64,000 nucleotides of DNA from NCBI RefSeq assembly GCF_036346855.1, contig NZ_CP107841.1, forward strand, positions 2,046,001-2,110,000, given 5' to 3'. This document shows positions 1 to 64,000 of the stretch, one piece after another. A program made the position numbers and the translations under genes. This DNA comes from Streptomyces europaeiscabiei. GTDB lineage: Bacteria; Actinomycetota; Actinomycetes; Streptomycetales; Streptomycetaceae. Position 1 is the stretch's first letter, and every line of letters begins with the position of its first letter. The notes beneath the pieces were generated by a model. The model made no database searches and had not been told where the DNA came from. It saw nothing but the letters and a program-made list of their open reading frames with translations.

Positions 1-459
1 GCCGACCTCGTACTCGGGCGGGAGCACGATGATGCCCTTGGTGCCGTCGTCTCCCATGCCCAGCTCGTCGCTGGAGCAGATCATGCCGTGCGAGTTGCGG
101 CCGTACGTCTTGCGCGCGCTGATCGCGAAGCCGCCGGGCAGTTCGGCGCCGGGGAGGACGACCACGACCTTGTCGCCGACCGCGAAGTTACGGGCGCCGC
201 AGACGATCTCCTGGGGCTCACCGGTGCCGTTGGCGGTGGAGACGTCGACGGTGCAGAAGCGGATCGGCTTCTTGAACTCCGTCAGCTCCTCGATGGTCAG
301 CACCCGGCCGACGACGAGGGGGCCCTTGAGGCCGTCGCCGAGCTGCTCGACGGTCTCGACCTCCAGACCGGCCGAAATGAGCTTGGCCTGGACGTCACGG
401 CCTGTCTCGGTGGCCGGCAGGTCGACGTACTCCCGCAGCCAGGAAAGCGGGACGCGCAT
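1..459 (-). CDS. pheT: Phenylalanyl-tRNA synthetase beta subunit (N-terminal part)
   Basis: This is the first 153 residues of PheT; the gene runs off the left edge. PheT is the large subunit of the cytoplasmic alpha2-beta2 enzyme that charges tRNA-Phe. The reading frame starts [16 protein letters not shown], the usual beginning of bacterial PheT, and continues into the tRNA-binding OB-fold region, where [18 protein letters not shown] and the motif [12 protein letters not shown] (about residues 130-142) are visible. The ATG at 459-457 overlaps the TGA of pheS by one base (TGATG), so the two are translationally coupled as expected for equimolar subunits. The identification is secure; editing and catalytic-like domains lie outside the window. 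Confidence 0.97.
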
Positions 460-1589
460 CAGATCTCCATCCCGAACGGCCGGGTGAACCGGACGTCACC
501 CTCGACCATGTCTCGCATGTCTTCGACGTTGTGGCGGAACATCAGCATCCGCTCGATGCCGAACCCGAAGGCGAATCCGCTGTACTTCTCGGGGTCGACA
601 CCGCAGGCGGTGAGCACCCGCGGGTTGACCATGCCGCAGCCGCCCAGCTCGATCCAGCCCTCGGAGGAGCAGGTACGGCAGGGGCGGTCGGGGTTGCCGA
701 CGGAGGCGCCCTTGCAGACATAGCAGAGCATGTCCATCTCGGCGGACGGCTCGGTGAAGGGGAAGAAGTTCGGCCGCAGCCGGGTCTTCATGTCCTCACC
801 GAACAGCGACTGGACCATGTGGTCCATGGTGCCCTTGAGGTCGGCCATGGTCAGGCCCTCGTCCACCGCGATCAGCTCGATCTGGTGGAAGACCGGGGTG
901 TGGGTGGCGTCCAGCTCGTCGGTGCGGAAGACCCGGCCGGGGCAGACGACGTAGACGGGCAGCTCGCGGGAGAGCAGCGAGCGGGCCTGCACGGGCGAGG
1001 TGTGCGTACGTAGTACGACACCGGACCCGCCGTCGCCGTCCGAACCCTTGGGGCCCTCGACGAAGAAGGTGTCCTGCATCTGGCGGGCCGGGTGGTCCGG
1101 GCCGAAGTTCAGGGCGTCGAAGTTGAACCACTCGGCCTCGACCTCGGGGCCCTCGGCGATCTCGTAGCCCATGGAGACGAAGACGTCGGCGACGCGCTCC
1201 ATCATCGTGGTGAGCGGGTGGCGGGCGCCGGCCGGTACGCGGTCGTAGGGCAGCGTGACGTCCACCGCCTCCTCGACCAGCACCCGCGCGTCGCGCTCGG
1301 CCTCCAGCTCGACCTGACGGCCGGCGAGCGCTTTGTTCACCGCGCCCCGTGCCTGGCCGACCAGCTTTCCGGCCGAGGCCTTGGCCTGCGGCGGCAGCGC
1401 GCCGATCTCGCGGTTGGCGAGGGCGAGCGGGGAGGTGCCGCCGGTGTGGGCGACCTTGGCCTCCTGGAGTGCGTCGAGGGAGTCCGCGGCGGCGAAGGCG
1501 GCGAGCGCCTCGTCCCGCATGCGCTCGATCTCTTCCGGTTTCAAGGCCTCGACCTCTACCGGGTCGTACGACTTATTCGGTGCCGACAT
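459..1589 (-). CDS. pheS: Phenylalanyl-tRNA synthetase alpha subunit
   Basis: PheS is the catalytic subunit of phenylalanyl-tRNA synthetase. The 376-residue protein has an N-terminal coiled-coil arm (about 1-105) followed by the class II aminoacylation domain: [10 protein letters not shown] near 194-203, motif 2 [19 protein letters not shown] at 218-236, [12 protein letters not shown] at 275-286 and motif 3 [12 protein letters not shown] at 342-353. A four-cysteine insert (Cys289, Cys292, Cys304, Cys307; pattern CxxC-x11-CxxC) lies between the FPFTEPS segment and motif 3 and could bind zinc. The gene precedes pheT with a 1-base overlap. The 135-bp gap upstream separates it from the histidine kinase; no T-box was recognised there. 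Confidence 0.98.
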
Positions 1590-1724
1590 CTCTTCCCGTG
1601 CTTCCGATTGGCTGGCTGAAGGTCCCCGTACCGACTCGTGGACAGATCGTCACGGTTTTTGGGACACAAAGGTGCCAAAGGCCGAGTCTAACGGGGTGGA
1701 GGTGAACGAACGCGCCCGTGGTGC

Positions 1725-2861
1725 TCAGGCCAGGTAGGCCGGGGCCGCCACGGGCAACGTAAATCGGAACTCGGCGCCGCCGACAGGGGCGCGTCCGACC
1801 GTGATGGTGCCGCCGTGGGCCTCGACGATGCCCTTGACGATGTACAGCCCGAGGCCGGTGCCACCGCGCTTGCTGCCCCGCCAGAAGCGGGTGAAGACGC
1901 GGTTCATGGACTCCTCCGGGATGCCGCTGCCCTCGTCGCTCACCGTGACCGACGTACCGGTGTCCTCCCCCTCCCGGGGGGACGCCGTGGGCGTGACGTC
2001 AATCGTGACGGTTCCCTCGCCGTGCCGCACCGCATTTTCCAGCAGGTTGCTCAGCACCTGGTCGATCTTGTCCGGGTCGGCCCACAGATCGGGCAGCGGC
2101 TGCTCGATCCGCAGCAGGAACCGGTCGGCGGGCTGCCCCGCGGCGACGTACGCCTGGATGTGCCGTCCGACGGCCGCGCCTATGTCGACGGGCTGCCTGC
2201 GCAGTTCGAGCCGCCCGGAGTCGATCCGCGAGATGTCCAACAGCTCGGCGATGAGCCGCGTGACCCGGTTGGCGTCGGCGTCCACGGTCTCCAGCATCAG
2301 CTTCTTCTGGTCGTCCGTGAACCGCTCCCACTTGGCGAGCAGCGTCGCGGTGAACCCCTTGACCGACGTCAGCGGCGACCGCAGCTCGTGGGCCACGGTG
2401 GCGATCAGCTCGGAGTGGCTGCGCTCGGTGCGGCGCCTGGCCTCGGTGTCGCGCAGGGAGACGACGACCCGGCGGACGGGACCCTTCGGCTCCGTCCGGA
2501 TGTAGCGGGCCGACACGAGGATCTCGCGCGCCCCGGGCAGGAGCAGGTTCCGCTCGGGCTGTCCGACCCGGATGGCGAGCCCTCCGTACGGGTCGGTCAG
2601 CTGCCACCAGCGGCGGCCTTCGAGGTCTTCTAAGGGGAGGGCCCATTCGAGGGGGCGGCCGAGGGCGTCGGCGGCGGGGGTGGCGGTGATCCGGGCGGCG
2701 GCGGCGTTGAAGCAGATCACGCGGCCGTTCTCGTCGGCCACGACCAGTCCGTCGGGAAGGTCGTCGGGGGTGATGCCGAGCTCGGCGAGATCATCGTGCC
2801 GGGCCGCCGATGTGGCGAGCACGTCCAGTGCTCCCCGGGTGCTGCTCGTGCCGACCCTCAT
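1725..2861 (-). CDS. PAS-domain sensor histidine kinase with a TTA codon
   Basis: A soluble-looking 378-residue histidine kinase. An N-terminal PAS domain (about 28-145, with DGLVVADENGRVICFNAAAARI) precedes a HisKA domain whose H-box VAHELRSPLTSVKGF places the phospho-acceptor at His158, then N-box NLLENAVRHGEG and G-boxes DEGSGIPEE and GGTGLGLYIVKGI. No membrane segment was seen, so it probably senses an internal signal. No response regulator gene is adjacent. Leu77 is encoded by TTA (bases 2633-2631), a codon that in Streptomyces needs the developmentally controlled bldA tRNA, so production may be tied to differentiation. It lies downstream of the rRNA methyltransferase with 53 bp between them and upstream of pheS. 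The ligand and partner are unknown. Confidence 0.93.
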   Translation of the reverse strand: MRVGTSSTRGALDVLATSAARHDDLAELGITPDDLPDGLVVADENGRVICFNAAAARITATPAADALGRPLEWALPLEDLEGRRWWQLTDPYGGLAIRVGQPERNLLLPGAREILVSARYIRTEPKGPVRRVVVSLRDTEARRRTERSHSELIATVAHELRSPLTSVKGFTATLLAKWERFTDDQKKLMLETVDADANRVTRLIAELLDISRIDSGRLELRRQPVDIGAAVGRHIQAYVAAGQPADRFLLRIEQPLPDLWADPDKIDQVLSNLLENAVRHGEGTVTIDVTPTASPREGEDTGTSVTVSDEGSGIPEESMNRVFTRFWRGSKRGGTGLGLYIVKGIVEAHGGTITVGRAPVGGAEFRFTLPVAAPAYLA

Positions 2862-2914
2862 CCCCGTACCCCACCTCTCGCGTTGTGCAGTGGGCCCCCG
2901 AGCCCGTCACCCTA

Positions 2915-3757
2915 CTAGCTGGGCGTGACGGTCCGGCACCCTCCGAAGGCGCGCTGTGCACGTGCGGACGCGTAGAGACATACGGCGGCGGCGGTCGCCA
3001 GGTTCAGGCTTTCCGCCTTTCCGTGGATCGGCACGCGTACGACGGCGTCGGCCAGCTCTCGGGTCTCCTCGGGCAGCCCCCACGCCTCGTTCCCGAACAC
3101 CCATGCCGTGGGCCCGCCCATGGTCCCTTTGTCCAGCTCGTCGTCGAGGTCGTCCTGCCCCGCCCCGTCAGCGGCGAGAATCCGCACTCCGGCGTCCTTG
3201 AGCCCCGCCACGGCCTCCTCGACGGGCACGCCGACGGCGACGGGCAGGTGGAACAGCGACCCGACGGAGGCGCGCACGGCCTTGGGGTTGTAGAGGTCCA
3301 CGGACGCGTCGGTGAGCACGACCGCCTCCGCCCCGGCGGCGTCGGCGCAGCGCAGTACGGTGCCGGCGTTGCCGGGGTCGCGGACGTGGGCGAGCACGGC
3401 GACGAGCTTGGGGCGGCTCCTGAGGATCTCCTCGAAGGGGGTGTCGAGGAACCGGCAGATCCCGACGAGGCCCTGCGGCGTGACGGTGGTGGAGATGTCG
3501 GCGATGACCGCCTCGTCGGCGAGGTGGACGCGGGCGCCGGCCGCGCGGGCCTCTCCGACGATGTCGGCGTACCGCTCCGCGGCCTCGACCGTGGCGAACA
3601 GCTCGACCAGGGTGTCCGCGTGCCCGGCGGCCTCCCGCACGGCCTGCGGCCCCTCCGCCAAGAAGAGGCGGTCCTTCCCCCGGAAGTTCCGCTTCGCGAG
3701 CCGCCGCGCGGCGGACACGCGGGCGGAGCGGGGGGAGATCAACTCGGGGGCGGGCAT
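2915..3757 (-). CDS. TrmH/SpoU-family RNA 2'-O-methyltransferase
   Basis: Probable S-adenosylmethionine-dependent RNA ribose methyltransferase of the SPOUT superfamily, 280 residues. The N-terminal RNA-binding substrate domain (about 1-115) begins ARRLAKRNFRGKDRLFLAEG; the knotted SpoU domain follows with the three family motifs: VRDPGNAGTVLRCADAAGA (motif 1), GNEAWGLPEE (motif 2) and ESLNLATAAAVCLY (motif 3). These fit methylation of rRNA rather than a specific tRNA, but the target nucleotide cannot be told from sequence. The gene follows rplT on the same strand after a 289-bp gap holding a hairpin, which suggests a separate or attenuated transcript. Genes like this commonly sit between rplT and pheS in actinomycetes. 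Confidence 0.92.
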   Translation of the reverse strand: MPAPELISPRSARVSAARRLAKRNFRGKDRLFLAEGPQAVREAAGHADTLVELFATVEAAERYADIVGEARAAGARVHLADEAVIADISTTVTPQGLVGICRFLDTPFEEILRSRPKLVAVLAHVRDPGNAGTVLRCADAAGAEAVVLTDASVDLYNPKAVRASVGSLFHLPVAVGVPVEEAVAGLKDAGVRILAADGAGQDDLDDELDKGTMGGPTAWVFGNEAWGLPEETRELADAVVRVPIHGKAESLNLATAAAVCLYASARAQRAFGGCRTVTPS

Positions 3758-4046
3758 GGATCACCTTTGGATCGAAAGAGCTCGGGGGTTCGGTTCGTTG
3801 GCGGGTGCGGGTGCGGGTGCGGGTGCGTGGGACTTCTCGCGCAGTTCCCCGTGCCCCTGAGAAGCAGGGGCTGCACCCCGTGCTTTTCGGGGGCGCGGGG
3901 GCCTGGGTTTTCGGGGGCGCGGGGAACTGCGCGACCAGGCCCCACGCACCCGCAGCCGACAACGCACCCGAAACACCCGGACCCGCAGGCGGCAAGCACC
4001 TGCGGGTCCGGGTCACAACAACACGCGGCTCAGGCCAGCGCCAGCG
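3758..4046. repeat. Intergenic element with GGGGCGCGGGGAACTGCGCGA core and hairpin
   Basis: The 289 bp between rplT and the methyltransferase hold no gene. There is a GGGTGC microsatellite near 3801-3830, then a long inverted repeat: arm CGCGCAGTTCCCCGTGCCC at 3838-3856 pairs with GGGCGCGGGGAACTGCGCG at 3915-3933 with one mismatch. Within the loop a segment reading TTTTCGGGGGCGCGGGG is duplicated in tandem. The core and its tail (ACCAGGCCCC...CCCGCAGCCGAC) recur at 22031-22080, 47472-47740 and 49806-49850. The position 3' of rplT suits a transcription terminator, but the recurrence marks it as a mobile or amplified intergenic module. Confidence 0.8.
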
Positions 4047-4430
4047 TCACGCCGCCTTGGGCGCGTTCACGTCCGCCGGCAGCGCCTTCTGCGCGACCTC
4101 GACCAGCGCGGCGAAAGCCGTGGCGTCGTTGACGGCCAGCTCGGCGAGGATCTTGCGGTCCACCTCGATGTTGGCGGCCTTCAGACCCTGGATGAGGCGG
4201 TTGTACGTCATGCCGTTCTGGCGGGCCGCAGCGTTGATGCGCTGGATCCACAGCTGACGGAAGTCGCCCTTGCGCTTCTTGCGGTCGTTGTAGTTGTAGA
4301 CCAGCGAGTGGGTGACCTGCTCCTTGGCCTTGCGGTACAGGCGCGAACGCTGACCGCGGTAGCCGGAGGCGGCTTCGAGGATCGCCCGGCGCTTCTTGTG
4401 GGCGTTTACTGCCCGCTTGACGCGTGCCAC
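4047..4430 (-). CDS. rplT: 50S ribosomal protein L20
   Basis: L20 is an early-assembly protein that binds 23S rRNA in the large subunit. The 127-residue sequence begins [19 protein letters not shown] with a GTG start at 4430 and carries the family core [17 protein letters not shown] and [21 protein letters not shown]. Length and composition match bacterial L20. It is the last gene of infC-rpmI-rplT on the minus strand, 114 bp after rpmI. In other bacteria L20 represses this operon by binding its leader; whether that happens here is not shown, but an attenuator-like structure lies upstream of infC. Confidence 0.98.
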
Positions 4431-4544
4431 TTTTTGACTCCTTGTAGCGGGGCCGTGGTTGTCCTCACACGACCCGAAATCGATTGGGTCCCGGTCCTGA
4501 CGTACGTACGGCGCGCTTCGATCGGTTGATCAGGCGCCGTCGCG

Positions 4545-4739
4545 TCACTTGCCGAGAAGCTTCTTGATCTTCGCGGCGTCGCCCGGGGCCATCTCGGCGT
4601 TGCCGGTGAGGCGACGCGTCACGCGGGACGACTTGTGCTCGAGCAGGTGGCGCTTGCCGGCGCGCTCACGGAGCACCTTGCCGGAGCCGGTGATCTTGAA
4701 GCGCTTGCTGGCACCGCTGTGCGACTTGTTCTTCGGCAT
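4545..4739 (-). CDS. rpmI: 50S ribosomal protein L35
   Basis: A 64-residue basic protein, [20 protein letters not shown], ending [10 protein letters not shown], matching bacterial L35 throughout, including [16 protein letters not shown]. It is a structural component of the large ribosomal subunit. The ATG at 4739 follows a purine-rich GAGGAGAG stretch (complement of about 4751-4758). It lies between infC and rplT in the conserved operon order, with a 131-bp gap to infC that contains a perfect 9-bp-arm hairpin. Confidence 0.98.
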
Positions 4740-4822
4740 AGCGCCGTTCTCTCCTCGTCAGTGGCGTTCCGGTGCCCGGTCGTGAAACCGGGCACAACGG
4801 AACGTCATTTCTATCGGTTGAC

Positions 4823-4844
4823 ACCCTGGACCGGTGTCCAGGGT
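4823..4844 (-). terminator. Hairpin between infC and rpmI
   Basis: Arms ACCCTGGAC (4823-4831) and GTCCAGGGT (4836-4844) form a perfect 9-bp stem with a 4-base loop. On the minus strand it follows infC by about 30 bases. No U-run follows, so partial termination, RNA processing or mRNA stabilisation are all possible. A second weaker CCCCGG/CCGGGG pairing lies at about 4848-4868. Confidence 0.45.
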
Positions 4845-4870
4845 TTCCCCCGGACTCGCGTCCCGGGGAC

Positions 4871-5554
4871 TTACGCCTCGGCAGGCTCCTCGGCCGGCGC
4901 CTCGGCCTCGACGTGCTGCACGTCGGTGCCCTCGGCGTCGGCGTGCTCGGCCTCGGCGGCGTTCTGCGACTTGCCGGGGTTGGCCTTCGCTTCCGCCTTC
5001 CGGGCTTCCTGCGCCTGACGGGCCTCGGCCATCGCCTCGGTCTTCTTCTTGTGCGGACCGAGAACCATGATCATGTTTCGGCCGTCCTGCTTCGGGTTCG
5101 ACTCGACGAACCCGAGGTCCTCGACGTCCGAGGCGAGACGCTGCAGCAGTCGGTAGCCCAGCTCGGGCCGGGACTGCTCGCGACCACGGAACATGATCGT
5201 GATCTTGACCTTGTCGCCCTGCTTGAGGAACCGGACGACGTGACCCTTTTTGGTGTCGTAGTCGTGCGGGTCGATCTTCGGCCGGAGCTTCATTTCCTTG
5301 ATGACCGTGTGCGCCTGGTTCTTGCGCGCCTCACGGGCCTTCATGGCCGACTCGTACTTGAACTTCCCGTAGTCCATGAGCTTGCAGACCGGGGGACGCG
5401 CACTCGCCGCCACCTCGACCAGGTCGAGGTCGTACTCCTGCGCAAGCTCCAGGGCCTTGGCAAGCGGAACAATCCCGACCTGCTCGCCGCTGGGACCGAC
5501 AAGCCGCACTTCGGGAACGCGAATCCGGTCGTTGATGCGGGGCTCGGTGCTGAT
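4871..5554 (-). CDS. infC: Translation initiation factor IF-3 (probable AUC start)
   Basis: IF-3 keeps the 30S subunit free and checks start codon selection. The protein begins (I)[19 protein letters not shown] and carries the usual N-domain, linker ([12 protein letters not shown]) and C-domain ([35 protein letters not shown]), then an Ala/Glu-rich tail (about 180-227) typical of actinomycetes. No ATG or GTG stands at the conserved N-terminus; AGGAGG at 5564-5559 sits four bases before an ATC at 5554-5552, which I take as the start. IF-3 genes elsewhere use AUU or AUC so that IF-3 represses its own initiation. An in-frame GTG at 5578 is the alternative and gives eight extra residues. First gene of infC-rpmI-rplT. 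Confidence 0.95.
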
Positions 5555-5948
5555 GGATCCTCCTCGGTAGCACCACACGCCGGTCTGGCGGACCGCCGTG
5601 TTATGTCTGGTTGACATAGAGACCAACCATCAGGAGCCATGAAAAATGCCCCGGACGGGACACAGGCGGGGCTCCATGTACTGCCGGAGCACCGCCGCGG
5701 GTGTGCCGCGGGGCGCAAACTCGGACGACTCCACCGTCCGTACGGAACGGTGGGGGCCGTCTGACCGGGTGACCTGCCGTCCCGGAGGACAGTCAGGTGG
5801 GAGTTCGGAGCCTCCACTTGCGGGCCGGGCACACAGGTGTCCAGCCGGTCGTTGGGACCACCATACCGGGTTGAAACCTGGCGTGCCAATCGGGGGCGAC
5901 GGGCTCCCGCAGGTCGGGGCGTACGTGCCGGGGCCTATCGTGTGGGGC
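5555..5948. promoter_or_regulatory. infC leader and divergent promoter region
   Basis: This 394-bp gap separates infC (minus) from the DUF1844 gene (plus). On the infC side it holds a terminator-like hairpin at 5642-5672 and a competing pairing, described separately, followed by a small hairpin ATGTC/GACAT near 5602-5616. The rest, about 5680-5948, should contain promoters for both directions; no -10/-35 pair was convincing enough to place. Confidence 0.6.
5642..5672 (-). terminator. Attenuator-like terminator in the infC leader
   Basis: Read on the minus strand, GCCCCG (5672-5667) and CGGGGC (5653-5648) form a 6-bp GC stem with a 13-base loop, followed directly by A and TTTTT (5646-5642): the form of an intrinsic terminator. 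It lies about 90 bases before the infC start and no gene upstream reads toward it, so it can only act on the infC transcript. A competing stem, GGAGCC (5675-5670) with GGCTCC (5638-5633), shares bases 5670-5672 with the terminator and would exclude it. The arrangement suggests transcription attenuation. Confidence 0.6.
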
Positions 5949-6305
5949 ATGAGTGAGACCCCTCCTGAGAACCCCGACTTCGACTCGATGACCCGCGACA
6001 TCGCCGAGGTCCCCGCGGTCGAGGTGATCGTGACGGTCGCCGTCAACCTGATGAGCGCCGCCGCGGTGAAGCTCGGTCTGACGGAGGAGGGAGACAAGTA
6101 CAAGGACCTGGACGAGGCCCGCAAGCTGGTCACCGCCCTCGCCGGTCTGCTGGACGCGTCCGCCACCGAGATCAGCTCCTTCCACGCGGCCCCGCTGCGC
6201 GACGGTCTGAAGTCGCTGCAGCTGGCGTTCCGCGAGGCGTCGGTCGTGCCGGACGAGCCGGGTCAGGGTCCGGGCGAGAAGTACACGGGCCCGGTCTACG
6301 GCTAG
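5949..6305 (+). CDS. DUF1844 family protein
   Basis: A 118-residue acidic protein, MSETPPENPDFDSMTRDIAEVPAV. Residues 20-95 match the DUF1844 pattern: AVEVIVTVAVNLMSAAAVKLGL, then LDEARKLVTALAGLLDASATE, with no signal peptide or clear membrane segment. The family is widespread in actinobacteria and its role is not established. The gene diverges from infC and converges on the SseB gene 46 bp downstream. The ATG at 5949 was preferred because the upstream in-frame extension has no family similarity. Confidence 0.88.
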   Translation: MSETPPENPDFDSMTRDIAEVPAVEVIVTVAVNLMSAAAVKLGLTEEGDKYKDLDEARKLVTALAGLLDASATEISSFHAAPLRDGLKSLQLAFREASVVPDEPGQGPGEKYTGPVYG

Positions 6306-6351
6306 GACACCGGCCGGGCCGTGGGTCGCGCGTTCACCGATCCGCGCGCGC

Positions 6352-7083
6352 TCACCGGCGTACGTACAAGGGCTCGCCCGATGGCGTCGCCCCGGCCGGC
6401 AGCAGTGCCAGGTCGAGGCCACGCACCAGGCGGGCCCGCAGTGTCTCGTCGGCGGCGAGGCGGCCCGCCACGGACCGCGCGGCTTCGGCCGGGCCCGCGG
6501 ACGGGTCGAGGACGAGGGCGAGGGTGCCGTCGGCCTGTCCGGGGCCGAGGTGGGCGCGGAGCACGGCCGGTTCGGCGGCGACGGCGGAGCGTACAGCGTC
6601 GAGGACGGCGGGGTCGGCGAGCGGGTCGGTGGTGGTGCGTCCCTCGGCGAGCGCGCGCAGGGCGGGGCCGGTCAGCTCGTAGGGGACGGGGCCCGCGAGG
6701 TCGAGGACGATCGTGTCGGCCTTCTCGTGCGCGGCGGCCTGCAGGGCCTGGTGCAGGGGTACGGCGACGGGGCGGGCGGCGGGGTCCCAGCGGGCGAGGG
6801 AGTCGGTGGAGGTGAAGGCGGGCAGGGCGGTGCGGCCGCCGGCCTTCAGGGTGGGGACGGCCATGTCGCTGGTCTTCTCGCGGCGCAGCCCGTTCTCGTC
6901 GACCTCGACCTCACCGAGCACGGCCACGACGGGCACGAGGAGCCGGGCCCCCTTGAGGGCTTCGAGGACAGGGCTCACAGCGGTCCGGTCCTCGGCCCAG
7001 GCGGCGAGCGCGGCGCTCAGCCGGGGGTCGGCGGAGCCGTCGTCGTCGGAGAAGCCGGGGTCGGGAATGTTCTTGTTCGCCAC
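6352..7083 (-). CDS. SseB-domain protein
   Basis: A 243-residue protein with the SseB fold in its first half: PRLSAALAAWAEDRTAVSPVLEALKGARLLVPVV, then a central segment AFTSTDSLARWDPAARPVAVPLHQALQAA. The second half resembles the SseB C-terminal enhancer domain. No catalytic motif is evident; family members in enterobacteria are linked to serine sensitivity or type III secretion, but actinobacterial members are uncharacterised. The GTG at 7083 (VANKNIPDPGFSDDDG) was chosen over the ATG at 7179, whose extra 32 residues look like upstream noise. Diverges from the serine hydrolase gene. Confidence 0.82.
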   Translation of the reverse strand: MANKNIPDPGFSDDDGSADPRLSAALAAWAEDRTAVSPVLEALKGARLLVPVVAVLGEVEVDENGLRREKTSDMAVPTLKAGGRTALPAFTSTDSLARWDPAARPVAVPLHQALQAAAHEKADTIVLDLAGPVPYELTGPALRALAEGRTTTDPLADPAVLDAVRSAVAAEPAVLRAHLGPGQADGTLALVLDPSAGPAEAARSVAGRLAADETLRARLVRGLDLALLPAGATPSGEPLYVRR

Positions 7084-7232
7084 GGTCGTCGACCCTATCG
7101 GGGGAAGTCTCCCGGGCGTTCGGCAGGCCGGAAACGTGACGGTCACATCACTCACGGTTTTCTCAGCGATCCCTGACAAGGATCTAACAATCGCCTAACC
7201 AGGCGCACAGCGCGGCGCAGAACCATCACGGC

Positions 7233-8297
7233 ATGCCCTCATCAAGAGCCCGCCGCAGCGCCCGTCCGTCCGGGCGCCGTCCGCTCGTCCGCATCGCGCT
7301 CGCCACCCTCGTCCTCGTGGGCGGCACGGCCGCCGGGTCGGTGTACATGAGGGCCCAGGCGCAGGACGGCGGAAGCTCCGCCGTATCGTCGTCGGCGTCA
7401 TCGTCGGTATCGCCCTCGGCCTCCGCCTCCACGGCGCCGGGCGCGGACGTGGTCGCTGAGGAGGCTTCGGTGGAACCTGTGGCGGCGCCCGAGGTGGACC
7501 ACGACGCGCTGCTCGCGGCGGCCCTGGCGGACGTGGCCGTCGAGGACGGGGCGGAGGTGTCCGTGGCCGTGCTCGACGTGGCGTCCGGTGACTCGGCCGG
7601 GTACGGGAGCGCGCGGTTCGACACGGCCAGCATCGTGAAGCTGGACATCCTGGCGGCGCTGCTGCTGCAGGCGCAGGACGCGGACCGGCAGCTCACCGTG
7701 CAGGAGAGGACGTACGCCTCCGCGATGATCCGTGACAGCGACAACGTCTCCGCGACGGCCCTGTGGAAGGCCATCGGGCAGGCCGACGGTCTGGACGCCG
7801 CGAACGCGCGGTTCGGGCTGACGGGCACCGAGGGCGGCGACGGCCTGTACTGGGGACTCACGCAGACCACGGCGGCCGATCAACTCGCCCTGCTCCAGCA
7901 GGTGTTCGGGGACGACGACACGTCCGAACTGAACGAGGCGTCGCGGGGGTACGTCCAGGAGCTGATGGGCCGGATCGCGCAGGGTCAGGACTGGGGCGTC
8001 TCGGCGGCGGCGTCGGGCGGGGCCTCGGGGTCCGGATTCGCGCTGAAGAACGGGTGGTTGCCGCGTACCGCCACCGGGCTGTGGGACATCAACAGCGTCG
8101 GCCGGGTCGCGGTGGACGGGCGGGAGTACCTGGTCGCGGTGGTGTCGAACGGCAACACGACGAAGGCGAAGGGGATCTCGCTGGTCGAGGCGGCGGCGCG
8201 GGCGGCCGTCTCGGTGTTCGGGGACACGGCGGAAACGGCCGGCGACGTGGCTCCGGCGGACGCGACGGTCACGGCGGGCGTGGCCACCGGCTCGTAG
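7233..8297 (+). CDS. Secreted or anchored class A beta-lactamase-like serine hydrolase
   Basis: A 354-residue penicillin-recognising-type serine hydrolase. It has an N-terminal Arg-rich stretch and a membrane segment (about 18-36, ALATLVLVGGTAAGSV), a Ser/Ala-rich linker (about 46-85), then the catalytic domain: SIVK (Ser133-Lys136) as SxxK, SDN at 169-171, and KNG near residue 270 in place of KTG. These are the class A beta-lactamase motifs, but the E166 region is not conserved enough to claim antibiotic hydrolysis; a cell-wall or unknown esterase/peptidase role is equally likely. The 149-bp upstream gap is shared with the SseB gene and holds the inverted repeat GATCC-N7-GGATC at 7168-7184. 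Confidence 0.88.
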   Translation: MPSSRARRSARPSGRRPLVRIALATLVLVGGTAAGSVYMRAQAQDGGSSAVSSSASSSVSPSASASTAPGADVVAEEASVEPVAAPEVDHDALLAAALADVAVEDGAEVSVAVLDVASGDSAGYGSARFDTASIVKLDILAALLLQAQDADRQLTVQERTYASAMIRDSDNVSATALWKAIGQADGLDAANARFGLTGTEGGDGLYWGLTQTTAADQLALLQQVFGDDDTSELNEASRGYVQELMGRIAQGQDWGVSAAASGGASGSGFALKNGWLPRTATGLWDINSVGRVAVDGREYLVAVVSNGNTTKAKGISLVEAAARAAVSVFGDTAETAGDVAPADATVTAGVATGS

Positions 8298-8306
8298 ACG
8301 CCGGCT

Positions 8307-9542
8307 TCAGACGACGTACTCGTCGGGTCGGCCGCGACCGCGTCCGCGCCAGACCATCACCGCGGTGACCAGCAGGACCACGCCGAGTCCGCCCGCGGCG
8401 GGGGCGGCCCAGCCGGCGGTCGGGTCCTCCTCCTCGACCGGGTCCGGGCCGGAGCCGAAGTACTTGCCGCCGTACGACGCGGTCTTGAGGTCGTCGGACG
8501 TGAGCTTGCCGCCTTCCTCGATGGCGGCCGCCGGGTCGACGAAGCCGAAGCCCCGGGAGTCGTCGCGACCGCCGACGGGGGCTTCGCGGGCGGTGCCCTC
8601 CAGGAGGCGTTTGACCTGGGCGGGGGTCAGGCTCGGGTGGGCCGCCTTGATGAGGGCTGCGGCGCCGGAGACGAAGGCCGCCGCGGCGCTGGTGCCCCAG
8701 CCCTCGTAGTACTTACGGTCGGGGTCGGCGATGACGACGTCGACGCCGGGGGCGCTGACGGTGGCGTACCAGCGGCGGGTGGAGAACGGGGCGCGGTCGC
8801 CGTCCTCGTCGACGGCGGTCACCGCGATCACGCCCGGGTAGGCCGCCGGGTAGGAGATGTGGTCGCCCTTCGCGCCGCCGTTGCCGGCCGAGGCGACGAC
8901 GATCGAGCCCTTCTGCAGGGCGTACTGGACCGCGGCGTCCTCGGAGGGGTCCGGGTGGGCGGACTCGGAGTCGTCGCCGAGGGAGAGGTTGATGACGTCG
9001 ACGTCCTGGTCGGCGGCCCAGCGGATGCCCTCGGCGAGGGCGTTGCCGCGGGTGCTGCGGGCCTTGGAGCGGGCCGAGTCGCCGTCTTCGAGGATGACGC
9101 GGACAGGGAGGATCTTGGCCTCGGGGGCGACGCCGAGGACGCCGTCGGCGTCGTTCACGCCGTGTCCGTGTCCGGCGATGATCCCGGCCATCGCGGTGCC
9201 GTGCCGGGCCCAGGAGCGGTCGCCGCGCGAGGCCCCGAAGCCGACCATGTCCTTCGTCGGCAGGACGTTGCCGGCCAGGTCCGGGTGCTCGTCGTCGACG
9301 CCCGTGTCGAGCACCGCGACGGTGATACCGGCGCCCTTGGTCGTACGCCACGCCTCCTGCGCGTGCATCGCCCCCAGCGCCCACTGCTGGTCCCGGATGC
9401 CGTCGGCGTGCGCGGCGGTGGAGGGCAGCAGGGCCAGGGAGGCGGCGAGGGGTACGCCGAGCAGACCGAGGCGCGGGACGCGCCGGTGGCGTCGGTCGGC
9501 TTTCGCGACCCTTCCGGTGGTCCCGGGTTTGTCGGCTTTCAT
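8307..9542 (-). CDS. Mycosin-like subtilase (S8 family), membrane anchored
   Basis: A 411-residue secreted serine protease resembling type VII secretion-associated mycosins. It has a signal peptide (LGVPLAASLALLPSTAAHA), the S8 catalytic triad in order (Asp in VAVLDTGVDDEHPDL, His in RHGTAMAGIIAGHG, Ser in GTSAAAAFVSGAAAL) and a C-terminal membrane segment GGLGVVLLVTAVMVW followed by basic residues, so the protease domain faces outward. The ATG at 9542 overlaps the stop of the proline-rich protein gene by four bases (ATGA), which fixes the start and suggests coupling. No esx, eccC or other type VII core gene is in the window, so a link to that system is only by similarity. Confidence 0.92.
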   Translation of the reverse strand: MKADKPGTTGRVAKADRRHRRVPRLGLLGVPLAASLALLPSTAAHADGIRDQQWALGAMHAQEAWRTTKGAGITVAVLDTGVDDEHPDLAGNVLPTKDMVGFGASRGDRSWARHGTAMAGIIAGHGHGVNDADGVLGVAPEAKILPVRVILEDGDSARSKARSTRGNALAEGIRWAADQDVDVINLSLGDDSESAHPDPSEDAAVQYALQKGSIVVASAGNGGAKGDHISYPAAYPGVIAVTAVDEDGDRAPFSTRRWYATVSAPGVDVVIADPDRKYYEGWGTSAAAAFVSGAAALIKAAHPSLTPAQVKRLLEGTAREAPVGGRDDSRGFGFVDPAAAIEEGGKLTSDDLKTASYGGKYFGSGPDPVEEEDPTAGWAAPAAGGLGVVLLVTAVMVWRGRGRGRPDEYVV

Positions 9543-11788
9543 GAAGGCTGCTCCGTGGCGGACGCGGCGGTCCTGCGCAGGCCGCGTTCGATGCGGTCGG
9601 CGAGGCCCTGCGCCTCGTGGCCGAGGCCGGACTGGGCGGGGGCGGTCGTGGCACCGGACTTCATCGCGTCCGCGGCCGGCTGCGGTTGGGTGACGGTGCG
9701 GCCGTCGGCGAAGCCCGAGACGGCGTAGGCGACCACGGGGACGTCGGTGAGGACGGAGATCGTCCAGGAGGCCCGCTGACCGTCGCCGAAGCCGGCGGCG
9801 ACGGTGTCCTCGGCGGCGTACGCCCGGGGCATCAGGTCGGTGCGGCGGTCGAGGCCGTCCTTCGTGAAGCGGTTCCCGAGCGCGGCCATGGCGGCGGCGT
9901 CGGCCCTGGTGAACATCAGGCCGACGGTGGTGACGCTGCTGTGGGTCGCGTCGGTGTAGGTGGCGCGCAGCAGTCGCAGGCAGCCGACGGGGGCGAGGGC
10001 CTTGCGCAGCAGCGGGTCGAAGGCGTCCGCGCAACCGCTGTCGCGCGCGACGGCGACCCGGGTCCAGGTGCGGTCGGTACCGCCGGGTCCGGCGCCCTCG
10101 CCCTGCACGGTGGGTGGGAACAGCTCGTCGACGGGTACCCCGTGCCACAGTTGCCCGGCCACCGCGAAGGTGTCGCGGGAGCCGTCCGCCCCGGGGTCCC
10201 CGGTGAGCCAACTCCCGGCCGCCGCGCCGCCGATGAGCCCGACGCCGAGCACCACGCACGCGGCCACGGCCGCCGCCCGCGCCTTGGTGGGCCGCGGCTT
10301 GCGCCGCCCGTCGTACGGCTCGGGCGGTGTCCACGGCGATGTGTCCGGCTGCGCGAACGTCACGAAGGGTCGCCCGGGAGGCGCCCCGAGGACTCCGTCG
10401 AGCGCCTCGGCGGACCGCCGGGACGAACCCGCCGGAGGCTGCCAGCCACCGGAGCGCTCGGGCGTGATGGGCCGCGGCCGAGGCGTCCCCTCGGGGCCCG
10501 TCTCCTCGGGCAGCGGGCGACGGAGGGGTGAGGCCGGGGGTGGAACGGAACCGCCGGAAGCCGGTACGCCGTCACGGGGCGCCGGTGTCGGGGGCTGTCC
10601 GGCCGGGCGGGGGGTCGTGCCGCCGGGGGTGGAGTCGGAGGGACGGGTGGAACGGCCGCCGTTGGAAGGGCCGGAGGTCCGAGGTGGCGTGCCGCCGACG
10701 GGCGAGCCGGCCGGACCGGAGTGCCGGGGCGGGCGGTCGCCGAGGGGCGGGGCCGAGCCGGCGGTCCGGGCGTCCGGGGACGGTGCGGCACCCGAAGGCC
10801 GGCCGGCACCCGTACGCCGTCCGGCGTCGCGCGCGGGGGGCGGGGTGTCGGGGAAACGAGCAGTCCCCGAGGCAGGCGCGCCGTCCGGGCGACGAGCCGC
10901 CGGCGGACCGTCCGGGAAACGGGCCGACACCGAGGGCGGGGCGTCCGGGAAACGGGTCGGAGCCGTCGGCGGAGCGTTCAGGAAACGGGTCCAGGACGCC
11001 GGTGGGGAGTCCGGGAAGCGAGCGGAGGCGGCCGGGGGCGGCGGGGTGGCCGGGGTGCCTGGGTTCTGGCCCGCCGTGCGCCGGAAGTCGGAGAAGCGCG
11101 GGTGTTCGCCTCGGCGCGGGGCGGCGCCACCGTCCACGACGGAGCCGCGCGGGGGAGTCTCGTCCGCCGCCGCACCCGAACCACGTGCGGGGCTCTGCCC
11201 GGCTGTCTGCCGGGATCCTTGCGAAGGGCCGCCCTGACCGGCCACCGGGCCGGGGTCGTGCGCACGGGAGGGTGTGTGCCCGCCCTGACCGGCGGAACTC
11301 CGGCTGTTCTCCGGGGTGTTCGGGGCGTCGGCCGCACCCGGGCGGCGTACGTCCCGGGTCGTGCCCGGAGTCGGGGACGGCGCCGAGGACGGGCGAGGCG
11401 GAGTGCTGGGTCGGGCGGGCGCACCCGCCACCGGTGGCCGCTGAGGGCGGCGTGGCATGGTCGGACCGTTCCCGGCCGAGGGCATGCGATCCGGGCGGGG
11501 CGGGGGAACCGAGGGGCCACCCACCGGGCTTGAGCCGACCGGAGGGGCCGAGCCGGGCGCACCCGAGGCGGACGGACACGTGTCCGGGGCGGTCGCGTAC
11601 GCCCCTGGTGCCTCGCTGCCGGACCCGGGCCCCCGCGACGGCCGCCGCGGCGGGGTTCCCGGCGTCGCGGTGTTCGATGTCGTGGCGTCCGGTGTCATGG
11701 TCGACGCGTCGTGGTCCGGCGGTATGGACGGGCGGGGCGGACCCGGTGGTCGCGGGGGGATGGAGGCGCGGCGCGCTTCCGTGCTCAT
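9539..11788 (-). CDS. Large proline-rich single-pass membrane protein
   Basis: A 749-residue protein. Residues 1 to about 490 are a low-complexity Pro/Gly/Arg/Ser/Ala stretch predicted to be disordered; a single membrane segment follows (AAAVAACVVLGVGLIGGAAAG, about 510-530), then an extracytoplasmic domain of about 210 residues with LWHGVPVDELFPPTV and two cysteines (SGCADAFDPLLRKALAPVGCLRLL) that may form a disulphide. The topology is cytoplasmic N-terminus, outside C-terminus. The outer domain is not recognised. It overlaps the mycosin gene by four bases, so its domain may be a partner or substrate of that protease. The Pro-rich tract is very GC-rich and its length should be treated with caution. 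Confidence 0.82.
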   Translation of the reverse strand: MSTEARRASIPPRPPGPPRPSIPPDHDASTMTPDATTSNTATPGTPPRRPSRGPGSGSEAPGAYATAPDTCPSASGAPGSAPPVGSSPVGGPSVPPPRPDRMPSAGNGPTMPRRPQRPPVAGAPARPSTPPRPSSAPSPTPGTTRDVRRPGAADAPNTPENSRSSAGQGGHTPSRAHDPGPVAGQGGPSQGSRQTAGQSPARGSGAAADETPPRGSVVDGGAAPRRGEHPRFSDFRRTAGQNPGTPATPPPPAASARFPDSPPASWTRFLNAPPTAPTRFPDAPPSVSARFPDGPPAARRPDGAPASGTARFPDTPPPARDAGRRTGAGRPSGAAPSPDARTAGSAPPLGDRPPRHSGPAGSPVGGTPPRTSGPSNGGRSTRPSDSTPGGTTPRPAGQPPTPAPRDGVPASGGSVPPPASPLRRPLPEETGPEGTPRPRPITPERSGGWQPPAGSSRRSAEALDGVLGAPPGRPFVTFAQPDTSPWTPPEPYDGRRKPRPTKARAAAVAACVVLGVGLIGGAAAGSWLTGDPGADGSRDTFAVAGQLWHGVPVDELFPPTVQGEGAGPGGTDRTWTRVAVARDSGCADAFDPLLRKALAPVGCLRLLRATYTDATHSSVTTVGLMFTRADAAAMAALGNRFTKDGLDRRTDLMPRAYAAEDTVAAGFGDGQRASWTISVLTDVPVVAYAVSGFADGRTVTQPQPAADAMKSGATTAPAQSGLGHEAQGLADRIERGLRRTAASATEQPS

Positions 11789-12072
11789 GCACCCCCCGTT
11801 TCCTCGTCCGGGCCGACCCGGAGGTCGTCCGGGCGTCCGACCGCCCGTGGGGAGCGGTCGTCACGCATACCTGGGACGGGCCCCGCCGACGGTCCAACAC
11901 CACGGGCAAGCCATACCCGTGGCAGCGGATCCGCATCCCCGTCGAGGTCGTCCCTGCGTGCGCGTCACTCTACGGGTTGGCCCCGGTCGAACGGGAACCA
12001 GTCCGCCGACCCGCGGCTTCTGCCCGGAACGTCCCCCTACCCTGCGGTAATCATGTCTGGCAGGCTTCGTGC
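11789..12072. promoter_or_regulatory. Divergent intergenic region
   Basis: This 284-bp gap separates the proline-rich protein gene (minus) from the PLP enzyme gene (plus). It must hold both promoters. A 7-bp inverted repeat CCACGGG (11900-11906) / CCCGTGG (11916-11922) is the only marked structure; no regulator gene is adjacent. Confidence 0.4.
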
Positions 12073-13275
12073 ATGACTGCGCGCGCCGCCGACCGGGCCC
12101 GGTACGACCGGGCCACAGCTCATCTCGACGCACCTCTGGCGATCGTCGACCTCGACGCCTTCGACGCGAACGCCGACGACCTCCTCCGCAGGGCCGGCGG
12201 CAAGCCGATCCGCGTCGCGAGCAAGTCCGTTCGCTGTCGGGCGCTCCTGGAGAGGGTCCTGGCCCGGGAGGGCTTCCAGGGCATCATGTCGTTCACCCTC
12301 GCCGAGTCCCTGTGGCTGGCCCGCTCCGGGTTCGAGGACATCCTTCTCGCCTACCCGTCGGCCGACCACGAGGCCTTCGCCGAACTGGCGGGCGACCCCA
12401 AGCTCGCCGCCGCGGTGACCGTCATGGTCGACGACCCCGCCCAGCTCCAGCTGATCGACAACTCCCGGCGTGGCGGCACCGAAGTCGTGCGCGTCTGCCT
12501 GGAGTTGGACACCTCGCTGAAGCTGCTCGGCGGACGGGTGCGCGTCGGCGCCCTGCGCTCCCCGTTGCACTCCCCCGCGCAGGTCGGCGAGATGGCCCGC
12601 GCCGTGGCCGAGCGCCCGGGGTTCAAGCTGGTCGGGATCATGGCGTACGAGGGGCACATCGCCGGTGTCGGCGACTCGGTGGCCGGGCGGCCGTTCCGGT
12701 CGCGTGCCATCCGGCTGATGCAGGCCACCGCCAAGAAGGAGCTGGCCACGCGGCGGGCCGAAGTGGTGCGCGCCGTACGGCGGGTGGCGCCGGACCTGGA
12801 GTTCGTGAACGGCGGCGGCACGGGCAGTGTGCAGCACACGGCGGCGGAGGACGCGGTCACCGAGATCGGCGCCGGCTCCGGGCTCTACGTGCCCCGGCTC
12901 TTCGACAACTACACGTCGTTCAGCGGGCGTCCGGCCGCGCTCTTCGCCATGCCCGTCGTACGGCGCCCCGGTGTCGGGGTCGTCACCGTGCTGGGCGGCG
13001 GCTACCCGGCGTCCGGCGCACCCGGCCCCGACCGGCTGCCGGTGCCGTATCTGCCCGAGGGGCTGAAGTACGACCCGCAGGAGGGCCCCGGCGAGGTGCA
13101 GACCCCGCTGCTCGGCGCGCCCGCGGACGACCTGCTGCTCGGCGACAAGGTGTGGTTCCGGCACGCCAAGGCCGGCGAGCTGTGCGAGCGGTTCGACGTG
13201 CTGCACCTGGTGGAGGGCGACGAGGTGACGGCGGCCGTGCCCACGTACCGCGGCGAGGGGCACACGTTCCTGTAG
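12073..13275 (+). CDS. Fold-type III PLP enzyme (amino acid deaminase/aldolase type)
   Basis: A 400-residue enzyme of the alanine racemase/D-serine dehydratase fold. The N-terminal TIM barrel begins with APLAIVDLDAFDANADDLLRRAGGKPIRVASKSVRC, where the Lys in RVASKSVRC is the expected PLP-binding residue; FVNGGGTGS resembles the phosphate-binding loop, and the C-terminal beta domain includes GDKVWFRHAKAGELCERF, typical of the D-threonine aldolase/D-serine dehydratase group that uses a metal. The likely reaction is deamination or retro-aldol cleavage of a hydroxy-D-amino acid, but the substrate is not visible. The ATG at 12073 was chosen because similarity begins shortly after it. It stands alone between divergent and convergent neighbours. 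Confidence 0.87.
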   Translation: MTARAADRARYDRATAHLDAPLAIVDLDAFDANADDLLRRAGGKPIRVASKSVRCRALLERVLAREGFQGIMSFTLAESLWLARSGFEDILLAYPSADHEAFAELAGDPKLAAAVTVMVDDPAQLQLIDNSRRGGTEVVRVCLELDTSLKLLGGRVRVGALRSPLHSPAQVGEMARAVAERPGFKLVGIMAYEGHIAGVGDSVAGRPFRSRAIRLMQATAKKELATRRAEVVRAVRRVAPDLEFVNGGGTGSVQHTAAEDAVTEIGAGSGLYVPRLFDNYTSFSGRPAALFAMPVVRRPGVGVVTVLGGGYPASGAPGPDRLPVPYLPEGLKYDPQEGPGEVQTPLLGAPADDLLLGDKVWFRHAKAGELCERFDVLHLVEGDEVTAAVPTYRGEGHTFL

Positions 13276-13330
13276 GCCGGCGGCGGCCGGGAGCCCCGCT
13301 CGGCCTCCCGGCTCCGCGCGCCGCGAGCGC

Positions 13331-14260
13331 TCACGACGGGCCGAGGCTGCTGCCCACTCCCCCGCCCGTGTCCGCGTCCGCGTCGCCCACCGGTCGGATG
13401 CCCTCGACGATCTCGTCGATGTCGCCCACCGACGGGCCGTCGTCGCCCGCGTCGAGGGCGAACCGGACGAGCACCGGGGCCTCGGAGCCGCTGCTGGACG
13501 GGAAGACGAGGGACTGGACGTAGCCGCCGGGTCCGGCCCCCGTCGTGACGCGCCAGCGCACGTAGTAGCCGGCGCGGCCCGCGACGGCCACCGAGCCGGA
13601 GGAGACGACCTCGTGGCCGGTGATGCCGTTGTAGGGGCGCCGGTCCAGTTCGTCGCGGTCGTACGCGTCGTTCGCCGCGTCCTCGATGTCGCGCTGGGCG
13701 AGGACCTTCGGGGATGTCTCGCTGCTGCCGGTGACGGTCCGCGAGACGACCGTGCCCCTGCGGCACAGGCCGTTGTCGCCGGGGCAGTCGTAGATGCCGT
13801 CGTCCGTGACCAGGACCGCGTCGTCCTCGGCGGATCCGTCGCCGTCCTCCCAGCCGTCGGGGATCGGGAAGGCGATGCCGTTGAGGTCGTCCACGACGGT
13901 GGTCGGGTCGCCGGTGGGGGTCGCGGTGGCGGGCTTGGTGGGGGTCGGGCCGTCGCTCCCGTCGGCGTCGGAGGTCGGGGAGGTCGTCGCCGTCCTCGTC
14001 TCCCGGCCGCCGTCGCCGTCCCCGCCGAGCAGCAGGACGCCCCCCGTGACCGCTCCGGCGACCAGGACGGCCCCGACGGCGGCCAGCGCGACGACCTTGG
14101 TGCGTCCGGGGCCCTTGCCCGGGGGCGGCTGCGGCTGGAGCACCGGCGGGACGGGCTGCTCCGGCTGGCGCCGGTGATCGGTCCACGCGGTCCCGTCCCA
14201 CCAGCGTTCGGTGAGCGGGTAGGACGGGTCGCGGTACCAGCCGGGCGGCGAACTGCTCAT
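13331..14260 (-). CDS. DUF2510 membrane protein
   Basis: A 309-residue protein. Residues 4-30 are a DUF2510 motif (PPGWYRDPSYPLTERWWDGTAWTD pattern), a short N-terminal cytoplasmic module common in actinomycetes. A Pro/Gln linker leads to one membrane segment (VVALAAVGAVLVAGAVTGGVLLL, about 54-76), then an Asp/Thr/Pro-rich spacer and an outer domain of about 190 residues with the cysteine pair YDCPGDNGLCRRG. The outer domain is not assigned. It lies 55 bp after the stop of the SDR gene on the same strand and faces the PLP enzyme gene tail to tail. Confidence 0.84.
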   Translation of the reverse strand: MSSSPPGWYRDPSYPLTERWWDGTAWTDHRRQPEQPVPPVLQPQPPPGKGPGRTKVVALAAVGAVLVAGAVTGGVLLLGGDGDGGRETRTATTSPTSDADGSDGPTPTKPATATPTGDPTTVVDDLNGIAFPIPDGWEDGDGSAEDDAVLVTDDGIYDCPGDNGLCRRGTVVSRTVTGSSETSPKVLAQRDIEDAANDAYDRDELDRRPYNGITGHEVVSSGSVAVAGRAGYYVRWRVTTGAGPGGYVQSLVFPSSSGSEAPVLVRFALDAGDDGPSVGDIDEIVEGIRPVGDADADTGGGVGSSLGPS

Positions 14261-14315
14261 CCCGGCACTTTAATCACACCGGTGGTGGCGGTGCTCCGTC
14301 GCCCTGGAGCGGGGT

Positions 14316-15098
14316 CTAGAGCGGGGTGACGTACGCGCCCGAGATGCCGCCGTCGACCAGGAAGTCGGTGGCGTTGACGAAGGACGAGTCGTCGCTGGCG
14401 AGGAACGCGACGGCGGCCGCGATCTCGGTGGCCTCGGCGAACCGTCCGACCGGGATGTGCACGAGGCGGCGCGCGGCGCGCTCCGGGTCCTTCGCGAACA
14501 GCTCCTGGAGCAGCGGGGTGTTGACCGGCCCCGGGCAGAGCGCGTTGACGCGGATGCCCTCCCGCGCGAACTGCACGCCCAGCTCCCGCGACATGGCGAG
14601 CACACCGCCCTTGGAGGCCGTGTACGAGATCTGGGAGGTCGCCGCGCCCATGCGGGCCACGAAGGACGCGGTGTTGATGATCGAGCCCTTGCCCTGGCGC
14701 CGCATGTAGGGGATCGCCGCCTTGCAGCACAGGTACACGGAGGTGAGGTTGACCTCCTGGACCCGCTTCCAGGCCTCCAGGCCGGTCTCCAGGATGGAGT
14801 CGTCGTCGGGCGGCGAGATGCCCGCGTTGTTGAACGCGATGTCGACGCTGCCGTAGGTGTCGTACGCGGTCCTGAAGAGCGCCTCGACCTGCTCGGCGTC
14901 GGTGACGTCGACCTTCACGAAGAGCCCGCCCACCTCCTCGGCGGCCGCCTTGCCGCGCGCCTCGTCCAGGTCGCCGCAGACGACATGCGCGCCCTCGGCG
15001 GCGAGCCGGCGCGCGGTGGCGAGGCCGATGCCGCTGCCAGCACCGGTGATGACGGCGGTGCGGCCGACCAGGCGGCGGCAGATGTTTTCTGAGGTCAC
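14316..15098 (-). CDS. Short-chain dehydrogenase/reductase of the ethanolamine cluster
   Basis: A 260-residue classical SDR with the Rossmann motif TGAGSGIGLATARRL (about 17-31), NNAG at about 90, and the catalytic YTASK near 160; the acidic residue after beta-strand 2 (CGDLDE) favours NAD(H). Its GTG start at 15098 overlaps the aldehyde dehydrogenase stop by four bases (GTGA). In a gamma-glutamyl pathway it could oxidise gamma-glutamylethanolamide to the aldehyde handled by the neighbouring dehydrogenase; this assignment rests on position, not on sequence alone. Last gene of the glnA4-like/aldH/SDR run. Confidence 0.9.
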   Translation of the reverse strand: MTSENICRRLVGRTAVITGAGSGIGLATARRLAAEGAHVVCGDLDEARGKAAAEEVGGLFVKVDVTDAEQVEALFRTAYDTYGSVDIAFNNAGISPPDDDSILETGLEAWKRVQEVNLTSVYLCCKAAIPYMRRQGKGSIINTASFVARMGAATSQISYTASKGGVLAMSRELGVQFAREGIRVNALCPGPVNTPLLQELFAKDPERAARRLVHIPVGRFAEATEIAAAVAFLASDDSSFVNATDFLVDGGISGAYVTPL

Positions 15099-16489
15099 TG
15101 TGCGGGGCCCTCCGTGCTGATGAAGACGTTCTTGGTTTCGGTGAAGGCGGTCAGGGCGTCCGGGCCGAGTTCACGGCCGATGCCGGACTGCTTGAAGCCG
15201 CCGAAGGGGGTCCAGTAGCGGACGCTGGAGTGGGAGTTGACGGACAGGTTGCCCGCGCGGACGGCCTGGGAGACGCGCAGCGCGCGGCCGACGTCCCGGG
15301 TCCAGATGGAGCCGGAGAGGCCGTACGGGGTGTCGTTGGCGAGCCGGATCGCGTCGGCCTCGTCCTCGAAGGGGAGGACGACGGCGACGGGGCCGAAGAC
15401 CTCCTCGGCGGCCACGCGGGCGCCGGGATCGACGCCGGTGAGGACGGTCGGCGGGAACCAGAAGCCGGGGCCCTCGGGGGCCTTGCCGCGGATGCCGGGC
15501 GCGTCCGGGTCGACGTACGAACGGACACGGTCCAGCTGGACCTTGGAGATGAGCGGGCCCATCTGGGTGGCCTCGTCGGCCGGGTCGCCGACGCGGACGG
15601 ACTCGATTCCGGGGACCAGGAGGTCGAGGAAGCGGTCGTAGACGGAACGCTGGACGAGGATGCGGGTGCGGGCGCAGCAGTCCTGGCCGGAGTTGTCGAG
15701 GAACGACATGGGGGTGGCCGCGGCGGCGGCTTCGAGGTCGGAGTCGGCGAAGACGATGTTGGGGCTCTTGCCGCCGAGTTCAAGGGTGACGCGCTTGAGC
15801 AGCGCGGAGCCCTTGGCCAGCACCTGTTTGCCCACGGCCGTCGACCCGGTGAAGACGATCTTCGCGACGCCGGGGTGCTCGACGAGGGCGTTGCCGGTGA
15901 CGCGGCCGTGGCCGGGCAGCACCTGGAACAGGCCCTCGGGAAGCCCCGCCTCGCGGGCCAGCTCGGCGAGGCGGAGCGCGGTGAGCGGCGTCGTCTCGGC
16001 GGGCTTGAGGATCACCGCGTTGCCGGCCGCGAGCGCGGGGGCGACGCCCCACGCCGCGATGGGCATCGGGAAGTTCCAGGGGGCGATGACCCCGACGACG
16101 CCGAGCGGTTCGAGGAGGGTGACGTTGAGACCGCCGGCCACCGGGATCTGACGGCCGGTGAGCCGCTCCACGCCGCCCGCCGCGTAGTCGAGCAGGTCCC
16201 GGACGTTGCCGGCCTCCCAGCGGGCGTTGCCGATGGTGTGCCCGGCCTCCCGGACCTCCAGCAGCGCCAGCTCCTCCAGGTGCTCGTCCACGGTCGCGGC
16301 GAAGCGGCGCAGCAGCCGGGCACGGTCGGCGGGGGCCGTGGCGGCCCACCGCCGCTGGACCCCGGTCGCCAGGGCCACGGCCGCGTCGACGTCCGCCGCG
16401 CCGGCGGCCGGAACCGAGGCGACGACCTCCTCGGTGGCGGGGTTCAGTACCTGGAGCTGCTGCTCGTACTGCTGGGACTGCTCGGACAA
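15095..16489 (-). CDS. NAD(P)-dependent aldehyde dehydrogenase
   Basis: A 464-residue aldehyde dehydrogenase with the family signatures FTGSTAVGKQV (cofactor site), VTLELGGKSPNIVF (general-base Glu) and SGQDCCARTRI (catalytic Cys). Between a glutamine synthetase-like gene and an SDR it most likely oxidises gamma-glutamylacetaldehyde to gamma-glutamylglycine, but betaine- or succinate-semialdehyde-type substrates cannot be excluded. The TTG at 16489 (LSEQSQQYEQQ) with GAGAGG seven bases upstream was chosen; a GTG at 16504 would add five residues. Transcribed after glnA4 across a 17-bp tandem repeat tract. Confidence 0.92.
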   Translation of the reverse strand: MSEQSQQYEQQLQVLNPATEEVVASVPAAGAADVDAAVALATGVQRRWAATAPADRARLLRRFAATVDEHLEELALLEVREAGHTIGNARWEAGNVRDLLDYAAGGVERLTGRQIPVAGGLNVTLLEPLGVVGVIAPWNFPMPIAAWGVAPALAAGNAVILKPAETTPLTALRLAELAREAGLPEGLFQVLPGHGRVTGNALVEHPGVAKIVFTGSTAVGKQVLAKGSALLKRVTLELGGKSPNIVFADSDLEAAAAATPMSFLDNSGQDCCARTRILVQRSVYDRFLDLLVPGIESVRVGDPADEATQMGPLISKVQLDRVRSYVDPDAPGIRGKAPEGPGFWFPPTVLTGVDPGARVAAEEVFGPVAVVLPFEDEADAIRLANDTPYGLSGSIWTRDVGRALRVSQAVRAGNLSVNSHSSVRYWTPFGGFKQSGIGRELGPDALTAFTETKNVFISTEGPAQ

Positions 16490-16512
16490 GACAGGACCTC
16501 TCACAGCGGGTG

Positions 16513-16669
16513 CGTCACGGACGTGCTCGGTGCATCACGGACCTCGGTGCACCGCGGACCTCGGTGCACCACGGACGTGCTCGGTGCATCACGGACCTCG
16601 GCGAGTCACCGACCTCGGCGAGTCACCGACCTCGATGAGTCACAGACCTCGATGAGTCACAGACGTTCG
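16513..16669. repeat. 17-bp tandem repeat tract between glnA4-like gene and aldehyde dehydrogenase
   Basis: Eight full units and a partial ninth, most 17 bp long: for example 16533-16549 (CATCACGGACCTCGGTG), 16604-16620 (AGTCACCGACCTCGGCG) and 16638-16654 (AGTCACAGACCTCGATG). Units 1 (16513-16532) and 4 (16567-16586) carry a 3-bp expansion, GTGCTC for CTC, so they share a longer-period duplication. The partial last unit runs into the 3' end of the glnA4-like gene, so the tract probably grew from its coding end. It fills nearly all of the gap. Confidence 0.93.
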
Positions 16670-18015
16670 AAGGAACGGCGCAGCTCCCAGTCGGTCACGG
16701 CGGCGTCGAAGGCGGCCAGTTCGACGCGGGCCATGTTGCTGTAGTGCGCGACGACCTCGTCACCGAACGCGGCCTTGGCGATGGGGCTCTTCTCCCACAG
16801 CTCGGCGGCCTCGCGCAGGGTGGTCGGCACCTGGTCGTACCCGGCGGCGTACGCGTTGCCCGTGCACACCTCCGGCAGTTCGAGCTTCTGCTCGATGCCG
16901 TACAGCCCGGCCGCGATCAGCCCGGCGACGGCGAGGTGCGGGTTGACGTCACCGCCGGGGAGGCGGTTCTCGAAGCGCATGGAGCGGCCGTGGCCGACGA
17001 CCCGCAGCGCGCAGGTCCGGTTGTCGTAGCCCCAGGCCACGGCGGTCGGCGCGAAGGAGCCCGGCTGGAACCGCTTGTACGAGTTGATGTTGGGCGCGTA
17101 GAGCAGCGAGAAGTCTCGGAGCGCGGCGAGCTGTCCGGCGAGGAAGTGGCGCATGACGGGCGACATGTCGTGGCCGTCGGCCATCACGTTGGCGCCGTCG
17201 GCGTCCGCCAGGGACAGGTGGATGTGGCAGGAGTTGCCCTCGCGCTCGTTGAACTTCGCCATGAAGGTGAGCGAGACGCCCTCCTGCGAGGCGATCTCCT
17301 TGGCGCCGGTCTTGTAGACCGCGTGCTGGTCGCAGGTGACCAGGGCCTCGTCGTACTTGAAGACGATCTCGTGCTGGCCGGGGTTGCACTCGCCCTTGGC
17401 GGACTCGACGGTCAGCCCGGCGGCCTCCATGTCGTTGCGGATCCGGCGCAGCAGGGGCTCGATGCGCCCGGTGCCGAGGACCGAGTAGTCGATGTTGTAC
17501 TGGTTCGCCGGGGTCAGACCCTTGTAGCCGGCGTCCCACGCCTGCTCGTAGGTGTCCTTGAAGACGATGAACTCCAGCTCGGTGCCCACGTTGGCGGTGT
17601 AGCCCAGTTCGGCGAGGCGCTCCAGCTGGCGGCGCAGGATCTGGCGGGGCGCGGCGACGACCGGTGAGCCGTCGTTCCAGGCGAGGTCGGCGATCAGCAT
17701 CGCCGTGCCTTCGTTCCAGGGCACCCGGCGCAGGGTGCTGAGGTCCGGGTGCATGGCGAAGTCGCCGTAGCCGCGGTCCCAGGAGGACATCGTGTAGCCG
17801 TCGACGGTGTTCATCTCGGTGTCGACGGCGAGCAGGTAGTTGCAGCCCTCGGTGCCGTGGGCGAGCACGTCGTCGAGGAAGAAGCGCGCGGCGAACCGCT
17901 TGCCCTGGAGGCGCCCTTGCATGTCGGGGAAGGCCAGGACGACAGTGTCGATCTCACCGCCCGCGACGAGGGCGTGGAGTTCCTCGACGGTGAGCGGGGG
18001 TGTGCGGTCTGCCAC
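16657..18015 (-). CDS. glnA4: GlnA4-like gamma-glutamyl(ethanol)amide synthetase
   Basis: A 452-residue member of the glutamine synthetase superfamily. It has the catalytic-domain signatures GTELEFIVF (metal-binding Glu), NEREGNSCHIHLSL, and NRLPGGDVNPHLAVAG, but lacks the classical adenylylation loop, as in the amine-glutamylating paralogues. In S. coelicolor the GS-like enzyme in this position (GlnA4) was reported to glutamylate ethanolamine; I recall that work rather than derive it, and the neighbours here (permease, aldehyde dehydrogenase, SDR, gamma-glutamyl hydrolase, GntR) fit it. Polyamine glutamylation is the alternative. The GTG at 18015 follows AGGAGG (18028-18023) by seven bases, which fixes the start. 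Heads the minus-strand operon. Confidence 0.88.
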   Translation of the reverse strand: MADRTPPLTVEELHALVAGGEIDTVVLAFPDMQGRLQGKRFAARFFLDDVLAHGTEGCNYLLAVDTEMNTVDGYTMSSWDRGYGDFAMHPDLSTLRRVPWNEGTAMLIADLAWNDGSPVVAAPRQILRRQLERLAELGYTANVGTELEFIVFKDTYEQAWDAGYKGLTPANQYNIDYSVLGTGRIEPLLRRIRNDMEAAGLTVESAKGECNPGQHEIVFKYDEALVTCDQHAVYKTGAKEIASQEGVSLTFMAKFNEREGNSCHIHLSLADADGANVMADGHDMSPVMRHFLAGQLAALRDFSLLYAPNINSYKRFQPGSFAPTAVAWGYDNRTCALRVVGHGRSMRFENRLPGGDVNPHLAVAGLIAAGLYGIEQKLELPEVCTGNAYAAGYDQVPTTLREAAELWEKSPIAKAAFGDEVVAHYSNMARVELAAFDAAVTDWELRRSFERL

Positions 18016-18078
18016 GGGAAAGCCTCCTAGAAGCTTCTTCGGCCACCCCGGAGGCATTCAGCCATCCGGGAGCCATAA

Positions 18079-18094
18079 GGTATTACCCGTAACC
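18079..18094. promoter_or_regulatory. Candidate GntR operator between glnA4-like gene and gntR
   Basis: In the 105-bp divergent gap the sequence GGTATTACCCGTAACC is an imperfect dyad: GGTTAC on one strand against GGTATTAC on the other, that is, one half carries two extra bases. It resembles the GGT-N-ACC half sites of FadR-type GntR operators and is AT-richer than its surroundings. Binding by the adjacent GntR protein is inferred from position only. Confidence 0.4.
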
Positions 18095-18120
18095 ATTAGT
18101 TGGGAAGGGGCAACGGCCAC

Positions 18121-18867
18121 ATGTCGCAGACAGGGGCGGAACCGGGCACTCCCTGGGCCGACGACCGGCTGGCGTCCGTACTGCGGCCGGTGCGGGCGGG
18201 CAACGGCTTCGAGGAGGCGCTTGAGCAGATCATGCAGGTCGTCCGGCTCGGCCTGGTGCCGGGCGGCGAACGGCTGCCGGCGGAACGCGAGTTGGCCGAG
18301 CGGCTCGGGATCAGCCGGGTCACGCTGCGCGAGGTGCTGAAGGTGCTGCAGGACCAGGGGCTGATCGAGGCCCGGCGCGGGCGCTACGGAGGGACGTTCG
18401 TACTGCCGCGCGTCGACACCCCGGGCGAGGACGAGCTGCGCCGCCGCCTGAAGGGCATCGACGTCGAGGACACCCTGCGCTTCCGCGAGGTGCTGGAGGT
18501 GGGCGCGGCGGGACTGTGCGCGGCACACGGCCTGACCAGCGAAGAGGTCGAGAGGCTGCGTGCGGCCCTGGCCCGTACGCACAACGCGCCGCTCACGGAG
18601 TACCGCCGCCTGGACACCCTCCTGCACCTCACCATCTCCGAGCTGTCCGGCTCCCCGTCGCTCGCCGGCCAGTACGCGGCCGTCCGCGCCGGGGTCAACG
18701 ACCTCCTCGACTGCATCCCGCTGCTGGTGCGGAACCTGGAGCACTCCCAGCAGCAGCACGCGGCGCTGGTGGAGGCCGTTCTCGACGAGGACGCCGAGGC
18801 CGCGCGGGAGATCATGCGGGAGCACTGCTCCGGTACGGCGGCCCTGCTGCGCGGCTTCCTCGGGTGA
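18121..18867 (+). CDS. GntR-family (FadR-type) transcriptional regulator
   Basis: A 248-residue regulator. The N-terminal winged helix-turn-helix (about 35-100) reads PGGERLPAERELAERLGISRVTLREVLKVLQDQGLIEARRGRYGGTFV, the GntR signature; the C-terminal half is an all-helical FCD domain with Asp/His residues (about 115-240; LDTLLHLTISELSG, VEAVLDEDAEAAREIMREHC) that usually binds a metal and a small carboxylate or amine-derived ligand. Divergent from the glnA4-like gene and upstream of the permease, so it probably controls both arms of the cluster. The ATG at 18121 was preferred to an in-frame TTG at 18100. The homologue in S. coelicolor has been linked to glnA4 control, as I recall. Confidence 0.92.
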   Translation: MSQTGAEPGTPWADDRLASVLRPVRAGNGFEEALEQIMQVVRLGLVPGGERLPAERELAERLGISRVTLREVLKVLQDQGLIEARRGRYGGTFVLPRVDTPGEDELRRRLKGIDVEDTLRFREVLEVGAAGLCAAHGLTSEEVERLRAALARTHNAPLTEYRRLDTLLHLTISELSGSPSLAGQYAAVRAGVNDLLDCIPLLVRNLEHSQQQHAALVEAVLDEDAEAAREIMREHCSGTAALLRGFLG

Positions 18868-18994
18868 GCCCGCCCACCCGAACGAACATCCCGAATGAGT
18901 ACGGATTTACGCTCGCTTAACGCAGGGGTATTGCTTTTCGGCCACCCACCCCACAAAGGTATGGATCCATTCCTTTGAGTGGGGAGAGTGCGCC

Positions 18995-20434
18995 ATGTCC
19001 CTGAAAGACACGGACACCGCCGATGCGGCGGACGACTACCTGGAGCGCCGAACGCTCCGCCGGGGCAGCGCCGGCTGGGTACTGCTGACCGGCCTCGGCG
19101 TCGCCTATGTCGTCTCCGGCGACTTCTCCGGCTGGAACCTCGGCCTGGCGGAGGGCGGCTTCGGCGGCCTGGCGATCGCCACGGTGCTCATGGGCACCAT
19201 GTACGCCTGTATGGTCTTCGCCCTCGCCGAACTGTCCGCGATCCTGCCCACGGCGGGCGGCGGCTACGGCTTCGCACGTCGGGCGCTCGGCCCGTGGGGC
19301 GGCTTCCTGACCGGCACGGCGATCCTGATCGAGTACGTGCTCGCCCCGGCCGCCATCGTGATCTTCATCGGCGACTACGTCGAGTCGCTGGGCCTCTTCG
19401 GCCTGACGTCGAGCTGGCCGGTCTATCTGGTCTGCTTCGCGCTGTTCATCGGCATACACCTGTGGGGCGTCGGCGAGGCCCTGATAGTCACCTTCGCCGT
19501 CACCGGTTTCGCGGTCTTCGCCCTGATCGTGTTCGCCCTGGGCGCGCTGCCCGACTTCAGTGTGTCCGCGCTGGACGACATCCCGGTCGACTCCGCCGCG
19601 CTCGGCGCCAGTTCGTGGCTGCCCATGGGTTTGCTGGGCATCTGGGCGGCGTTCCCCTTCGGCATGTGGTTCTTCCTGGGCGTCGAGGGTGTGCCGCTGG
19701 CCGCCGAGGAGACCAAGGACCCGGCTCGTGCCCTGCCGAAGGCGATCCGCTGGTCGATGGGCATCCTCGTGGTGCTGGCGGTGATCACCTTCTTCGCCGC
19801 GGCCGGGGCGCGCGGCTCGAACGCCATACAGGCGGCCGGCAACCCGCTGGTCGAGGCGCTCCAGCCGGACGGCAAGGTCACGGTGCTCAGCCGGTTCGTG
19901 AACTACGCCGGGCTGGCCGGGCTCGTCGCGTCGTTCTTCTCCCTGATCTACGCGGGCTCCCGGCAGCTGTTCGCCCTCTCCAGGGCCGGTTACCTCCCTC
20001 GGGTCCTGTCCCTCACCAGCAAGCGCAAGGCCCCGTACCTGGGCCTGCTGGTGCCGGGCACGATCGGCTTCGTGCTGGCCGCCGCCACCGGCGACGGCGG
20101 CCGGATGCTGAACATGGCCGTCTTCGGCGCCACGATCAGCTACGCGCTGATGTCCCTGTCGCACATCGTCCTGCGCCGCCGGGAGCCGGAGCTGGAGCGG
20201 CCGTACCGCACGCCGGGCGGGGTGGTGACCTCCTCGGTCGCCCTCGTCCTCGCGTGCTCGGCGCTGGTGGCGACCTTCCTGGTGGACGTGACGGCCGCGA
20301 TCATCGCGCTCGTCGTGTACGCGGTCGCGGCGGCGTACTTCGGGCTCTACAGCCGTAAGCACCTGGTGGCGAAGGCACCGGAGGAGGAATTCGCCGCGCT
20401 CGCCGCCGCCGAGGCAGAGTTGGCCCGGGACTGA
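18995..20434 (+). CDS. APC-superfamily permease, probable ethanolamine transporter
   Basis: A 479-residue permease with about 12 membrane helices. The N-terminal region, GSAGWVLLTGLGVAYVVSGDFSGWNLGLAEGGFGGL, and FALAELSAILPTAGGGYGFARRALGPWGGF match the ethanolamine transporter branch of the APC superfamily, as does the length. It would bring ethanolamine or a related amine into the cell for the GlnA4-like synthetase. GGGGAGAG lies upstream of the ATG at 18995. It follows the GntR gene after 127 bp that may hold its own promoter, and precedes the gamma-glutamyl hydrolase gene. Substrate is inferred from similarity and context. Confidence 0.88.
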   Translation: MSLKDTDTADAADDYLERRTLRRGSAGWVLLTGLGVAYVVSGDFSGWNLGLAEGGFGGLAIATVLMGTMYACMVFALAELSAILPTAGGGYGFARRALGPWGGFLTGTAILIEYVLAPAAIVIFIGDYVESLGLFGLTSSWPVYLVCFALFIGIHLWGVGEALIVTFAVTGFAVFALIVFALGALPDFSVSALDDIPVDSAALGASSWLPMGLLGIWAAFPFGMWFFLGVEGVPLAAEETKDPARALPKAIRWSMGILVVLAVITFFAAAGARGSNAIQAAGNPLVEALQPDGKVTVLSRFVNYAGLAGLVASFFSLIYAGSRQLFALSRAGYLPRVLSLTSKRKAPYLGLLVPGTIGFVLAAATGDGGRMLNMAVFGATISYALMSLSHIVLRRREPELERPYRTPGGVVTSSVALVLACSALVATFLVDVTAAIIALVVYAVAAAYFGLYSRKHLVAKAPEEEFAALAAAEAELARD

Positions 20435-20444
20435 TCGCGCCGCG

Positions 20445-20456
20445 CCACACGTGTGG
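20445..20456. promoter_or_regulatory. Perfect palindrome CCACACGTGTGG
   Basis: A 12-bp perfect palindrome eleven bases after the permease stop, followed by a GGAAC...GTTCC inverted repeat at about 20466-20485. It may form part of a weak terminator or be a protein-binding site; no T-run follows. Confidence 0.3.
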
Positions 20457-20480
20457 AACCGGCACGGAACCGATCATTCC

Positions 20481-20552
20481 GTTCCATGGGTTCAACCAGC
20501 TCCATGGATTCCACCGGTTCCATGGGTTCCACCAGTTCCATGAGTTCCATGA
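20481..20552. repeat. Four 18-bp tandem repeats before the gamma-glutamyl hydrolase gene
   Basis: Units at 20481-20498, 20499-20516, 20517-20534 and 20535-20552, based on GTTCCATGGGTTCCACCA, each with an internal 9-bp near-duplication (TTCCATGGG / TTCCACCAG). The tract ends one base or so before the AGGGAG ribosome-binding region of the next gene, so changes in copy number would alter the spacing from permease to hydrolase but not the start site. Confidence 0.9.
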
Positions 20553-20565
20553 GTAGGGAGCACGC

Positions 20566-21258
20566 GTGACCAGGCCGCTGATCGGTGTGAGTACGTATCT
20601 GGAGTCCGGCGCGCGCTGGGGCGTCTGGGAGCTGGAGGCGGCCCTGCTGCCGGTCGGCTACCCCCGGCTCGTGCAGGCGGCGGGCGGCGTCGCCGCGATG
20701 CTGCCGCCGGACGACCCGTCGTACGCCGCCGGGGCGGTCGCCCGCCTCGACGGCCTGGTCATCGCGGGCGGGCCCGACGTGGACCCCGCCCTCTACGGGG
20801 CCGAGCGCTCCCCGCGCTGCGGCCCGCCCGCGCCCGAGCGCGACGCGTGGGAGCTGGCCCTGATCCGGGCGGCGCTGGACATCGGCACGCCGCTGCTCGG
20901 CATCTGCCGCGGTATGCAGCTTCTGAACGTCGCCCTCGGCGGCACGCTGGTCCAGCACCTCGACGACCACGTCGTCGAGGTCGGCGTCTTCGGCCGCCAT
21001 CCCGTGAAGCCCGTACCCGGCACCCGGTACGCGGACATCAACGCCGAGGAGACCGACGTACCGACCTACCACCACCAGGCGGTCGACCGGCTCGGCGCCG
21101 GCCTGCTGGCCTCGGCCCACGCCTCCGACGGCACGGTCGAGGCCATCGAACTACCCGACCCCGCCTGGGTCCTGGGCGTCCAGTGGCACCCCGAGATGGG
21201 CGAGGACGTACGGGTGATGCGGGCCCTCACGGAGGCGGCGTCCTGCCGGGTTCTTTGA
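20566..21258 (+). CDS. Class I glutamine amidotransferase-like gamma-glutamyl hydrolase (PuuD type)
   Basis: A 230-residue class I GATase-fold hydrolase. The nucleophile elbow is GICRGMQLLNV (Cys at about residue 113), with HHQAVDRLG upstream of the QWHPEM motif that supplies the catalytic His and Glu. This is the peptidase C26/PuuD group that cleaves gamma-glutamyl bonds, so here it is expected to release glutamate from the oxidised gamma-glutamyl product, closing the pathway begun by the GlnA4-like synthetase. GTG start at 20566 with AGGGAG nine bases upstream. Follows the permease across the 18-bp repeat tract. Confidence 0.9.
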   Translation: MTRPLIGVSTYLESGARWGVWELEAALLPVGYPRLVQAAGGVAAMLPPDDPSYAAGAVARLDGLVIAGGPDVDPALYGAERSPRCGPPAPERDAWELALIRAALDIGTPLLGICRGMQLLNVALGGTLVQHLDDHVVEVGVFGRHPVKPVPGTRYADINAEETDVPTYHHQAVDRLGAGLLASAHASDGTVEAIELPDPAWVLGVQWHPEMGEDVRVMRALTEAASCRVL

Positions 21259-21396
21259 CTCACCGGGACGCCGTCGGGACGGGCGAGCCGGGGCGGCGCC
21301 AGGGTTGGGCCGTCCACGGCACGGGCCGAGGCCCCTCCCGGGCGGAGGACCCTGCCCAACCGGACCCCTACCGGACCGGCCGCGAAGCCAAGTCCT

Positions 21397-21495
21397 GAGC
21401 CGGCCCGTCCGGGGGCCGCGATGAGGGCTGAGCCGGCCCGTCCGGGGGCCGCGATGAGGGCTGAGCCGGCCCGTCCGGGGGCCGCGATGAGGGCT
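21397..21495. repeat. Three perfect 33-bp direct repeats
   Basis: Units at 21397-21429, 21430-21462 and 21463-21495, each beginning GAGCCGGCCCGTCCGGGGGC and ending GATGAGGGCT, followed by a truncated fourth start (GAGCC). The unit length is a multiple of three, so an open frame is kept, but no gene is convincing here. The absence of spacers excludes a CRISPR array. Confidence 0.95.
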
Positions 21496-21689
21496 GAGCC
21501 TCCTGTCCGAGCCACGGAGCGGGCCGCGCCCCTTCCCCCGTGGGCCCCGCTCTGCGCTCCGGCCCTCCCCCGCGCCGGACCCCCTACCCGATCCGCGTCC
21601 TCAGCCATTCCGGTGCCGCGTCGCCCTGGACGCGCTGGAAAGGGCGGAGGCGCGGGATGCCTGGGACCGGTGGCCGACGGGAGTTCTCC

Positions 21690-21985
21690 GGTCAGGAAGC
21701 TGGTAGCCCGCGAAGGCCGCCAGGGTGGCGGTCACACCGTCCGGGTCGGCGTCCCTCCCCAGGGGGTGGGCCGTGGTCACCGTCTCGGGGTCGGGTCCGC
21801 CCGGGAATCGCCGTCTACGCGCGACTCCGGGGCCCTGACGCAGGGCAGCAGCAACAGGAGGTCGAACCAGGGTGCGGCCCCGCTGCGGGCCTGCGGCCGG
21901 TCGACGGGCAGGGCTTCCCAGGGCGTACGGACACCGGCGGCGGGCGGGGCGGTGGAGGTCGCGCCCGCCGCGGATCCGTAGTGGT
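21690..21985 (-). pseudogene. Possible frameshifted coding remnant, family not recognised
   Basis: On the minus strand two adjoining frames show the strong G/C third-position bias of real Streptomyces genes: one reads HYGSAAGATSTAPPAAGVRT and on through PWFDLLLLLPC, the next, in another frame, TVTTAHPLGRDADPDGVTAT then LAAFAGYQLP. Together they look like the end of a gene with an indel near 21775-21800. I do not recognise the family and no start is visible. A chance GC pattern remains possible. Confidence 0.35.
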
Positions 21986-21989
21986 TGCT

Positions 21990-22150
21990 CGCGCGGTTCC
22001 CCGCGCCGCTGGTGGGCCGCAGGCCCCTTCCAGGGGCGCGGGGAACCGCGCGACAAGCCCCCACCCGCCCGCAGCCGACCGAAGACGTGAACGGGGTCGA
22101 AGGGGCAAAGCCCCTGGAGGAGGGGACGGGTAGGGGCGGCGGGGGCGAAG
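21990..22150. repeat. Copy of the recurrent intergenic element with an 18-bp perfect inverted repeat
   Basis: CGCGCGGTTCCCCGCGCC (21990-22007) and its exact complement GGCGCGGGGAACCGCGCG (22035-22052) are separated by 27 bases that contain a smaller CCCC/GGGG hairpin. The tail carries CCCGCAGCCGACC and then GGGGCAAAGCCCC and GGACGGGTAGGGGCGGCGGG, all shared with the copy at 47470-47741. It sits tail to tail with the LysR gene end and may terminate transcription. Confidence 0.82.
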
Positions 22151-22157
22151 ACCGCCC

Positions 22158-23084
22158 TCATCCGCCGACCGCGGTCCCCCGGGTGAGCCCCAGCAGATCC
22201 CGCGCCGGGCCCGTGGGCCGGTGTCCCGTCGGCCACACCGCCCGCAGGGCCCGCCGCAGGCGTACGCCGTTCAAGGGGATGCGGACCAGGCGGCGGGCGG
22301 AGAGCTCCTCACCGAGGGCCAGTTCGCTCAGGACGGCCGGGCCGGCGCCGCTCAACGCGGAGGACTTGACCGCGGTGGTGGAGGAGAGCTCGATGAGGGG
22401 GCGGGCCAGGCTGCCGAGGGCGTCCTCCAGGACCTGCCGGGTGCCTGAGCCCTTCTCACGGAGGATCAGCGGCGTGGCGGCCAGTTCGGCCGCGTCCAGC
22501 GGCTTGCGGCGGCGGGCCCAGGGATGGCTGGGCGCGGTCACGACGATCAGGTGGTCGTGGGCTATCACGGCCGCGTCCAGCCCGGCCGGGACGGTCGGCC
22601 CCTCGACGAAACCCAGGTCGGCCTCGTCCGCGAGCAGCCGCTCCGCGACGACCGTCGAGTTGCCCGCGAGGAGCGACACCGCCGTGTCCGGACGCGCGGC
22701 GCGCAGCGCGATGAGCCAGCCGGGCAGCAGATACTCGGCGATGGTCATGCTCGCGGCGACCCGGAGCCGGGAGTCGCGCCGGTCCCGCAGCGCCTGTGCG
22801 CCCACGTCGAACGCCTCGGCCGCCTCGACGATCCGCCGGGCCCAGTCCGTGACGAGCGCCCCCGCGTCGGTGAGCCGGGACCCGCGCGGCGACCGGTCGA
22901 CCAGGGCGACGCCGAGCTGGCGTTCCATCGAGCGGATCCGGCTGCTCGCGGCCGGCTGGGTGATCCCCAGCTCCCGCGCCGCCCGCCCGAGCGAGCCGAG
23001 GCGGGCCACGGCCAGCAGCAGTTCGAGCGCCCCGAGATCCGGCACCCGATGGGCCAGCCCGCCCCGCCCCTCGCTCTCACTCAT
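22158..23084 (-). CDS. LysR-family transcriptional regulator
   Basis: A 308-residue LysR-type regulator. The N-terminal HTH (about 15-75) reads LELLLAVARLGSLGRAARELGITQPAASSRIRSMERQLG, followed by the periplasmic-binding-protein-like effector domain (about 95-300), with RLRVAASMTIAEYLLPGWL at its start as in the CysB/CbbR group. It is divergent from the TehA-like transporter gene across 70 bp containing a T-N11-A motif, the typical layout for a regulator and its target. The effector is unknown; a small anion or carboxylate carried by the transporter would fit. Confidence 0.92.
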   Translation of the reverse strand: MSESEGRGGLAHRVPDLGALELLLAVARLGSLGRAARELGITQPAASSRIRSMERQLGVALVDRSPRGSRLTDAGALVTDWARRIVEAAEAFDVGAQALRDRRDSRLRVAASMTIAEYLLPGWLIALRAARPDTAVSLLAGNSTVVAERLLADEADLGFVEGPTVPAGLDAAVIAHDHLIVVTAPSHPWARRRKPLDAAELAATPLILREKGSGTRQVLEDALGSLARPLIELSSTTAVKSSALSGAGPAVLSELALGEELSARRLVRIPLNGVRLRRALRAVWPTGHRPTGPARDLLGLTRGTAVGG

Positions 23085-23093
23085 AACCCCAGC

Positions 23094-23106
23094 TTATGTC
23101 CCCATA
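23094..23106. promoter_or_regulatory. LysR-type T-N11-A motif
   Basis: The sequence TTATGTCCCCATA between the two divergent starts has the T-N11-A form with inverted TATG/CATA halves, as expected for the binding site of the adjacent LysR protein. It overlaps the likely promoter of both genes. Assignment is by pattern and position. Confidence 0.45.
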
Positions 23107-23154
23107 CAACCGAACTCCCTGGTGGGCCTCGCGCGGCAGCGGGACGCTCGCATC

Positions 23155-24339
23155 ATGGTCACCGCAGTACGCCCGGCCCGTACGGTTCGCCCCACCCGGC
23201 CGGCCCGTCCGTCCACGGCCCGGCCCCGCCGCCTCCCCGCCCTCCGCCACCTCGGCCCCCACTGGTACGCCCCGGTCATGGGCACCGCGATCGTGGCGTC
23301 CGCCGGTGCTGGGCTCCCCCTGGGCGTCCCGGGCCTGCGGACGGCCTGCGCGGCCTTCTGGGCGCTCGCGCTCGTCGCCCTGCTCGTCCTGCTCGGCGCA
23401 CGCGCCCTGCACTGGACCCACCACCGCGACCAGGCCCGCGCCCACCTCCTCGACCCGGCCGTGGCCCCCTTCTACGGCTGTCTCTCCATGGCCCTGCTGG
23501 CCGTGGGCGCCGGTGCCCTCGTCGTCGGCCGGGACCGGATCGGGGTGCGGGCGGCCGTCGCACTGGACGTCGTGCTCTTCGGCGCCGGGACGGCCGTGGG
23601 CCTGGTCGCCGCCGTGGTGGTGCCGTACCTGATGGTCGTCCGCCACCGCATCGAGCCGGACCGCGTCACCCCCGTACTGCTCCTCCCCCTCGTCGCGCCC
23701 ATGGTCTCCGCCGCACTCGGTCCGCTGCTCGTCCCGCACCTGCCTCCCGGGCAGGCACGGCAGACGCTGCTGTTCGGCTGTCTCGGGCTGTTCGGGCTGA
23801 GCCTGCTGGCCACGCTGCTCGTGCTGCCGCTGGTGTTCGGCCGACTGGTCACGGCGGGGCCGCTGCCGCTCGCCCTCACACCGAGCCTGTTCCTGGTCCT
23901 GGGGCCGCTGGGGCAGTCGACCACCGCCGTAGGCAACCTCGCCGACGCGGCCCCCGGCGCCGTACCGGCCCCGTACACGCACGGCTTCACCGCGTTCGCC
24001 GTCCTCTACGGCGTGCCCGTCATGGGCTTCGCACTGCTCTGGCTCGCCATCGCCGCGGCGATGGTCGTGCGGGCCCGGCGGCGGGGCATGGGGTTCTCGA
24101 TGGCGTGGTGGGCGTTCACCTTCCCGGTCGGCACCTGTGCGACCGGCGCGGAGGGGCTGGCCCGGCACACGGGGCTCGTGGCCCTCGACGTCCTCGCCGT
24201 CGCGCTGTACGCGCTGCTGCTGGCGGCCTGGGCGACGGCCGCCGCGTCCACCCTGCGCGGGCTGGTCAGCGGCGAGCTGCTCGCAGCGCCGCGCCCAGCA
24301 CCTGCGGAGCCTCGGCCAACGACGGCCCGTACCAGGTGA
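23155..24339 (+). CDS. TDT-family (TehA-like) C4-dicarboxylate/anion transporter
   Basis: A 394-residue membrane protein with about ten helices. After an Arg-rich cytoplasmic N-terminus (1-40) come GPHWYAPVMGTAIVASAGAG and, later, TPSLFLVLGPLGQSTTAVGNL and WWAFTFPVGTCATG, which are hallmark motifs of the TehA/malic-acid transporter (TDT) family. Members move tellurite, sulphite or C4-dicarboxylates; the substrate here cannot be read from sequence. The ATG at 23155 was chosen because the N-terminal motif follows at normal distance. Its last 74 bases overlap, on the opposite strand, the end of the TroA-like gene. Confidence 0.9.
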   Translation: MVTAVRPARTVRPTRPARPSTARPRRLPALRHLGPHWYAPVMGTAIVASAGAGLPLGVPGLRTACAAFWALALVALLVLLGARALHWTHHRDQARAHLLDPAVAPFYGCLSMALLAVGAGALVVGRDRIGVRAAVALDVVLFGAGTAVGLVAAVVVPYLMVVRHRIEPDRVTPVLLLPLVAPMVSAALGPLLVPHLPPGQARQTLLFGCLGLFGLSLLATLLVLPLVFGRLVTAGPLPLALTPSLFLVLGPLGQSTTAVGNLADAAPGAVPAPYTHGFTAFAVLYGVPVMGFALLWLAIAAAMVVRARRRGMGFSMAWWAFTFPVGTCATGAEGLARHTGLVALDVLAVALYALLLAAWATAAASTLRGLVSGELLAAPRPAPAEPRPTTARTR

Positions 24340-25009
24340 GATGACGGCCGCTCACCAACGCGCACGGCAGCCCGGGGAACGCCTCGGGGCCGTCGTCGGC
24401 GGTGAAGAGGTACGGCTCGTCGGGCAGGACCACGACATCGGGGGCGGCGGCCCGCAGCTCCTCCACGGGGATCCGCGGATAGCGCTCCGTGTGCCCGGCG
24501 TACAGGTGGTCCACGCCGAGCCGGGCGAGCACGTCACCGGCGAAGGTGTCCCGGCCGAGGACCATCCAGGGCCGGCGCCAGATGGGCACCACGGCGGTCG
24601 TACGACGGCCGGGACCGCCCACGGTGCCCGGCAGCCGGGACCACGCCGACTCGGCCTCGTCCAGCCAGCGCGGCCGGGACCGGGCCCCGCAGGCGCGCAG
24701 CACGCGGTCCAGTTCGGTGATGGCGCCCGGCACGTCCCGCACCTCGGTGACGAGGACCTCGACGCCCGCCTCCCGCAGCGCGGTCAGGTCGGGCTCGCGG
24801 TTCTCCTCCTCGTTGGCGATCACGAGGTCCGGAGCGAGCCTGGCGATGGCGTCGGTCCTGGGGTTCTTGGTCCCGCCGATCCGTACGACATCAAGATCAC
24901 TCGGGTGGCCGCACCAGTCGGTGGCGCCCACCAGAACACCGGGCAGCGAGACGGCGACGGCCTCCGTCAGTGACGGGACGAGGGAGACGACGCGGGACAC
25001 GGAGCGCAC
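24266..25009 (-). CDS. TroA-like cytoplasmic helical-backbone metal receptor
   Basis: A 247-residue protein with the BtuF/TroA substrate-binding fold: RVVSLVPSLTEAVAVSL at the N-terminus, VGATDWCGHPSDLDVVRIGGTKNP, LAPDLVIANEEENREPDL, and a C-terminal lobe with RIPVEELRAAAPDVVVLPDEPY. Unlike ABC-transporter binding proteins it has no signal peptide or lipobox, so it is probably cytoplasmic; such proteins are often annotated as cobalamin-binding without proof. It lies seven bases downstream of the XRE-cupin gene and is probably co-transcribed with it. Converges on, and overlaps by 74 bases, the TDT transporter gene. Confidence 0.85.
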   Translation of the reverse strand: MRSVSRVVSLVPSLTEAVAVSLPGVLVGATDWCGHPSDLDVVRIGGTKNPRTDAIARLAPDLVIANEEENREPDLTALREAGVEVLVTEVRDVPGAITELDRVLRACGARSRPRWLDEAESAWSRLPGTVGGPGRRTTAVVPIWRRPWMVLGRDTFAGDVLARLGVDHLYAGHTERYPRIPVEELRAAAPDVVVLPDEPYLFTADDGPEAFPGLPCALVSGRHLTWYGPSLAEAPQVLGAALRAARR

Positions 25010-25016
25010 GGCGACG

Positions 25017-25598
25017 TCACGCTCCCCGGCGGTGACGGTCCTCCAGGGCCTCGATGTGGTCCGCGACGGCCACCACGATCACCCGGGTCTCCGGCTCGGT
25101 GGCCCGCCAGCGATGCCGTACGCCACCGGACATGTACAGCGTGTCGCCGCGGCCGAGGCGGTGGGCACGGCCCTCGGCCTCGACCTCGACGGCCCCGTCG
25201 ACGACGTACATCAGCTCGTCGTTGCGGTGCTGGACCTCACGGCCCTCGTCGTGGTCGCCGGTGAACTCCATGGCGTGCAACTGGTGGTGCCCGCGCACCA
25301 GGGAGCGCGAGCAGGAGTCGGGGGGCGTGAACCCGTCCTCGTCGGCGGCGCGTACGACGTCGACGCTGCATGCCGGGTCGGCCGCGGCGAGCAGTTCGAC
25401 GGCGGTGGTGCCGAGGGCGTCGGCGATGCGGTCCAGCGAGGGTCTGCTGGGGCGGGCCCGTTCGTTCTCCACCTGGCTGAGGAAGGGGACCGACAGGCCG
25501 CTGCGCTCGGCCACGGCGGCGAGGGTGAGCTGCTGCGCCCGGCGTCGCCGCCGGACGGCCGCGCCCACCCGAAGGGGCTGTTCTTTGTGGTCGCCCAT
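25017..25598 (-). CDS. XRE-family regulator with C-terminal cupin domain
   Basis: A 193-residue regulator. Residues 10-70 form an XRE helix-turn-helix (VGAAVRRRRRAQQLTLAAVAERSGLSVPFLSQVENERARPS), residues 105-185 a cupin (HRNDELMYVVDGAVEVEAEG, RLGRGDTLYMSGGVRHRWRA) that would bind a small ligand. The type often represses amino acid or amine catabolism. The ATG at 25598 follows GGAGGGAG by a suitable distance; the longer frame to 25664 has no support. Upstream lies the betaine-binding pseudogene region, and the TroA-like gene follows after seven bases. Confidence 0.9.
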   Translation of the reverse strand: MGDHKEQPLRVGAAVRRRRRAQQLTLAAVAERSGLSVPFLSQVENERARPSRPSLDRIADALGTTAVELLAAADPACSVDVVRAADEDGFTPPDSCSRSLVRGHHQLHAMEFTGDHDEGREVQHRNDELMYVVDGAVEVEAEGRAHRLGRGDTLYMSGGVRHRWRATEPETRVIVVAVADHIEALEDRHRRGA

Positions 25599-26194
25599 CG
25601 CTCCGGCTCCCTCCTTCGCTCGTCGGTCGGCTGTCGCACACCCACCGGGTGGGCTCGCGAACACTCACTGGTCCGGTACGGATACCACCCGTCCGGCACT
25701 CATCGGGCGCGCTTCTCCCGAAGAGTTCTCTGCACCCTACGCATGTTCGGCAAACCGTTTCATGCGCCCGTCACATCCCTGTAAACCGGCAGGGGGTCCA
25801 TGCTCACACTTCACGCCAGTGGAACCACTGTCCCACCTCCGCTCTCGGGGCCCCTCGCGCGGCACGGAAGGGGTGCCGGTCGCCACGGCGACCGCGCAGG
25901 GTGGCCCGTCCGGTACGCCCCGTCACCGGACGCCAGGTGTACGTCCGGCGCGTGCCGAAGTCGTCCCGCGCAGCCACGACACGGTCCGGCCGGTCACCGG
26001 ACTCACCCTCCGGGGCGCGAAGTCGTGGGCCGTGGCGCGGAGTTGCTGATCCGCGTGCGGCCCGCCCCGCCTGCCGGGGGAGCTCCGCATCCGGGGGGCT
26101 CGGGTGGCCCCATCGTTGTCCGGATCCTTCTCGTACGCCAGTACGTGACCACTCTCGCCCGTTCGGGGCGGCTCCGCACGACGGAGCCACCGCG
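25599..26194. other. Intergenic region upstream of the XRE-cupin gene
   Basis: About 600 bp with no gene I can support. It should hold the promoter of the XRE-cupin gene. The perfect inverted repeat CAGTGG-AA-CCACTG at 25817-25830 is the only clear regulatory-looking site. Frames open through the rest, but none shows family similarity or a consistent codon pattern; they may include decayed sequence belonging to the adjacent pseudogene. Confidence 0.5.
25817..25830. promoter_or_regulatory. Inverted repeat CAGTGG-N2-CCACTG
   Basis: A perfect 6-bp-arm dyad, CAGTGGAACCACTG, about 220 bp upstream of the XRE-cupin start. Size and symmetry suit a dimeric regulator; whether the XRE-cupin protein binds it is not known. 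Confidence 0.35.
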
Positions 26195-27036
26195 TGCGGC
26201 TGCTTCACGGGGACATCCCGTCGACGATGCCCGGATGCGCGTCGATCCAGTGCCGACGCCCTCGTCCTCCTGGGCCACCCCGGCTTCCGGATCGCCCGTT
26301 CCGGACTCGTCAGCTCGTCCGGGGGCATGTGCCAGGTCACCCGGCCAGACGTTCAGCTCGGAGTACTTCCCGGGGAAGCCCTTGGTGGCGAGCGTACGGA
26401 TCCGGTTGTCGGCGCCCCGGGCCTTCTCGGGGTTCTTCCGGTATGCGCGGTCCAACTGGGCGAGCATCGCGGAGGTGTTGGACCTGACCAGCTCGTATTC
26501 GCCGTCGAGGCCGTATACGTTCCGAACCTTGCTCTCGCAGGGCTTGGTCTCGCCCGCGCCGGGCTCGATGCCGTAGATCCCGCCCTTTGAACTGATCGCC
26601 CCTGCCCGAGGTCGTCGAGCGACGTCACGCCCTTGACGTAGGAGGGGACGGCGATCTCCAGCGAGGTCTCGTCGTACCGGCTGCCGTGGTCCTTCAGCCA
26701 GTTCCGGTACATCGCCCAATACGAGGCGTGCGTGGCCGACAGCCGGGAGTTGGTCGTGCCGATCGGGCGGCCCCGGCCGACGGCCGCGGCGGCCTCGTCG
26801 CCGACGTCGGGCCTGCCGAAGGCGGTCAGGCCGCAGGCGACCGGCGCGATGACGAGCACACCGACGACGGCGACCGGGGTGGCCGGCTTCCAGCGAAAGA
26901 CCCTGAAGCCGCCGACGGCCGTTCGGCCTCGGCGAGCGCGTGACGGGTCGGTGGTCTCGGAACCCGCCCGGCGCTGCTCCGGGGCCGCGCCCGCCCCCGG
27001 CCCCACCGTCCGAAACGCGTCAGTGGTCCGCTTCAC
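26195..27036 (-). pseudogene. Decayed glycine betaine ABC transporter substrate-binding protein (OpuAC-like)
   Basis: Pieces of an OpuAC-type protein occur in order in different frames of the minus strand. Near 27036-26620: VKRTTDAFRTVGPGAG, a membrane/lipoprotein-like VGVLVIAPVACGLTAFG, then SYWAMYRNWLKDHG, YDETSLEIAVPSYVKGVTSL. Next, in a second frame, GIYGIEPGAGE, VRNVYGLDGEYELV, AMLAQLDRAYRKNPEKARG; then TLATKGFPGKYSELNVW. The end, WIDAHPGIVDGMSP, is read in a third frame near 26205-26265. At least three frame changes, and loss of the ligand-binding segment expected after LDRAYRK, mark it as non-functional. No ATPase or permease partner remains beside it. It is uncertain whether the start lies at 27036. 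Confidence 0.78.
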
Positions 27037-27178
27037 AGGGCATTTCACCGCAGGCAAGGGGTACTCACGGGAAGCCGGAAAGGGGTACGCACGGGAAGCG
27101 GGCCAGGGGCGCTCACGGAACGCGTGCGCGGGTGTCACGGGCGGTTGCGTCGGGAGCCGTGTGTCGGTGGCGTACGGC

Positions 27179-28111
27179 ATGATGCGGGGCGTGACCCGAC
27201 GCCTGATGCTTCTCGACACCGCCTCGCTGTACTTCCGCGCGTACTTCGGAGTGCCGGAATCCGTGAAGGCCCCGGACGGCACACCGGTGAACGCCGTGCG
27301 CGGGCTGCTCGAATTCATCGACCGGCTGGTCAAGGACCACCGGCCGACGGACCTGGTGGCATGCATGGACGCGGACTGGCGGCCGCAGTGGCGGGTCGAC
27401 CTGATCCCCTCCTACAAGGCTCACCGCGTGGCCGAGGAGCGCGCGGCCGGGCCGGACGAGGAGGAGGTGCCGGACACCCTGTCACCTCAGGTGCCGGTCA
27501 TCGAGGCGGTGCTGGACGCCCTCGGCATCGCGCGCGTGGGCGTCGCCGGGTACGAGGCGGACGACGTGATCGGCACCTTCACCGCCCTGGCGAAGGACCC
27601 GGTCGACATCGTCACCGGCGACCGCGACCTGTACCAGTTGGTCGACGACGGGCGCGGGGTGCGGGTGCTGTATCCGCTGAAGGGCGTGGGCACGCTGCAG
27701 CTGACCGACGAGGCGTGGCTGCGCGAGAAGTACGGGGTGGTCGGGCGCGGGTACGCGGATCTGGCCCTGCTCCGCGGCGATCCGAGCGACGGGTTGCCGG
27801 GCGTGCCGGGCATCGGTGAGAAGACGGCGGCGAAGCTGCTCGACCAGTTCGGCGACCTGGCCGGGATCATGGCCGCGGTCGACGACCCGAAGGCGAAGCT
27901 CACGCCTTCGCAGCGCAAGAGGCTCGACGAGGCGCGCCCCTATGTGGCGGTGGCGCCGAAGGTCGTGCTGGTGGCGGCCGACGTACCCTTGCCGGACGTC
28001 GACACGGCTCTGCCGCGCGAACCGCGGGACCCGGCGGCGGTGGAGGCGCTCGCGGCGCGCTGGGGACTCGGCGGATCGCTGCAACGGCTGCTCACGACAC
28101 TGCGGACGTGA
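27179..28111 (+). CDS. 5'-3' exonuclease (PolI 5'-nuclease-like)
   Basis: A 310-residue stand-alone 5'-nuclease of the FEN/PolI N-terminal type. It shows the acidic metal-binding residues in order: LMLLDTASLYFRAYFG, ACMDADWRPQWR, YKAHR, GYEADDVIGTFTA, IVTGDRDLYQLVDD, then the H3TH DNA-binding motif GVPGIGEKTAAKLL and GDPSDGLPG. It probably trims flaps or RNA primers in DNA replication and repair alongside PolI. The start is uncertain: ATG at 27179 and 27182, GTG at 27191 and ATG at 27206 are all in frame and no strong ribosome-binding site separates them. A possible pseudoknot lies about 55 bases after the stop. Confidence 0.93.
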   Translation: MMRGVTRRLMLLDTASLYFRAYFGVPESVKAPDGTPVNAVRGLLEFIDRLVKDHRPTDLVACMDADWRPQWRVDLIPSYKAHRVAEERAAGPDEEEVPDTLSPQVPVIEAVLDALGIARVGVAGYEADDVIGTFTALAKDPVDIVTGDRDLYQLVDDGRGVRVLYPLKGVGTLQLTDEAWLREKYGVVGRGYADLALLRGDPSDGLPGVPGIGEKTAAKLLDQFGDLAGIMAAVDDPKAKLTPSQRKRLDEARPYVAVAPKVVLVAADVPLPDVDTALPREPRDPAAVEALAARWGLGGSLQRLLTTLRT

Positions 28112-28250
28112 CGGAGACGCCCCCGCGGGTGGGGCGTACGCCGGAGGGTGGGGTGACACTTCGGTGGTGAGGACTCTGAGGCGCGATTCACATCGTGAAG
28201 TCCTCACAGACGCCTCAAGAGTGGGGCGCCGGCAAGGGGGAGATGATAAC

Positions 28251-28269
28251 TTAGGTAAGCCTTACTAGG
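28251..28269. promoter_or_regulatory. Iron box (DmdR/IdeR-type operator)
   Basis: TTAGGTAAGCCTTACTAGG, 18 bases before the ATG-proximal region of the siderophore-interacting protein gene, is a near-palindrome close to the actinobacterial iron box TTAGGTTAGGCTAACCTAA. In Streptomyces such sites bind DmdR1 under iron-replete conditions, so the downstream gene is expected to be induced by iron limitation. Confidence 0.88.
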
Positions 28270-28287
28270 TTTTTTTGGGAGGCCGTC

Positions 28288-29133
28288 ATGGCAGAGCGCC
28301 CGGTACGCAGGACCCCGAAGCCCCACTCCGCGCGAGTCGTCCGCACCGAGCGGCTCACTCCGCACATGCAGCGCGTCGTACTCGGTGGCGACGGCCTCGC
28401 CGAGTTCTCCCCGCGCGGCAGCACCGATCACTACGTGAAGCTCCTGTTCGGCCCGGAGGGTGTCACCTACCCGGAGCCCTTCGACATCGAGCGGATCCGC
28501 GCGGAGTTCCCCAGGGACCAGTGGCCCGTGACCCGGACGTACACCGTGCGCGCCTGGGATTCCGAACTGGCCGAGCTGACCCTCGACTTCGTGCTCCACG
28601 GCGACGAGGGCCTCGCCGGCCCCTGGGCCACGCGCGTCCAGCCGGGCGAGCTGATCCGTTTCCTCGGCCCCGGTGGCGCCTACGCGCCCAACCCTGAGGC
28701 CGACTGGCATCTCCTCGTCGGCGACGAGAGCGCCCTGCCGGCGATCGGGGCGTCCCTGGAGGCCCTCCCGGACGGCGCGCGCGTCCACTCCATCGTCGAG
28801 GTCGCCGGGCCCGAGGAGGAGCAGAAGATCAACTCCGATGCGGAGGTCGTCTGGCTGCACCGCGGTGACCGCCCGGTCGGCGCCGCTCTGGTCGAGGCCG
28901 TACGCGCGCTGAAGTTCCCCGAGGGCCGGATGCACGCCTTCGTCCACGGCGAGGCGGGCTTCGTGAAGGAGCTGCGCCGCCTGCTGCGCGTCGAACTCGC
29001 CGTCCCCCGCGAGGACTTGTCGATCTCCGGCTACTGGCGCCTGGGCCACGACGAGGACGGCTGGCAGGCGTCGAAGAAGGAGTGGAACGCCCGCGTCGAG
29101 GCGGAGCAGGAGGGCACACCGACGACGGCGTGA
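28288..29133 (+). CDS. Siderophore-interacting protein (FAD-dependent ferric reductase)
   Basis: A 281-residue SIP-family protein, which reduces ferric siderophores in the cytoplasm using FAD and NAD(P)H. The N-terminal FAD-binding barrel includes ARVVRTERLTPHMQRVVLGG, YVKLLFGPEG and the flavin motif RTYTVRAWD; the C-terminal Rossmann half has HLLVGDESALPAIGASLEAL, AFVHGEAGFVKELRRLLR and the terminal SGYWRLGHDEDGWQ typical of the family. GGGAGG precedes the ATG at 28288. The iron box just upstream supports control by the DmdR-type iron repressor. No siderophore biosynthesis genes are adjacent. Confidence 0.95.
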   Translation: MAERPVRRTPKPHSARVVRTERLTPHMQRVVLGGDGLAEFSPRGSTDHYVKLLFGPEGVTYPEPFDIERIRAEFPRDQWPVTRTYTVRAWDSELAELTLDFVLHGDEGLAGPWATRVQPGELIRFLGPGGAYAPNPEADWHLLVGDESALPAIGASLEALPDGARVHSIVEVAGPEEEQKINSDAEVVWLHRGDRPVGAALVEAVRALKFPEGRMHAFVHGEAGFVKELRRLLRVELAVPREDLSISGYWRLGHDEDGWQASKKEWNARVEAEQEGTPTTA

Positions 29134-29677
29134 ACGCGGGGCCTGGTGACCGGCCGACCGGCCGACATGACCTCGGGTGACCGGCCGACCGGCCGACACG
29201 ACCTCGTACGAGGAAGGCTGCCTGCACGGCTTCGGGCGACCCCGGCCACCGCGCCCGCGCCCGCACAACAGCACGGGTCACCGGCGGCTCGGCCCCAGGC
29301 ATCCCGCTCGGAACCCGGCGACCGGCCGACCCGACACCGTACGAGTCCGGCAACACGACCTCATACGGCCCGGCGACTGCACCGCATTTCACCCCACGGG
29401 ACACCGACGGCCCGGCCCGCATCACCCCACGGGACACCGACGGCCCGGCCCGCGTGACCCGTGCGGTTCGGCAACCCGGCCCGCGTGACCTCGTACGGAC
29501 CGGCCACCCCGCCCGCACGACCTCGTACGGACCCGCCACCCCGCCCGCACGACCTCGTACGGACCCGCCACCCCGCCCGCACGACCTCGTACGGACCCGC
29601 CACCCCGCCCGCACACCCCCGCGACCGCGCCCCGTCCTCCGCAGGACAAAGACCGGCTCACCCGTTTGAATGAACTC
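29134..29677. repeat. Tandem and dispersed repeat tract after the SIP gene
   Basis: This 544-bp gap has no supported gene and is built largely of related 31-33-bp units. A pair near 29148-29215 repeats GACCGGCCGACCGGCCGACA then TGACCTCG; a 33-bp pair lies at 29390-29422 and 29423-29455 (CACCCCACGGGACACCGACG...); four 32-bp units lie at 29487-29518, 29519-29550, 29551-29582 and 29583-29614 (GACCTCGTACGGACCCGCCA...). The units share the words GACCTCGTACGG and CGGCC. Promoter signals for the downstream hydrolase were not identified. Confidence 0.9.
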
Positions 29678-31294
29678 ATGGCTGTTCGGCAGACGAGGGC
29701 ACGCCGCAGAAGCAGGATCCGGGGCGCGACGGCCCTGGCCTCGCTCCTCGTCCTCGGCGTTGCCCCGTACGGCATCGGCACCGCCTCCGCCGCGCCCCCG
29801 CCGCAGCCGCCGCCCCAGCTCACGCAGGAGGACGTCGACCGGGCGGTCGATGCCGTCGACGGCATCGTCGAACGCGGCATGGACCGGACCGGGGTGCCCG
29901 GCGTCGCGGTGGCCGTCGTGTACAAGGACCGGGTCGTCCACCTGGACGGCTACGGCAAACGGCACGTCGGCCAGGACGGCCGGGTCGACCCGGACACCGT
30001 CTTCCAACTGGCGTCCCTCTCGAAGCCGCTGGCCTCGACCGTGGTCGCCGGGGCCGTCGGCGACAAGGCCGTCGACTGGGACGACCCGGTGGCCGAACAC
30101 CTCCCCGGTTTCGTCCTCAAGGACCCCTGGGTGACCGGCCACGTCACCGTGGCCGACCTCTTCTCCCACCGCAGCGGCCTGCCCGACCACGCCGGGGACC
30201 TCCTGGAGGACCTCGGCTACGACCGCGAGTACATCCTCGAACACCTGCGCCTGGAGCCGTTGACGCCGTTCCGCGCGAGCTACGCGTACACCAACTTCGG
30301 GGTCACGGCAGCGAGCCAGGCCGTCGCCGACTCCGCCGGAACGACCTGGGAGAAACTCGCCGAGGACACCCTCTACAAGCCGGCCGGCATGGACGCCACC
30401 AGCTCCCGCTTCAGCGACTACGAGGGCGCGAACAACAAGGCCTTCGCCCACGTCCGCGAGGGCGGCACCGAGAGCGGGGACACCGGCGACTGGGAGGCAC
30501 GGTTCGTACGGGACGCCGACGCCCAGTCCCCGGCGGGCGGCGCGAGCTCCACGGTCCGCGACCTCTCGCTCTGGCTGCGGCTCCAGCTCGCGAACGGCGA
30601 GCTGGACGGCGACCGGATCATTGCCGCCGACCCCCTCGAACGCACCCACCTCCCCGAGATCGTCTCCACCCCGCCCCCCGCACCGGCGGGCCGCGCCGGT
30701 TTCTACGGCCTCGGCTGGAACGTCTCCTACGACGACCTCGGCCGCCTCCGCCTCAGCCACTCGGGCGCCTTCGCCCTCGGCGCCAACACCAACGTCACGA
30801 TGCTGCCCGGCGAACAGCTCGGCATCGCCGTCCTCACCAACGGAGCGCCCGTCGGCCTCGCGGACGCCGTCTCCCTCGACTTCCTCGACACGGCCCAGCA
30901 CGGCAAGCCGACCGAGGACTGGCTGGACCTGGCGGGCCGGCTCTACGAGCAGGAGGCCCAGGAGGCCCGCTCCCCCACCGACTACTCCAAGCCCCCGGAC
31001 GACGCCTCCGACGCCCGCGCCGACTCCACCTACACGGGCACCTACGCCAACCCGTACTTCGGCCCCCTCACGGTCACCGAGACCAACGGCGACCTGACCA
31101 TGCGCCTCGGCCCGAAGCCCATGACCTTCCGCCTGACCCACTACGCGGGCGACACGTTCCACTTCGAGACGGTGGGCGAGAACGCGAGCGGCCCGTCGGG
31201 CGTGACGTTCAAGGGCGACGAGAACGGCAGGGCGACATCGGTGACGATCGAGGCGTTCGACGAGAGTGGGCTGGGAACGTTCAGACGGTCGTGA
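29678..31294 (+). CDS. Secreted class C-type serine hydrolase (beta-lactamase/D-aminopeptidase family)
   Basis: A 538-residue secreted protein with a twin-basic N-terminus and signal peptide (RRRSRIRGATALASLLVLGVAPYGIGTASAA). The catalytic domain (about 50-400) has SLSK (Ser113-Lys116) as SxxK, YTN (204-206) as YxN, and LSHSGAFALGAN as the HSG box, the class C/penicillin-binding pattern. A C-terminal domain (about 440-538; YTGTYANPYFGPLTVTE, MTFRLTHYAGDTFHFE) resembles DUF3471, found in esterases and peptidases of this family. The substrate is unknown. The ATG at 29678 was chosen; an in-frame TTG lies at 29666 and neither has a strong ribosome-binding site. Stop overlaps the next gene's stop region tail to tail by 14 bases. 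Confidence 0.9.
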   Translation: MAVRQTRARRRSRIRGATALASLLVLGVAPYGIGTASAAPPPQPPPQLTQEDVDRAVDAVDGIVERGMDRTGVPGVAVAVVYKDRVVHLDGYGKRHVGQDGRVDPDTVFQLASLSKPLASTVVAGAVGDKAVDWDDPVAEHLPGFVLKDPWVTGHVTVADLFSHRSGLPDHAGDLLEDLGYDREYILEHLRLEPLTPFRASYAYTNFGVTAASQAVADSAGTTWEKLAEDTLYKPAGMDATSSRFSDYEGANNKAFAHVREGGTESGDTGDWEARFVRDADAQSPAGGASSTVRDLSLWLRLQLANGELDGDRIIAADPLERTHLPEIVSTPPPAPAGRAGFYGLGWNVSYDDLGRLRLSHSGAFALGANTNVTMLPGEQLGIAVLTNGAPVGLADAVSLDFLDTAQHGKPTEDWLDLAGRLYEQEAQEARSPTDYSKPPDDASDARADSTYTGTYANPYFGPLTVTETNGDLTMRLGPKPMTFRLTHYAGDTFHFETVGENASGPSGVTFKGDENGRATSVTIEAFDESGLGTFRRS

Positions 31295-32279
31295 GTACGT
31301 CCACCAGCCGGGCCAGCGCGTCCGCGAGCACCCCGACCCCCGGCCCCGCCGCCCCGCCCGGCTCGGTCATGTAGACGTCCCGGCGGATCTCGATCATCAG
31401 GGCGGTCACCCGCGGGTCGTGCCCGTAGTACTTCAGCGGGACGTACGCGCCCCCGAAGGGACTGTCGACGCCGGTGCCACCGAACCCGGCGAACGCCTCC
31501 CCGGCGGCGGCCGTCAGGTAGGCCGGGGTGTGGAAGGGGTCGGTGCCCAGGCAGACGGGCGGCCGGGGACCGTCGCCGTGGAGTTCGTAGGGCAGGGGCT
31601 CGCTCGGATACGAGTGGACGTCGACGATCACGGCCCGGCCCACGGCCGCCAGCCGGTCGGTCACGGCATCGGTCATGGCTGCGGCGTAGGGATGGAAGTA
31701 GCGGTCGATGAGCGACTGCCCGCCACCCGGCGAGTGCCCACCACCCAGCGGCTTGCCGCCACCGAGCGACTGGCCACTACCCGGCGGCTGCCCGCCACCG
31801 AGCGACTGCCCGCCACCCGGCGGCTGCCCGCCACCGAGCGATTGCCCGCCACCCGGCGGTTGTCCGTCGCCGAACGACAGGCCGTCGCCGGGTGACAGGC
31901 CGTCGCCGAACGGCAGACCGTCCCGTCCCGCCGGGCGGAGCACCTCCCCGTGCGTGGTCCTCGTGTAGACCGCCCCCATCCCCACCGCCAGCATCTCCTC
32001 CCGCTCGTCCGGGAACCGCTCGGGGTCGACCACGAGCCGGGACAGCTGATTCACGAACCTCCAGGGGCGCACGGCCGACCGCTCGGCGGCCCGCTCCGCG
32101 ACGCGGTCCGTGTACGCGTCGGTGATGTGGTCCAACTCCCGTTCCAGCGCGGCGTCGTCGAGCACGATCCCGTCCCGTACGTCCGCCGGGATCACCCGTG
32201 AACCATGCGGCACATGCAGCAGCACGGGCGACTCGGGCGCACCCGGGAGAAGCCGGTAGGAGGGCGGCACGTCATTCAT
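31281..32279 (-). CDS. N-formylglutamate amidohydrolase-like protein with glycine-rich insert
   Basis: A 332-residue protein of the N-formylglutamate amidohydrolase family, which releases formate or a related acyl group from glutamate derivatives in histidine-type catabolism. It has LLHVPHGSRVIP (metal-binding His), FVNQLSRLVVDPERF, VIVDVHSYPSEPLPYE and MIEIRRDVYM. Residues about 120-188 are an insert of alternating GGGQSL and GGGQPP hexapeptides between VLRPAGRDG and LIDRYFHPY, absent from ordinary members. ATG at 32279. No hut genes are adjacent. The insert probably forms a flexible loop and need not inactivate the enzyme. Confidence 0.87.
   Translation of the reverse strand: MNDVPPSYRLLPGAPESPVLLHVPHGSRVIPADVRDGIVLDDAALERELDHITDAYTDRVAERAAERSAVRPWRFVNQLSRLVVDPERFPDEREEMLAVGMGAVYTRTTHGEVLRPAGRDGLPFGDGLSPGDGLSFGDGQPPGGGQSLGGGQPPGGGQSLGGGQPPGSGQSLGGGKPLGGGHSPGGGQSLIDRYFHPYAAAMTDAVTDRLAAVGRAVIVDVHSYPSEPLPYELHGDGPRPPVCLGTDPFHTPAYLTAAAGEAFAGFGGTGVDSPFGGAYVPLKYYGHDPRVTALMIEIRRDVYMTEPGGAAGPGVGVLADALARLVDVLTTV
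31715..31922. repeat. Intragenic repeat coding for the Gly-Gly-Gly-Gln insert
   Basis: About 208 bases made of imperfect 18-bp units, alternating as 36-bp pairs, inside the amidohydrolase gene. On the plus strand the words CGACTGCCCGCCACC and CGGCTGCCCGCCACC recur. The unit is a multiple of three, so copy changes keep the frame. The outer units are more diverged (GDGLSPGDGLSFGDG), as expected for an array expanding from its middle. Confidence 0.9.
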
Positions 32280-32460
32280 CCGGGGATCGTCGCACAAGGC
32301 CCCCGACGCGCGCGGAGGCGAGGGGCACCGACGCACCCACCACCGCTCCGAACCCCTCACTCCCCTGTCATGACCCCAACTCCCCACCCCTGAATCGATC
32401 GTGAGGATTTGGGCTCGCCCCGGACACGGTCGCGTGACACGTGCGACACAGGCCTCCCCT

Positions 32461-32484
32461 AATTTCTGTCGCCCGACAGGAATT
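32461..32484. promoter_or_regulatory. Palindromic operator upstream of the APC permease (copy 1)
   Basis: Arms AATTTCTGTCG (32461-32471) and CGACAGGAATT (32474-32484) around a 2-base spacer; one mismatch in 11. The sequence CCCCTAATTTCTGTCGC is shared, base for base, with the site at 42451-42474 upstream of the DUF1989/carboxylase operon. It lies 55 bp before the permease start, in promoter position. A TetR-family dimer is the likely binder. Confidence 0.8.
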
Positions 32485-32539
32485 CGCGCCCGCCGGTGCG
32501 CGAATGCTCGCGCCGCTTGTGCGAAAGCAGGTTGCCGCC

Positions 32540-34090
32540 ATGACGAGCACCGCCCCCCAAGTCCGTCCGGAGCCACCCCACTCCCCCGACGACCGTTCCC
32601 TGACCGAGTTCGGCTACCGCCAGGAACTGCACCGCAGCATGCGCGGGTACGCCTCGTTCGCCGCCGGTTTCTCCTTCATCTCGGTCCTCACGACCGTCTT
32701 CCAGTTCTTCGCCTTCGGGTACGCCTTCGGCGGCCCGGTCTTCTTCTGGACCTGGCCGGCTGTACTGATCGGCCAGCTGCTGGTGGCCGCGTGCTTCGCG
32801 GAGCTGGCGGCGCGTTACCCGATATCGGGCGCGATCTATCAGTGGTCGTCCCGCCTGTCCAACCCGACGTTCGGCTGGTTCGCCGGCTGGATCATGGTGA
32901 TCGGGCAGATCGTGGTGGTCGCGGCGGCCGCGCTCGCGCTCCAGATGGTGATGCCCGCGATCTGGTCGGGCTTCCAGATCGTGGGCGGCGACCCGACGCC
33001 CACCACGCCGACGGGCGCGGCGAACGCGGCCGTCCTGGGCGTGATCCTGCTGGCCCTGACCACGTTCGTGAACATCCTCGACAACCGGGTGCTGTCCGTG
33101 GTCAACCGGGTCGGCGTGACCGCCGAGATCATCGGCGCGATCCTGATCGTCGTCCTCCTTCTCACCCACGCCGAGCGCTCCCCCGGCATCACCTTCCACA
33201 CGGCCGAGGGCAGCACCGACCTCCTCGGCGCCCTGCTGGTGGGCTCGTTCATGGCGGCGTACGTGATGATCGGGTTCGACAGCGCGGGCGAGATGAGCGA
33301 GGAGACCCACCACCCCCGCCGCACCGCGCCCCGCACGATCCTCACGGCACTGGGCGCGGCCGGTCTGCTCGGCGGTCTCCTCGTCCTGGCCGGTCTGCTC
33401 GCCGCGCCCAGCCTCACCGACGGCAGGCTGGGCGTGGACGGCCTGAGCTACGTGCTGACCAGCAGTCTCGGCGACGGCGTGGGCCGCTTCCTGCTCGCCG
33501 ACGTGGTGGTGGCGATCACCGTGGCCACGCTCGCGATCCAGACGTCGGCCTGCCGCATGCTCTTCTCGATGGCCCGCGACGGCCGGCTCCCCTTCGCCGG
33601 GCGACTCGCCAGGGTCAACCCGCGCACGGGCATGCCCACCGCCCCCGCCGTGGTCGTCGGCATCCTCGCCGCCGCCCTGCTGCTCCTCAACTTCGCCTCG
33701 CCGGAGGCGTTCCTGGCCATCGGCACCACCTGCATCGTGATGTTGTATCTGGCGTACGCGATGGTCACCGGCCCGCTCCTGGTACGGCGCCTGAAGGGCA
33801 CCTTCCCCTCCGCCGGCACCGACGAGACCGGCAAGCCCCTCTTCTCCCTCGGCCGCTGGGGCATCCCCGTCAACGCCCTCGCCCTCCTCTACGGCCTCTT
33901 CATGACCGCCAACCTGGCCTGGCCCCGCGCCGAGGTCTACGACCCCGCAGGCGGCCACTGGTACTTCCAGTGGTTCACCCTCCTGTTCCTGCTCGCCACG
34001 GTGACCCTCGGCCTCCTCCACCACCTGACCCGGGCCCGCCGGGCGCGCGCTGCGGGGAAAGCCGCCCCGGCGCCACCGGAGCAACCTTGA
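32540..34090 (+). CDS. APC-family permease, urea/guanidine-carboxylase-associated type
   Basis: A 516-residue permease with about 12 membrane helices; RSLTEFGYRQELHRSMRGYASFAAGFSFISV at the N-terminus and ELAARYPISGAIYQWSSRL fit the amino acid/choline transporter branch of the APC superfamily. Genes of this type are often annotated as urea carboxylase-related amino acid permeases. The operator upstream is almost identical to that of the DUF1989/carboxylase/allophanate hydrolase operon 10 kb away, so it probably imports that pathway's substrate (guanidine, urea or a precursor). The ATG at 32540 was chosen over an in-frame start at 32441, which would place the operator inside the gene. Confidence 0.88.
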   Translation: MTSTAPQVRPEPPHSPDDRSLTEFGYRQELHRSMRGYASFAAGFSFISVLTTVFQFFAFGYAFGGPVFFWTWPAVLIGQLLVAACFAELAARYPISGAIYQWSSRLSNPTFGWFAGWIMVIGQIVVVAAAALALQMVMPAIWSGFQIVGGDPTPTTPTGAANAAVLGVILLALTTFVNILDNRVLSVVNRVGVTAEIIGAILIVVLLLTHAERSPGITFHTAEGSTDLLGALLVGSFMAAYVMIGFDSAGEMSEETHHPRRTAPRTILTALGAAGLLGGLLVLAGLLAAPSLTDGRLGVDGLSYVLTSSLGDGVGRFLLADVVVAITVATLAIQTSACRMLFSMARDGRLPFAGRLARVNPRTGMPTAPAVVVGILAAALLLLNFASPEAFLAIGTTCIVMLYLAYAMVTGPLLVRRLKGTFPSAGTDETGKPLFSLGRWGIPVNALALLYGLFMTANLAWPRAEVYDPAGGHWYFQWFTLLFLLATVTLGLLHHLTRARRARAAGKAAPAPPEQP

Positions 34091-34190
34091 AAATCGAACG
34101 GTCTGATCGAAGCAGGGGACATCTCCAGCCATCCTGCGTATCATTCATGACAAATTTTCAACCGAATGCGCCCCTTATGTGCCGCAGTAC

Positions 34191-34218
34191 GCTCGCCGTA
34201 CGCCCCTTCACGGCGAGC
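34191..34218. other. Stem-loop upstream of the orphan gene
   Basis: GCTCGCCGT (34191-34199) and ACGGCGAGC (34210-34218) form a perfect 9-bp stem with a 10-base loop, 63 bases before the start of the orphan protein. It could end the permease transcript (100 bases from its stop) or act in the leader of the next gene; no U-run follows. Confidence 0.45.
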
Positions 34219-34280
34219 GGCCATCGCCCGCACGCTGGGATTGCAGCCAGAAGTGGGGACTTCTTGCGGAGGCTCGGGCT

Positions 34281-35633
34281 ATGGCGACAAGTGGCGTTGC
34301 GGTCTCGACAGTTACCCCGGACATGCTCGCTTGGAAAGGCTCCGTACGACAGGCTCTGGAGCGGCTCTCAGGCGCGAGGGGGATTCAGGAACTGCTGCAT
34401 CGGTCGCACGCACTCTGGTGCGGACCGGATTGTGATCGCGGTACGACTTGTTCGTTCCTGCACTACCCGCGGAGCCCGGCGAAGGCCGTCCGTCCCGCGA
34501 CCACGAGGTCCCGTTACAACAAGCAGACCGCTCACCTGTACGCCGTCATGGGCGAGCACGGATACGCCGGCCCGGTCGCCCAGTGCCACGAGGTGAACGT
34601 GTGGCCGCTGCTGGAGAAGGTCACGGAACGGTGGGACGCGGCACGGGGACGAGGCGGCAGAATTCCCGAGCACTACGCCGACTGGACGAAGAAGCGTGAC
34701 GCCAAGGCCGCCGACACGGTGTCACGCGCCTGCCGGGACACCCTCCAGTGGATGGCCTGCTGGTGCGGTGAGCGATTCGACGCGGACCCGCTGGGGCTCC
34801 ACTACATAGCCTTCGCCACCATCATCGACGACATCTGCATACCCCCGCTCGACCTGGTCCAGGGCCGCTTTCGCATGTACGGCAGGTCCGTGCCCGACCT
34901 GGTGCGGGCGATGGACACGGCCGGCTGGGGGCGCGACGCGGTCCATGCGCTGCTGTCACTGGTCCGGCAGGCCATCTTCCAGTACGCGGAGAAGATGGAC
35001 TACCTGCCGGGGGACGACCACGTCGGGCTCCAGGAGGCGCTGAACGACTCGCCGAACATGTGGGACGGGGTCATGTTCCGGGGCAACACCGGCAACGCGT
35101 ACGGGACCGCCATCATGGTGGCCCGGAACAGCGCGACGGGACCCGTGTCCTTCCCCTGGCTCATGGACAGCGCGATCTGTGACTGCCTCTCCATGGATCT
35201 GTGCAAGTCGACGCTCGGCATCTACTCGGCGGACGACCACCAGCCGACGTCGAGCAAACACCGGGCGGAGGAGCGGAAGGCCAGCTACCGGTCGATCTAC
35301 CTCGACCTCATAGACGACCTGGTCTTCACGGGCGCACCCGAGCCGCTGGTCCACTTCGGCCGCAGCGGTTTCCTCTTCGTGCAGATCCAGGACCGGTACC
35401 AGGAGCGCCGCCAGGGCAAGCGATTCCCGCTGGCTCCGCCGATGGTCCGCGAGCTCGAACGGCTCTTCGGCGAGGTACCGACGGACGACTGGCTCGACCA
35501 GGCGTTCACCGCGGCGAACCGCCTCCGCCTCGCCGGGGTGCACGGTCCCACCAGCACGCCGGACGTCGAGCAGCCGCACCGTCTCCACCCGAGCGGGCGG
35601 CAGGACCCGCAGGCCACACGACTCCTCGCCTGA
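34281..35633 (+). CDS. Orphan protein with C-x3-C-x5-C-x3-H motif, function not recognised
   Basis: A 450-residue protein I do not recognise. Near the N-terminus, CGPDCDRGTTCSFLH gives Cys47, Cys51, Cys57 and His61, spaced like the second half of a CCCH zinc finger. The body (about 140-380) appears mostly helical: WMACWCGERFDADPLGLHYIAFATIIDDICIPPLD has a paired Asp (183-184), CDCLSMDLCK (300-309) follows, and DRYQERR lies at 372-378. The order DD, D-x2-S, RY recalls class I terpene synthases, but spacing and motif quality are too poor to assign that. GGAGG lies eight bases before the ATG at 34281, so the start is firm. Stands alone between the permease and rluA-type genes; no signal peptide or membrane segment. 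Confidence 0.85.
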   Translation: MATSGVAVSTVTPDMLAWKGSVRQALERLSGARGIQELLHRSHALWCGPDCDRGTTCSFLHYPRSPAKAVRPATTRSRYNKQTAHLYAVMGEHGYAGPVAQCHEVNVWPLLEKVTERWDAARGRGGRIPEHYADWTKKRDAKAADTVSRACRDTLQWMACWCGERFDADPLGLHYIAFATIIDDICIPPLDLVQGRFRMYGRSVPDLVRAMDTAGWGRDAVHALLSLVRQAIFQYAEKMDYLPGDDHVGLQEALNDSPNMWDGVMFRGNTGNAYGTAIMVARNSATGPVSFPWLMDSAICDCLSMDLCKSTLGIYSADDHQPTSSKHRAEERKASYRSIYLDLIDDLVFTGAPEPLVHFGRSGFLFVQIQDRYQERRQGKRFPLAPPMVRELERLFGEVPTDDWLDQAFTAANRLRLAGVHGPTSTPDVEQPHRLHPSGRQDPQATRLLA

Positions 35634-35679
35634 ACAAGCGTGCAGGGCCGGGCCACGCCCGCTCGTATGCTTGATCGTG

Positions 35680-36621
35680 ATGAGACGCCGTACCCCGTCC
35701 CCGCCCCCTCCCCTGCCGCAGCGCGACGGGGTCGATCCGGTGCGGGTGCGGTTGCCGGCCGGGGACGCGTGGGCGACCGTACGGGATCACCTCGTGGCAC
35801 GGCTGTCGGCCGGGGCCGGGGTGATCGACGCGATGCTCGACGCGGGGCTGATCGTGGACGTCACCGGGCGTCCGGTGCCGCGGGACATGGTGTACGTGCC
35901 GGGCATGTCCGTGTGGTTCCACCGGGAGCTGCCCGCCGAGGAGCGGGTGCCCTTCGCGATCGACGTGCTGTACCGGGACGAGCATGTGGTGGTCGCCGAC
36001 AAGCCGCACTTCCTGGCCACCACCCCCCGCGGCAGCCATGTCACCGAAACGGCCCTGGCCCGGCTGCGCAGGGAGCTGGGCATCCCGACGCTCGGCGCCG
36101 CGCACCGGCTGGACCGGCTCACCGCCGGGGTGCTGCTGTTCACCGTGCGGCCCGGCGAACGCGGCGCGTACCAGTCGCTGTTCCGGGACCGGCGGGTGAG
36201 GAAGGAGTACGAGGCGGTCGCCCCGTACGACCCGGCGCTGGTCCTGCCCCACACCGTGCGCAGCCGGATCGTGAAGGAGCGCGGGGTCATGGCGGCGTAC
36301 GAGGTCGAGGGAGAGCCGAACGCCGTCAGCCGGGTCGAGTTGCTGGACCACCGGGACGGGCGTGCCCGGTACCGGCTGGTGCCGAATACCGGGCAGACAC
36401 ATCAACTGCGGGTGCACATGAACGCGTTGGGGGTTCCGATCCTCGGCGATCCCCTCTATCCGGTTCTCACCCCGCCCGTGCCGGCCGGTGACTTCCGGCG
36501 TCCGCTCCAACTGCTGGCGCGGAGCCTGGAGTTCACCGACCCGGTCACGGGGTTCGAGCACCGGTTCGTCAGCCCGCGCGTGTTGCGGGCCTGGTCCTCG
36601 TACGAGGAGTGGGCGGCGTAG
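35680..36621 (+). CDS. RluA-family pseudouridine synthase
   Basis: A 313-residue RNA pseudouridine synthase. An S4-like or linker N-terminus (1-90) precedes the catalytic domain: VLYRDEHVVVADKPHFLATTP, the signature GAAHRLDRLTAGVLLFTV with the catalytic Asp in HRLDR, KEYEAV, and LVPNTGQTHQLRVHMNALGVPILGDPLY. It isomerises uridine in rRNA or tRNA; the target site cannot be told. ATG at 35680 is preferred to a TTG at 35671. It converges with the P450 gene of the conservon. Confidence 0.93.
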   Translation: MRRRTPSPPPPLPQRDGVDPVRVRLPAGDAWATVRDHLVARLSAGAGVIDAMLDAGLIVDVTGRPVPRDMVYVPGMSVWFHRELPAEERVPFAIDVLYRDEHVVVADKPHFLATTPRGSHVTETALARLRRELGIPTLGAAHRLDRLTAGVLLFTVRPGERGAYQSLFRDRRVRKEYEAVAPYDPALVLPHTVRSRIVKERGVMAAYEVEGEPNAVSRVELLDHRDGRARYRLVPNTGQTHQLRVHMNALGVPILGDPLYPVLTPPVPAGDFRRPLQLLARSLEFTDPVTGFEHRFVSPRVLRAWSSYEEWAA

Positions 36622-36666
36622 GCCGGGCACGGGGTGCGGGCGGCACGGGCCTGGCGCCCGGTCGGC

Positions 36667-38136
36667 TCAGTTGCCGCCGAACCAGCGCACGATGCGCCGG
36701 AACAGTCCTGGCCGGCGGGCCGGTTCGGGCTGCGGCGCGGGCTCGGCCGTCGTAGCGGGTTCCGGGGTGACGGCCTGCGGCAGTTGTGTGCCGCCCCGCC
36801 GCTGGTGCGGGGGCTTCGGCGGCACCGGGTTGACGGCGGGCCGCTGCATGACGTCCTGCTGGGGCCTCGGCGCGAACGTCACCGGCAGCTCCACCAGGTG
36901 CCGGTTGGAGATGGACTCCCGCCACCGCAGTTCGTCCTCCGGGCAGGCGAGCTGGATGTCGGGAACACGGGTCAGCAGCGCGTCGACGCCCACGTCGGCG
37001 ATGGCGCGGCCGATGTCCTGGCCCGGGCACTCGTGGGGGCCGCCGCTGAAGGCGAGGTGCGAGCGGTTGCCCTGCATGTTGGCCTTGAGGTCGGGACGGA
37101 CGCGGGGGTCGACGTTGCCCGGCGCCATGCCGAGGAGGAGCCCGTCGCCCTTGCGGATGCGCTGGCCGCCCAGCTCGGTCTCCTGCTTGGCGAAGTAGGC
37201 GAAGACGGTGCTGAACGGAGGTTCGTCCCACAGGGACTGCTCGACCGCCTCGGGCACGGTCATCTGACCGCCCTTCAGCTGGGCGCGGAAACCGGGATCG
37301 GTGAGCACCACGCGCAGCACATTGGCGAGGAGGTTGGCGGTGGCCTCGTAGGCGGCGAGGAGCACCACGCGGAGGTGTTCCCTGACCTCGTCGTCGGTGA
37401 GCCCGGCCGGGTGCGTGATGAGGTGGCTGGCGAAGTCCTCCTGGGGCTGGGCGCGGCGGCGCGCGGTGAGCCGGTCGAGAACCTCCATCACGTAGGCGTG
37501 GCTGACGAGCGCGGTCTCGCTGCCCTTCAGGCAGTCGCGGGCGGCGTGCACCAGCCGTTCGTCGTACGAGTCGGGCATGCCGAGGATCTCGCACATCACC
37601 GCCATCGGCAGGTGTTCGGCGAACTGGCCGACCAGGTCGGCGCTGCCGTCCTCGCAGAACTTGTTGACGAGGTGCTGGGTCGCGCGGTTGATGTAGCGGC
37701 GGATGCCCCGGTGGTCGATGGTCGACATGGCGCCGGTGACCGCTCCGCGCAGCCGCAGGTGCTCGTCGCCCTCGGCATGGGCGCAGATGGGCTGCCAGGC
37801 GAAGTGCGGCATGAGGGGGTGGTCGGGCTTCACGGTGCCCTCCCGCATGGGGGACCACAGCCGGGTGTCCTTGCAGAACTGCGACGGCGTACTCACCATG
37901 TGCAGGTTCTCGCCGTGTCCGAGCACCACCCAGATCGGCACGTCGTCGTGGAGCAGCGCGGGGGCCACCGACCCGTGCTCCGCGCGCAGTTTCTCGTACA
38001 CGGCGCCCAGGTCCTCCGCCTCGGGGCCGTAGAGCCGGCGCAGTCCGCCGGGGCCCATACCGTGGGCGGGGCAACCGGGGGGAGGCGCGAGCGTGGGGTC
38101 GTCCGTGCCGGTGAGGGAGTTTGATTCAGGCGTCAC
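36667..38136 (-). CDS. cvnE9: Conservon cytochrome P450 lacking the ExxR arginine (CYP157-like)
   Basis: A 489-residue P450. The haem-binding loop FSGGPHECPGQDIG supplies Cys370, and the I-helix has AAYEAT (261-266). The K-helix motif, normally ExxR, reads EQSLW (Glu299, Leu302), so the arginine found in nearly all P450s is missing. I recall that the CYP157 family of Streptomyces conservons has exactly this feature. The C-terminus carries an unusual 75-residue Pro-rich tail ending RIVRWFGGN. It is the last gene of the conservon, 90 bp after the GTPase gene. The substrate is unknown; the tail may hold it near its membrane-associated partners. Symbol given by position in a cvn9-like order. Confidence 0.9.
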   Translation of the reverse strand: MTPESNSLTGTDDPTLAPPPGCPAHGMGPGGLRRLYGPEAEDLGAVYEKLRAEHGSVAPALLHDDVPIWVVLGHGENLHMVSTPSQFCKDTRLWSPMREGTVKPDHPLMPHFAWQPICAHAEGDEHLRLRGAVTGAMSTIDHRGIRRYINRATQHLVNKFCEDGSADLVGQFAEHLPMAVMCEILGMPDSYDERLVHAARDCLKGSETALVSHAYVMEVLDRLTARRRAQPQEDFASHLITHPAGLTDDEVREHLRVVLLAAYEATANLLANVLRVVLTDPGFRAQLKGGQMTVPEAVEQSLWDEPPFSTVFAYFAKQETELGGQRIRKGDGLLLGMAPGNVDPRVRPDLKANMQGNRSHLAFSGGPHECPGQDIGRAIADVGVDALLTRVPDIQLACPEDELRWRESISNRHLVELPVTFAPRPQQDVMQRPAVNPVPPKPPHQRRGGTQLPQAVTPEPATTAEPAPQPEPARRPGLFRRIVRWFGGN

Positions 38137-38226
38137 GGTGATCGCTTTCGAACTGAGGTGGATCCGGTGTCCGGATGTCGTTGGGGTCCTAGGGGACGTG
38201 CGGGCCGTACGGGGCTCAGGCGCGGG

Positions 38227-38865
38227 TCATGACGACGCGGCCCCCGATGCCGCCGCTCCCGACGTGGCCAGGGAGTGCAGGAAGGTCATGAGGGTCATCA
38301 GGACGTCGCGGCTGGACGCCCGGCGGCGCGCGTCGCAGCGGAGGATCGGGATCTCCCGGGCGAGGTCGAGGGCCTGACGCATTTCCTCGATGTCGTAGCG
38401 GGGCGCGTCCGGGAAGTCGTTGACCGCCACGACGAAGGGCACACCGCGCTCCTCCAGGCGGCCCATGACGTCGAAGCTGACCTCCAGCCGACGGGTGTCG
38501 ACCAGGACGACCGCACCGAGGGCGCCCTCGAACAGGCCGTTCCACAGGAACCAGAAGCGCTCCTGGCCGGGGGTGCCGAACAGATAGAGCACCAGCTCGT
38601 CCGTGACGCTGATACGGCCGAAGTCCATGGCCACGGTGGTGGCCGTCTTGGACTTGGAGCCGAAGTTGTCGTCGACACCGATGCCGGCCTGCGTCATGGT
38701 CTCCTCGGTCGTCAGCGGCCTGATCTCGCTGACGGACCCCACCATGGTCGTCTTGCCGACGCCGAAACCGCCCACGATCACGATCTTCGCCGCGGCCTGC
38801 GCGGTGTGCGGCAGGTGGTCCTCGGTCCGTGGACCCGTGATGGTGTCAGAGCTTTTGAAGTCCAT
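38227..38865 (-). CDS. cvnD9: Conservon Ras-like GTP-binding protein
   Basis: A 212-residue small GTPase. Walker A is VGGFGVGKTT (about 32-41), a switch region follows with ETMTQAGIGVDD and TVAMDFGRI, the G3 motif appears as LFGTPGQERF, and the base-specificity loop as VAVNDFPDA, where Asn-Asp stands for NKxD. Conservon GTPases interact with the Roadblock and DUF742 proteins and are thought to work like a bacterial G-protein relay. Its start overlaps the end of the DUF742 gene by 20 bases. In S. griseus and S. coelicolor the matching system (rar/cvn9) affects aerial mycelium formation, from memory. Confidence 0.94.
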   Translation of the reverse strand: MDFKSSDTITGPRTEDHLPHTAQAAAKIVIVGGFGVGKTTMVGSVSEIRPLTTEETMTQAGIGVDDNFGSKSKTATTVAMDFGRISVTDELVLYLFGTPGQERFWFLWNGLFEGALGAVVLVDTRRLEVSFDVMGRLEERGVPFVVAVNDFPDAPRYDIEEMRQALDLAREIPILRCDARRRASSRDVLMTLMTFLHSLATSGAAASGAASS

Positions 38866-39268
38866 GCATCACCGCTTCGAGGAGGGAACGGTCTGCCCGC
38901 GCCTGCCGGACGACCGGTGCGCGTGCCTGTACCAGTTCGGCCGTCAGCAGCTCGGTGAGCAGGACGGTCACCACGCTGATCGGCAGGTTGAGGTAGGCCG
39001 AGATCTCGGCCACGGACAGGGGTGCCTGGCAGATCCGGAGCAGTGCCGACTGCTCCGGAGCGGCGGACGGCGGTGGATCGGCGCGCGCCACGATTAACGT
39101 GACGAGGTCGATCGGAGCTCGCTCGCCGTCCTCGCCGGTGAGGATGTAGAGCCGCTCGGGCGGGCGCCCCCCCGTCTCGCTCGTTTCGCCCGTGGGATCG
39201 TCCTGGGGCGGCGGTGGGGGAGGCGGCTCGTGCTTGGGCTGGCGCCGCTGGCGACGGGGAGGCGTCAT
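38846..39268 (-). CDS. cvnC9: Conservon DUF742 protein with a TTA codon
   Basis: A 140-residue DUF742 protein with a Pro-rich N-terminus (13-35), RLYILTGEDGERAPIDLVTLIVA, and a winged-helix-like part, LRICQAPLSVAEISAYLNLPISVVTVLLTELLTAELVQARAP. Leu58 is encoded by TTA (39097-39095), so translation should require the bldA tRNA and would be limited to the developmental phase; because the GTPase gene overlaps by 20 bases, coupling could extend that effect. ATG at 39268 overlaps the Roadblock gene stop (ATGA). Confidence 0.93.
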   Translation of the reverse strand: MTPPRRQRRQPKHEPPPPPPPQDDPTGETSETGGRPPERLYILTGEDGERAPIDLVTLIVARADPPPSAAPEQSALLRICQAPLSVAEISAYLNLPISVVTVLLTELLTAELVQARAPVVRQARADRSLLEAVMHGLQKL

Positions 39269-39672
39269 ACGGTCTGCCCGTTCCGCCGCGGCGGACTGGT
39301 GAGGTGGGAGCCGATCCGGTCGACGAGGTCGCGCATGCGGTTGCTCATCAGTCCGGGTTCCGCGATCTCGTTGGCGAGCACCGCGAGATAGGCGTTGGAG
39401 CCGGCGGCCATCAGATAGAAGTAGCCGCCGTTGATCTCGATGATGACCATGCGCATGTGGCCGTCGCTCTGCGGGATCTCGTCGGCCACGGCGCCGGCCA
39501 GGCTCTGCAGTCCGGCGCAGGCCGCGGCGACCCGGTCGGCGGCGTCCGGGTCGCCGCCGTGGCGGGCGATCCGCAGGCCGTCGGCGGAGAGCACGACGAT
39601 CTGCTGGATGCCGGGTACGCCGTCGGCCAGATCCTTCAGCAGCCAGTCGAAATTGGCCCGTCGCTGGATCAC
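39265..39672 (-). CDS. cvnB9: Conservon Roadblock/LC7-domain protein
   Basis: A 135-residue Roadblock/LC7 protein, (V)IQRRANFDWLLKDLADGVPGIQQIVVLSADGL, with the family core RMVIIEINGGYFYLMAAGSNAYLAVLA. Such proteins regulate small Ras-like GTPases. The GTG start at 39672 overlaps the kinase stop by four bases (GTGA), and its stop overlaps the DUF742 start (ATGA), so the three are translationally coupled. Confidence 0.94.
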   Translation of the reverse strand: MIQRRANFDWLLKDLADGVPGIQQIVVLSADGLRIARHGGDPDAADRVAAACAGLQSLAGAVADEIPQSDGHMRMVIIEINGGYFYLMAAGSNAYLAVLANEIAEPGLMSNRMRDLVDRIGSHLTSPPRRNGQTV

Positions 39673-41324
39673 TTGAGGTCCCCCTCGTCGTCGGCCTCGG
39701 TGCGGGCCGGCTCGGTGTTCGCGGTACGTGCGGTGGACGCCGTCGGGTCGTCCGGATGGTTCCTGAAGGCGTTCGGGTCGGGGTCGCCCTTGAGTCCGGC
39801 CATGAACGCCTCGACCCACATGCCGGGCGGGGGCTGCTTCTTCTCCGGATCGGGCTCCGGCTGCCACACCGGGGCGGCGGCCATGGCGGCCTCGGCCGCG
39901 GCCTCCGCGGCGGCGGCCTCGGCGTAGCGCTGGCTGAGCGGAATCTTGTTCCGGCTGCGGCGCTGCGGCAGGCCGTTGGCCGTCCACTCGGTGACGACGG
40001 GGACGTCGTCGTCCATGTCGTGGCCCCTGCCCTGGCCGCCCGTGTCCTCCGCGGAACTCGGGATCCGCGGTCCGGTGGTCGGGCGACGGCGCTTGGCCTT
40101 GCGGTTGGGGCCTTCGACACCACCGTTGTCCATGATCGTCACGGCGCCGGCGCCGATGCCGTGGGCCAGGCCGGGGGCGGGTTCCTCGGTGAGCATGTCG
40201 CGCGGTACGACGACGACGGCGCGGACACCGCCGTAGGCGGACGGCCGCAGCGAGATCTGCATGTTGTACATCGTCGACAGCCGGCCCACGACGGCGAGGC
40301 CGAGGCGCGGGGTGTCGCCCATGTCCTGCACGTCGATGCCCTGCTGGGCCTTGGCGAGCATGTCCTCGACCTTGGCCCGGGTCTCCTCGCTGAGGCTGAT
40401 GCCACCGTCCTCGATCTCGATGGCGATGCCGGTCTGCACCTCCACGGCGGTGACGTGCACCTTGGTGTGGGGCGGCGAGTAGCGGGTGGCGTTGTCCAGA
40501 AGTTCGGCGCAGGCGTGGATGACCGGTTCGACGGCCACACCGTCGACATTGACCTTGGCGATCGAGTCGAGCTCGATGCGGCGGTATTCCAGGATGCGGG
40601 ACATGGCGCCGCGCAGGACGCTGTACAGCGGGACGGGCCGGGACCAGACACGGCCGGGGCGGCCGCCGCCGAGCACGGCGATGGAGTCGGCGAGGCGGCC
40701 GATCAGGGCGGTGCCGTGGTCGATGCGCAGCAGGTCGTCGAAGACCTCGGGGTTGCGCCCGTGGTCCTCCTCCATCTCGCGGAGTTCGTTGTTCTGCTGG
40801 TGGACGATCGCCTGGACGCGGCGGGCGATGTTGACGAACGACCGCTGCGAGGAGTCGCGGAGCGCGTCCTCGCGGTCGACGATGGTGAGCAGGGTGCGCA
40901 GCAAGTCTCGCTGGGACTCGGGCAGTTCGCGCCACTCGGCGTCACCGTCGACGACGTGACGAATCACCTCTGCGGGGGATTCTCCGCCGCGCAGCCGGTA
41001 CAGCGCGGCGGGCAGGATCTCCTTGCCCAGCCGGGTGAATTCCTGGTCGTGGGCGGTGATCCGCTGCTCGAGGAGAACGGTCCGGCGCTGCTGTTCGGCG
41101 CGCAGTTCGCGGACCGTGCGACGGCCGCCGCGCACCGCGACGACGGCGACCACGATCAGCAGGAACGTCGCGACGGCTCCGCACAAGCCGACGGCGAGCC
41201 GGGCCGACCCCGTCACCAGGGAGACGGTGGTCCCGGTCGCCGCGGCCATCAGTATCGCCGGTAGCGGCAGCACGCGCGCGTAGGGAAGTTCACGGCCACC
41301 GGGAGGCGATTGAACACTCACCAT
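39669..41324 (-). CDS. cvnA9: Conservon sensor histidine kinase
   Basis: A 551-residue histidine kinase-like protein. Two membrane segments near the N-terminus (about 19-40 and 45-63) are joined by a very short outer loop, so it is unlikely to sense by a periplasmic domain. The dimerisation region has RRVQAIVHQQNNELREMEEDHGRNPEVFDDLLRIDH as in other conservon kinases, followed by an HATPase domain (CAELLDNATRYSPPHT; MGDTPRLGLAVVGRLST). A C-terminal extension of about 150 residues, acidic and Pro-rich, follows. No response regulator is adjacent; signalling is thought to pass to the Roadblock, DUF742 and GTPase proteins. Heads the conservon operon. Confidence 0.94.
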   Translation of the reverse strand: MVSVQSPPGGRELPYARVLPLPAILMAAATGTTVSLVTGSARLAVGLCGAVATFLLIVVAVVAVRGGRRTVRELRAEQQRRTVLLEQRITAHDQEFTRLGKEILPAALYRLRGGESPAEVIRHVVDGDAEWRELPESQRDLLRTLLTIVDREDALRDSSQRSFVNIARRVQAIVHQQNNELREMEEDHGRNPEVFDDLLRIDHGTALIGRLADSIAVLGGGRPGRVWSRPVPLYSVLRGAMSRILEYRRIELDSIAKVNVDGVAVEPVIHACAELLDNATRYSPPHTKVHVTAVEVQTGIAIEIEDGGISLSEETRAKVEDMLAKAQQGIDVQDMGDTPRLGLAVVGRLSTMYNMQISLRPSAYGGVRAVVVVPRDMLTEEPAPGLAHGIGAGAVTIMDNGGVEGPNRKAKRRRPTTGPRIPSSAEDTGGQGRGHDMDDDVPVVTEWTANGLPQRRSRNKIPLSQRYAEAAAAEAAAEAAMAAAPVWQPEPDPEKKQPPPGMWVEAFMAGLKGDPDPNAFRNHPDDPTASTARTANTEPARTEADDEGDLK

Positions 41325-41670
41325 GTATGCCCTCTAAAGACAGATCGGCTGAAGGTCGGGGTACTTGCGGGGAGTTGCTGGAGCTTGCTCGGGTTCATCG
41401 GGGAATCAAACTGGATCTTCGGTATTTTTTGGAACAAGCGCCCGAATACATCTCAACTCGGTGCGCTGCGGGCGAGCTTAGTCCGACCGGATCATCGCTG
41501 TGTCATATTCAGCAACCGACTGAAATCGCCCTCGGGACAGGAGTACGCTCTGGTCATTTACACGCAGGGGCGCCATTCGCACACAGTGCGTGACGACGAA
41601 CAGGCGTACGAAAAGTGCCCCTTGACAAGGTGAACCGGTGCCGGAGGCGGCCTGTCGGGGACGCCCTTCC
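41325..41670. promoter_or_regulatory. Upstream region of the conservon
   Basis: This 346-bp gap between the kinase start and the TetR stop is markedly AT-richer than its surroundings, especially 41405-41460 (with GGTATTTTTTGGAACAAG). It should contain the conservon promoter. Short frames on the plus strand lack Streptomyces codon bias and are not called. No palindrome matching the TetR-type operators was found here. Confidence 0.55.
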
Positions 41671-42306
41671 TCAGACGCCGACGATGCGCAGCGCGGCGTC
41701 CGCCGTCGCCTCGGCGAAGGCGGAGACCGGGCGGTCGGGGTCCGAGCGGTGGACGAGGATGACGCCCTCGATCAGCCCGAAGACGAGATCCGTCCGCAGA
41801 TCCAGCTCAGTCTTGGCGAGCGCCCCGCCCGCGGCCGTGGCCGCGATCAACTGCCGGTACGCGTCCTTGAGTTCGGCCCGTACCGCATGGAAGCCGGCGA
41901 AGCGTTCGGTGCGGACCTCCGGGAGGAGGTAGAGCCCGCCGAGGTTGTGCGGGCCGCCGCACAGCAGGGCGACATCCGCGCGGCACAGCTCCCGGAGCCG
42001 CTCCTCGGCGCGGGCGCCGTCCCGGGCGAGGAGTTCACGGGCGTACGCGAGCGACGGGGTGACCGTGGACTCCAGCAGCTCGGCGAGCAGCTCCTCCTTG
42101 CCGGAGACGTAGTGGTACATGGACGCCTGCCGCATTCCGGCGCGCTCGGCGAGGGCCCGGGTGGTGGTGGCCGCGTAGCCCTGCGTCGTGAACAACTCGG
42201 CGGCGGACGCGCGCAGTTCGTCGCGGGGCGACAGTCCGCTCTCGGGCCGCCCTCCGGCCCGGGGCCTGCCGACCCGCCGCCCACCGGTGCCGCCCGCGCT
42301 TCCCAT
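41671..42306 (-). CDS. TetR-family repressor of the DUF1989/carboxylase operon (probable)
   Basis: A 211-residue TetR-family regulator. The HTH (about 30-75) reads LRASAAELFTTQGYAATTTRALAERAGMRQASMYHYVSGKEELLAELL; the rest is a helical ligand-binding and dimerisation domain (LCGGPHNLGGLYLLPEVRTERFAGF). It is divergent from the DUF1989 gene, with a perfect palindrome in the gap; the same palindrome precedes the APC permease at 32461-32484. This makes it the obvious candidate repressor for both. The ATG at 42306 follows GAGGA by eight bases. The inducer is not known; a pathway intermediate or substrate would fit. Confidence 0.9.
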   Translation of the reverse strand: MGSAGGTGGRRVGRPRAGGRPESGLSPRDELRASAAELFTTQGYAATTTRALAERAGMRQASMYHYVSGKEELLAELLESTVTPSLAYARELLARDGARAEERLRELCRADVALLCGGPHNLGGLYLLPEVRTERFAGFHAVRAELKDAYRQLIAATAAGGALAKTELDLRTDLVFGLIEGVILVHRSDPDRPVSAFAEATADAALRIVGV

Positions 42307-42342
42307 GTGTTCGATCCTCGCACACGGCACCCGCGCGTCCGC

Positions 42343-42356
42343 TGCGACCGGTCGCA
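42343..42356. promoter_or_regulatory. Second palindrome near the tetR start
   Basis: TGCGACCGGTCGCA is a perfect 14-bp palindrome 37 bp upstream of the tetR ATG. Its sequence differs from the TTTCTGTCG-type operator, so it is either an independent site or a chance GC palindrome. Confidence 0.35.
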
Positions 42357-42450
42357 CGGTTCCCCGGCCCCCTGACGAGGCACGACCATCGTGAGGGGTC
42401 GGTAACTGCCCCGCAACGCCAGGGACATGGCGACGACCCGCCCCGCCCCT

Positions 42451-42474
42451 AATTTCTGTCGCACGACAGAAATA
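42451..42474. promoter_or_regulatory. Palindromic operator of the DUF1989/carboxylase operon (copy 2)
   Basis: ATTTCTGTCG (42452-42461) and CGACAGAAAT (42464-42473) are perfect 10-bp arms around a 2-base spacer, 24 bp before the first gene of the operon and 145 bp from the tetR start. With copy 1 at 32461-32484 it shares CCCCTAATTTCTGTCGC and the right-arm CGACAG. Spacing and symmetry are those of a TetR-type operator; this close to the start it would block transcription initiation. Confidence 0.85.
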
Positions 42475-42497
42475 CAGCCGCACCCGGAGGTCCCACG

Positions 42498-43322
42498 ATG
42501 GCGACATCGACGACGTACGGAGCACGCGACCACGCCCGCGCACAGGAGGGCGCCCGGGCCGAGGCGATGCCCGTGGTGCCCGCGAGCCGCTGGCCGGCCC
42601 CGCCCTGCGAGGCGGAGCACCTGGTGTGGGCGGAGACGGTGGCGGGCGGCAACTACACCCACAGGGTGCTCGCCCGGGGCACCGAGTTCCGCCTCACCGA
42701 CCTGCGCGGCGACGCGTGCGCACATCTCCTCCTGCACCACGCCGACCGCCCCTGGGAACGGCTGAACGTCGCCGACACCGTCAAGGTCCAGTGGAACGCC
42801 TACCTGGGCGAGGGCGTCCTGCTCCTGTCCGACCAGGGCCGCGTCCTCGCCTCGGTCGTCGCGGACACCTCCGGCCGCCACGACGCGCTGTGCGGCACCT
42901 CCACCCTCGTACGCAACACCGAGCGGTACGGGGACGGCACCCCGCAGTCCCCCTCGCCCGCCGGGCGCGAGCTGTTCAAGCTGGCCGCCGCCAAGAACGG
43001 CCTCGAACCCCGGGACCTCCCGCCCTCGCTCTCGTTCTTCCAGGGCGTGGAGGTACGCGAGGACGGCACCCTCGACTTCACCGGCTCCGCCGGCCCCGGC
43101 GCCGCCGTGACCCTGCGCGCCGAGCAGGACGTGACCGTACTGATCGCCAACGTGCCGCACCCTGCCGACCCGCGCCCCGACTACGTCAGCACCCCACTGG
43201 AGGTGCTCGCCTGGCGCGCCGGGCCGACCCGGCCCGGCGACCCCCTGTGGGACGCCACCCCCGAGGGCCACCGCGCCTTCCTCAACACCGCCGAGTTCAT
43301 CGCCGCGAGGGAGACCGCATGA
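42498..43322 (+). CDS. DUF1989 protein 1 (urea amidolyase-associated / carboxyguanidine deiminase subunit type)
   Basis: A 274-residue DUF1989 protein. GGNYTHRVLARGTEFRLTDLRGDACAHLLLHHAD, then VVADTSGRHDALCGTSTLVRN with a conserved Cys, and ELFKLAAAKNGLEPRDLPPSLSFFQGVEV follow the pattern of the first urea-carboxylase-associated protein. Pairs of such proteins were more recently shown, as I recall, to be a heteromeric carboxyguanidine deiminase (CgdAB) that turns carboxyguanidine into allophanate, with a metal bound by His/Cys/Asp residues. That would place this operon in guanidine rather than urea breakdown. First gene of the operon; its stop overlaps the next start (ATGA). Confidence 0.9.
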   Translation: MATSTTYGARDHARAQEGARAEAMPVVPASRWPAPPCEAEHLVWAETVAGGNYTHRVLARGTEFRLTDLRGDACAHLLLHHADRPWERLNVADTVKVQWNAYLGEGVLLLSDQGRVLASVVADTSGRHDALCGTSTLVRNTERYGDGTPQSPSPAGRELFKLAAAKNGLEPRDLPPSLSFFQGVEVREDGTLDFTGSAGPGAAVTLRAEQDVTVLIANVPHPADPRPDYVSTPLEVLAWRAGPTRPGDPLWDATPEGHRAFLNTAEFIAARETA

Positions 43323-43954
43323 AGACCGCCACTTCGGTGAAGACCGCCACCTCGGTGAAGACCGTCGTTCCGGCCAGGGCCGCCTGGTCGTCCGTGATAC
43401 GCGCCGGTGAGACCCTCACCCTCACCGATCTGCACGGCAACCAGGCCGTCGACTTTCTCGTGTACGACGCCCACGACACCTCCGTGCGCTACAGCGCACC
43501 CGACACCATCCACGCGCAGGGCGGCATCTTCCTCACCACCGGCAGCGTGCTGATGTCCAACGAGCACACCCCGCTGATGACCGTGGTCGCCGACGACGTG
43601 GGCCGCCACGACACGGTCGGCGGCGCCTGCTCCAAGGAGTCGAACACCCTGCGGTACGGGCACCACACCTGGTCGCAGCACGCCTGCGTGGACAACTTCC
43701 TCGCGGAGGGCGCCCGGCACGGCCTCGGCAAGCGCGACCTCGTGTCGAACATCAACTGGTACATGAACGTGCCGGTCGAGAAGGACGGCACTCTCGGCAT
43801 CGTCGACGGCATCTCCGCCCCGGGTCTCGCACTGACCCTGCGCGCCGAGTGCGACGTGCTCGTCCTGGTCTCCAACTGCCCCCAGATCAACAACCCCTGC
43901 AACGGCTTCGACCCGACGGCGGTGGAGATGACGATCACCGGAGCCGGCGCATGA
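43319..43954 (+). CDS. DUF1989 protein 2 (second subunit type)
   Basis: A 211-residue DUF1989 protein with LTLTDLHGNQAVDFLVYDAHD, VVADDVGRHDTVGGACSKESNTLRYGHH and a cysteine-rich end, VLVSNCPQINNPCNGFDPTAVEM, the typical second partner of the pair. The N-terminus contains a direct repeat, TATSVK twice (MKTATSVKTATSVKT), encoded by an 18-bp near-duplication, likely recent and outside the domain. Overlaps both neighbours by four bases (ATGA), so the two DUF1989 proteins and the carboxylase should be made together. Confidence 0.9.
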   Translation: MKTATSVKTATSVKTVVPARAAWSSVIRAGETLTLTDLHGNQAVDFLVYDAHDTSVRYSAPDTIHAQGGIFLTTGSVLMSNEHTPLMTVVADDVGRHDTVGGACSKESNTLRYGHHTWSQHACVDNFLAEGARHGLGKRDLVSNINWYMNVPVEKDGTLGIVDGISAPGLALTLRAECDVLVLVSNCPQINNPCNGFDPTAVEMTITGAGA

Positions 43955-46900
43955 CCTTCGACACCCTGCTGGTCGCCAACCGCGGCGAGATCGCCGTCCG
44001 CATCATCCGCACCGCCCGCGAACTGGGCCTGCGGACGGTCGCCGTGTACTCCGACGCCGACCGCGCCGCCGCCCACGTCCGGCTCGCCGACGAGGCGGTA
44101 CGGCTCGGCCCGGCACCCGCGAAGGAGTCGTACCTCGACGCGGACCTCATCCTGAAGGCAGCCAAGGACACGGGCGCGGGCGCCGTCCACCCCGGCTACG
44201 GCTTCCTCTCCGAGGACGCGGCCTTCGCCCGCCGCTGCGAGGACGCGGACATCGTGTTCGTCGGCCCCACCCCCGACCAGCTGGAACTGTTCGGCGCGAA
44301 GCACACGGCACGGGAGGCCGCCGAGGCCGCGGGCGTCCCGCTCCTGCCCGGCACCGACCTGCTGCCCTCGCTCACCGAAGCCCTCCACCAGGCCTCGGCC
44401 CTCGGCTACCCGGTGATGCTCAAGGCCACCGGCGGAGGCGGCGGTATCGGCATGTCTGCCTGTCGCTCCGCCGCCGAACTGACCGAGGCCTGGGAGCGGG
44501 TGCAGCGCGTCGCCGCCGCCTCCTTCTCCTCCGCCGGCGTCTACCTCGAACGCCTCGTCGAGCGGGCCCGCCATGTCGAGGTGCAGGTCTTCGGCGACGG
44601 CGACGGCCTCGTCGTCACCTTCGGCGACCGCGACTGCTCCCTCCAGCGCCGCAACCAGAAGGTCGTCGAGGAGGCCCCGGCGCCCGGCCTCCCCGACCAT
44701 GTGCGCGAGCGGCTGACCGCCTCCGCCCGCGACCTGTGCGCGAGCGTGGAGTACCGCTCCGCCGGAACCGTCGAGTTCGTCTACGACGCCGCCCGCGAGG
44801 AGGCGTACTTCCTGGAGGTCAACGCCCGCCTCCAGGTGGAACATCCGGTCACCGAGGAGATCTACGGCGTCGACCTCGTCGCCTGGATGCTGCGCCTGGC
44901 CCGCGGCGACTCCGCCGTCGTCCAGGCCCCGGCGCAACCCCGCGGCCACGCCGTCGAGGCCCGGATCTACGCCGAGGACCCCTCCCGTGCGCACCGGCCG
45001 AGCGCGGGCCTGCTGACCCGGGTCGAGTTCCCGCCGGACGTCCGCGTGGACGGCTGGGTCGAGACGGGCACCGAGGTCACGACCTCGTACGACCCGCTGC
45101 TCGCCAAGGTCGTCGCGCACGGCTCCGACCGCGCCCACGCCCTGCGCCGGCTGGACGAGGCGTTGGCCGGGACCCGGGTCGACGGCATCGAGACGAACCT
45201 GGGCCTGGTCCGGGCGGCCCTCGCCGACCGGGACTTTTGCCGGGCCGCCCACTCCACGGCCACGCTCGCGACCGTGACCGACCCGACCCCCCGCGTCGAG
45301 GTCGTCGCCGGCGGCACCCTCACCACCGTCCAGGACTGGCCCGGCCGCAGGGGCTACTGGCAGGTCGGCGTCCCGCCCTGCGGCCCCATGGACGACCTCT
45401 CCTTCCGCCTCGGCAACCGGGCCCTCGGCAACCCCGAGGGCGCCCCCGGTCTCGAATGCACTCTCCAGGGGCCGTCGCTCCGCTTCACCCACGCCACCAC
45501 GGTCTGTGTGTCGGGCGCCCCCGCCCAGGTGACCGTGGACGGCTCACCGGTCGCGCAGTGGGAGCCGGTGACGGTACCCGCAGGAGCCGTCCTGGCCGTC
45601 GGCGCCCCCACGGAACAAGGACTGCGCACCTACGTCCTCTTCGCGGGCGGCGGCCTGGACGTCCCGTCGTTCCTCGGCAGCGCGGCCACCTTCACCCTGG
45701 GCCGCTTCGGCGGCCACGGCGGCCGGGCACTGCGGACCGGCGACGTGCTGCACGGCGGAGCGGTCACAGCCGGAGGTCACCCGGTCCCGCCGGGGGCCCG
45801 CCCGCCGTTCACCTCCTCCTGGCAGGTGGCCGCCCTCGAAGGCCCGCACGCGGCACCGGAGTTCTTCACCGAGGAGGACATCCACGAGTTCTACGCGGCC
45901 GACTGGAAGGTCCACTTCAACTCGGCCCGCACCGGCGTACGGCTGGTCGGCCCCAAGCCCCGCTGGGCCCGCACCGACGGCGGCGAGGCCGGCCTGCACC
46001 CCTCCAACATCCACGACACCCCGTACTCGGTCGGCGCCGTCGACTACACCGGCGACATGCCGGTTCTCCTGGGCCCCGACGGCCCCTCCCTCGGCGGCTT
46101 CGTCTGCCCGGCCACCGTCGCCTCCACCGAGCGCTGGAAGCTCGGCCAGCTGCGCCCGGGGGACACGGTCCGCTTCCTACCGGTGGCGGACGACGCCTCG
46201 CCCCGCCCCGCGATCGTCGACGGCGGCGTCCTGGCCCGCGACGGCGACGTGACCTACCGCCGCAGCGGCGACGACAACCTCCTCGTCGAGTTCGGCCCCA
46301 TGCAACTCGACCTGGCGCTGCGCATGCGGGTGCACGCCCTGATGGAGGCGATCTCCGAAGCGTGCCTCGACGGCGTCACCGACCTCACCCCCGGCATCCG
46401 CTCCCTCCAGATCCAGACGGCCCCGGCGGTCCTCCCACAGCCCGAACTCCTCACCCGGGTACGGCAGATCGTGACGTCCCTCCCCCCGGCGGACGAACTG
46501 GTCGTCCCCTCCCGCACGATCCACCTCCCCCTCTCCTGGGACGACCCCGCGACCCGTGAGGCCATCGCCCGCTACATGGCGGGCGTCCGCGACGACGCGC
46601 CCTGGTGCCCCTGGAACATCGAGTTCATCCGGCGCGTCAACGGCCTGGACTCGGTGACCGACGTCTACGACACGGTCTTCGACGCGGAGTACCTGGTCCT
46701 GGGCCTGGGCGACGTCTACCTGGGCGCCCCGGTCGCGACCCCGCTGGACCCCCGCCACCGCCTGGTGACGACGAAGTACAACCCGGCCCGCACCTGGACC
46801 GCCGAGAACTCGGTCGGCATCGGCGGGGCGTACCTGTGCGTCTACGGCATGGAGGGCCCCGGCGGCTACCAGTTCGTCGGCCGCACCACGCAGGTCTGGT

Positions 46901-47469
46901 CGCCGTGGCAGCAACGCGGCGCGTTCGAGCCCGGCTCCCCCTGGCTGCTCCGCTTCTTCGACCGCATCAAGTGGTACCCGGTGGACGCCGACGAACTACT
47001 GGCCCTCCGCGCGGACATCGTGTCGGGCCGCTTCGTGCCGCGCGTGGAGCACGGCACCTTCTCCCTGGCCGCCCACCAGACCTTCCTCACGGAACACGCC
47101 GACTCCATCGCCGAGTTCGGAACGAGGCAGCGGACCGCCTTCGCGGCGGAGCGGGCGGCCTGGGAAGCGGCCGGCGAGTTCACGAGGGCGGAGGTGGTGT
47201 CCACGCCTCCGGCCACCCCGGCGGAGGTGCACGTCCCCGAGGGCAGCCATCTGATCGAGGCCGAGTTCACCGCGTCGGTCTGGCAGGTGAACGTGCGCCC
47301 GGGCGACCTGGTGACCACCGGCCAGCCCCTGCTGACCCTGGAGGCAATGAAGATGGAGTCCCGCGTCCGCTCCCCCGTGGACGGCACAGTCGACCAGATC
47401 CTGACCAGCCCGGGCACCCAGGTGGACGCGGGCACCCCCCTACTCATCCTGGCTCCGGCCGACACCTAG
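43951..47469 (+). CDS. Biotin-dependent urea/guanidine carboxylase
   Basis: A 1172-residue single-chain carboxylase. Residues 1-450 are biotin carboxylase (FDTLLVANRGEIAVRIIRTA; KATGGGGGIGMSACRS; EVNARLQVEHPVTEE), about 460-1060 the KipA/KipI-like carboxyltransferase (TTVQDWPGRRGYWQVGVPPCGPMDDL; LLVEFGPMQLDLALRMRVHA), and 1095-1172 the biotin carrier with EAMKMES, biotinyl Lys1134. There is no fused allophanate hydrolase, which follows as a separate gene. Enzymes of this family carboxylate urea to allophanate or guanidine to carboxyguanidine; two DUF1989 partners upstream favour guanidine. The active-site residue that separates the two was not judged from memory. ATG at 43951 overlaps the DUF1989 stop. 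Confidence 0.92.
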   Translation: MTFDTLLVANRGEIAVRIIRTARELGLRTVAVYSDADRAAAHVRLADEAVRLGPAPAKESYLDADLILKAAKDTGAGAVHPGYGFLSEDAAFARRCEDADIVFVGPTPDQLELFGAKHTAREAAEAAGVPLLPGTDLLPSLTEALHQASALGYPVMLKATGGGGGIGMSACRSAAELTEAWERVQRVAAASFSSAGVYLERLVERARHVEVQVFGDGDGLVVTFGDRDCSLQRRNQKVVEEAPAPGLPDHVRERLTASARDLCASVEYRSAGTVEFVYDAAREEAYFLEVNARLQVEHPVTEEIYGVDLVAWMLRLARGDSAVVQAPAQPRGHAVEARIYAEDPSRAHRPSAGLLTRVEFPPDVRVDGWVETGTEVTTSYDPLLAKVVAHGSDRAHALRRLDEALAGTRVDGIETNLGLVRAALADRDFCRAAHSTATLATVTDPTPRVEVVAGGTLTTVQDWPGRRGYWQVGVPPCGPMDDLSFRLGNRALGNPEGAPGLECTLQGPSLRFTHATTVCVSGAPAQVTVDGSPVAQWEPVTVPAGAVLAVGAPTEQGLRTYVLFAGGGLDVPSFLGSAATFTLGRFGGHGGRALRTGDVLHGGAVTAGGHPVPPGARPPFTSSWQVAALEGPHAAPEFFTEEDIHEFYAADWKVHFNSARTGVRLVGPKPRWARTDGGEAGLHPSNIHDTPYSVGAVDYTGDMPVLLGPDGPSLGGFVCPATVASTERWKLGQLRPGDTVRFLPVADDASPRPAIVDGGVLARDGDVTYRRSGDDNLLVEFGPMQLDLALRMRVHALMEAISEACLDGVTDLTPGIRSLQIQTAPAVLPQPELLTRVRQIVTSLPPADELVVPSRTIHLPLSWDDPATREAIARYMAGVRDDAPWCPWNIEFIRRVNGLDSVTDVYDTVFDAEYLVLGLGDVYLGAPVATPLDPRHRLVTTKYNPARTWTAENSVGIGGAYLCVYGMEGPGGYQFVGRTTQVWSPWQQRGAFEPGSPWLLRFFDRIKWYPVDADELLALRADIVSGRFVPRVEHGTFSLAAHQTFLTEHADSIAEFGTRQRTAFAAERAAWEAAGEFTRAEVVSTPPATPAEVHVPEGSHLIEAEFTASVWQVNVRPGDLVTTGQPLLTLEAMKMESRVRSPVDGTVDQILTSPGTQVDAGTPLLILAPADT

Positions 47470-47741
47470 CCCCGCCAGGGGCGCGGGGGAACTGCGCGAC
47501 GAGCCCCACCGAACCCCGCACCCGCCCACGACTCCGAACCCCCCGCCCCCCAAGGCGCCCAAGGCGCCCGAGGTGGTCGAGGTGGTCGAGGTGGTCGAAG
47601 GGGCACAGCCCCTGGATGGGGGCACCTCCCGCTCGAGCGAAGCCGAGAGTGAGGGAGGGACGGGTAGGGGCGGCGGGGCGAACAACCCACACGCACCCCC
47701 TCCGCCCCGCAGCCGACCACAGCACCCACCCAGGAGCACAG
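47470..47741. repeat. Composite recurrent intergenic element within the operon
   Basis: The gap between carboxylase and allophanate hydrolase begins with CCAGGGGCGCGGGGGAACTG, then a 9-bp GAGGTGGTC repeat three times (about 47571-47600), GTCGAAGGGGCACAGCCCC, a hairpin-forming stretch CACCTCCCGCTCGAGCGAAG followed by CCGAGAGTGAGGGAGG, and GGACGGGTAGGGGCGGCGGG. It shares most blocks with 22031-22150. Being inside an apparent operon, it may lower read-through to the last gene. Confidence 0.8.
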
Positions 47742-49406
47742 ATGCCACAGTCCCCCACCCCCGTCCTCACCAGAGTCCGCATGGCCTACGCCCGCATCGA
47801 CGCCGTGAACCGCCCCGAGATCTGGATCGACCTACGCCCCCAGCCCGAGGTGGAGGCCGAGGCCCGCGCCATCGACGCCCGCCTGGCCGCAGGCACCCAC
47901 CTCCCCCTCGCCGGCCGCCTCTTCGCCGCGAAGGGCAACATCGACGTCCACGGCCTCCCCACGACCGCCGGCTGCCCGGCCTACGCGTACATCCCCGACG
48001 CCGACGCGCCCGTGGTCGCCCGCCTCCGCGAGGCCGGCGCCCTCGTCCTCGGCACCACCAACCTGGACCAGTTCGCCACGGGCCTCGTCGGCACCCGCTC
48101 CCCGCACGGCGCCGTCCGAGGCGCCCACGACCCGTCCCGCATCAGCGGCGGCTCCAGCTCCGGCTCGGCCGTGGCGGTGGCGCTCGGTATCGTCGACTTC
48201 GCGCTCGGCACCGACACGGCCGGCTCCGGCAGGGTCCCCGCCGCCTTCAACGGCATCGTCGGCCTGAAGCCCACCCGAGGCCTGGTCCCCACGACCGGCG
48301 TGGTCCCGGCCTGCGCCTCGATCGACTGCGTCACGGTGTTCGCCCGCACCCTCCCGGAGGCCGAACAGGCCCTCGCCCACATGTCCTCCCCGCCCGACCG
48401 CACCCTCCCGCCCCTCCCCCAGCGCGTCCCGGGCCCGTGGCGCGTCGCCGTCCCGCCACGCGAACAGCTGGGCGAACTGGACGAGGGCTGGGCGCAGGCG
48501 TACGAGGCGGTGGTGACCCGCCTCACGGCCGCGGGCGCGGACGTACGTCCCCTCGACCTCACCCCCTTCACCGAGGCCGCGGCCATGCTCTACCAGGGCG
48601 CGTTCGTGGCCGAGCGCTACACGGCGGTCGGGAGCTTCGTCGACAAGGCGATCGCGGACGGCGTCGACTCCCTCGACCCCACGGTCGCCGGCATCATCAC
48701 CCGGGCCCGCGACATCCCGGCCCACCTGCTCTTCGCCGACCAGGACCGGCTGGCAGCCCTGCGCACCCGTGCCCTCGCCGAACTGGCCGACGCGGACGCC
48801 CTGTTGCTGCCGACGGCACCGGGCCACCCGACGCTCGCCGAGGTCGCCGCCGACCCGCTGGGCGCGAACGCCCGCCTGGGCCGTTTCACCAACTCCACGA
48901 ACCTCTTCGACCTGGCGGCCGTCGCCGTCCCCGCGGGCGAGGTGAACGGCCTCCCCTTCGGCGTCATGCTGATCGGCCCGGCCTTCACGGACGACCGCCT
49001 GGCCCGCGTCGCCGCCCTCCTCCAGCCGGGGACCCGCCTGGCGGTCGTGGGCGCCCACCTCTCGGGCCAACCCCTGAACCCTCAGCTCCTGTCCCTGGGC
49101 GCCCACCTGGAGCAGACGACCACCACGGCCCCCGTCTACCGCCTCCACGCGCTCCGCACGACCCCGCCGAAGCCGGGCCTGGTCCACGTGGGCGAAGGCG
49201 GCGCCCCCGTCGAAGCCGAGATCTGGCGCCTCCCGCCCGAGGGCCTGGGCCGCCTCCTGACCACCCTCCCCCGCCCCATGACCCTGGGCTCCATCGAACT
49301 GTCCGACGGCACCCGGGCCCCGGGTTTCCTCTGCGAGCCCGGCGCCTTGCAGGACGCCCCGGACATCACGGAGTACGGCGGCTGGCGGAGATACCTGACC
49401 CACTGA
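47742..49406 (+). CDS. atzF: Allophanate hydrolase
   Basis: A 554-residue amidase-signature enzyme that cleaves allophanate to ammonia and carbon dioxide. The catalytic triad is visible as AAKGNID (Lys), RISGGSSSGSAVAVA (first Ser) and GTDTAGSGRVPAAFNG (nucleophile Ser); a C-terminal domain of about 120 residues (from about 435; VYRLHALRTTPPKPGLVHVG, ITEYGGWRRYL) is the extra domain of AtzF/DUR-type enzymes. AGGAG lies six bases before the ATG at 47742. Completes the operon: carboxylase product, via the DUF1989 pair if guanidine, is converted to two nitrogen-poor end products and free ammonia. Confidence 0.93.
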   Translation: MPQSPTPVLTRVRMAYARIDAVNRPEIWIDLRPQPEVEAEARAIDARLAAGTHLPLAGRLFAAKGNIDVHGLPTTAGCPAYAYIPDADAPVVARLREAGALVLGTTNLDQFATGLVGTRSPHGAVRGAHDPSRISGGSSSGSAVAVALGIVDFALGTDTAGSGRVPAAFNGIVGLKPTRGLVPTTGVVPACASIDCVTVFARTLPEAEQALAHMSSPPDRTLPPLPQRVPGPWRVAVPPREQLGELDEGWAQAYEAVVTRLTAAGADVRPLDLTPFTEAAAMLYQGAFVAERYTAVGSFVDKAIADGVDSLDPTVAGIITRARDIPAHLLFADQDRLAALRTRALAELADADALLLPTAPGHPTLAEVAADPLGANARLGRFTNSTNLFDLAAVAVPAGEVNGLPFGVMLIGPAFTDDRLARVAALLQPGTRLAVVGAHLSGQPLNPQLLSLGAHLEQTTTTAPVYRLHALRTTPPKPGLVHVGEGGAPVEAEIWRLPPEGLGRLLTTLPRPMTLGSIELSDGTRAPGFLCEPGALQDAPDITEYGGWRRYLTH

Positions 49407-49887
49407 GCAACGCCCCACGCCTCTCACCCAAGGCGAGCGCAGACAGCCTCACGCCCTCGCGGGAGCGTCGGCCGACTCTCCCCATCCTCCCCGGAGACGC
49501 CCACCCACTCTTGCCCTTCTCACGGGCACCGGCCGACGCTCGCCTTCCGGGGGACGCCGTCCGGCTCGTGTCTCCCCGGGGACACCCGCCGACTCTTGCC
49601 CTTCCCAGGGGCACCGGCCAGCTCTTGTCCTTCTCGGAGACACCCGTCGGGCTCTTGCCCTTCCCACGGGCGCCAGCCTGCACTTGCCTTCCCGGGGGAC
49701 GCCGGCCCGCTCACGTCTCCCCGGCGACACCCGTCGGCTCTAGCCCTTCCCGGGGACGCGGGCACACCCTTGCCATCAGGGGGCGCGGGCAAGCTGTTGT
49801 CTTTCAGGGGCGCGGGGAACTGCGCGACCAGCCACACCCCACCCGCACCCGCCGAAACCACCCGCCCCACCCTCGCCGGGCGAACCC
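49407..49887. repeat. Degenerate repeat tract ending in the recurrent intergenic element
   Basis: About 480 bp between two convergent genes, with no supported gene. Roughly ten imperfect units of 28-36 bp occur, built on CTCTTGCCCTTCCC then GGGGCACCGGCC or CGGGGGACGCCG; each contains a short CCC/GGG pairing. At 49806-49850 the tract ends in CAGGGGCGCGGGGAACTGCG, the core seen at 3915, 22035 and 47475. Its tail-to-tail position suits bidirectional termination. Confidence 0.8.
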
Positions 49888-52692
49888 TCACCCCACCGAC
49901 GAGTAGGCCACAACCCCCCTCAACAGCCCCTCCACAGCCTTACGCGCACTCTTTCCGACGCTCGACCCGGTCGGCGCCGCCGCCGAGACCTGCCCCAGCA
50001 CATCGATCACCTGCTTGCACCAGCGCACGAAATCCCCCGCCGGCATGTCCGCCTCCCGCAGGACCTCGTCGAGCCCCGACCCCGAGGCCCACATGTACGC
50101 GGCCCAGGCGAAGCCGAGGTCGGGCTCACGCTGCCCCACCCCTTCACTCTGCGTGATCCGGAACTCGTCCTCCAGCGCGTCCAGCCGTCCCCAGATCCGC
50201 ACCATCTCCCCCAGCGCGGCCTTGGCGTTCCCGGACGGCAGCTTCGGTGCCATCGCATCGTCCGCGGCCCGAGCCTCGTACACCAGAGCAGATGCGCACG
50301 CGGCAAGCTCGGCAGGCCCCAACCCCTCCCAGACACCCGCCCGCAGACACTCGCTCGCCAGTAGATCCAGCTCGCCGTAGAGCCGCGCGAGCCGCTTCCC
50401 GTGCTCGGTGACCTCGTCGGCCCGCAGGTAGTCCAGCTCGGTCAGCAGGGCGACGATGCGATCGAAGGTCCGCGCGATCGTGTTGGTACGGCCCTCGATG
50501 CGCCGCTCCAGTTGCGCGGTGTCCCGCTTGAGCCGGTAGTAGCGCTCGGCCCAACGCGCGTGGTCCTCACGGTCGTTGCACCCGTGGCACGGATGCGCCC
50601 GCAGCTCGGCACGCAGCCGGGCGATCTCACGGTCGTCCGCGGCGGCGGCCCTCCGCCTGCGGTTGCGGTCGGGCACGAGATGCCCGGCCTTGGTGCGCAG
50701 CGCCGACGCCAGATCCCGCCGCGACTGGGGCGAACGCGGGTTGAAGGACTTCGGGATCCGCATCCGCTCCAGAGCCTCCACCGGCACCGGGAAGTCCATG
50801 GACGCCAACCGCTTGACCTGCCGCTCGGCGGTCAGCACCAGCGGGCGCGGCCCGTCGTGCTGCTCGAACCCACGGTGGCCGTTGGACCGCCCCGCGGGCA
50901 GCCCGGGGTCCAGCACCAGCGCCAGACCCGCGTACTTGCCGGTCGGGACATGGATGACATCGCCCGGCTTCAGCTTCTCCAGCGCGACGGCCGCCTCGGC
51001 CCGCCGCTGGGCCGCGCCCTGCTTCGCCAGGTCGGTCTCGCGGTCCTTCAGTTCCCGCCGCAGACGCGCGTACTCCTCGAAGTCCCCGAGGTGGCAGGTC
51101 ATGGACTCCTCGTAGCCCTCCAGCCCCTCCTCGTTGCGCTGCACCTGACGGGAGATCCCGACGACCGACTTGTCGGCCTGGAACTGCGCGAAGGACGTCT
51201 CCAGCAGTTCCCGCGAGCGGTGCCGGCCGAACTGTTCGACGAGGTTGACCGCCATGTTGTACGACGGCTTGAAGCTGGAGCGCAGCGGATACGTACGGGT
51301 GCCCGCGAGCCCGGCCAGATGGTCGGGGTTCATGCCGCGCTGCCACAGCACCACCGCATGGCCCTCGACGTCGATGCCGCGCCGACCGGCGCGCCCCGTC
51401 AACTGCGTGTACTCACCCGGTGTGATGTCGGCGTGCTGCTCGCCGTTCCACTTGACCAGCTTCTCCAACACCACCGAGCGGGCGGGCATGTTGATGCCGA
51501 GCGCGAGGGTCTCCGTGGCGAACACGGCCTTGACCAGGCCGCGTACGAAGAGTTCCTCGACGACCTCCTTGAACGTCGGCAGCATGCCCGCGTGGTGGGC
51601 CGCGATGCCGCGCTCCAGGCCCTCCAACCACTCGTAGTAGCCGAGGACATGGAGGTCCTCGTTCGGGATGGACGCCGTGCGCTCCTCGACCAGGGCGCGG
51701 ACCCGGAGCCGGGCGTCGTCGTCGTTCAGCCGGAGGCCCGCGTACAGGCACTGCTGGACCGCGGCCTCGCAGGCGGCGCGGCTGAAGATGAAGGTGATGG
51801 CGGGCAACAGGCCTTCGGAGTCGAGCCGTTCGATGACCTCGGGGCGGCTCGGGATCCAGATCCGGGAGCGCTGTCTGCGCTCGCGCTCACGGTCGGCCTC
51901 GCGCATGGCGCGGCCGCGTCGGCGGTCCTGGTAGGAGGGGCGGCTGGCCTCCATGCGCGCCATGCGCGTGAGGTCGGGGTTGACTGCCTTCTTGTTGCCC
52001 TCGCCCTCCTCGAAGAGGTCGTACATCCGCCGTCCGGCGAGCACGTGCTGGAACAGCGGCACGGGCCGGTGTTCGGAGACGATCACATCGGTGTCGCCTC
52101 GTACGGTGTCCAGCCAGTCGCCGAACTCCTCCGCGTTCGACACGGTGGCCGAGAGGGAGACGAGGGTGACCGACTCGGGCAGGTGGATGATCACCTCTTC
52201 CCAGACGGCGCCCCGGAAGCGGTCGGAGAGGTAGTGCACCTCGTCCATGACCACGTACCCGAGGCCGAGAAGCGTCTGGGAACCCGCGTACAGCATGTTC
52301 CGCAGCACCTCGGTGGTCATCACGACCACGGGGGCGTCGGAGTTGACGCTGTTGTCGCCGGTGAGCAGGCCGACCTTGTCGGCCCCGTAGCGGCGGCACA
52401 GGTCTGCGTACTTCTGGTTCGACAGCGCCTTGATGGGTGTCGTGTAGAAGCACTTCTTGCCCTGCGCGAGGGCGAGGTGGACGGCGAACTCGCCGACGAT
52501 CGTCTTGCCCGAGCCGGTCGGGGCGGCCACCAGGACGCCCTTGCCCGTCTCCAGCGCCTGGCAGGCCTCGATCTGGAAGGGGTCGAGACCGAAGTCGTAC
52601 ATCGCGCGGAAGTCGGCGAGAGCGGTGGCCTGCTCGGCAGCGCGCTTGCGGGCTGCCGCGTATCGCTCGGCCGGTGAGAGGTCCTCTGTCAT
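49888..52692 (-). CDS. helY: HelY/Ski2-like DEAD/DEAH-box RNA helicase
   Basis: A 934-residue superfamily 2 helicase. Motif I is APTGSGKTIVGEFA, Ia TTPIKALSNQKYADL, II DEVH (VVMDEVHYLSDRFRG), III SLSATVSN, then the helicase C domain with HHAGMLP, FATETLALGINMPA and TQLTGRAGRRGID. The long C-terminal part (from about 560) with a CxxC-containing segment AHPCHGCNDREDHARW matches the Ski2/Mtr4-type actinobacterial HelY proteins, implicated in RNA metabolism. The ATG at 52692 (MTEDLSPAERYAA) was chosen over the frame to 52737. Gene follows tatC on the same strand, separated by a strong hairpin. Confidence 0.93.
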   Translation of the reverse strand: MTEDLSPAERYAAARKRAAEQATALADFRAMYDFGLDPFQIEACQALETGKGVLVAAPTGSGKTIVGEFAVHLALAQGKKCFYTTPIKALSNQKYADLCRRYGADKVGLLTGDNSVNSDAPVVVMTTEVLRNMLYAGSQTLLGLGYVVMDEVHYLSDRFRGAVWEEVIIHLPESVTLVSLSATVSNAEEFGDWLDTVRGDTDVIVSEHRPVPLFQHVLAGRRMYDLFEEGEGNKKAVNPDLTRMARMEASRPSYQDRRRGRAMREADRERERRQRSRIWIPSRPEVIERLDSEGLLPAITFIFSRAACEAAVQQCLYAGLRLNDDDARLRVRALVEERTASIPNEDLHVLGYYEWLEGLERGIAAHHAGMLPTFKEVVEELFVRGLVKAVFATETLALGINMPARSVVLEKLVKWNGEQHADITPGEYTQLTGRAGRRGIDVEGHAVVLWQRGMNPDHLAGLAGTRTYPLRSSFKPSYNMAVNLVEQFGRHRSRELLETSFAQFQADKSVVGISRQVQRNEEGLEGYEESMTCHLGDFEEYARLRRELKDRETDLAKQGAAQRRAEAAVALEKLKPGDVIHVPTGKYAGLALVLDPGLPAGRSNGHRGFEQHDGPRPLVLTAERQVKRLASMDFPVPVEALERMRIPKSFNPRSPQSRRDLASALRTKAGHLVPDRNRRRRAAAADDREIARLRAELRAHPCHGCNDREDHARWAERYYRLKRDTAQLERRIEGRTNTIARTFDRIVALLTELDYLRADEVTEHGKRLARLYGELDLLASECLRAGVWEGLGPAELAACASALVYEARAADDAMAPKLPSGNAKAALGEMVRIWGRLDALEDEFRITQSEGVGQREPDLGFAWAAYMWASGSGLDEVLREADMPAGDFVRWCKQVIDVLGQVSAAAPTGSSVGKSARKAVEGLLRGVVAYSSVG

Positions 52693-52800
52693 CGTGCTTT
52701 CGAGACTACCGGCCCCCACTGACAACAGGACGATCATTATCCGGATCGTGCCACCGTCGAGATCCGGACCGCCTTCCGTCCGAAAAGGAGTCCGAGAACG

Positions 52801-52836
52801 GCAGGGGCCCCACCGAGAACCTTCGGTGGGGCCTGC
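52801..52836 (-). terminator. Strong hairpin after tatC
   Basis: GCAGG-GG-CCCCACCGA and TCGGTGGGGCCTGC pair over 14 bp with a 2-base bulge and a loop of about six bases, 35 bases past the tatC stop. No U-run follows directly, but stems of this kind end transcripts in Streptomyces. It separates tatAC from the helicase gene. Confidence 0.8.
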
Positions 52837-52869
52837 TGTCGTCGTCGCATCCGGCGCGGTGGCCGGTGC

Positions 52870-53826
52870 TCAGGTGACGTCGTCGTAACCGTTGATCCGT
52901 TCCCGCTCGGACTCCGCCTGCGCGGGGAGCGCCCGGCTCGCCGACACGCTCTCGATCTCGCCGACGTCCTCGGGGGTGAGGTCCAGCTCGGAGGCCTCGT
53001 CGTCGGCGGGGCCTAGCGCCTCGCGCTGTCGCCTGCGCTTGTCGTTCAGCAGGGAGAACCCGGTGGCCACGAAGTAGAGCGCGATGATCGGCGCGGCGAG
53101 CGAGAGCATCGAGACCGGGTCGACGGTCGGCGTGGCGAACGCGGCGAAGACGGTGACACCCATGATCATGGCGCGCCACCAGCTCAGCATTCGTTTTCCC
53201 GTGACCATGCCGGTCATGTTCAACATGACCAGCACGAGCGGAAGCTCGAAGGAGAGCCCGAAGACGATCACCATGCGGGTCACGAGGTCCAGCAGCTCGT
53301 CCAGGGGCAGCAGGTTCACTGCGTTGTCAGGAGTGAAGTCGAGCAGGACCTCGGCAGCCGCGGGCAGCACGTGGTACGAGAAGTAGGCGCCCACCATGAA
53401 GAGGGGGAAGCCCGCGGCCACGAACGCCATCGAGTAGCGCTTCTCGTGCCGGTGCAGACCGGGCGCGATGAAGGCCCAGAGCTGATAGAGCCAGACCGGG
53501 CTGGCGATGACCACACCGGCCGTCAGGGACACCTTGATCATCAGCGTGAACGGGCCCATCAGACCCGACATCGTGATGTTGCCGCAGGCTCCCTTGCTCT
53601 CCTTGGCGAGCTCCGTGAAGTCCCGCGTGCAGCCGACGGCCTCCTGGACGGGCCGGGTGAGGAAGTTGATGATCTCCTGGTAGAAGACCAGACCCACCAC
53701 CGAGGCCACCACGATGGCCAGCATCGCCTTGCCGAGCCGGTTGCGGAGCTCGCGAAGGTGTTCCACGAGGGGCATCCGCCCCTCGGGATCCTTGTCCTTC
53801 TCCGTTTTGCGGGCAGACTTGAGCAA
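52870..53826 (-). CDS. tatC: Twin-arginine translocase subunit TatC
   Basis: TatC recognises twin-arginine signal peptides and forms the translocation site with TatA. The 318-residue protein has MPLVEHLRELRNRLGKAML at its N-terminus, six membrane helices, PVWLYQLWAFIAPGLHRHEKR and the conserved SFELPLVLVMLN, with a long acidic C-terminal tail (from about 255). The cysteine-bearing outer loop CTRDFTELAKESKGACGN after the first helix is typical of actinomycetes. The TTG at 53826 is preceded by GAGGA; no earlier start is better. Downstream of tatA by 50 bp, probably one transcript. Confidence 0.97.
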   Translation of the reverse strand: MLKSARKTEKDKDPEGRMPLVEHLRELRNRLGKAMLAIVVASVVGLVFYQEIINFLTRPVQEAVGCTRDFTELAKESKGACGNITMSGLMGPFTLMIKVSLTAGVVIASPVWLYQLWAFIAPGLHRHEKRYSMAFVAAGFPLFMVGAYFSYHVLPAAAEVLLDFTPDNAVNLLPLDELLDLVTRMVIVFGLSFELPLVLVMLNMTGMVTGKRMLSWWRAMIMGVTVFAAFATPTVDPVSMLSLAAPIIALYFVATGFSLLNDKRRRQREALGPADDEASELDLTPEDVGEIESVSASRALPAQAESERERINGYDDVT

Positions 53827-53876
53827 CCCACGTCCTCATCTCGTGCGGCAGGCCGGAAGTCTCGTCCGGCCTTGCG

Positions 53877-54164
53877 TCAGCGCTTGGTGGTGTCCGTCGG
53901 CTCGGTGACCGGGCGGGAGCTGGTCACGTCGCCGGGGGCGGCCTGGATGGTGCGCTGCGCCGGGGCTTCGCCGCCGGGGTGCGGAGGCGCGGCCGCCGCG
54001 GTGGTGTCGTCCTGGCCGTCGGACTTCATGGCCTTGGCCTCGCTCTTGAGGATGCGGGCGGACTTGCCCAGCGAGCGCGCCATGTCCGGAAGCTTCTTCG
54101 CACCGAACAGCAGGATGATGACGACGAGGATCAGAATGATCTCGGTGGGGCCGAGCCTACCCAT
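53877..54164 (-). CDS. tatA: Twin-arginine translocase subunit TatA
   Basis: A 95-residue TatA/E protein: a short N-terminus MGRLGPTE, one membrane helix (IILILVVIILLFGAKKLPD) with the FGxKKLP hinge, an amphipathic helix (MARSLGKSARILKSEAKAMK) and a Thr/Pro/Ala-rich tail. TatA oligomers form the translocation path with TatC. ATG at 54164. Promoter for tatAC should lie in 54165-54422. Confidence 0.97.
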   Translation of the reverse strand: MGRLGPTEIILILVVIILLFGAKKLPDMARSLGKSARILKSEAKAMKSDGQDDTTAAAAPPHPGGEAPAQRTIQAAPGDVTSSRPVTEPTDTTKR

Positions 54165-54422
54165 AGCTGTCTACCTTCTTCACCGAGGCGGCGGGTGGGG
54201 GCTGTCCGACCGGTCGGACAGGTGTCCGAACGATCGTGCTGGCAGCGATCGTAACGCTCAGGGGTAAACGTCGGGCAATCCCTGTGCGCACTCCCGAATC
54301 GCGACCCGGGCCTCGTTCACCGTGCCGCGACAGGCAGCGTACCTGCCAAAGGTGAGAAGGTGACAGGGCGAAGTGGCGCAAAACGCACTCACCCACCAAG
54401 TCACAGGGGCCTCGACCGGAAC

Positions 54423-54617
54423 TCACAGAGCGTCCACAGAGCGGGCCGCGCTCGCCGTCGCCCGCTCCAGGTCCTCCGCCGCCCGATTGATCCGTCGCGC
54501 CGACTCCGTGACCTGTACGCCCAGCCGCTGGGCCTCCAGAAAGACCCGCACGGCGAGCACCCCGAGCACGACGAGCCCCACGAAACCCACAGCCACCGCG
54601 AACATCGCCCAGAACAT
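54423..54617 (-). CDS. Small single-pass membrane protein
   Basis: A 64-residue protein, MFWAMFAVAVGFVGLVVLGVLAVRVFLEAQRLG, with one membrane helix (about 4-28) and a charged helical C-terminus (VTESARRINRAAEDLERATASA) that could form a coiled coil. Conserved small proteins of this kind lie next to tatA in Streptomyces; the role is unknown. The ATG at 54617 was chosen because the longer frame up to 54767 lacks bias. The gene is separated from tatA by a 258-bp gap. Confidence 0.8.
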   Translation of the reverse strand: MFWAMFAVAVGFVGLVVLGVLAVRVFLEAQRLGVQVTESARRINRAAEDLERATASAARSVDAL

Positions 54618-54784
54618 GCCGCCGACCCTAGAGCCTGCTCGGCACCTCATGCCAGCGAGACGGGGCCCGGCCGCGCACACCCCCACAAGCGAACGGCCGC
54701 GAGCGAGCGCACCTCGCTCACCGGCGGAGGTGAGCCGCCCTGGCCCTCCCGCCGAGCAGACGCTCACCCCACCCTCGCCTCGCC

Positions 54785-55123
54785 CTAGCCCGCCGAATGC
54801 AGCCGCAGGGTCCGTACCCCGCCCCCGGTCAGCAGCTCCACGATCCGCTCACCGGCCGGCTTGCGGACGGCGGTGCCGCACTCGGGGCAGGTGAAGGAGT
54901 AGAAGGTGGTCTTGCTGGTGGCGCCGATGGCCAGGCGCAGCGCGCTCGCGCCCAGCTCGAAATTGGCCCGGCAGTCGGGGCAGCCGGCTCGGAACACCAC
55001 GTCGACCGCCTTCTTCATGCCCGCGAAAGCGACCGCCACGGTCATCTCCCGGATCTCCTGGATCTCCTGCACACCGGACTTCACGCCGGCCTTCACACCC
55101 GACACAACCGACCCGCCGCTCAC
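54785..55123 (-). CDS. Zinc-ribbon-like small protein
   Basis: A protein of about 112 residues with two CxxC pairs: CPDCRANFELG and, 36 residues on, CPECGTAVRKP, together expected to bind one zinc ion. The N-terminus is a helical, charged stretch (GVKAGVKSGVQEIQEIREMTV). It resembles a small family found beside pafBC/tat genes in actinomycetes, function unknown. The start is uncertain: GTG at 55123 is chosen; GTG at 55153 or 55108 are also in frame. Confidence 0.75.
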   Translation of the reverse strand: MSGGSVVSGVKAGVKSGVQEIQEIREMTVAVAFAGMKKAVDVVFRAGCPDCRANFELGASALRLAIGATSKTTFYSFTCPECGTAVRKPAGERIVELLTGGGVRTLRLHSAG

Positions 55124-55203
55124 AGCCCTCGCATCTCCCTGTCCCGGTCCCACCCCGTCGTCGTCACGGTGTCGCCGCCGTGGTCACGGCCTCGTCTGCA
55201 CAG

Positions 55204-56202
55204 TCACGGTCTCGTCGTCCCCGTCGCGTCATAGGCTGCCAGCGCCTCGCGGGCCGCCCGGCGGGCGCTGTCGGCGAGGTCCTGCGGGGAGACGATCCGG
55301 CCGTCGCGCCCCAGCCGCAGCGCGAGGCGCCGCAACGAGGTGGGGTCGGGGGTACGCAGGCTGATGCGCAGCCCGCCGTCCGGCAGCTCCTCGGCGCTGT
55401 CGTGCGGGTAGTACTCGGCGACCCAGCGCCCGCCGGGCCCGACCTCGACGACGACCTCGGGATCCTCGGCCGCGGGCTGCACCAGCGCCTCCGACAGGTC
55501 CCGCAGCTCTACCTCGGGCGGCGCGGACGGCTCGTCGAGGATCTTGATCTCGGCGACCCGGTCCAGCCGGAAGGTGCGGCGGGCCTCGGAGCGGCGGCAC
55601 CAGGCCTCGACATAGGTGTGCCCGACGCTGACCAGGCGGATCGGGTCGATCTCGCGTTCGGTGACCTCGTCACGGGCGGGCGAGTAGTAGCGGATCCACA
55701 GCCGCCGGCGCTCCGAGATGGCCCGGTCGACGTCCGCGAAGACCCCGCCCTCGGCCTCGAAGGTGACCGACAGACGCGCACTGGCACCCGCCGCCTCCCC
55801 GGCCGCCGTCTCGACCTTGGCGGTGGCCCGCAGCAGGGCCTGCCGGTCGCTCTCGCGCAGTCCGGGCAGCGTGGCCACCGCGCGGGCGGCCACCAGCAGG
55901 GCGGTCGCCTCGTCGGCGGCGAGCCTGAGCGGCTCGGCCGCCTCCGCGCCGAGGGCGGCCGGGTTGTGCCACCAGATGCGCTCGCCGTCGGTGTCGATGT
56001 CGAGCAGATCACCGCCGCGGAAGCTGGTCCCGCACATGGGCAGCACATCGAGGTCCGAGACCAGCTCGTCCTCGGTGATTCCGAAGGCACGGGCCACGTC
56101 CTCGATCCGGGCGCCGGGCCGCTCCCGCAGATACGTCACCAGGGAGAGCATCCGCCGGGTCTGGTCGATGGCGTTCCCCGGCCGCGCCGGTTTTCCGACC
56201 AC
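55204..56202 (-). CDS. pafC: WYL-domain regulator PafC
   Basis: A 332-residue regulator. It has an N-terminal helix-turn-helix-like region (ARIEDVARAFGITEDELVSDLDVL), a WYL domain (GHTYVEAWCRRSEARRTFRLDRVAEI) and a C-terminal WCX extension. PafB and PafC form a heteromeric activator of DNA-damage genes in mycobacteria. The pafB and pafC frames overlap; GTG at 56202 with AGGGG upstream was chosen, while a TTG at 56220 would overlap the pafB stop by four bases (TTGA). Downstream of pafB on the minus strand. Confidence 0.92.
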   Translation of the reverse strand: MVGKPARPGNAIDQTRRMLSLVTYLRERPGARIEDVARAFGITEDELVSDLDVLPMCGTSFRGGDLLDIDTDGERIWWHNPAALGAEAAEPLRLAADEATALLVAARAVATLPGLRESDRQALLRATAKVETAAGEAAGASARLSVTFEAEGGVFADVDRAISERRRLWIRYYSPARDEVTEREIDPIRLVSVGHTYVEAWCRRSEARRTFRLDRVAEIKILDEPSAPPEVELRDLSEALVQPAAEDPEVVVEVGPGGRWVAEYYPHDSAEELPDGGLRISLRTPDPTSLRRLALRLGRDGRIVSPQDLADSARRAAREALAAYDATGTTRP

Positions 56203-56216
56203 GTTCTTACGTCCCC

Positions 56217-57170
56217 TCAACCCTTGGCCACGGCACGCAGCCGGTCCACCACATCGGCCCGCAGCTCGGCAGGCTCCAGGACCACCACGTCGGGCCCGAA
56301 CTCCACCAGCCAGGCATCCAGACCGTGCCCGTACGGAATCTCCAACTCGTCCCAGCCGTCTCCGAGTTCCCGGACGGCGGAGGCCTTCGCCCGCAGCGGG
56401 TAGCCGGCGCCGGAACGCAGGCGGATCAGCGCGGAGCGGTCGGCGGTCTCCCCCGCCCAGCTCGCGACCGTCTCCCGCACGGTGACCACGTCCGGCACCT
56501 CGGCGGTGAAGGCACTGCCCCGGCTGCGGACCTTGCCGGTGATCCGGGAGAGCCTGAAGACCCGCTCGGCACCCCGGTCACGGTCGAAGCCGGCGAGGTA
56601 CCAGTGACCGCGCCAGCACTCCAGCGCCCACGGCTCGACATGGCGGGGCTCGGGACGCACGGCGGTGGCCTTGCGGTACTCGAACAGGACCGGACGACGG
56701 TCCCGGCAGGCAAGCATCAGCGGTTCGAACGCGGCCTCGTGCACCGGGATGCGCGGCTCCAGGGCGCCATGGGCCTCGTACGGGTCGACGTCCTCGGGCA
56801 GCCCGGCCGCGCGCAGTTTCTGCAGGGCGCCGCTCGCGGCTCCGGCGAGGCGGGCCTGCTGCCAGACCTTCGCGGCGAGTCCGAGGGCCGCGGCCTCCTC
56901 GGCGTCGAGGGTGATGGGCGGAAGGCTGTTGCTGTCGCGGCGGGCCAGATAACCGACCTCGCCGTCGAGGTTCTCCACCGTCTCGATGACCAGGCCGAGT
57001 TCGCGCAGATCGTCCTTGTCACGCTCGAACATGCGGTTGAAGGAGTCGTCGCTGCCCGCTTCGAGATAGGCCTCGATCGACTCCCGCAGCTCACGCTTGC
57101 TGAGCGGCCTGCGCGTCCCCAGCAGACACAGCGCCAGGTTCATCAACCGCTCGGCCTTGGCAATGGCCAT
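56217..57170 (-). CDS. pafB: WYL-domain regulator PafB
   Basis: A 317-residue regulator with an N-terminal DeoR-like HTH (AERLMNLALCLLGTRRPLSKRELRESIEAYLEAGSDDSFNRMFERDKDDLRELG), a WYL domain (ALECWRGHWYLAGFDRDRGAERVFRLSRI) and a WCX-like C-terminus. In mycobacteria it acts with PafC to turn on the SOS-independent DNA damage response. The position next to the pafA/prc region matches other actinomycetes. Confidence 0.94.
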   Translation of the reverse strand: MAIAKAERLMNLALCLLGTRRPLSKRELRESIEAYLEAGSDDSFNRMFERDKDDLRELGLVIETVENLDGEVGYLARRDSNSLPPITLDAEEAAALGLAAKVWQQARLAGAASGALQKLRAAGLPEDVDPYEAHGALEPRIPVHEAAFEPLMLACRDRRPVLFEYRKATAVRPEPRHVEPWALECWRGHWYLAGFDRDRGAERVFRLSRITGKVRSRGSAFTAEVPDVVTVRETVASWAGETADRSALIRLRSGAGYPLRAKASAVRELGDGWDELEIPYGHGLDAWLVEFGPDVVVLEPAELRADVVDRLRAVAKG

Positions 57171-57320
57171 CGACGCCCTTCCTCCGGGTGTTTCCGCGGC
57201 ACGAACCTACCGCTACTCAGCGTCGCGGCAAAAGCCGAGGGCCCATGCCCGAACAGGCATGGACCCAAGACAGTCGAGACCGGTCACGACACGGTCGGCC
57301 CTGACACGGCTTCCGACAGA

Positions 57321-57692
57321 TCAGACCCCGAGCAGGTCGACCACGAAGATCAGCGTCTCGCCCGGCTTGATCGCCGGAGTCGGGCTCTGGTTACCGTAGG
57401 CGAGGTGCGCCGGGATGGTCAGCCGGCGGCGGCCACCGACCTTCATGCCCTGCACGCCCTGGTCCCAGCCCTTGATGACACGACCGCCACCGAGCGGGAA
57501 ACGGAACGGCGCCCCGCGGTTCCAGCTGGCGTCGAACTCCTCACCGGTGGAGAAGGACACACCCACGTAGTGCACGGTGACGGTCTGGCCCGCCTGGGCC
57601 ACCTCGCCGTCGCCCTCCCAGATGTCCTTGATCTCCAGGTCCGCCGGCGGCTCACCCTCGGGGAAGTCGATCTCGGGCTTCTCAATGCTCAC
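57321..57692 (-). CDS. FKBP-type peptidyl-prolyl isomerase, single domain
   Basis: A 123-residue cytoplasmic FKBP: KPEIDFPEGEPPADLEIKDIWEGDG, TVTVHYVGVSFSTGEEFDASWNRG, GGRVIKGWDQGVQGMKVGGRRRLTIPAHLAYGNQSP, ETLIFVVDLLGV. The residues of the FKBP active-site pocket (Tyr, Asp, Trp, Tyr, Phe) are kept. It aids protein folding. It lies between pafB and the larger FKBP gene; gaps of about 60-150 bp leave the operon structure open. Confidence 0.96.
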   Translation of the reverse strand: MSIEKPEIDFPEGEPPADLEIKDIWEGDGEVAQAGQTVTVHYVGVSFSTGEEFDASWNRGAPFRFPLGGGRVIKGWDQGVQGMKVGGRRRLTIPAHLAYGNQSPTPAIKPGETLIFVVDLLGV

Positions 57693-57753
57693 GTCTTCAG
57701 GCTCCTGCTTGTGTATGTACTGGGCAACGCCGGACAGTCTCGCATCCCGAGCC

Positions 57754-58746
57754 TCACATCTTCGCGAGGATGTCCACGGTGAACACCATCACGGAGTCCT
57801 TCTTGATGTCGCTGCCACTCGGCGGCGTGTCCCCGTAACCCAGCTTCGGCGGGATGACGATGAGAAGGCGACTGCCCACCTTCTTGCCGGTCATGCCCTG
57901 CGACCAGCCCTTGACGACCTGCTTCAACCCGAACGAACTCAGCGCCTCCCGGCTGTACGAGGAGTCGAACTCCTTGCCGGTGTCCCAGAGGACGCCCTTG
58001 TACTGCACGAGCAGGCTGTCCTCAGCGCCCACCTCGGGGCCGTCGCCCTCGATGATGTAGTTCGCGACCAGCTTCGTCGGCGGATCGACCTTCGGCACCT
58101 CGATGGAGGGGGCCTTGCCGTCGGTGTTGGTAGCCACCTTCGGCAGATCCACGTTGTCCTGAGCGACCTTCGTACCCTTCGCCGAACTCTTGGCGTTGAA
58201 GGTGTTCTGCACGTCGACGACGAAGACCAGCGTGTCGGTGCCCTTGATCCCCGCCTGCGAGTTGCCGTCCGGGCCGTAACCCCAGGTCGGCGGCACGGCC
58301 ATCTGGACACGACTGCCGGCCTTCTTGCCGGTCAGCCCGTACCGCCAGCCGTCGATGATGCCCTGCGGGCTGAGCTGGATGACCAGCGGCGTCTTACGGT
58401 CGTAGGAGTTGTCGAAGACCTTCGCCGTGGACCAGATCTGCCCCAGGTAGTTCGCCTGGACGTAGTCCCCCTCGGCGACCGTCTGCCCGCTGCCCGCGAT
58501 GACCGTCTTCACCGCCAGGTCCTTCGACGGATCACCACTGCCCTTCGCGACGGTCGGCTTCTCGTCGAACTTCACCCCGTCCGTGATCGCAGGCAACGGC
58601 CCGTCCACGATCTTCGGCGGCTTCGCCCCACTCGCCGACGCGGACGGGCTGCTGCTGGCCTTGGCCGAGTCGGACTCACCGTCACCACAGGCGGAGAGCG
58701 TGACCAGTCCAGCGGGGACAGCGATGAGGAGTGAGCGTCGGCGCAC
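57754..58746 (-). CDS. Two-domain FKBP-type isomerase lipoprotein
   Basis: A 330-residue lipoprotein. The lipobox LSAC (Cys20) follows a short signal MRRRSLLIAVPAGLVT, then a Ser/Ala-rich linker (about 25-45). Two FKBP domains follow: the first (about 75-165) has GWRYGLTGKKAGSRVQMAVPPTWGYG; the second (about 240-330) has GWSQGMTGKKVGSRLLIVIPPKLGYGD. It is expected to sit outside the membrane and help fold exported proteins. Downstream of the pafA terminator. Confidence 0.94.
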   Translation of the reverse strand: MRRRSLLIAVPAGLVTLSACGDGESDSAKASSSPSASASGAKPPKIVDGPLPAITDGVKFDEKPTVAKGSGDPSKDLAVKTVIAGSGQTVAEGDYVQANYLGQIWSTAKVFDNSYDRKTPLVIQLSPQGIIDGWRYGLTGKKAGSRVQMAVPPTWGYGPDGNSQAGIKGTDTLVFVVDVQNTFNAKSSAKGTKVAQDNVDLPKVATNTDGKAPSIEVPKVDPPTKLVANYIIEGDGPEVGAEDSLLVQYKGVLWDTGKEFDSSYSREALSSFGLKQVVKGWSQGMTGKKVGSRLLIVIPPKLGYGDTPPSGSDIKKDSVMVFTVDILAKM

Positions 58747-58809
58747 GGTGAAGGCCTCGTATCGGTCGATCTTGTCGGATGGCGTGCGCGCAACTCTACG
58801 ACGTGAGAA

Positions 58810-58838
58810 GGGCGCCGTACGGCAAACGTACGGCGCCC
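58810..58838 (-). terminator. Terminator after pafA
   Basis: GGGCGCCGTACG (58810-58821) and CGTACGGCGCCC (58827-58838) form a perfect 12-bp stem with a 5-base loop GCAAA, 39 bases past the pafA stop. It is the strongest perfect stem in this part of the window. Confidence 0.85.
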
Positions 58839-58876
58839 CGCGTTGCGTTCCGGAAAGACTCCCGGAACACTGCTGC

Positions 58877-60238
58877 TCACATTCCCGCGATGAGCTTCTC
58901 CACCCGGTCGTCGACGGAACGGAACGGGTCCTTGCACAACACCGTGCGTTGTGCCTGGTCGTTGAGCTTGAGATGCACCCAGTCGACCGTGAAATCCCGA
59001 CGCTGTTCCTGTGCGCGCCGGATGAAGTCCCCGCGCAGCCGCGCCCGAGTGGTCTGCGGCGGAACCGACTTGCCCTCGAAGATCTTCAAGTCATTGCAGA
59101 TACGAGTGGCTTGACCTTTCCTCTCCAACAGGTAGTAGAGGCCACGACGACGGTGGATGTCGTGATATGCGAGGTCTATCTGCGCGACCCGCGGATGCGA
59201 CATGGTCATGTTGTGCTTCGCCCGGTACCGCTCGATGAGCTTGTACTTCATCACCCAGTCGATTTCGGTACCGATCCGGTCGAGGTCCTCCGCCTCGATC
59301 GCGTCCAGCGTGCGGCCCCACAGCTCCAGGACCTGCTCGACGGTGCCTGTACGGATGCCGCGACGCTCGACGAAGTCCACGGCCTTCTCGTAGTACTCGC
59401 GCTGCACCTCCAGCGCGGAGGCCTCACGGCCGCTGGCCAGCCGCACCTTGCGGCTGCCGGTCAGGTCATGGCTGACCTCGCGGATCGCCCGGATCGGGTT
59501 CTCCAGGGTGAGGTCACGCATGACCGTGCCCGCCTCGATCATGCGCAGCACCAGGTCGGTGGCACCGACCTTCAGCAGCATGGTCGTCTCGGACATGTTC
59601 GAGTCGCCCACGATGACGTGGAGACGGCGGTACCGCTCCGCGTCCGCATGCGGCTCGTCGCGGGTGTTGATGATCGGCCGGGAGCGGGTGGTCGCCGAGC
59701 TGACGCCCTCCCAGATGTGCTCCGCGCGCTGGCTCACGCAGTACACCGCACCACGCGGGGTCTGCAGCACCTTGCCCGCACCACACAGCAGCTGCCGGGT
59801 GACGAGGAACGGAATCAGGATGTCCGCGAGCCGGGAGAACTCCCCGTGCCGCGCCACCAGATAGTTCTCATGGCAACCGTATGAGTTGCCCGCCGAGTCC
59901 GTGTTGTTCTTGAAGAGGTAGACGTCGCCCGCGATTCCCTCCTCGTGCAGGCGGCGTTCGGCGTCGACCAGCAGTCCTTCGAGAATGCGCTCGCCGGCCT
60001 TGTCGTGAGTGACGAGTTCGGTCACGTTGTCACATTCGGGTGTCGCGTATTCCGGATGTGAGCCCACGTCGAGATAGAGGCGGGCCCCGTTCCGCAGAAA
60101 CACATTGCTGCTGCGGCCCCATGACACGACACGGCGGAAGAGGTACCGCGCCACCTCGTCAGGAGACAGACGGCGCTGTCCCCTGAACGTGCACGTGACG
60201 CCGTACTCGTTCTCCAGCCCGAAAATGCGGCGGTCCAT
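58877..60238 (-). CDS. pafA: Proteasome accessory factor PafA (Pup ligase)
   Basis: PafA joins Pup to lysines of target proteins, marking them for the proteasome. The 453-residue protein begins [16 protein letters not shown], where the glutamine synthetase-like fold places the catalytic Glu/metal site, and has [51 protein letters not shown] and the C-terminal [25 protein letters not shown]. Length fits the family. It lies nine bases downstream of the MFS gene, so the two may share a transcript, with prcA and prcB some distance upstream. Confidence 0.97.
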
Positions 60239-60247
60239 GACTGAACA

Positions 60248-61507
60248 TTACGCCCGATCCACCGAGCTGAAACGGGGTTCGGCAGCACGGTTTGGATCAT
60301 TTTCCGATGAGACCGCAACCACCGCACCCTCAGAAGGAACAGCGAGAACCCTCCCGGTCGCCAGCAGAACCAGCAACGACACCGCCCCCGCGGCACCCGG
60401 CACCACGAACCCCCACAGCGTCCCGCCCCACTCGACGACCGGTCCCGCGACCGCCGTTCCGGCCGACTGGCCCACCGTGAACGTCGTCACGATCCAGGAG
60501 AACGCCTCCGTGACCGTGCCCCGTGGCGCGTGCCTGTCGACAAGGACGAACACACAGGCGATGGCCGGCGCCAGGAACACACCCGCGAGCGCCGTCAGCC
60601 CCGTCATGCCCACCGGACCGGGCATCAGCGTCAACGGCACATAACAGACCGCCAGAAGCGCCACCAGCACCTGCAGACGACGCTCCGGCGCACCACCCCA
60701 CTGCCGCGCGCCGTACACCGTGCCGCCCACCAGCGCCCCCAGCCCGACGCCCGCCATCAACCATCCGTAGACGGCGTCCCCACCGTTGTCGTCCGCATAG
60801 GACACGGCGGCCACGGTGATCGAACCGAGCGCGATACCGACGAAGAAGAACGCGCCGAGCAGCGCCAGCAACCCCGGCGAACGCAGCGCGCCCAGCCAGT
60901 GGGCCTCACGCGGAGCGGAACGCCAGGCCCGCGAGGGCGGCGAGACGACCACCCACAGAGCCCCGAGCACCCCGACGACACTGAGCACGACGAGCGCGGC
61001 CGACGCCGACCACAGCGCCACGCACAGGGTCACCAGCAGCGGCCCCACGGTGAACATGACCTCCTGCGCCACCGCGTCCATCGCGTACGCCGTGTGCACC
61101 TGCCCCTCCTTGTGCAGGACGGAGGACCACAGGGCCCGCAGCCCGCCCTCCAGAGGCGGCGTGAACAGCCCGGCGACCGCCATCGCGAGATACGCCACCG
61201 GCAACGGATCCAGCCCCGAGAGAGCGAAGACGGACATGGCGAGAGCGGCGACGACAGCCGCCGGCAACTGCACACGCGGCTGCCCGTGGAGGTCCACGAG
61301 CCGCCCCAGCAGCGGCTGCCCCACCGCATTGGCGACGCCGTACACGGCGGCCAGCGCGCCCGCCAGACTGTAGGTACCGCCCTCCGCACGGACGAAGAGC
61401 ACGATCGCGATCGCGGCGGTGGCGTTCGGCAACCGGCCCACCAGCGTTCCGGCGAGCAGCCGAGCGGCGTGCCGCGTCCTGAGGATCTCGAGATATCCGG
61501 CGGCCAT
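60248..61507 (-). CDS. MFS transporter upstream of pafA
   Basis: A 419-residue major facilitator with about 12 membrane helices. RHAARLLAGTLVGRLPNATAAIAIVLFVR, then VANAVGQPLLGRLVDLHGQPR, carries the MFS motif A-like DLHGQPR between helices 2 and 3. The substrate is unknown. Genes of this sort lie next to pafA in Streptomyces. It is divergent from the LacI regulator gene, which may control it, and ends nine bases before pafA. Confidence 0.9.
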   Translation of the reverse strand: MAAGYLEILRTRHAARLLAGTLVGRLPNATAAIAIVLFVRAEGGTYSLAGALAAVYGVANAVGQPLLGRLVDLHGQPRVQLPAAVVAALAMSVFALSGLDPLPVAYLAMAVAGLFTPPLEGGLRALWSSVLHKEGQVHTAYAMDAVAQEVMFTVGPLLVTLCVALWSASAALVVLSVVGVLGALWVVVSPPSRAWRSAPREAHWLGALRSPGLLALLGAFFFVGIALGSITVAAVSYADDNGGDAVYGWLMAGVGLGALVGGTVYGARQWGGAPERRLQVLVALLAVCYVPLTLMPGPVGMTGLTALAGVFLAPAIACVFVLVDRHAPRGTVTEAFSWIVTTFTVGQSAGTAVAGPVVEWGGTLWGFVVPGAAGAVSLLVLLATGRVLAVPSEGAVVAVSSENDPNRAAEPRFSSVDRA

Positions 61508-61544
61508 GTCCTGCCTCTCGATGCGCTCTCGACGAGCGAAGTGT

Positions 61545-61571
61545 TACGTATAACGTCCTCCGTCATACGTA
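61545..61571. promoter_or_regulatory. Inverted repeat between MFS and lacI-type genes
   Basis: TACGTAT (61545-61551) and ATACGTA (61565-61571) form 7-bp arms with a 13-base spacer in the divergent gap. The AT-rich centre and position suit an operator for the LacI protein. Its own half CGTATAACG also has partial internal symmetry, so the exact site is uncertain. Confidence 0.45.
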
Positions 61572-61615
61572 CCATGTGCCCTGTCCACGAGTCCAGACGA
61601 AGGAGCAGGCCGACA

Positions 61616-62629
61616 GTGGCACGAGGTAGTACACGGCCCACGAGCCGTGACGTCGCCCAGGCCGCCGGCGTCTCCCAGGCCGCCGTCTCCCTGGTCCTCG
61701 GCGACAAGTGGCGCGGCCGCGTCTCCGAGACCACGGCAGAACGCGTACGCGAAGCCGCACGCGAAATGGGCTACCGGCCCAACCTCGCCGCCCGCAACCT
61801 CCGCCTCGGCCACACCCGGACCGTACTGCTCGTCGTCCCCGCCCTGACCACCGAATTCTTCGCCGGCGTCTACACAGGCGCCGCCCGCGTCGCCGCGCAC
61901 CACGGCTTCGGAGTGGTCCTGTACCCCTCCCCCGAAGGCGTCGGCCCCGCCCGCGACCCCTTCGCCTCCGCCCAGGCCGCCCTCGACGGCGTCATCGCCT
62001 CATCCATGGCCGCCGACGCCCTGACCGCCATCCGGGGCGACCAACTGCCCCTGGTGATGCTCGACAGCGACCCCGAAGGCAGCCTGGGAGCCGCCACCGT
62101 CAACCTCGACATCCGCGACGGCGTACGACAGATCGCCGAACACCTGCTCACGCTCGGACACCGCCACTTCCTGCACCTGGCCGCCGACATCCCCTCCTGG
62201 ACCTTCGACGTACGCGCCCGCGAACTGGCGGCCCAGGTCCGCTCGACACCCGGCACGTCCCTGACCACGGCAGCCGCCCCGATCTCCATCGACGGAGCAC
62301 TGGCCGCCGCGGAAGCCGCGCTGAACGGACCCGGGAACCGGCCCACCGCGGTCGTCTGCGACGACGACAAGCTGGCCGCCGGCGCCTACAAGGCCGCACG
62401 ACGGCTCGGACTGCGGGTACCGGAGGACGTCTCCGTGACCGGACTCGACGACCTGGCCCTCGCCACCGCCCTCGACCCCGAGCTGACGACCGTACGGCTG
62501 GACTCCGAGCTGTTCGGGGAACGGGGCATGGAAGCGCTGCTGGCCGTCCTGGAAGGCCGCACGCCCGCCGAGGGGGACATTCCCGTGGAGTTGGTGGTGC
62601 GGGGGTCCACGGCACCACCAGGACCCTGA
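61616..62629 (+). CDS. LacI-family transcriptional regulator
   Basis: A 337-residue LacI-family repressor. The HTH and hinge read TSRDVAQAAGVSQAAVSLVLGDKWRGRVSETTAERVREAAREMGYRPNLAARNLR, then a periplasmic-binding-protein-like sugar/effector domain (TVLLVVPALTTEFFAGVYTG; AVVCDDDKLAAGAYKAARRLGLRVPEDVSVTGLDDL). The GTG at 61616 with AAGGAG ten bases upstream was chosen over an ATG at 61574, which would extend the N-terminus by 14 residues. Divergent from the MFS gene, the likely target; convergent on prcA. Confidence 0.92.
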   Translation: MARGSTRPTSRDVAQAAGVSQAAVSLVLGDKWRGRVSETTAERVREAAREMGYRPNLAARNLRLGHTRTVLLVVPALTTEFFAGVYTGAARVAAHHGFGVVLYPSPEGVGPARDPFASAQAALDGVIASSMAADALTAIRGDQLPLVMLDSDPEGSLGAATVNLDIRDGVRQIAEHLLTLGHRHFLHLAADIPSWTFDVRARELAAQVRSTPGTSLTTAAAPISIDGALAAAEAALNGPGNRPTAVVCDDDKLAAGAYKAARRLGLRVPEDVSVTGLDDLALATALDPELTTVRLDSELFGERGMEALLAVLEGRTPAEGDIPVELVVRGSTAPPGP

Positions 62630-62720
62630 CGAGGGCCACCAGACCGCGGGACGACCCTGGCTGATCACGCAGTCCCCGCGCCCCCACCAGGGACACTCCG
62701 GTGCGACCTCACAACGCCGC

Positions 62721-62748
62721 GCGCCCCGGCCTGTGCCGGCCGGGGCGC
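62721..62748. terminator. Bidirectional terminator between lacI-type gene and prcA
   Basis: GCGCCCCGGC (62721-62730) and GCCGGGGCGC (62739-62748) form a perfect 10-bp stem with an 8-base loop, 92 bases after the LacI stop and 34 bases past the prcA stop. The convergent position supports termination from both sides. Confidence 0.85.
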
Positions 62749-62781
62749 ACTACGGGCGGGGTGTTTCCTAAAACGCCGGTA

Positions 62782-63522
62782 CTACTCGTCCTCGTCGGCG
62801 CTCTCGGCCTCGGTCGCGGCACCGTCGATCTCCAGCAGGCGGCCCAGCTGGCGACCCACGATGCGCTTGAACTTGCGCTTCTGAGGGCGGGTACGGTCGA
62901 GGACGGCGACCTCCAGACGCTCGGCGGGGATCTCCCGCTGGGTGCCGTTGGTGTCGCGCGACAGGGCCTGCACGGCGAGCTTCAGGGCCTCCGCCAGAGA
63001 CATACCGTCCTCATGGCGCTGGTCCAGATAAGTACTGATCTGCTCGGCGTTACCACCGACCGCGACCGAGCCGTGCTCGTCCACGATCGAACCGTCATGT
63101 GGCAGCCGATAGATCTGATCGCCCTCGGGGGTCTCCCCCACCTCGGCCACGACCAGCTCCACCTCGTACGGCTTCTCGGCCGCCGAGGAGAAGATCGTGC
63201 CCAGCGTCTGGGCGTAGACGTTGGCGAGACCACGGGCGGTCACGTCGTCACGGTCGTAGGTGTAACCACGGAGGTCGGCGTAGCGCACACCACCGATCCG
63301 CAGGTTCTCGTACTCGTTGTACTTACCGGCGGCCGCGAAGCCGATCCGGTCGTAGATCTCGCTGAACTTGTGCAGCGCACGGGACGGGTTCTCGCCGACG
63401 AACACAATGCCGTCGGCATACTGCAGCACGACCAGGCTGCGGCCACGGGCGATGCCCTTGCGGGCGTACTCCGCCCGATCCGCCATCGCCTGCTGGGGTG
63501 AGACATAGAACGGCGTCGACAC
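62782..63522 (-). CDS. prcA: 20S proteasome alpha subunit
   Basis: A 246-residue alpha subunit forming the outer rings of the 20S proteasome. [39 protein letters not shown] is the usual N-terminal helix and gate region, followed by [42 protein letters not shown]. The acidic C-terminal tail ([11 protein letters not shown]) is family-typical. GTG start at 63522. Downstream of prcB on the minus strand after 67 bp. Confidence 0.97.
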
Positions 63523-63589
63523 CGGTTATCCGTCCCTTTCTGTCGAAGTCACTGGATCACCTTGATAAGAAGGCCGTCGACCGGACCGG

Positions 63590-64000
63590 CTAGAGCAGCG
63601 CGGCGCGCGGGCCGTCGGGCTGCTCCAGGCGCCGCTCCAGGATCGAGCGGGCGATCTCGGAGGACTCCTCGTCGGTGAGCCGGCGGAAGCCGTCCTCGGT
63701 GATCACGGTGACGATGGGGTAGATCCGGCGGGCGACATCGGGGCCACCGGTGGCCGAGTCGTCGTCTGCCGCGTCGTAGAGGGCCTGGATCACGAGGGTC
63801 GTCGCCTCGTCCTCGGTGAGGTCGGCACGGAAGAGCTTCTTCATCGCGCCGCGCGCGAAGATCGAGCCGGAACCGGTGGCCGCGTAGCCGCTCTCCTCGG
63901 AGCGGCCACCCGTCACGTCGTAGGAGAAGATGCGGCCCTTGTTCCGGTCGACGTCGAAACCGGCGAAGAGCGGGACGACGGCCAGGCCCTGCATGGCCAT
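63590..64000 (-). CDS. prcB: 20S proteasome beta subunit (C-terminal part)
   Basis: The last 136 residues of the proteolytic beta subunit, cut by the right edge. [47 protein letters not shown] is the conserved substrate-binding and assembly part, and [29 protein letters not shown] follows as in actinobacterial PrcB. The catalytic N-terminal Thr lies outside the window. It precedes prcA in the expected order prcB-prcA. Confidence 0.96.

Follow-up and report, generated by a model that had tools for sequence, protein, structure and literature searches.

Gene content and predicted operators

The window, a 64,000-nucleotide stretch of the Streptomyces europaeiscabiei genome, encodes an APC permease and a catabolic operon of two DUF1989 genes, a carboxylase and an allophanate hydrolase that spans 42498-49406, together with a tetR gene on the minus strand (Table 1), and this gene content agrees with the original prediction of a split TetR regulon. 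The best NCBIfam match of the permease, TIGR03428 ('permease, urea carboxylase system'), scores 647.9 bits, below the model cut-off of 740.45. A conservon-like block stands between tetR and the permease gene; it is not placed in the regulon, and the separation of the permease from tetR by the conservon corresponds to one change on the tree.

Table 1. Annotated and predicted features of the permease and operon region (window coordinates)
Feature	Position	Strand	Remarks
GlnR-like 11-bp phased repeats GACAC-n6-GTGAC-n6-GACAC	32423..32449	+	upstream of operator 1
TAATTT, -10-like hexamer	32460..32465	+	overlaps operator 1; from conservation
Operator 1 (predicted AmtR box)	32461..32484	+	before permease gene; palindrome, kept in relatives
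APC permease	32540..34090	+	best NCBIfam match TIGR03428
Conservon-like block	36667..41324	-	kinase-like ATPase, DUF742, small GTPase-like, weak P450 match
TetR-family repressor, AmtR orthologue	41671..42306	-	211 aa; sequence and fold matches
GlnR-like 11-bp phased repeats GTGAG-n6-GTAAC-n6-GCAAC-n6-GACAT	42391..42428	+	upstream of operator 2
TAATTT, -10-like hexamer	42450..42455	+	overlaps operator 2; from conservation
Operator 2 (predicted AmtR box)	42451..42474	+	before UAAP1, between the divergent genes tetR and UAAP1
UAAP1 (DUF1989)	42498..43322	+	probable carboxyguanidine deiminase subunit
UAAP2 (DUF1989)	43319..43954	+	probable carboxyguanidine deiminase subunit
Carboxylase, annotated urea carboxylase (TIGR02712)	43951..47469	+	both guanidine-carboxylase signature aspartates
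Allophanate hydrolase	47742..49406	+	

Both palindromes were recovered where the original prediction had placed them, with arms of 10-11 bp around a 2-base spacer, one perfect and the other mismatched, as it had described. Operator 1 is AATTTCTGTCG-CC-CGACAGGAATT, with 11-bp arms and one mismatch, and operator 2 is AATTTCTGTCG-CA-CGACAGAAATA, in which the inner 10 bp are perfect and the outermost A/A is unpaired. The mismatch in arm 2 of operator 1 (GACAGGAA) is retained in 56 of 57 relatives. The two sites do share a word, CCCCTAATTTCTGTCGC, although it measures 17 bases and not the 16 first given. Such sharing had been judged unlikely to arise by chance, and the counts bear this out: the 24-base pattern with ≤3 mismatches has two matches in the window versus none in 100 shuffles, and a base-composition estimate at 71% G+C gives 0.0008 expected sites genome-wide at ≤1 mismatch and 0.63 at ≤3. 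A proposed search of the 10.95-Mb genome returned no palindrome copies with ≤2 mismatches beyond operators 1 and 2. At ≤3 mismatches, TTTCTGTCGNNCGACAGAAA was found in three places (the operators with 0 and 1 mismatch and a third site with 3), and its backward control had no matches in the whole genome at the same threshold. Because 0.63 sites are expected with ≤3 mismatches, the third match is at chance level; it is the sole further genomic match, and a third regulon member was rejected. Both operators contain CTGT-N6-ACAG, which conforms to the AmtR pattern CTRT-N6-AYAG.

Repressor identity and conservation of the pair

The original prediction had named only a TetR-family repressor. Judged by sequence and fold, this protein is AmtR: all six distinct PDB sequences matching it at E≤1e-20 are identified as AmtR by name or title, AmtR chains make up its 14 best fold matches, and the closest solved structure is 5e57 (M. 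smegmatis AmtR), with 43% identity in the structural match. Among the DNA-contact residues of C. glutamicum AmtR, Gln53, Ser55 and Tyr57 are retained, and Tyr58 and His59 are replaced by His and Tyr, respectively. The residue equivalent to Tyr58 and the flanking base of the operator core change together, Tyr being accompanied by C..C in 11/11 loci and a non-Tyr residue by the C..C flank in 1/84, a signal that comes mainly from one clade (TACC clade, support 81). One locus, L182, is an exception to this rule, and C. glutamicum AmtR has Tyr at the Tyr58 position, yet its published box has tttCTAT. Another locus, L181, clusters with that TACC clade (support 81) and was therefore dropped as an independent case.

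In a survey of 80 related loci, 68 UAAP1 and 59 permease promoters had readable starts. The operator, with 0-1 mismatch, precedes all 68 UAAP1 genes and, with 1-3 mismatches, 57 of the 59 permease genes; in the two permease promoters without it, the gene start lies at the sequence edge. The palindromes could also be read as hairpins of a leader RNA (attenuator or riboswitch) instead of DNA operators, given that they form inverted repeats with perfect or nearly perfect arms, 12-147 bases ahead of the UAAP1 starts, and that the symmetric flank changes would fit this equally. We regard it as extremely improbable, since the site matches the AmtR box and lies across the conserved TAATTT, its spacing from the start codon is not constrained, and the window's only Rfam match at gathering score lies at 5641-5853.

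Regulator and target tend to co-occur. Among 150 same-genus genomes (tetR threshold E≤1e-40), tetR was detected in 45, UAAP1 in 40 and both in 35, and all of these 35 have a site at ≤3 mismatches. In the five UAAP1 genomes without a close tetR, a diverged tetR (39-47%) adjoins the operon and the box is the related TACCTGTC-N4-GACAGGTA. The strict box is absent in 4 of the 34 operon loci examined, two of them without (L192, L196) and two with a nearby tetR (L198, L201, the latter with a degenerate box only). The palindromes might be supposed to serve a different regulator from the neighbouring TetR, as L198 and L201 have that gene and no strict box, and some operons (L183, L186 and L205) have boxes although their fetched stretch holds no tetR. 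This is very improbable: AmtR is encoded elsewhere in the genome in all three cases with boxes, the site corresponds to the AmtR box already described, and box flank and AmtR residue co-vary. The genomes of both operons lacking boxes and nearby tetR (L192, L196) are without a full AmtR, so that the forecasts for operons lacking a nearby tetR held in 5/5 cases. Control of split uptake and catabolism by a single TetR-family repressor, as originally proposed, is thus strongly supported by the uniqueness of the sites, the conservation of the pair, TetR co-occurrence, the five forecasts and the operator-residue co-variation.

Ten of the 150 genomes have tetR and neither UAAP1 nor a site within 1 mismatch; the repressor would therefore have some other role there, which the AmtR-regulon account does not explain. 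Sites with ≤3 mismatches are present in 7/10 of these tetR-only genomes vs 19/100 genomes with neither tetR nor UAAP1, an unexplained excess; the best site has 2 mismatches, and two sites come from one locus shared by two genomes. No common target emerged among the sites of these ten genomes, and in the UAAP1-less genomes sites of a looser pattern were about as common as the backward control.

Guanidine as the probable substrate

The carboxylase has Asp at both K. lactis-numbered positions, 1330 and 1584, which mark guanidine carboxylases under the signature-aspartate rule (PMC11410670). These residues are highly conserved, with Asp at 1330 in 100/100 related carboxylases and at 1584 in 99/100 (the remaining one is truncated). 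Two PF09347 proteins adjoin the carboxylase, in agreement with a carboxyguanidine deiminase (DUF1989 pair). Together these features suggest that the nitrogen compound imported and degraded is probably guanidine rather than urea. Taken at their database labels, urea carboxylase (TIGR02712) and urea carboxylase permease (TIGR03428), the operon and the permease would instead be true urea-amidolyase genes that handle urea as annotated. This is improbable, since the residue separating guanidine from urea enzymes is Asp here and in 100/100 relatives vs Asn in K. lactis urea amidolyase, and in vitro the binding of M. smegmatis AmtR, for which urea and amino acids were tried as effectors, was unaffected by urea (PMC4222082). 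The predicted guanidine pathway has the same signature-aspartate carboxylase, DUF1989 pair and allophanate hydrolase as the guanidine carboxylase pathway under riboswitches, but a DNA-binding repressor takes the riboswitch's place.

Probable nitrogen control and known AmtR systems

GlnR-like phased repeats stand just upstream of both operators. GTAAC-n6-GCAAC at 42402-42417 matches the M. smegmatis GlnR-box form, and GTGAC-n6-GACAC in the permease promoter is one base off a GlnR box. Among relatives (patterns tested: gTnAc-n6-GaAAc or t/gTAAC-n6-Gc/aAAC), the M. smegmatis form was identified in 52/68 UAAP1 vs 0/57 permease promoters and the S. coelicolor form in 3/68 vs 30/57 (shuffled means 0.0 for both), and the S. 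venezuelae form in none of these 68 and 57 promoters. Strict patterns are found in only 52/68 and 30/57 promoters, and the two promoters each fit a different published consensus, which counts against the GlnR reading.

We consider it highly probable, from comparative sequence analysis, that the window holds a local AmtR regulon in which two-operator repression controls guanidine degradation, with GlnR activation from upstream. An AmtR dimer would bind both palindromic operators, which overlap the -10-like TAATTT of the two predicted promoters, and would jointly repress the permease gene and the UAAP1-UAAP2-carboxylase-allophanate hydrolase operon. The enzymes would carboxylate guanidine, deiminate the product to allophanate and hydrolyse this to ammonia. 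The repeats are the probable target of the global nitrogen activator GlnR, and expression would therefore require both nitrogen shortage and a pathway signal that releases AmtR.

As a regulon this is nothing unusual, and most of it has already been published. The AmtRsav regulon of S. avermitilis is like that of the window in genus, gene set, divergent amtR and distant permease, and differs in species. In the 2013 work of Chen et al., AmtRsav reportedly bound both promoters. In the S. avermitilis genome, amtR (sav_6701) is divergent from the operon, the permease sav_6709 lies elsewhere, and sav_6698 and sav_6697 encode carboxylase and amidase (PMC4222082); the consensus is TAtCTGTCa-n2-cGACAGATAT (PMC8864220, citing Chen et al. 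2013). The split TetR regulon of the original prediction stood, whereas the AmtR identity, the nature of the sites as AmtR boxes, the earlier publication and the upstream GlnR-like repeats had been missed. Added here to the AmtRsav description are the guanidine assignment, the GlnR-like arrays, the single origin of the split and the residue-flank co-variation.

M. smegmatis AmtR (msmeg_4300) represses msmeg_2184-2189, binding upstream of msmeg_2184, and its gene is unlinked to the operon (PMC4222082), whereas in the window amtR adjoins it. A competitive AmtR/GlnR mechanism for this species appears in the title of a cited paper and in a review; unlike in that mechanism, the window's GlnR-like repeats are upstream of the operator and not on it. 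C. glutamicum AmtR agrees with that of the window in TetR type, box (tttCTATN6AtAGat/aA) and solved structures, but it acts as a global regulator of nitrogen metabolism with at least 35 target genes, with induction by GlnK proposed, and the window's AmtR appears local.

No small-molecule effector has been described for AmtR, and we found no AmtR-guanidine link in open-access publications. The main value of our results would lie in a reinterpretation, in that AmtR accompanies carboxylases with the guanidine signature (100 cases examined). D111, E130 and E180 are kept in operon-linked AmtRs and are E, I and M in C. glutamicum AmtR. Tentatively, AmtR may be guanidine-sensing at root: guanidinium or a close guanidino intermediate would be held in the ligand domain by the conserved carboxylates D111, E130 and E180 and cause operator release, and the global role in Corynebacterium would have been derived by losing those residues, a hint as to how a pathway repressor turned into a master nitrogen regulator. 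Release by the PII protein GlnK and not by a small molecule seems rather unlikely here; adenylylated GlnK is the inducer proposed in C. glutamicum, with supporting mutants, but attempts to reconstitute the AmtR-GlnK complex in vitro failed (PMC7919409), PII of mycobacteria reportedly has no regulatory part in the transcriptional response (PMC4617892), and the acidic residues of operon-linked AmtRs are altered in C. glutamicum.

If guanidine does release AmtR, the repressor would be a protein counterpart of the guanidine riboswitches, which would give a reason for a repressor where other bacteria use those RNAs. At the Rfam gathering score, no guanidine riboswitch was detected at the operon within the window, in six further operon loci or in one tetR-only locus. 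A guanidine-III riboswitch match does occur in the genome, away from the operon, at a SugE-like gene, so that one genome might have both kinds of control, a riboswitch for export and AmtR for import and degradation.

Two operators and their probable regulator

The palindrome pair that the original prediction placed before an APC permease gene and a carboxylase operon lies exactly there (see the table), and a genome search identified these as the only two places with two or fewer mismatches to TTTCTGTCGNNCGACAGAAA in 10.95 Mb. A third match has three mismatches, and the expected number of such places is 0.63.

Features of the window
Feature	Position	Remarks
Match to Rfam Scr1601 (Streptomyces sRNA)	5641-5853	minus strand, 177.3 bits
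11-bp-phased repeats, permease promoter	32423-32449	GACAC, GTGAC, GACAC; upstream of the permease operator
Permease operator	32461-32484	
APC permease	32540-34090	downstream of the first palindrome
Conservon block	36667-41324	
tetR	41671-42306	divergent from the carboxylase operon
11-bp-phased repeats, operon promoter	42391-42428	GTGAG, GTAAC, GCAAC, GACAT; upstream of the operon operator
Operon operator	42451-42474	
Operon: two DUF1989 proteins (UAAP1, UAAP2), carboxylase, allophanate hydrolase	42498-49406	downstream of the second palindrome
Helicase gene	49888-52737	

Judged by its sequence and predicted model, the TetR protein is AmtR. Its closest relatives of solved structure are the AmtR proteins of M. 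smegmatis (E 7e-36) and C. glutamicum, and the model (mean pLDDT 88.5) has AmtR chains as its 14 best fold matches. The window sites read tttCTGT-N6-ACAG; for C. glutamicum the box is given in the literature as tttCTATN6AtAGat/aA, and the AmtRsav consensus quoted in PMC8864220, citing Chen et al. 2013, is TAtCTGTCa-n2-cGACAGATAT. According to the parts of Jessberger et al. (PMC4222082) cited here, sav6709 (permease), sav6698, sav6697 and sav6701 (AmtR) are tabulated for S. avermitilis, where the permease is sited away from the other listed genes, and M. smegmatis AmtR acts as the repressor of the counterpart genes, with a binding site upstream of msmeg_2184, while nitrogen control requires GlnR. 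The core of the finding is therefore already known.

Conservation, split and promoter architecture

Operators were compared in the best 80 loci of at least 109 TetR relatives, nearly all of them named Streptomyces and the others close kin. An operator lies upstream of UAAP1 in all 68 loci with a readable start (no mismatch in 59, one in 9); the other 12 lack a usable UAAP1 (contig ends in L021 and L041, a decayed operon in L058 and nine with no UAAP1 found). The permease start is readable in 59 loci, of which 57 have the permease operator, with one to three mismatches; in the two misses (L036 and L053) the gene start falls at the sequence edge. The site precedes the aligned start by 822 bp in L049 and, with three mismatches, by 291 bp in L077. 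Its asymmetric second arm is GACAGGAA in 56 of the 57 relatives, and this retention suggests that the permease site is selected as weaker or differently used. Upstream of tetR in L058, the operator (TTTCTGTCG-C-CGACAGAAA) lacks one base of the spacer and lies next to operon fragments; it is apparently decaying along with its operon.

The permease adjoins tetR in Streptacidiphilus (L077), the f17 family (L178-L180) and several Streptomyces. On a quick tree, whose root was not inferred, the 18 split loci included require one change (support 94) and are nested among contiguous lineages or those with a 2-kb gap. The simplest history would be that the conservon block was interposed once, with both operators retained; in L063 the genes are further rearranged and both operators persist.

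The 11-bp-phased repeats resemble GlnR boxes when set beside the consensus forms for M. smegmatis, S. coelicolor and S. venezuelae cited from PMC10704036. The M. smegmatis form was detected in 52 of the 68 UAAP1 promoters (51 of them at 51 bp before the operator TTTCTG) and in none of the 57 permease promoters. Matches to the S. coelicolor form number 30 among the 57 permease promoters (29 at 29 bp before TTTCTG) and 3 among the 68 UAAP1 promoters. Neither set has the S. venezuelae form, and shuffled promoters gave a count of 0.0. The -10-like hexamer TAATTT overlaps each operator. In the simplest reading of this arrangement, GlnR would activate both promoters when nitrogen is short and AmtR would repress both until a pathway signal appears.

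AmtR and its box across genomes

Among 150 genomes of the same genus, TetR (E ≤ 1e-40) was identified in 45, UAAP1 in 40 and both in 35; all 35 carry sites with three or fewer mismatches, and 33 carry two or more sites. Five of the genomes with UAAP1 have no close TetR; in these, a diverged relative (39-47% identity) adjoins the operon and the palindrome is a different one, TACCTGTC-N4-GACAGGTA. This pairing was found in 10/10 loci of that gene order, five of which came from a wider sample. The recognition-helix position matching Tyr58 of C. glutamicum was compared in 95 loci that have boxes close to UAAP1 or the permease. Tyr occupies it in 11 loci, every one with C on each side of the core, and His or Asn in 84, among which only L182 has a C-flanked box. 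Because this co-variation largely reflects one evolutionary change on the tree, its small p-value overstates it, and C. glutamicum AmtR, with Tyr yet a ttt flank, misfits the rule.

AmtR was forecast to lie elsewhere in genomes with box-bearing operons but no nearby tetR, and is present in 3/3 (G323, G524 and G290). For two box-less operons no AmtR was forecast; G333 has none and G255 just a partial match (9e-14). Counter-cases among 34 operon loci are L198 and L201, with a nearby tetR and no strict box (degenerate in L201); in L202, the box lies upstream of tetR instead of close to UAAP1. L192 and L196 encode UAAP1, UAAP2 and allophanate hydrolase, and their fetched stretches have neither a matching carboxylase nor AmtR boxes.

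TetR occurs without UAAP1 in 10 of the 150 genomes; the permease is absent at E ≤ 1e-80 in eight of them, the other two have just a 46-47% relative, and no site with one or no mismatch was found in the 10. Twenty tetR-only loci (L058, L068, L072, L075, L076, L078-L080, L082, L083, L148, L151, L152 and L206-L212) retain the orphan AmtR orthologue but lack the operon and close operators. The helicase orthologue ends 94-122 bp before tetR in 17 of these, is about 1.5-1.6 kb away in L058 and L148 and has no match in L211; the operon is cleanly gone from between genes that lie on either side of it in the window. Thr replaces the DNA contact Ser55 in 20/20, as it does in part of the operon-linked set, and L148 (His, His) is the one locus in which the remaining contacts are not all retained.

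Probable substrate and candidate effector

According to the cited portions of three papers, a small-molecule effector of AmtR is yet to be identified (PMC8864220), reconstitution of an AmtR-GlnK complex failed (PMC7919409) and M. smegmatis AmtR binding is unaffected by urea or amino acids at 0.5-5 mM (PMC4222082). In the operon-linked AmtRs, counting M. smegmatis and two contig-end loci, three ligand-domain acids are conserved: D111 in 101/101, E130 in 99/100 (one Asp) and E180 in 99/99. C. glutamicum AmtR differs, with E, I and M at these positions; on the tree it groups with the operon-linked L187 and L191 on a very long branch. Many non-acidic ligand-domain residues are equally conserved, and the link of the acids to the operon's substrate is weakened because the orphan TetRs also hold all three (20/20). 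Guanidine is proposed as a candidate effector, which can be tested.

According to the rule in the cited part of PMC11410670, Asp at K. lactis position 1584 is required and Asp at 1330 tells guanidine from urea carboxylase. Aligned to K. lactis urea amidolyase, the window carboxylase has Asp opposite Asn1330 and Asp at 1584; among homologues in the fetched loci, Asp is present at the first position in 100/100 and at the second in 99/100, the exception being a truncated protein. These residues indicate that the substrate is most likely guanidine, not urea. The window's own genome has a guanidine-III riboswitch match (C1:3998854-3998923, minus strand), which scores 45.7 bits against a gathering score of 36. 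It lies where a SugE-like SMR exporter gene begins (L213; SugE score 124 bits against a cut-off of 126), thus the organism likely meets guanidine. Guanidine-III matches, which are not universal, were found in 27 of 40 searched genomes (25 over the cut-off) compared with 1 of 14 controls.
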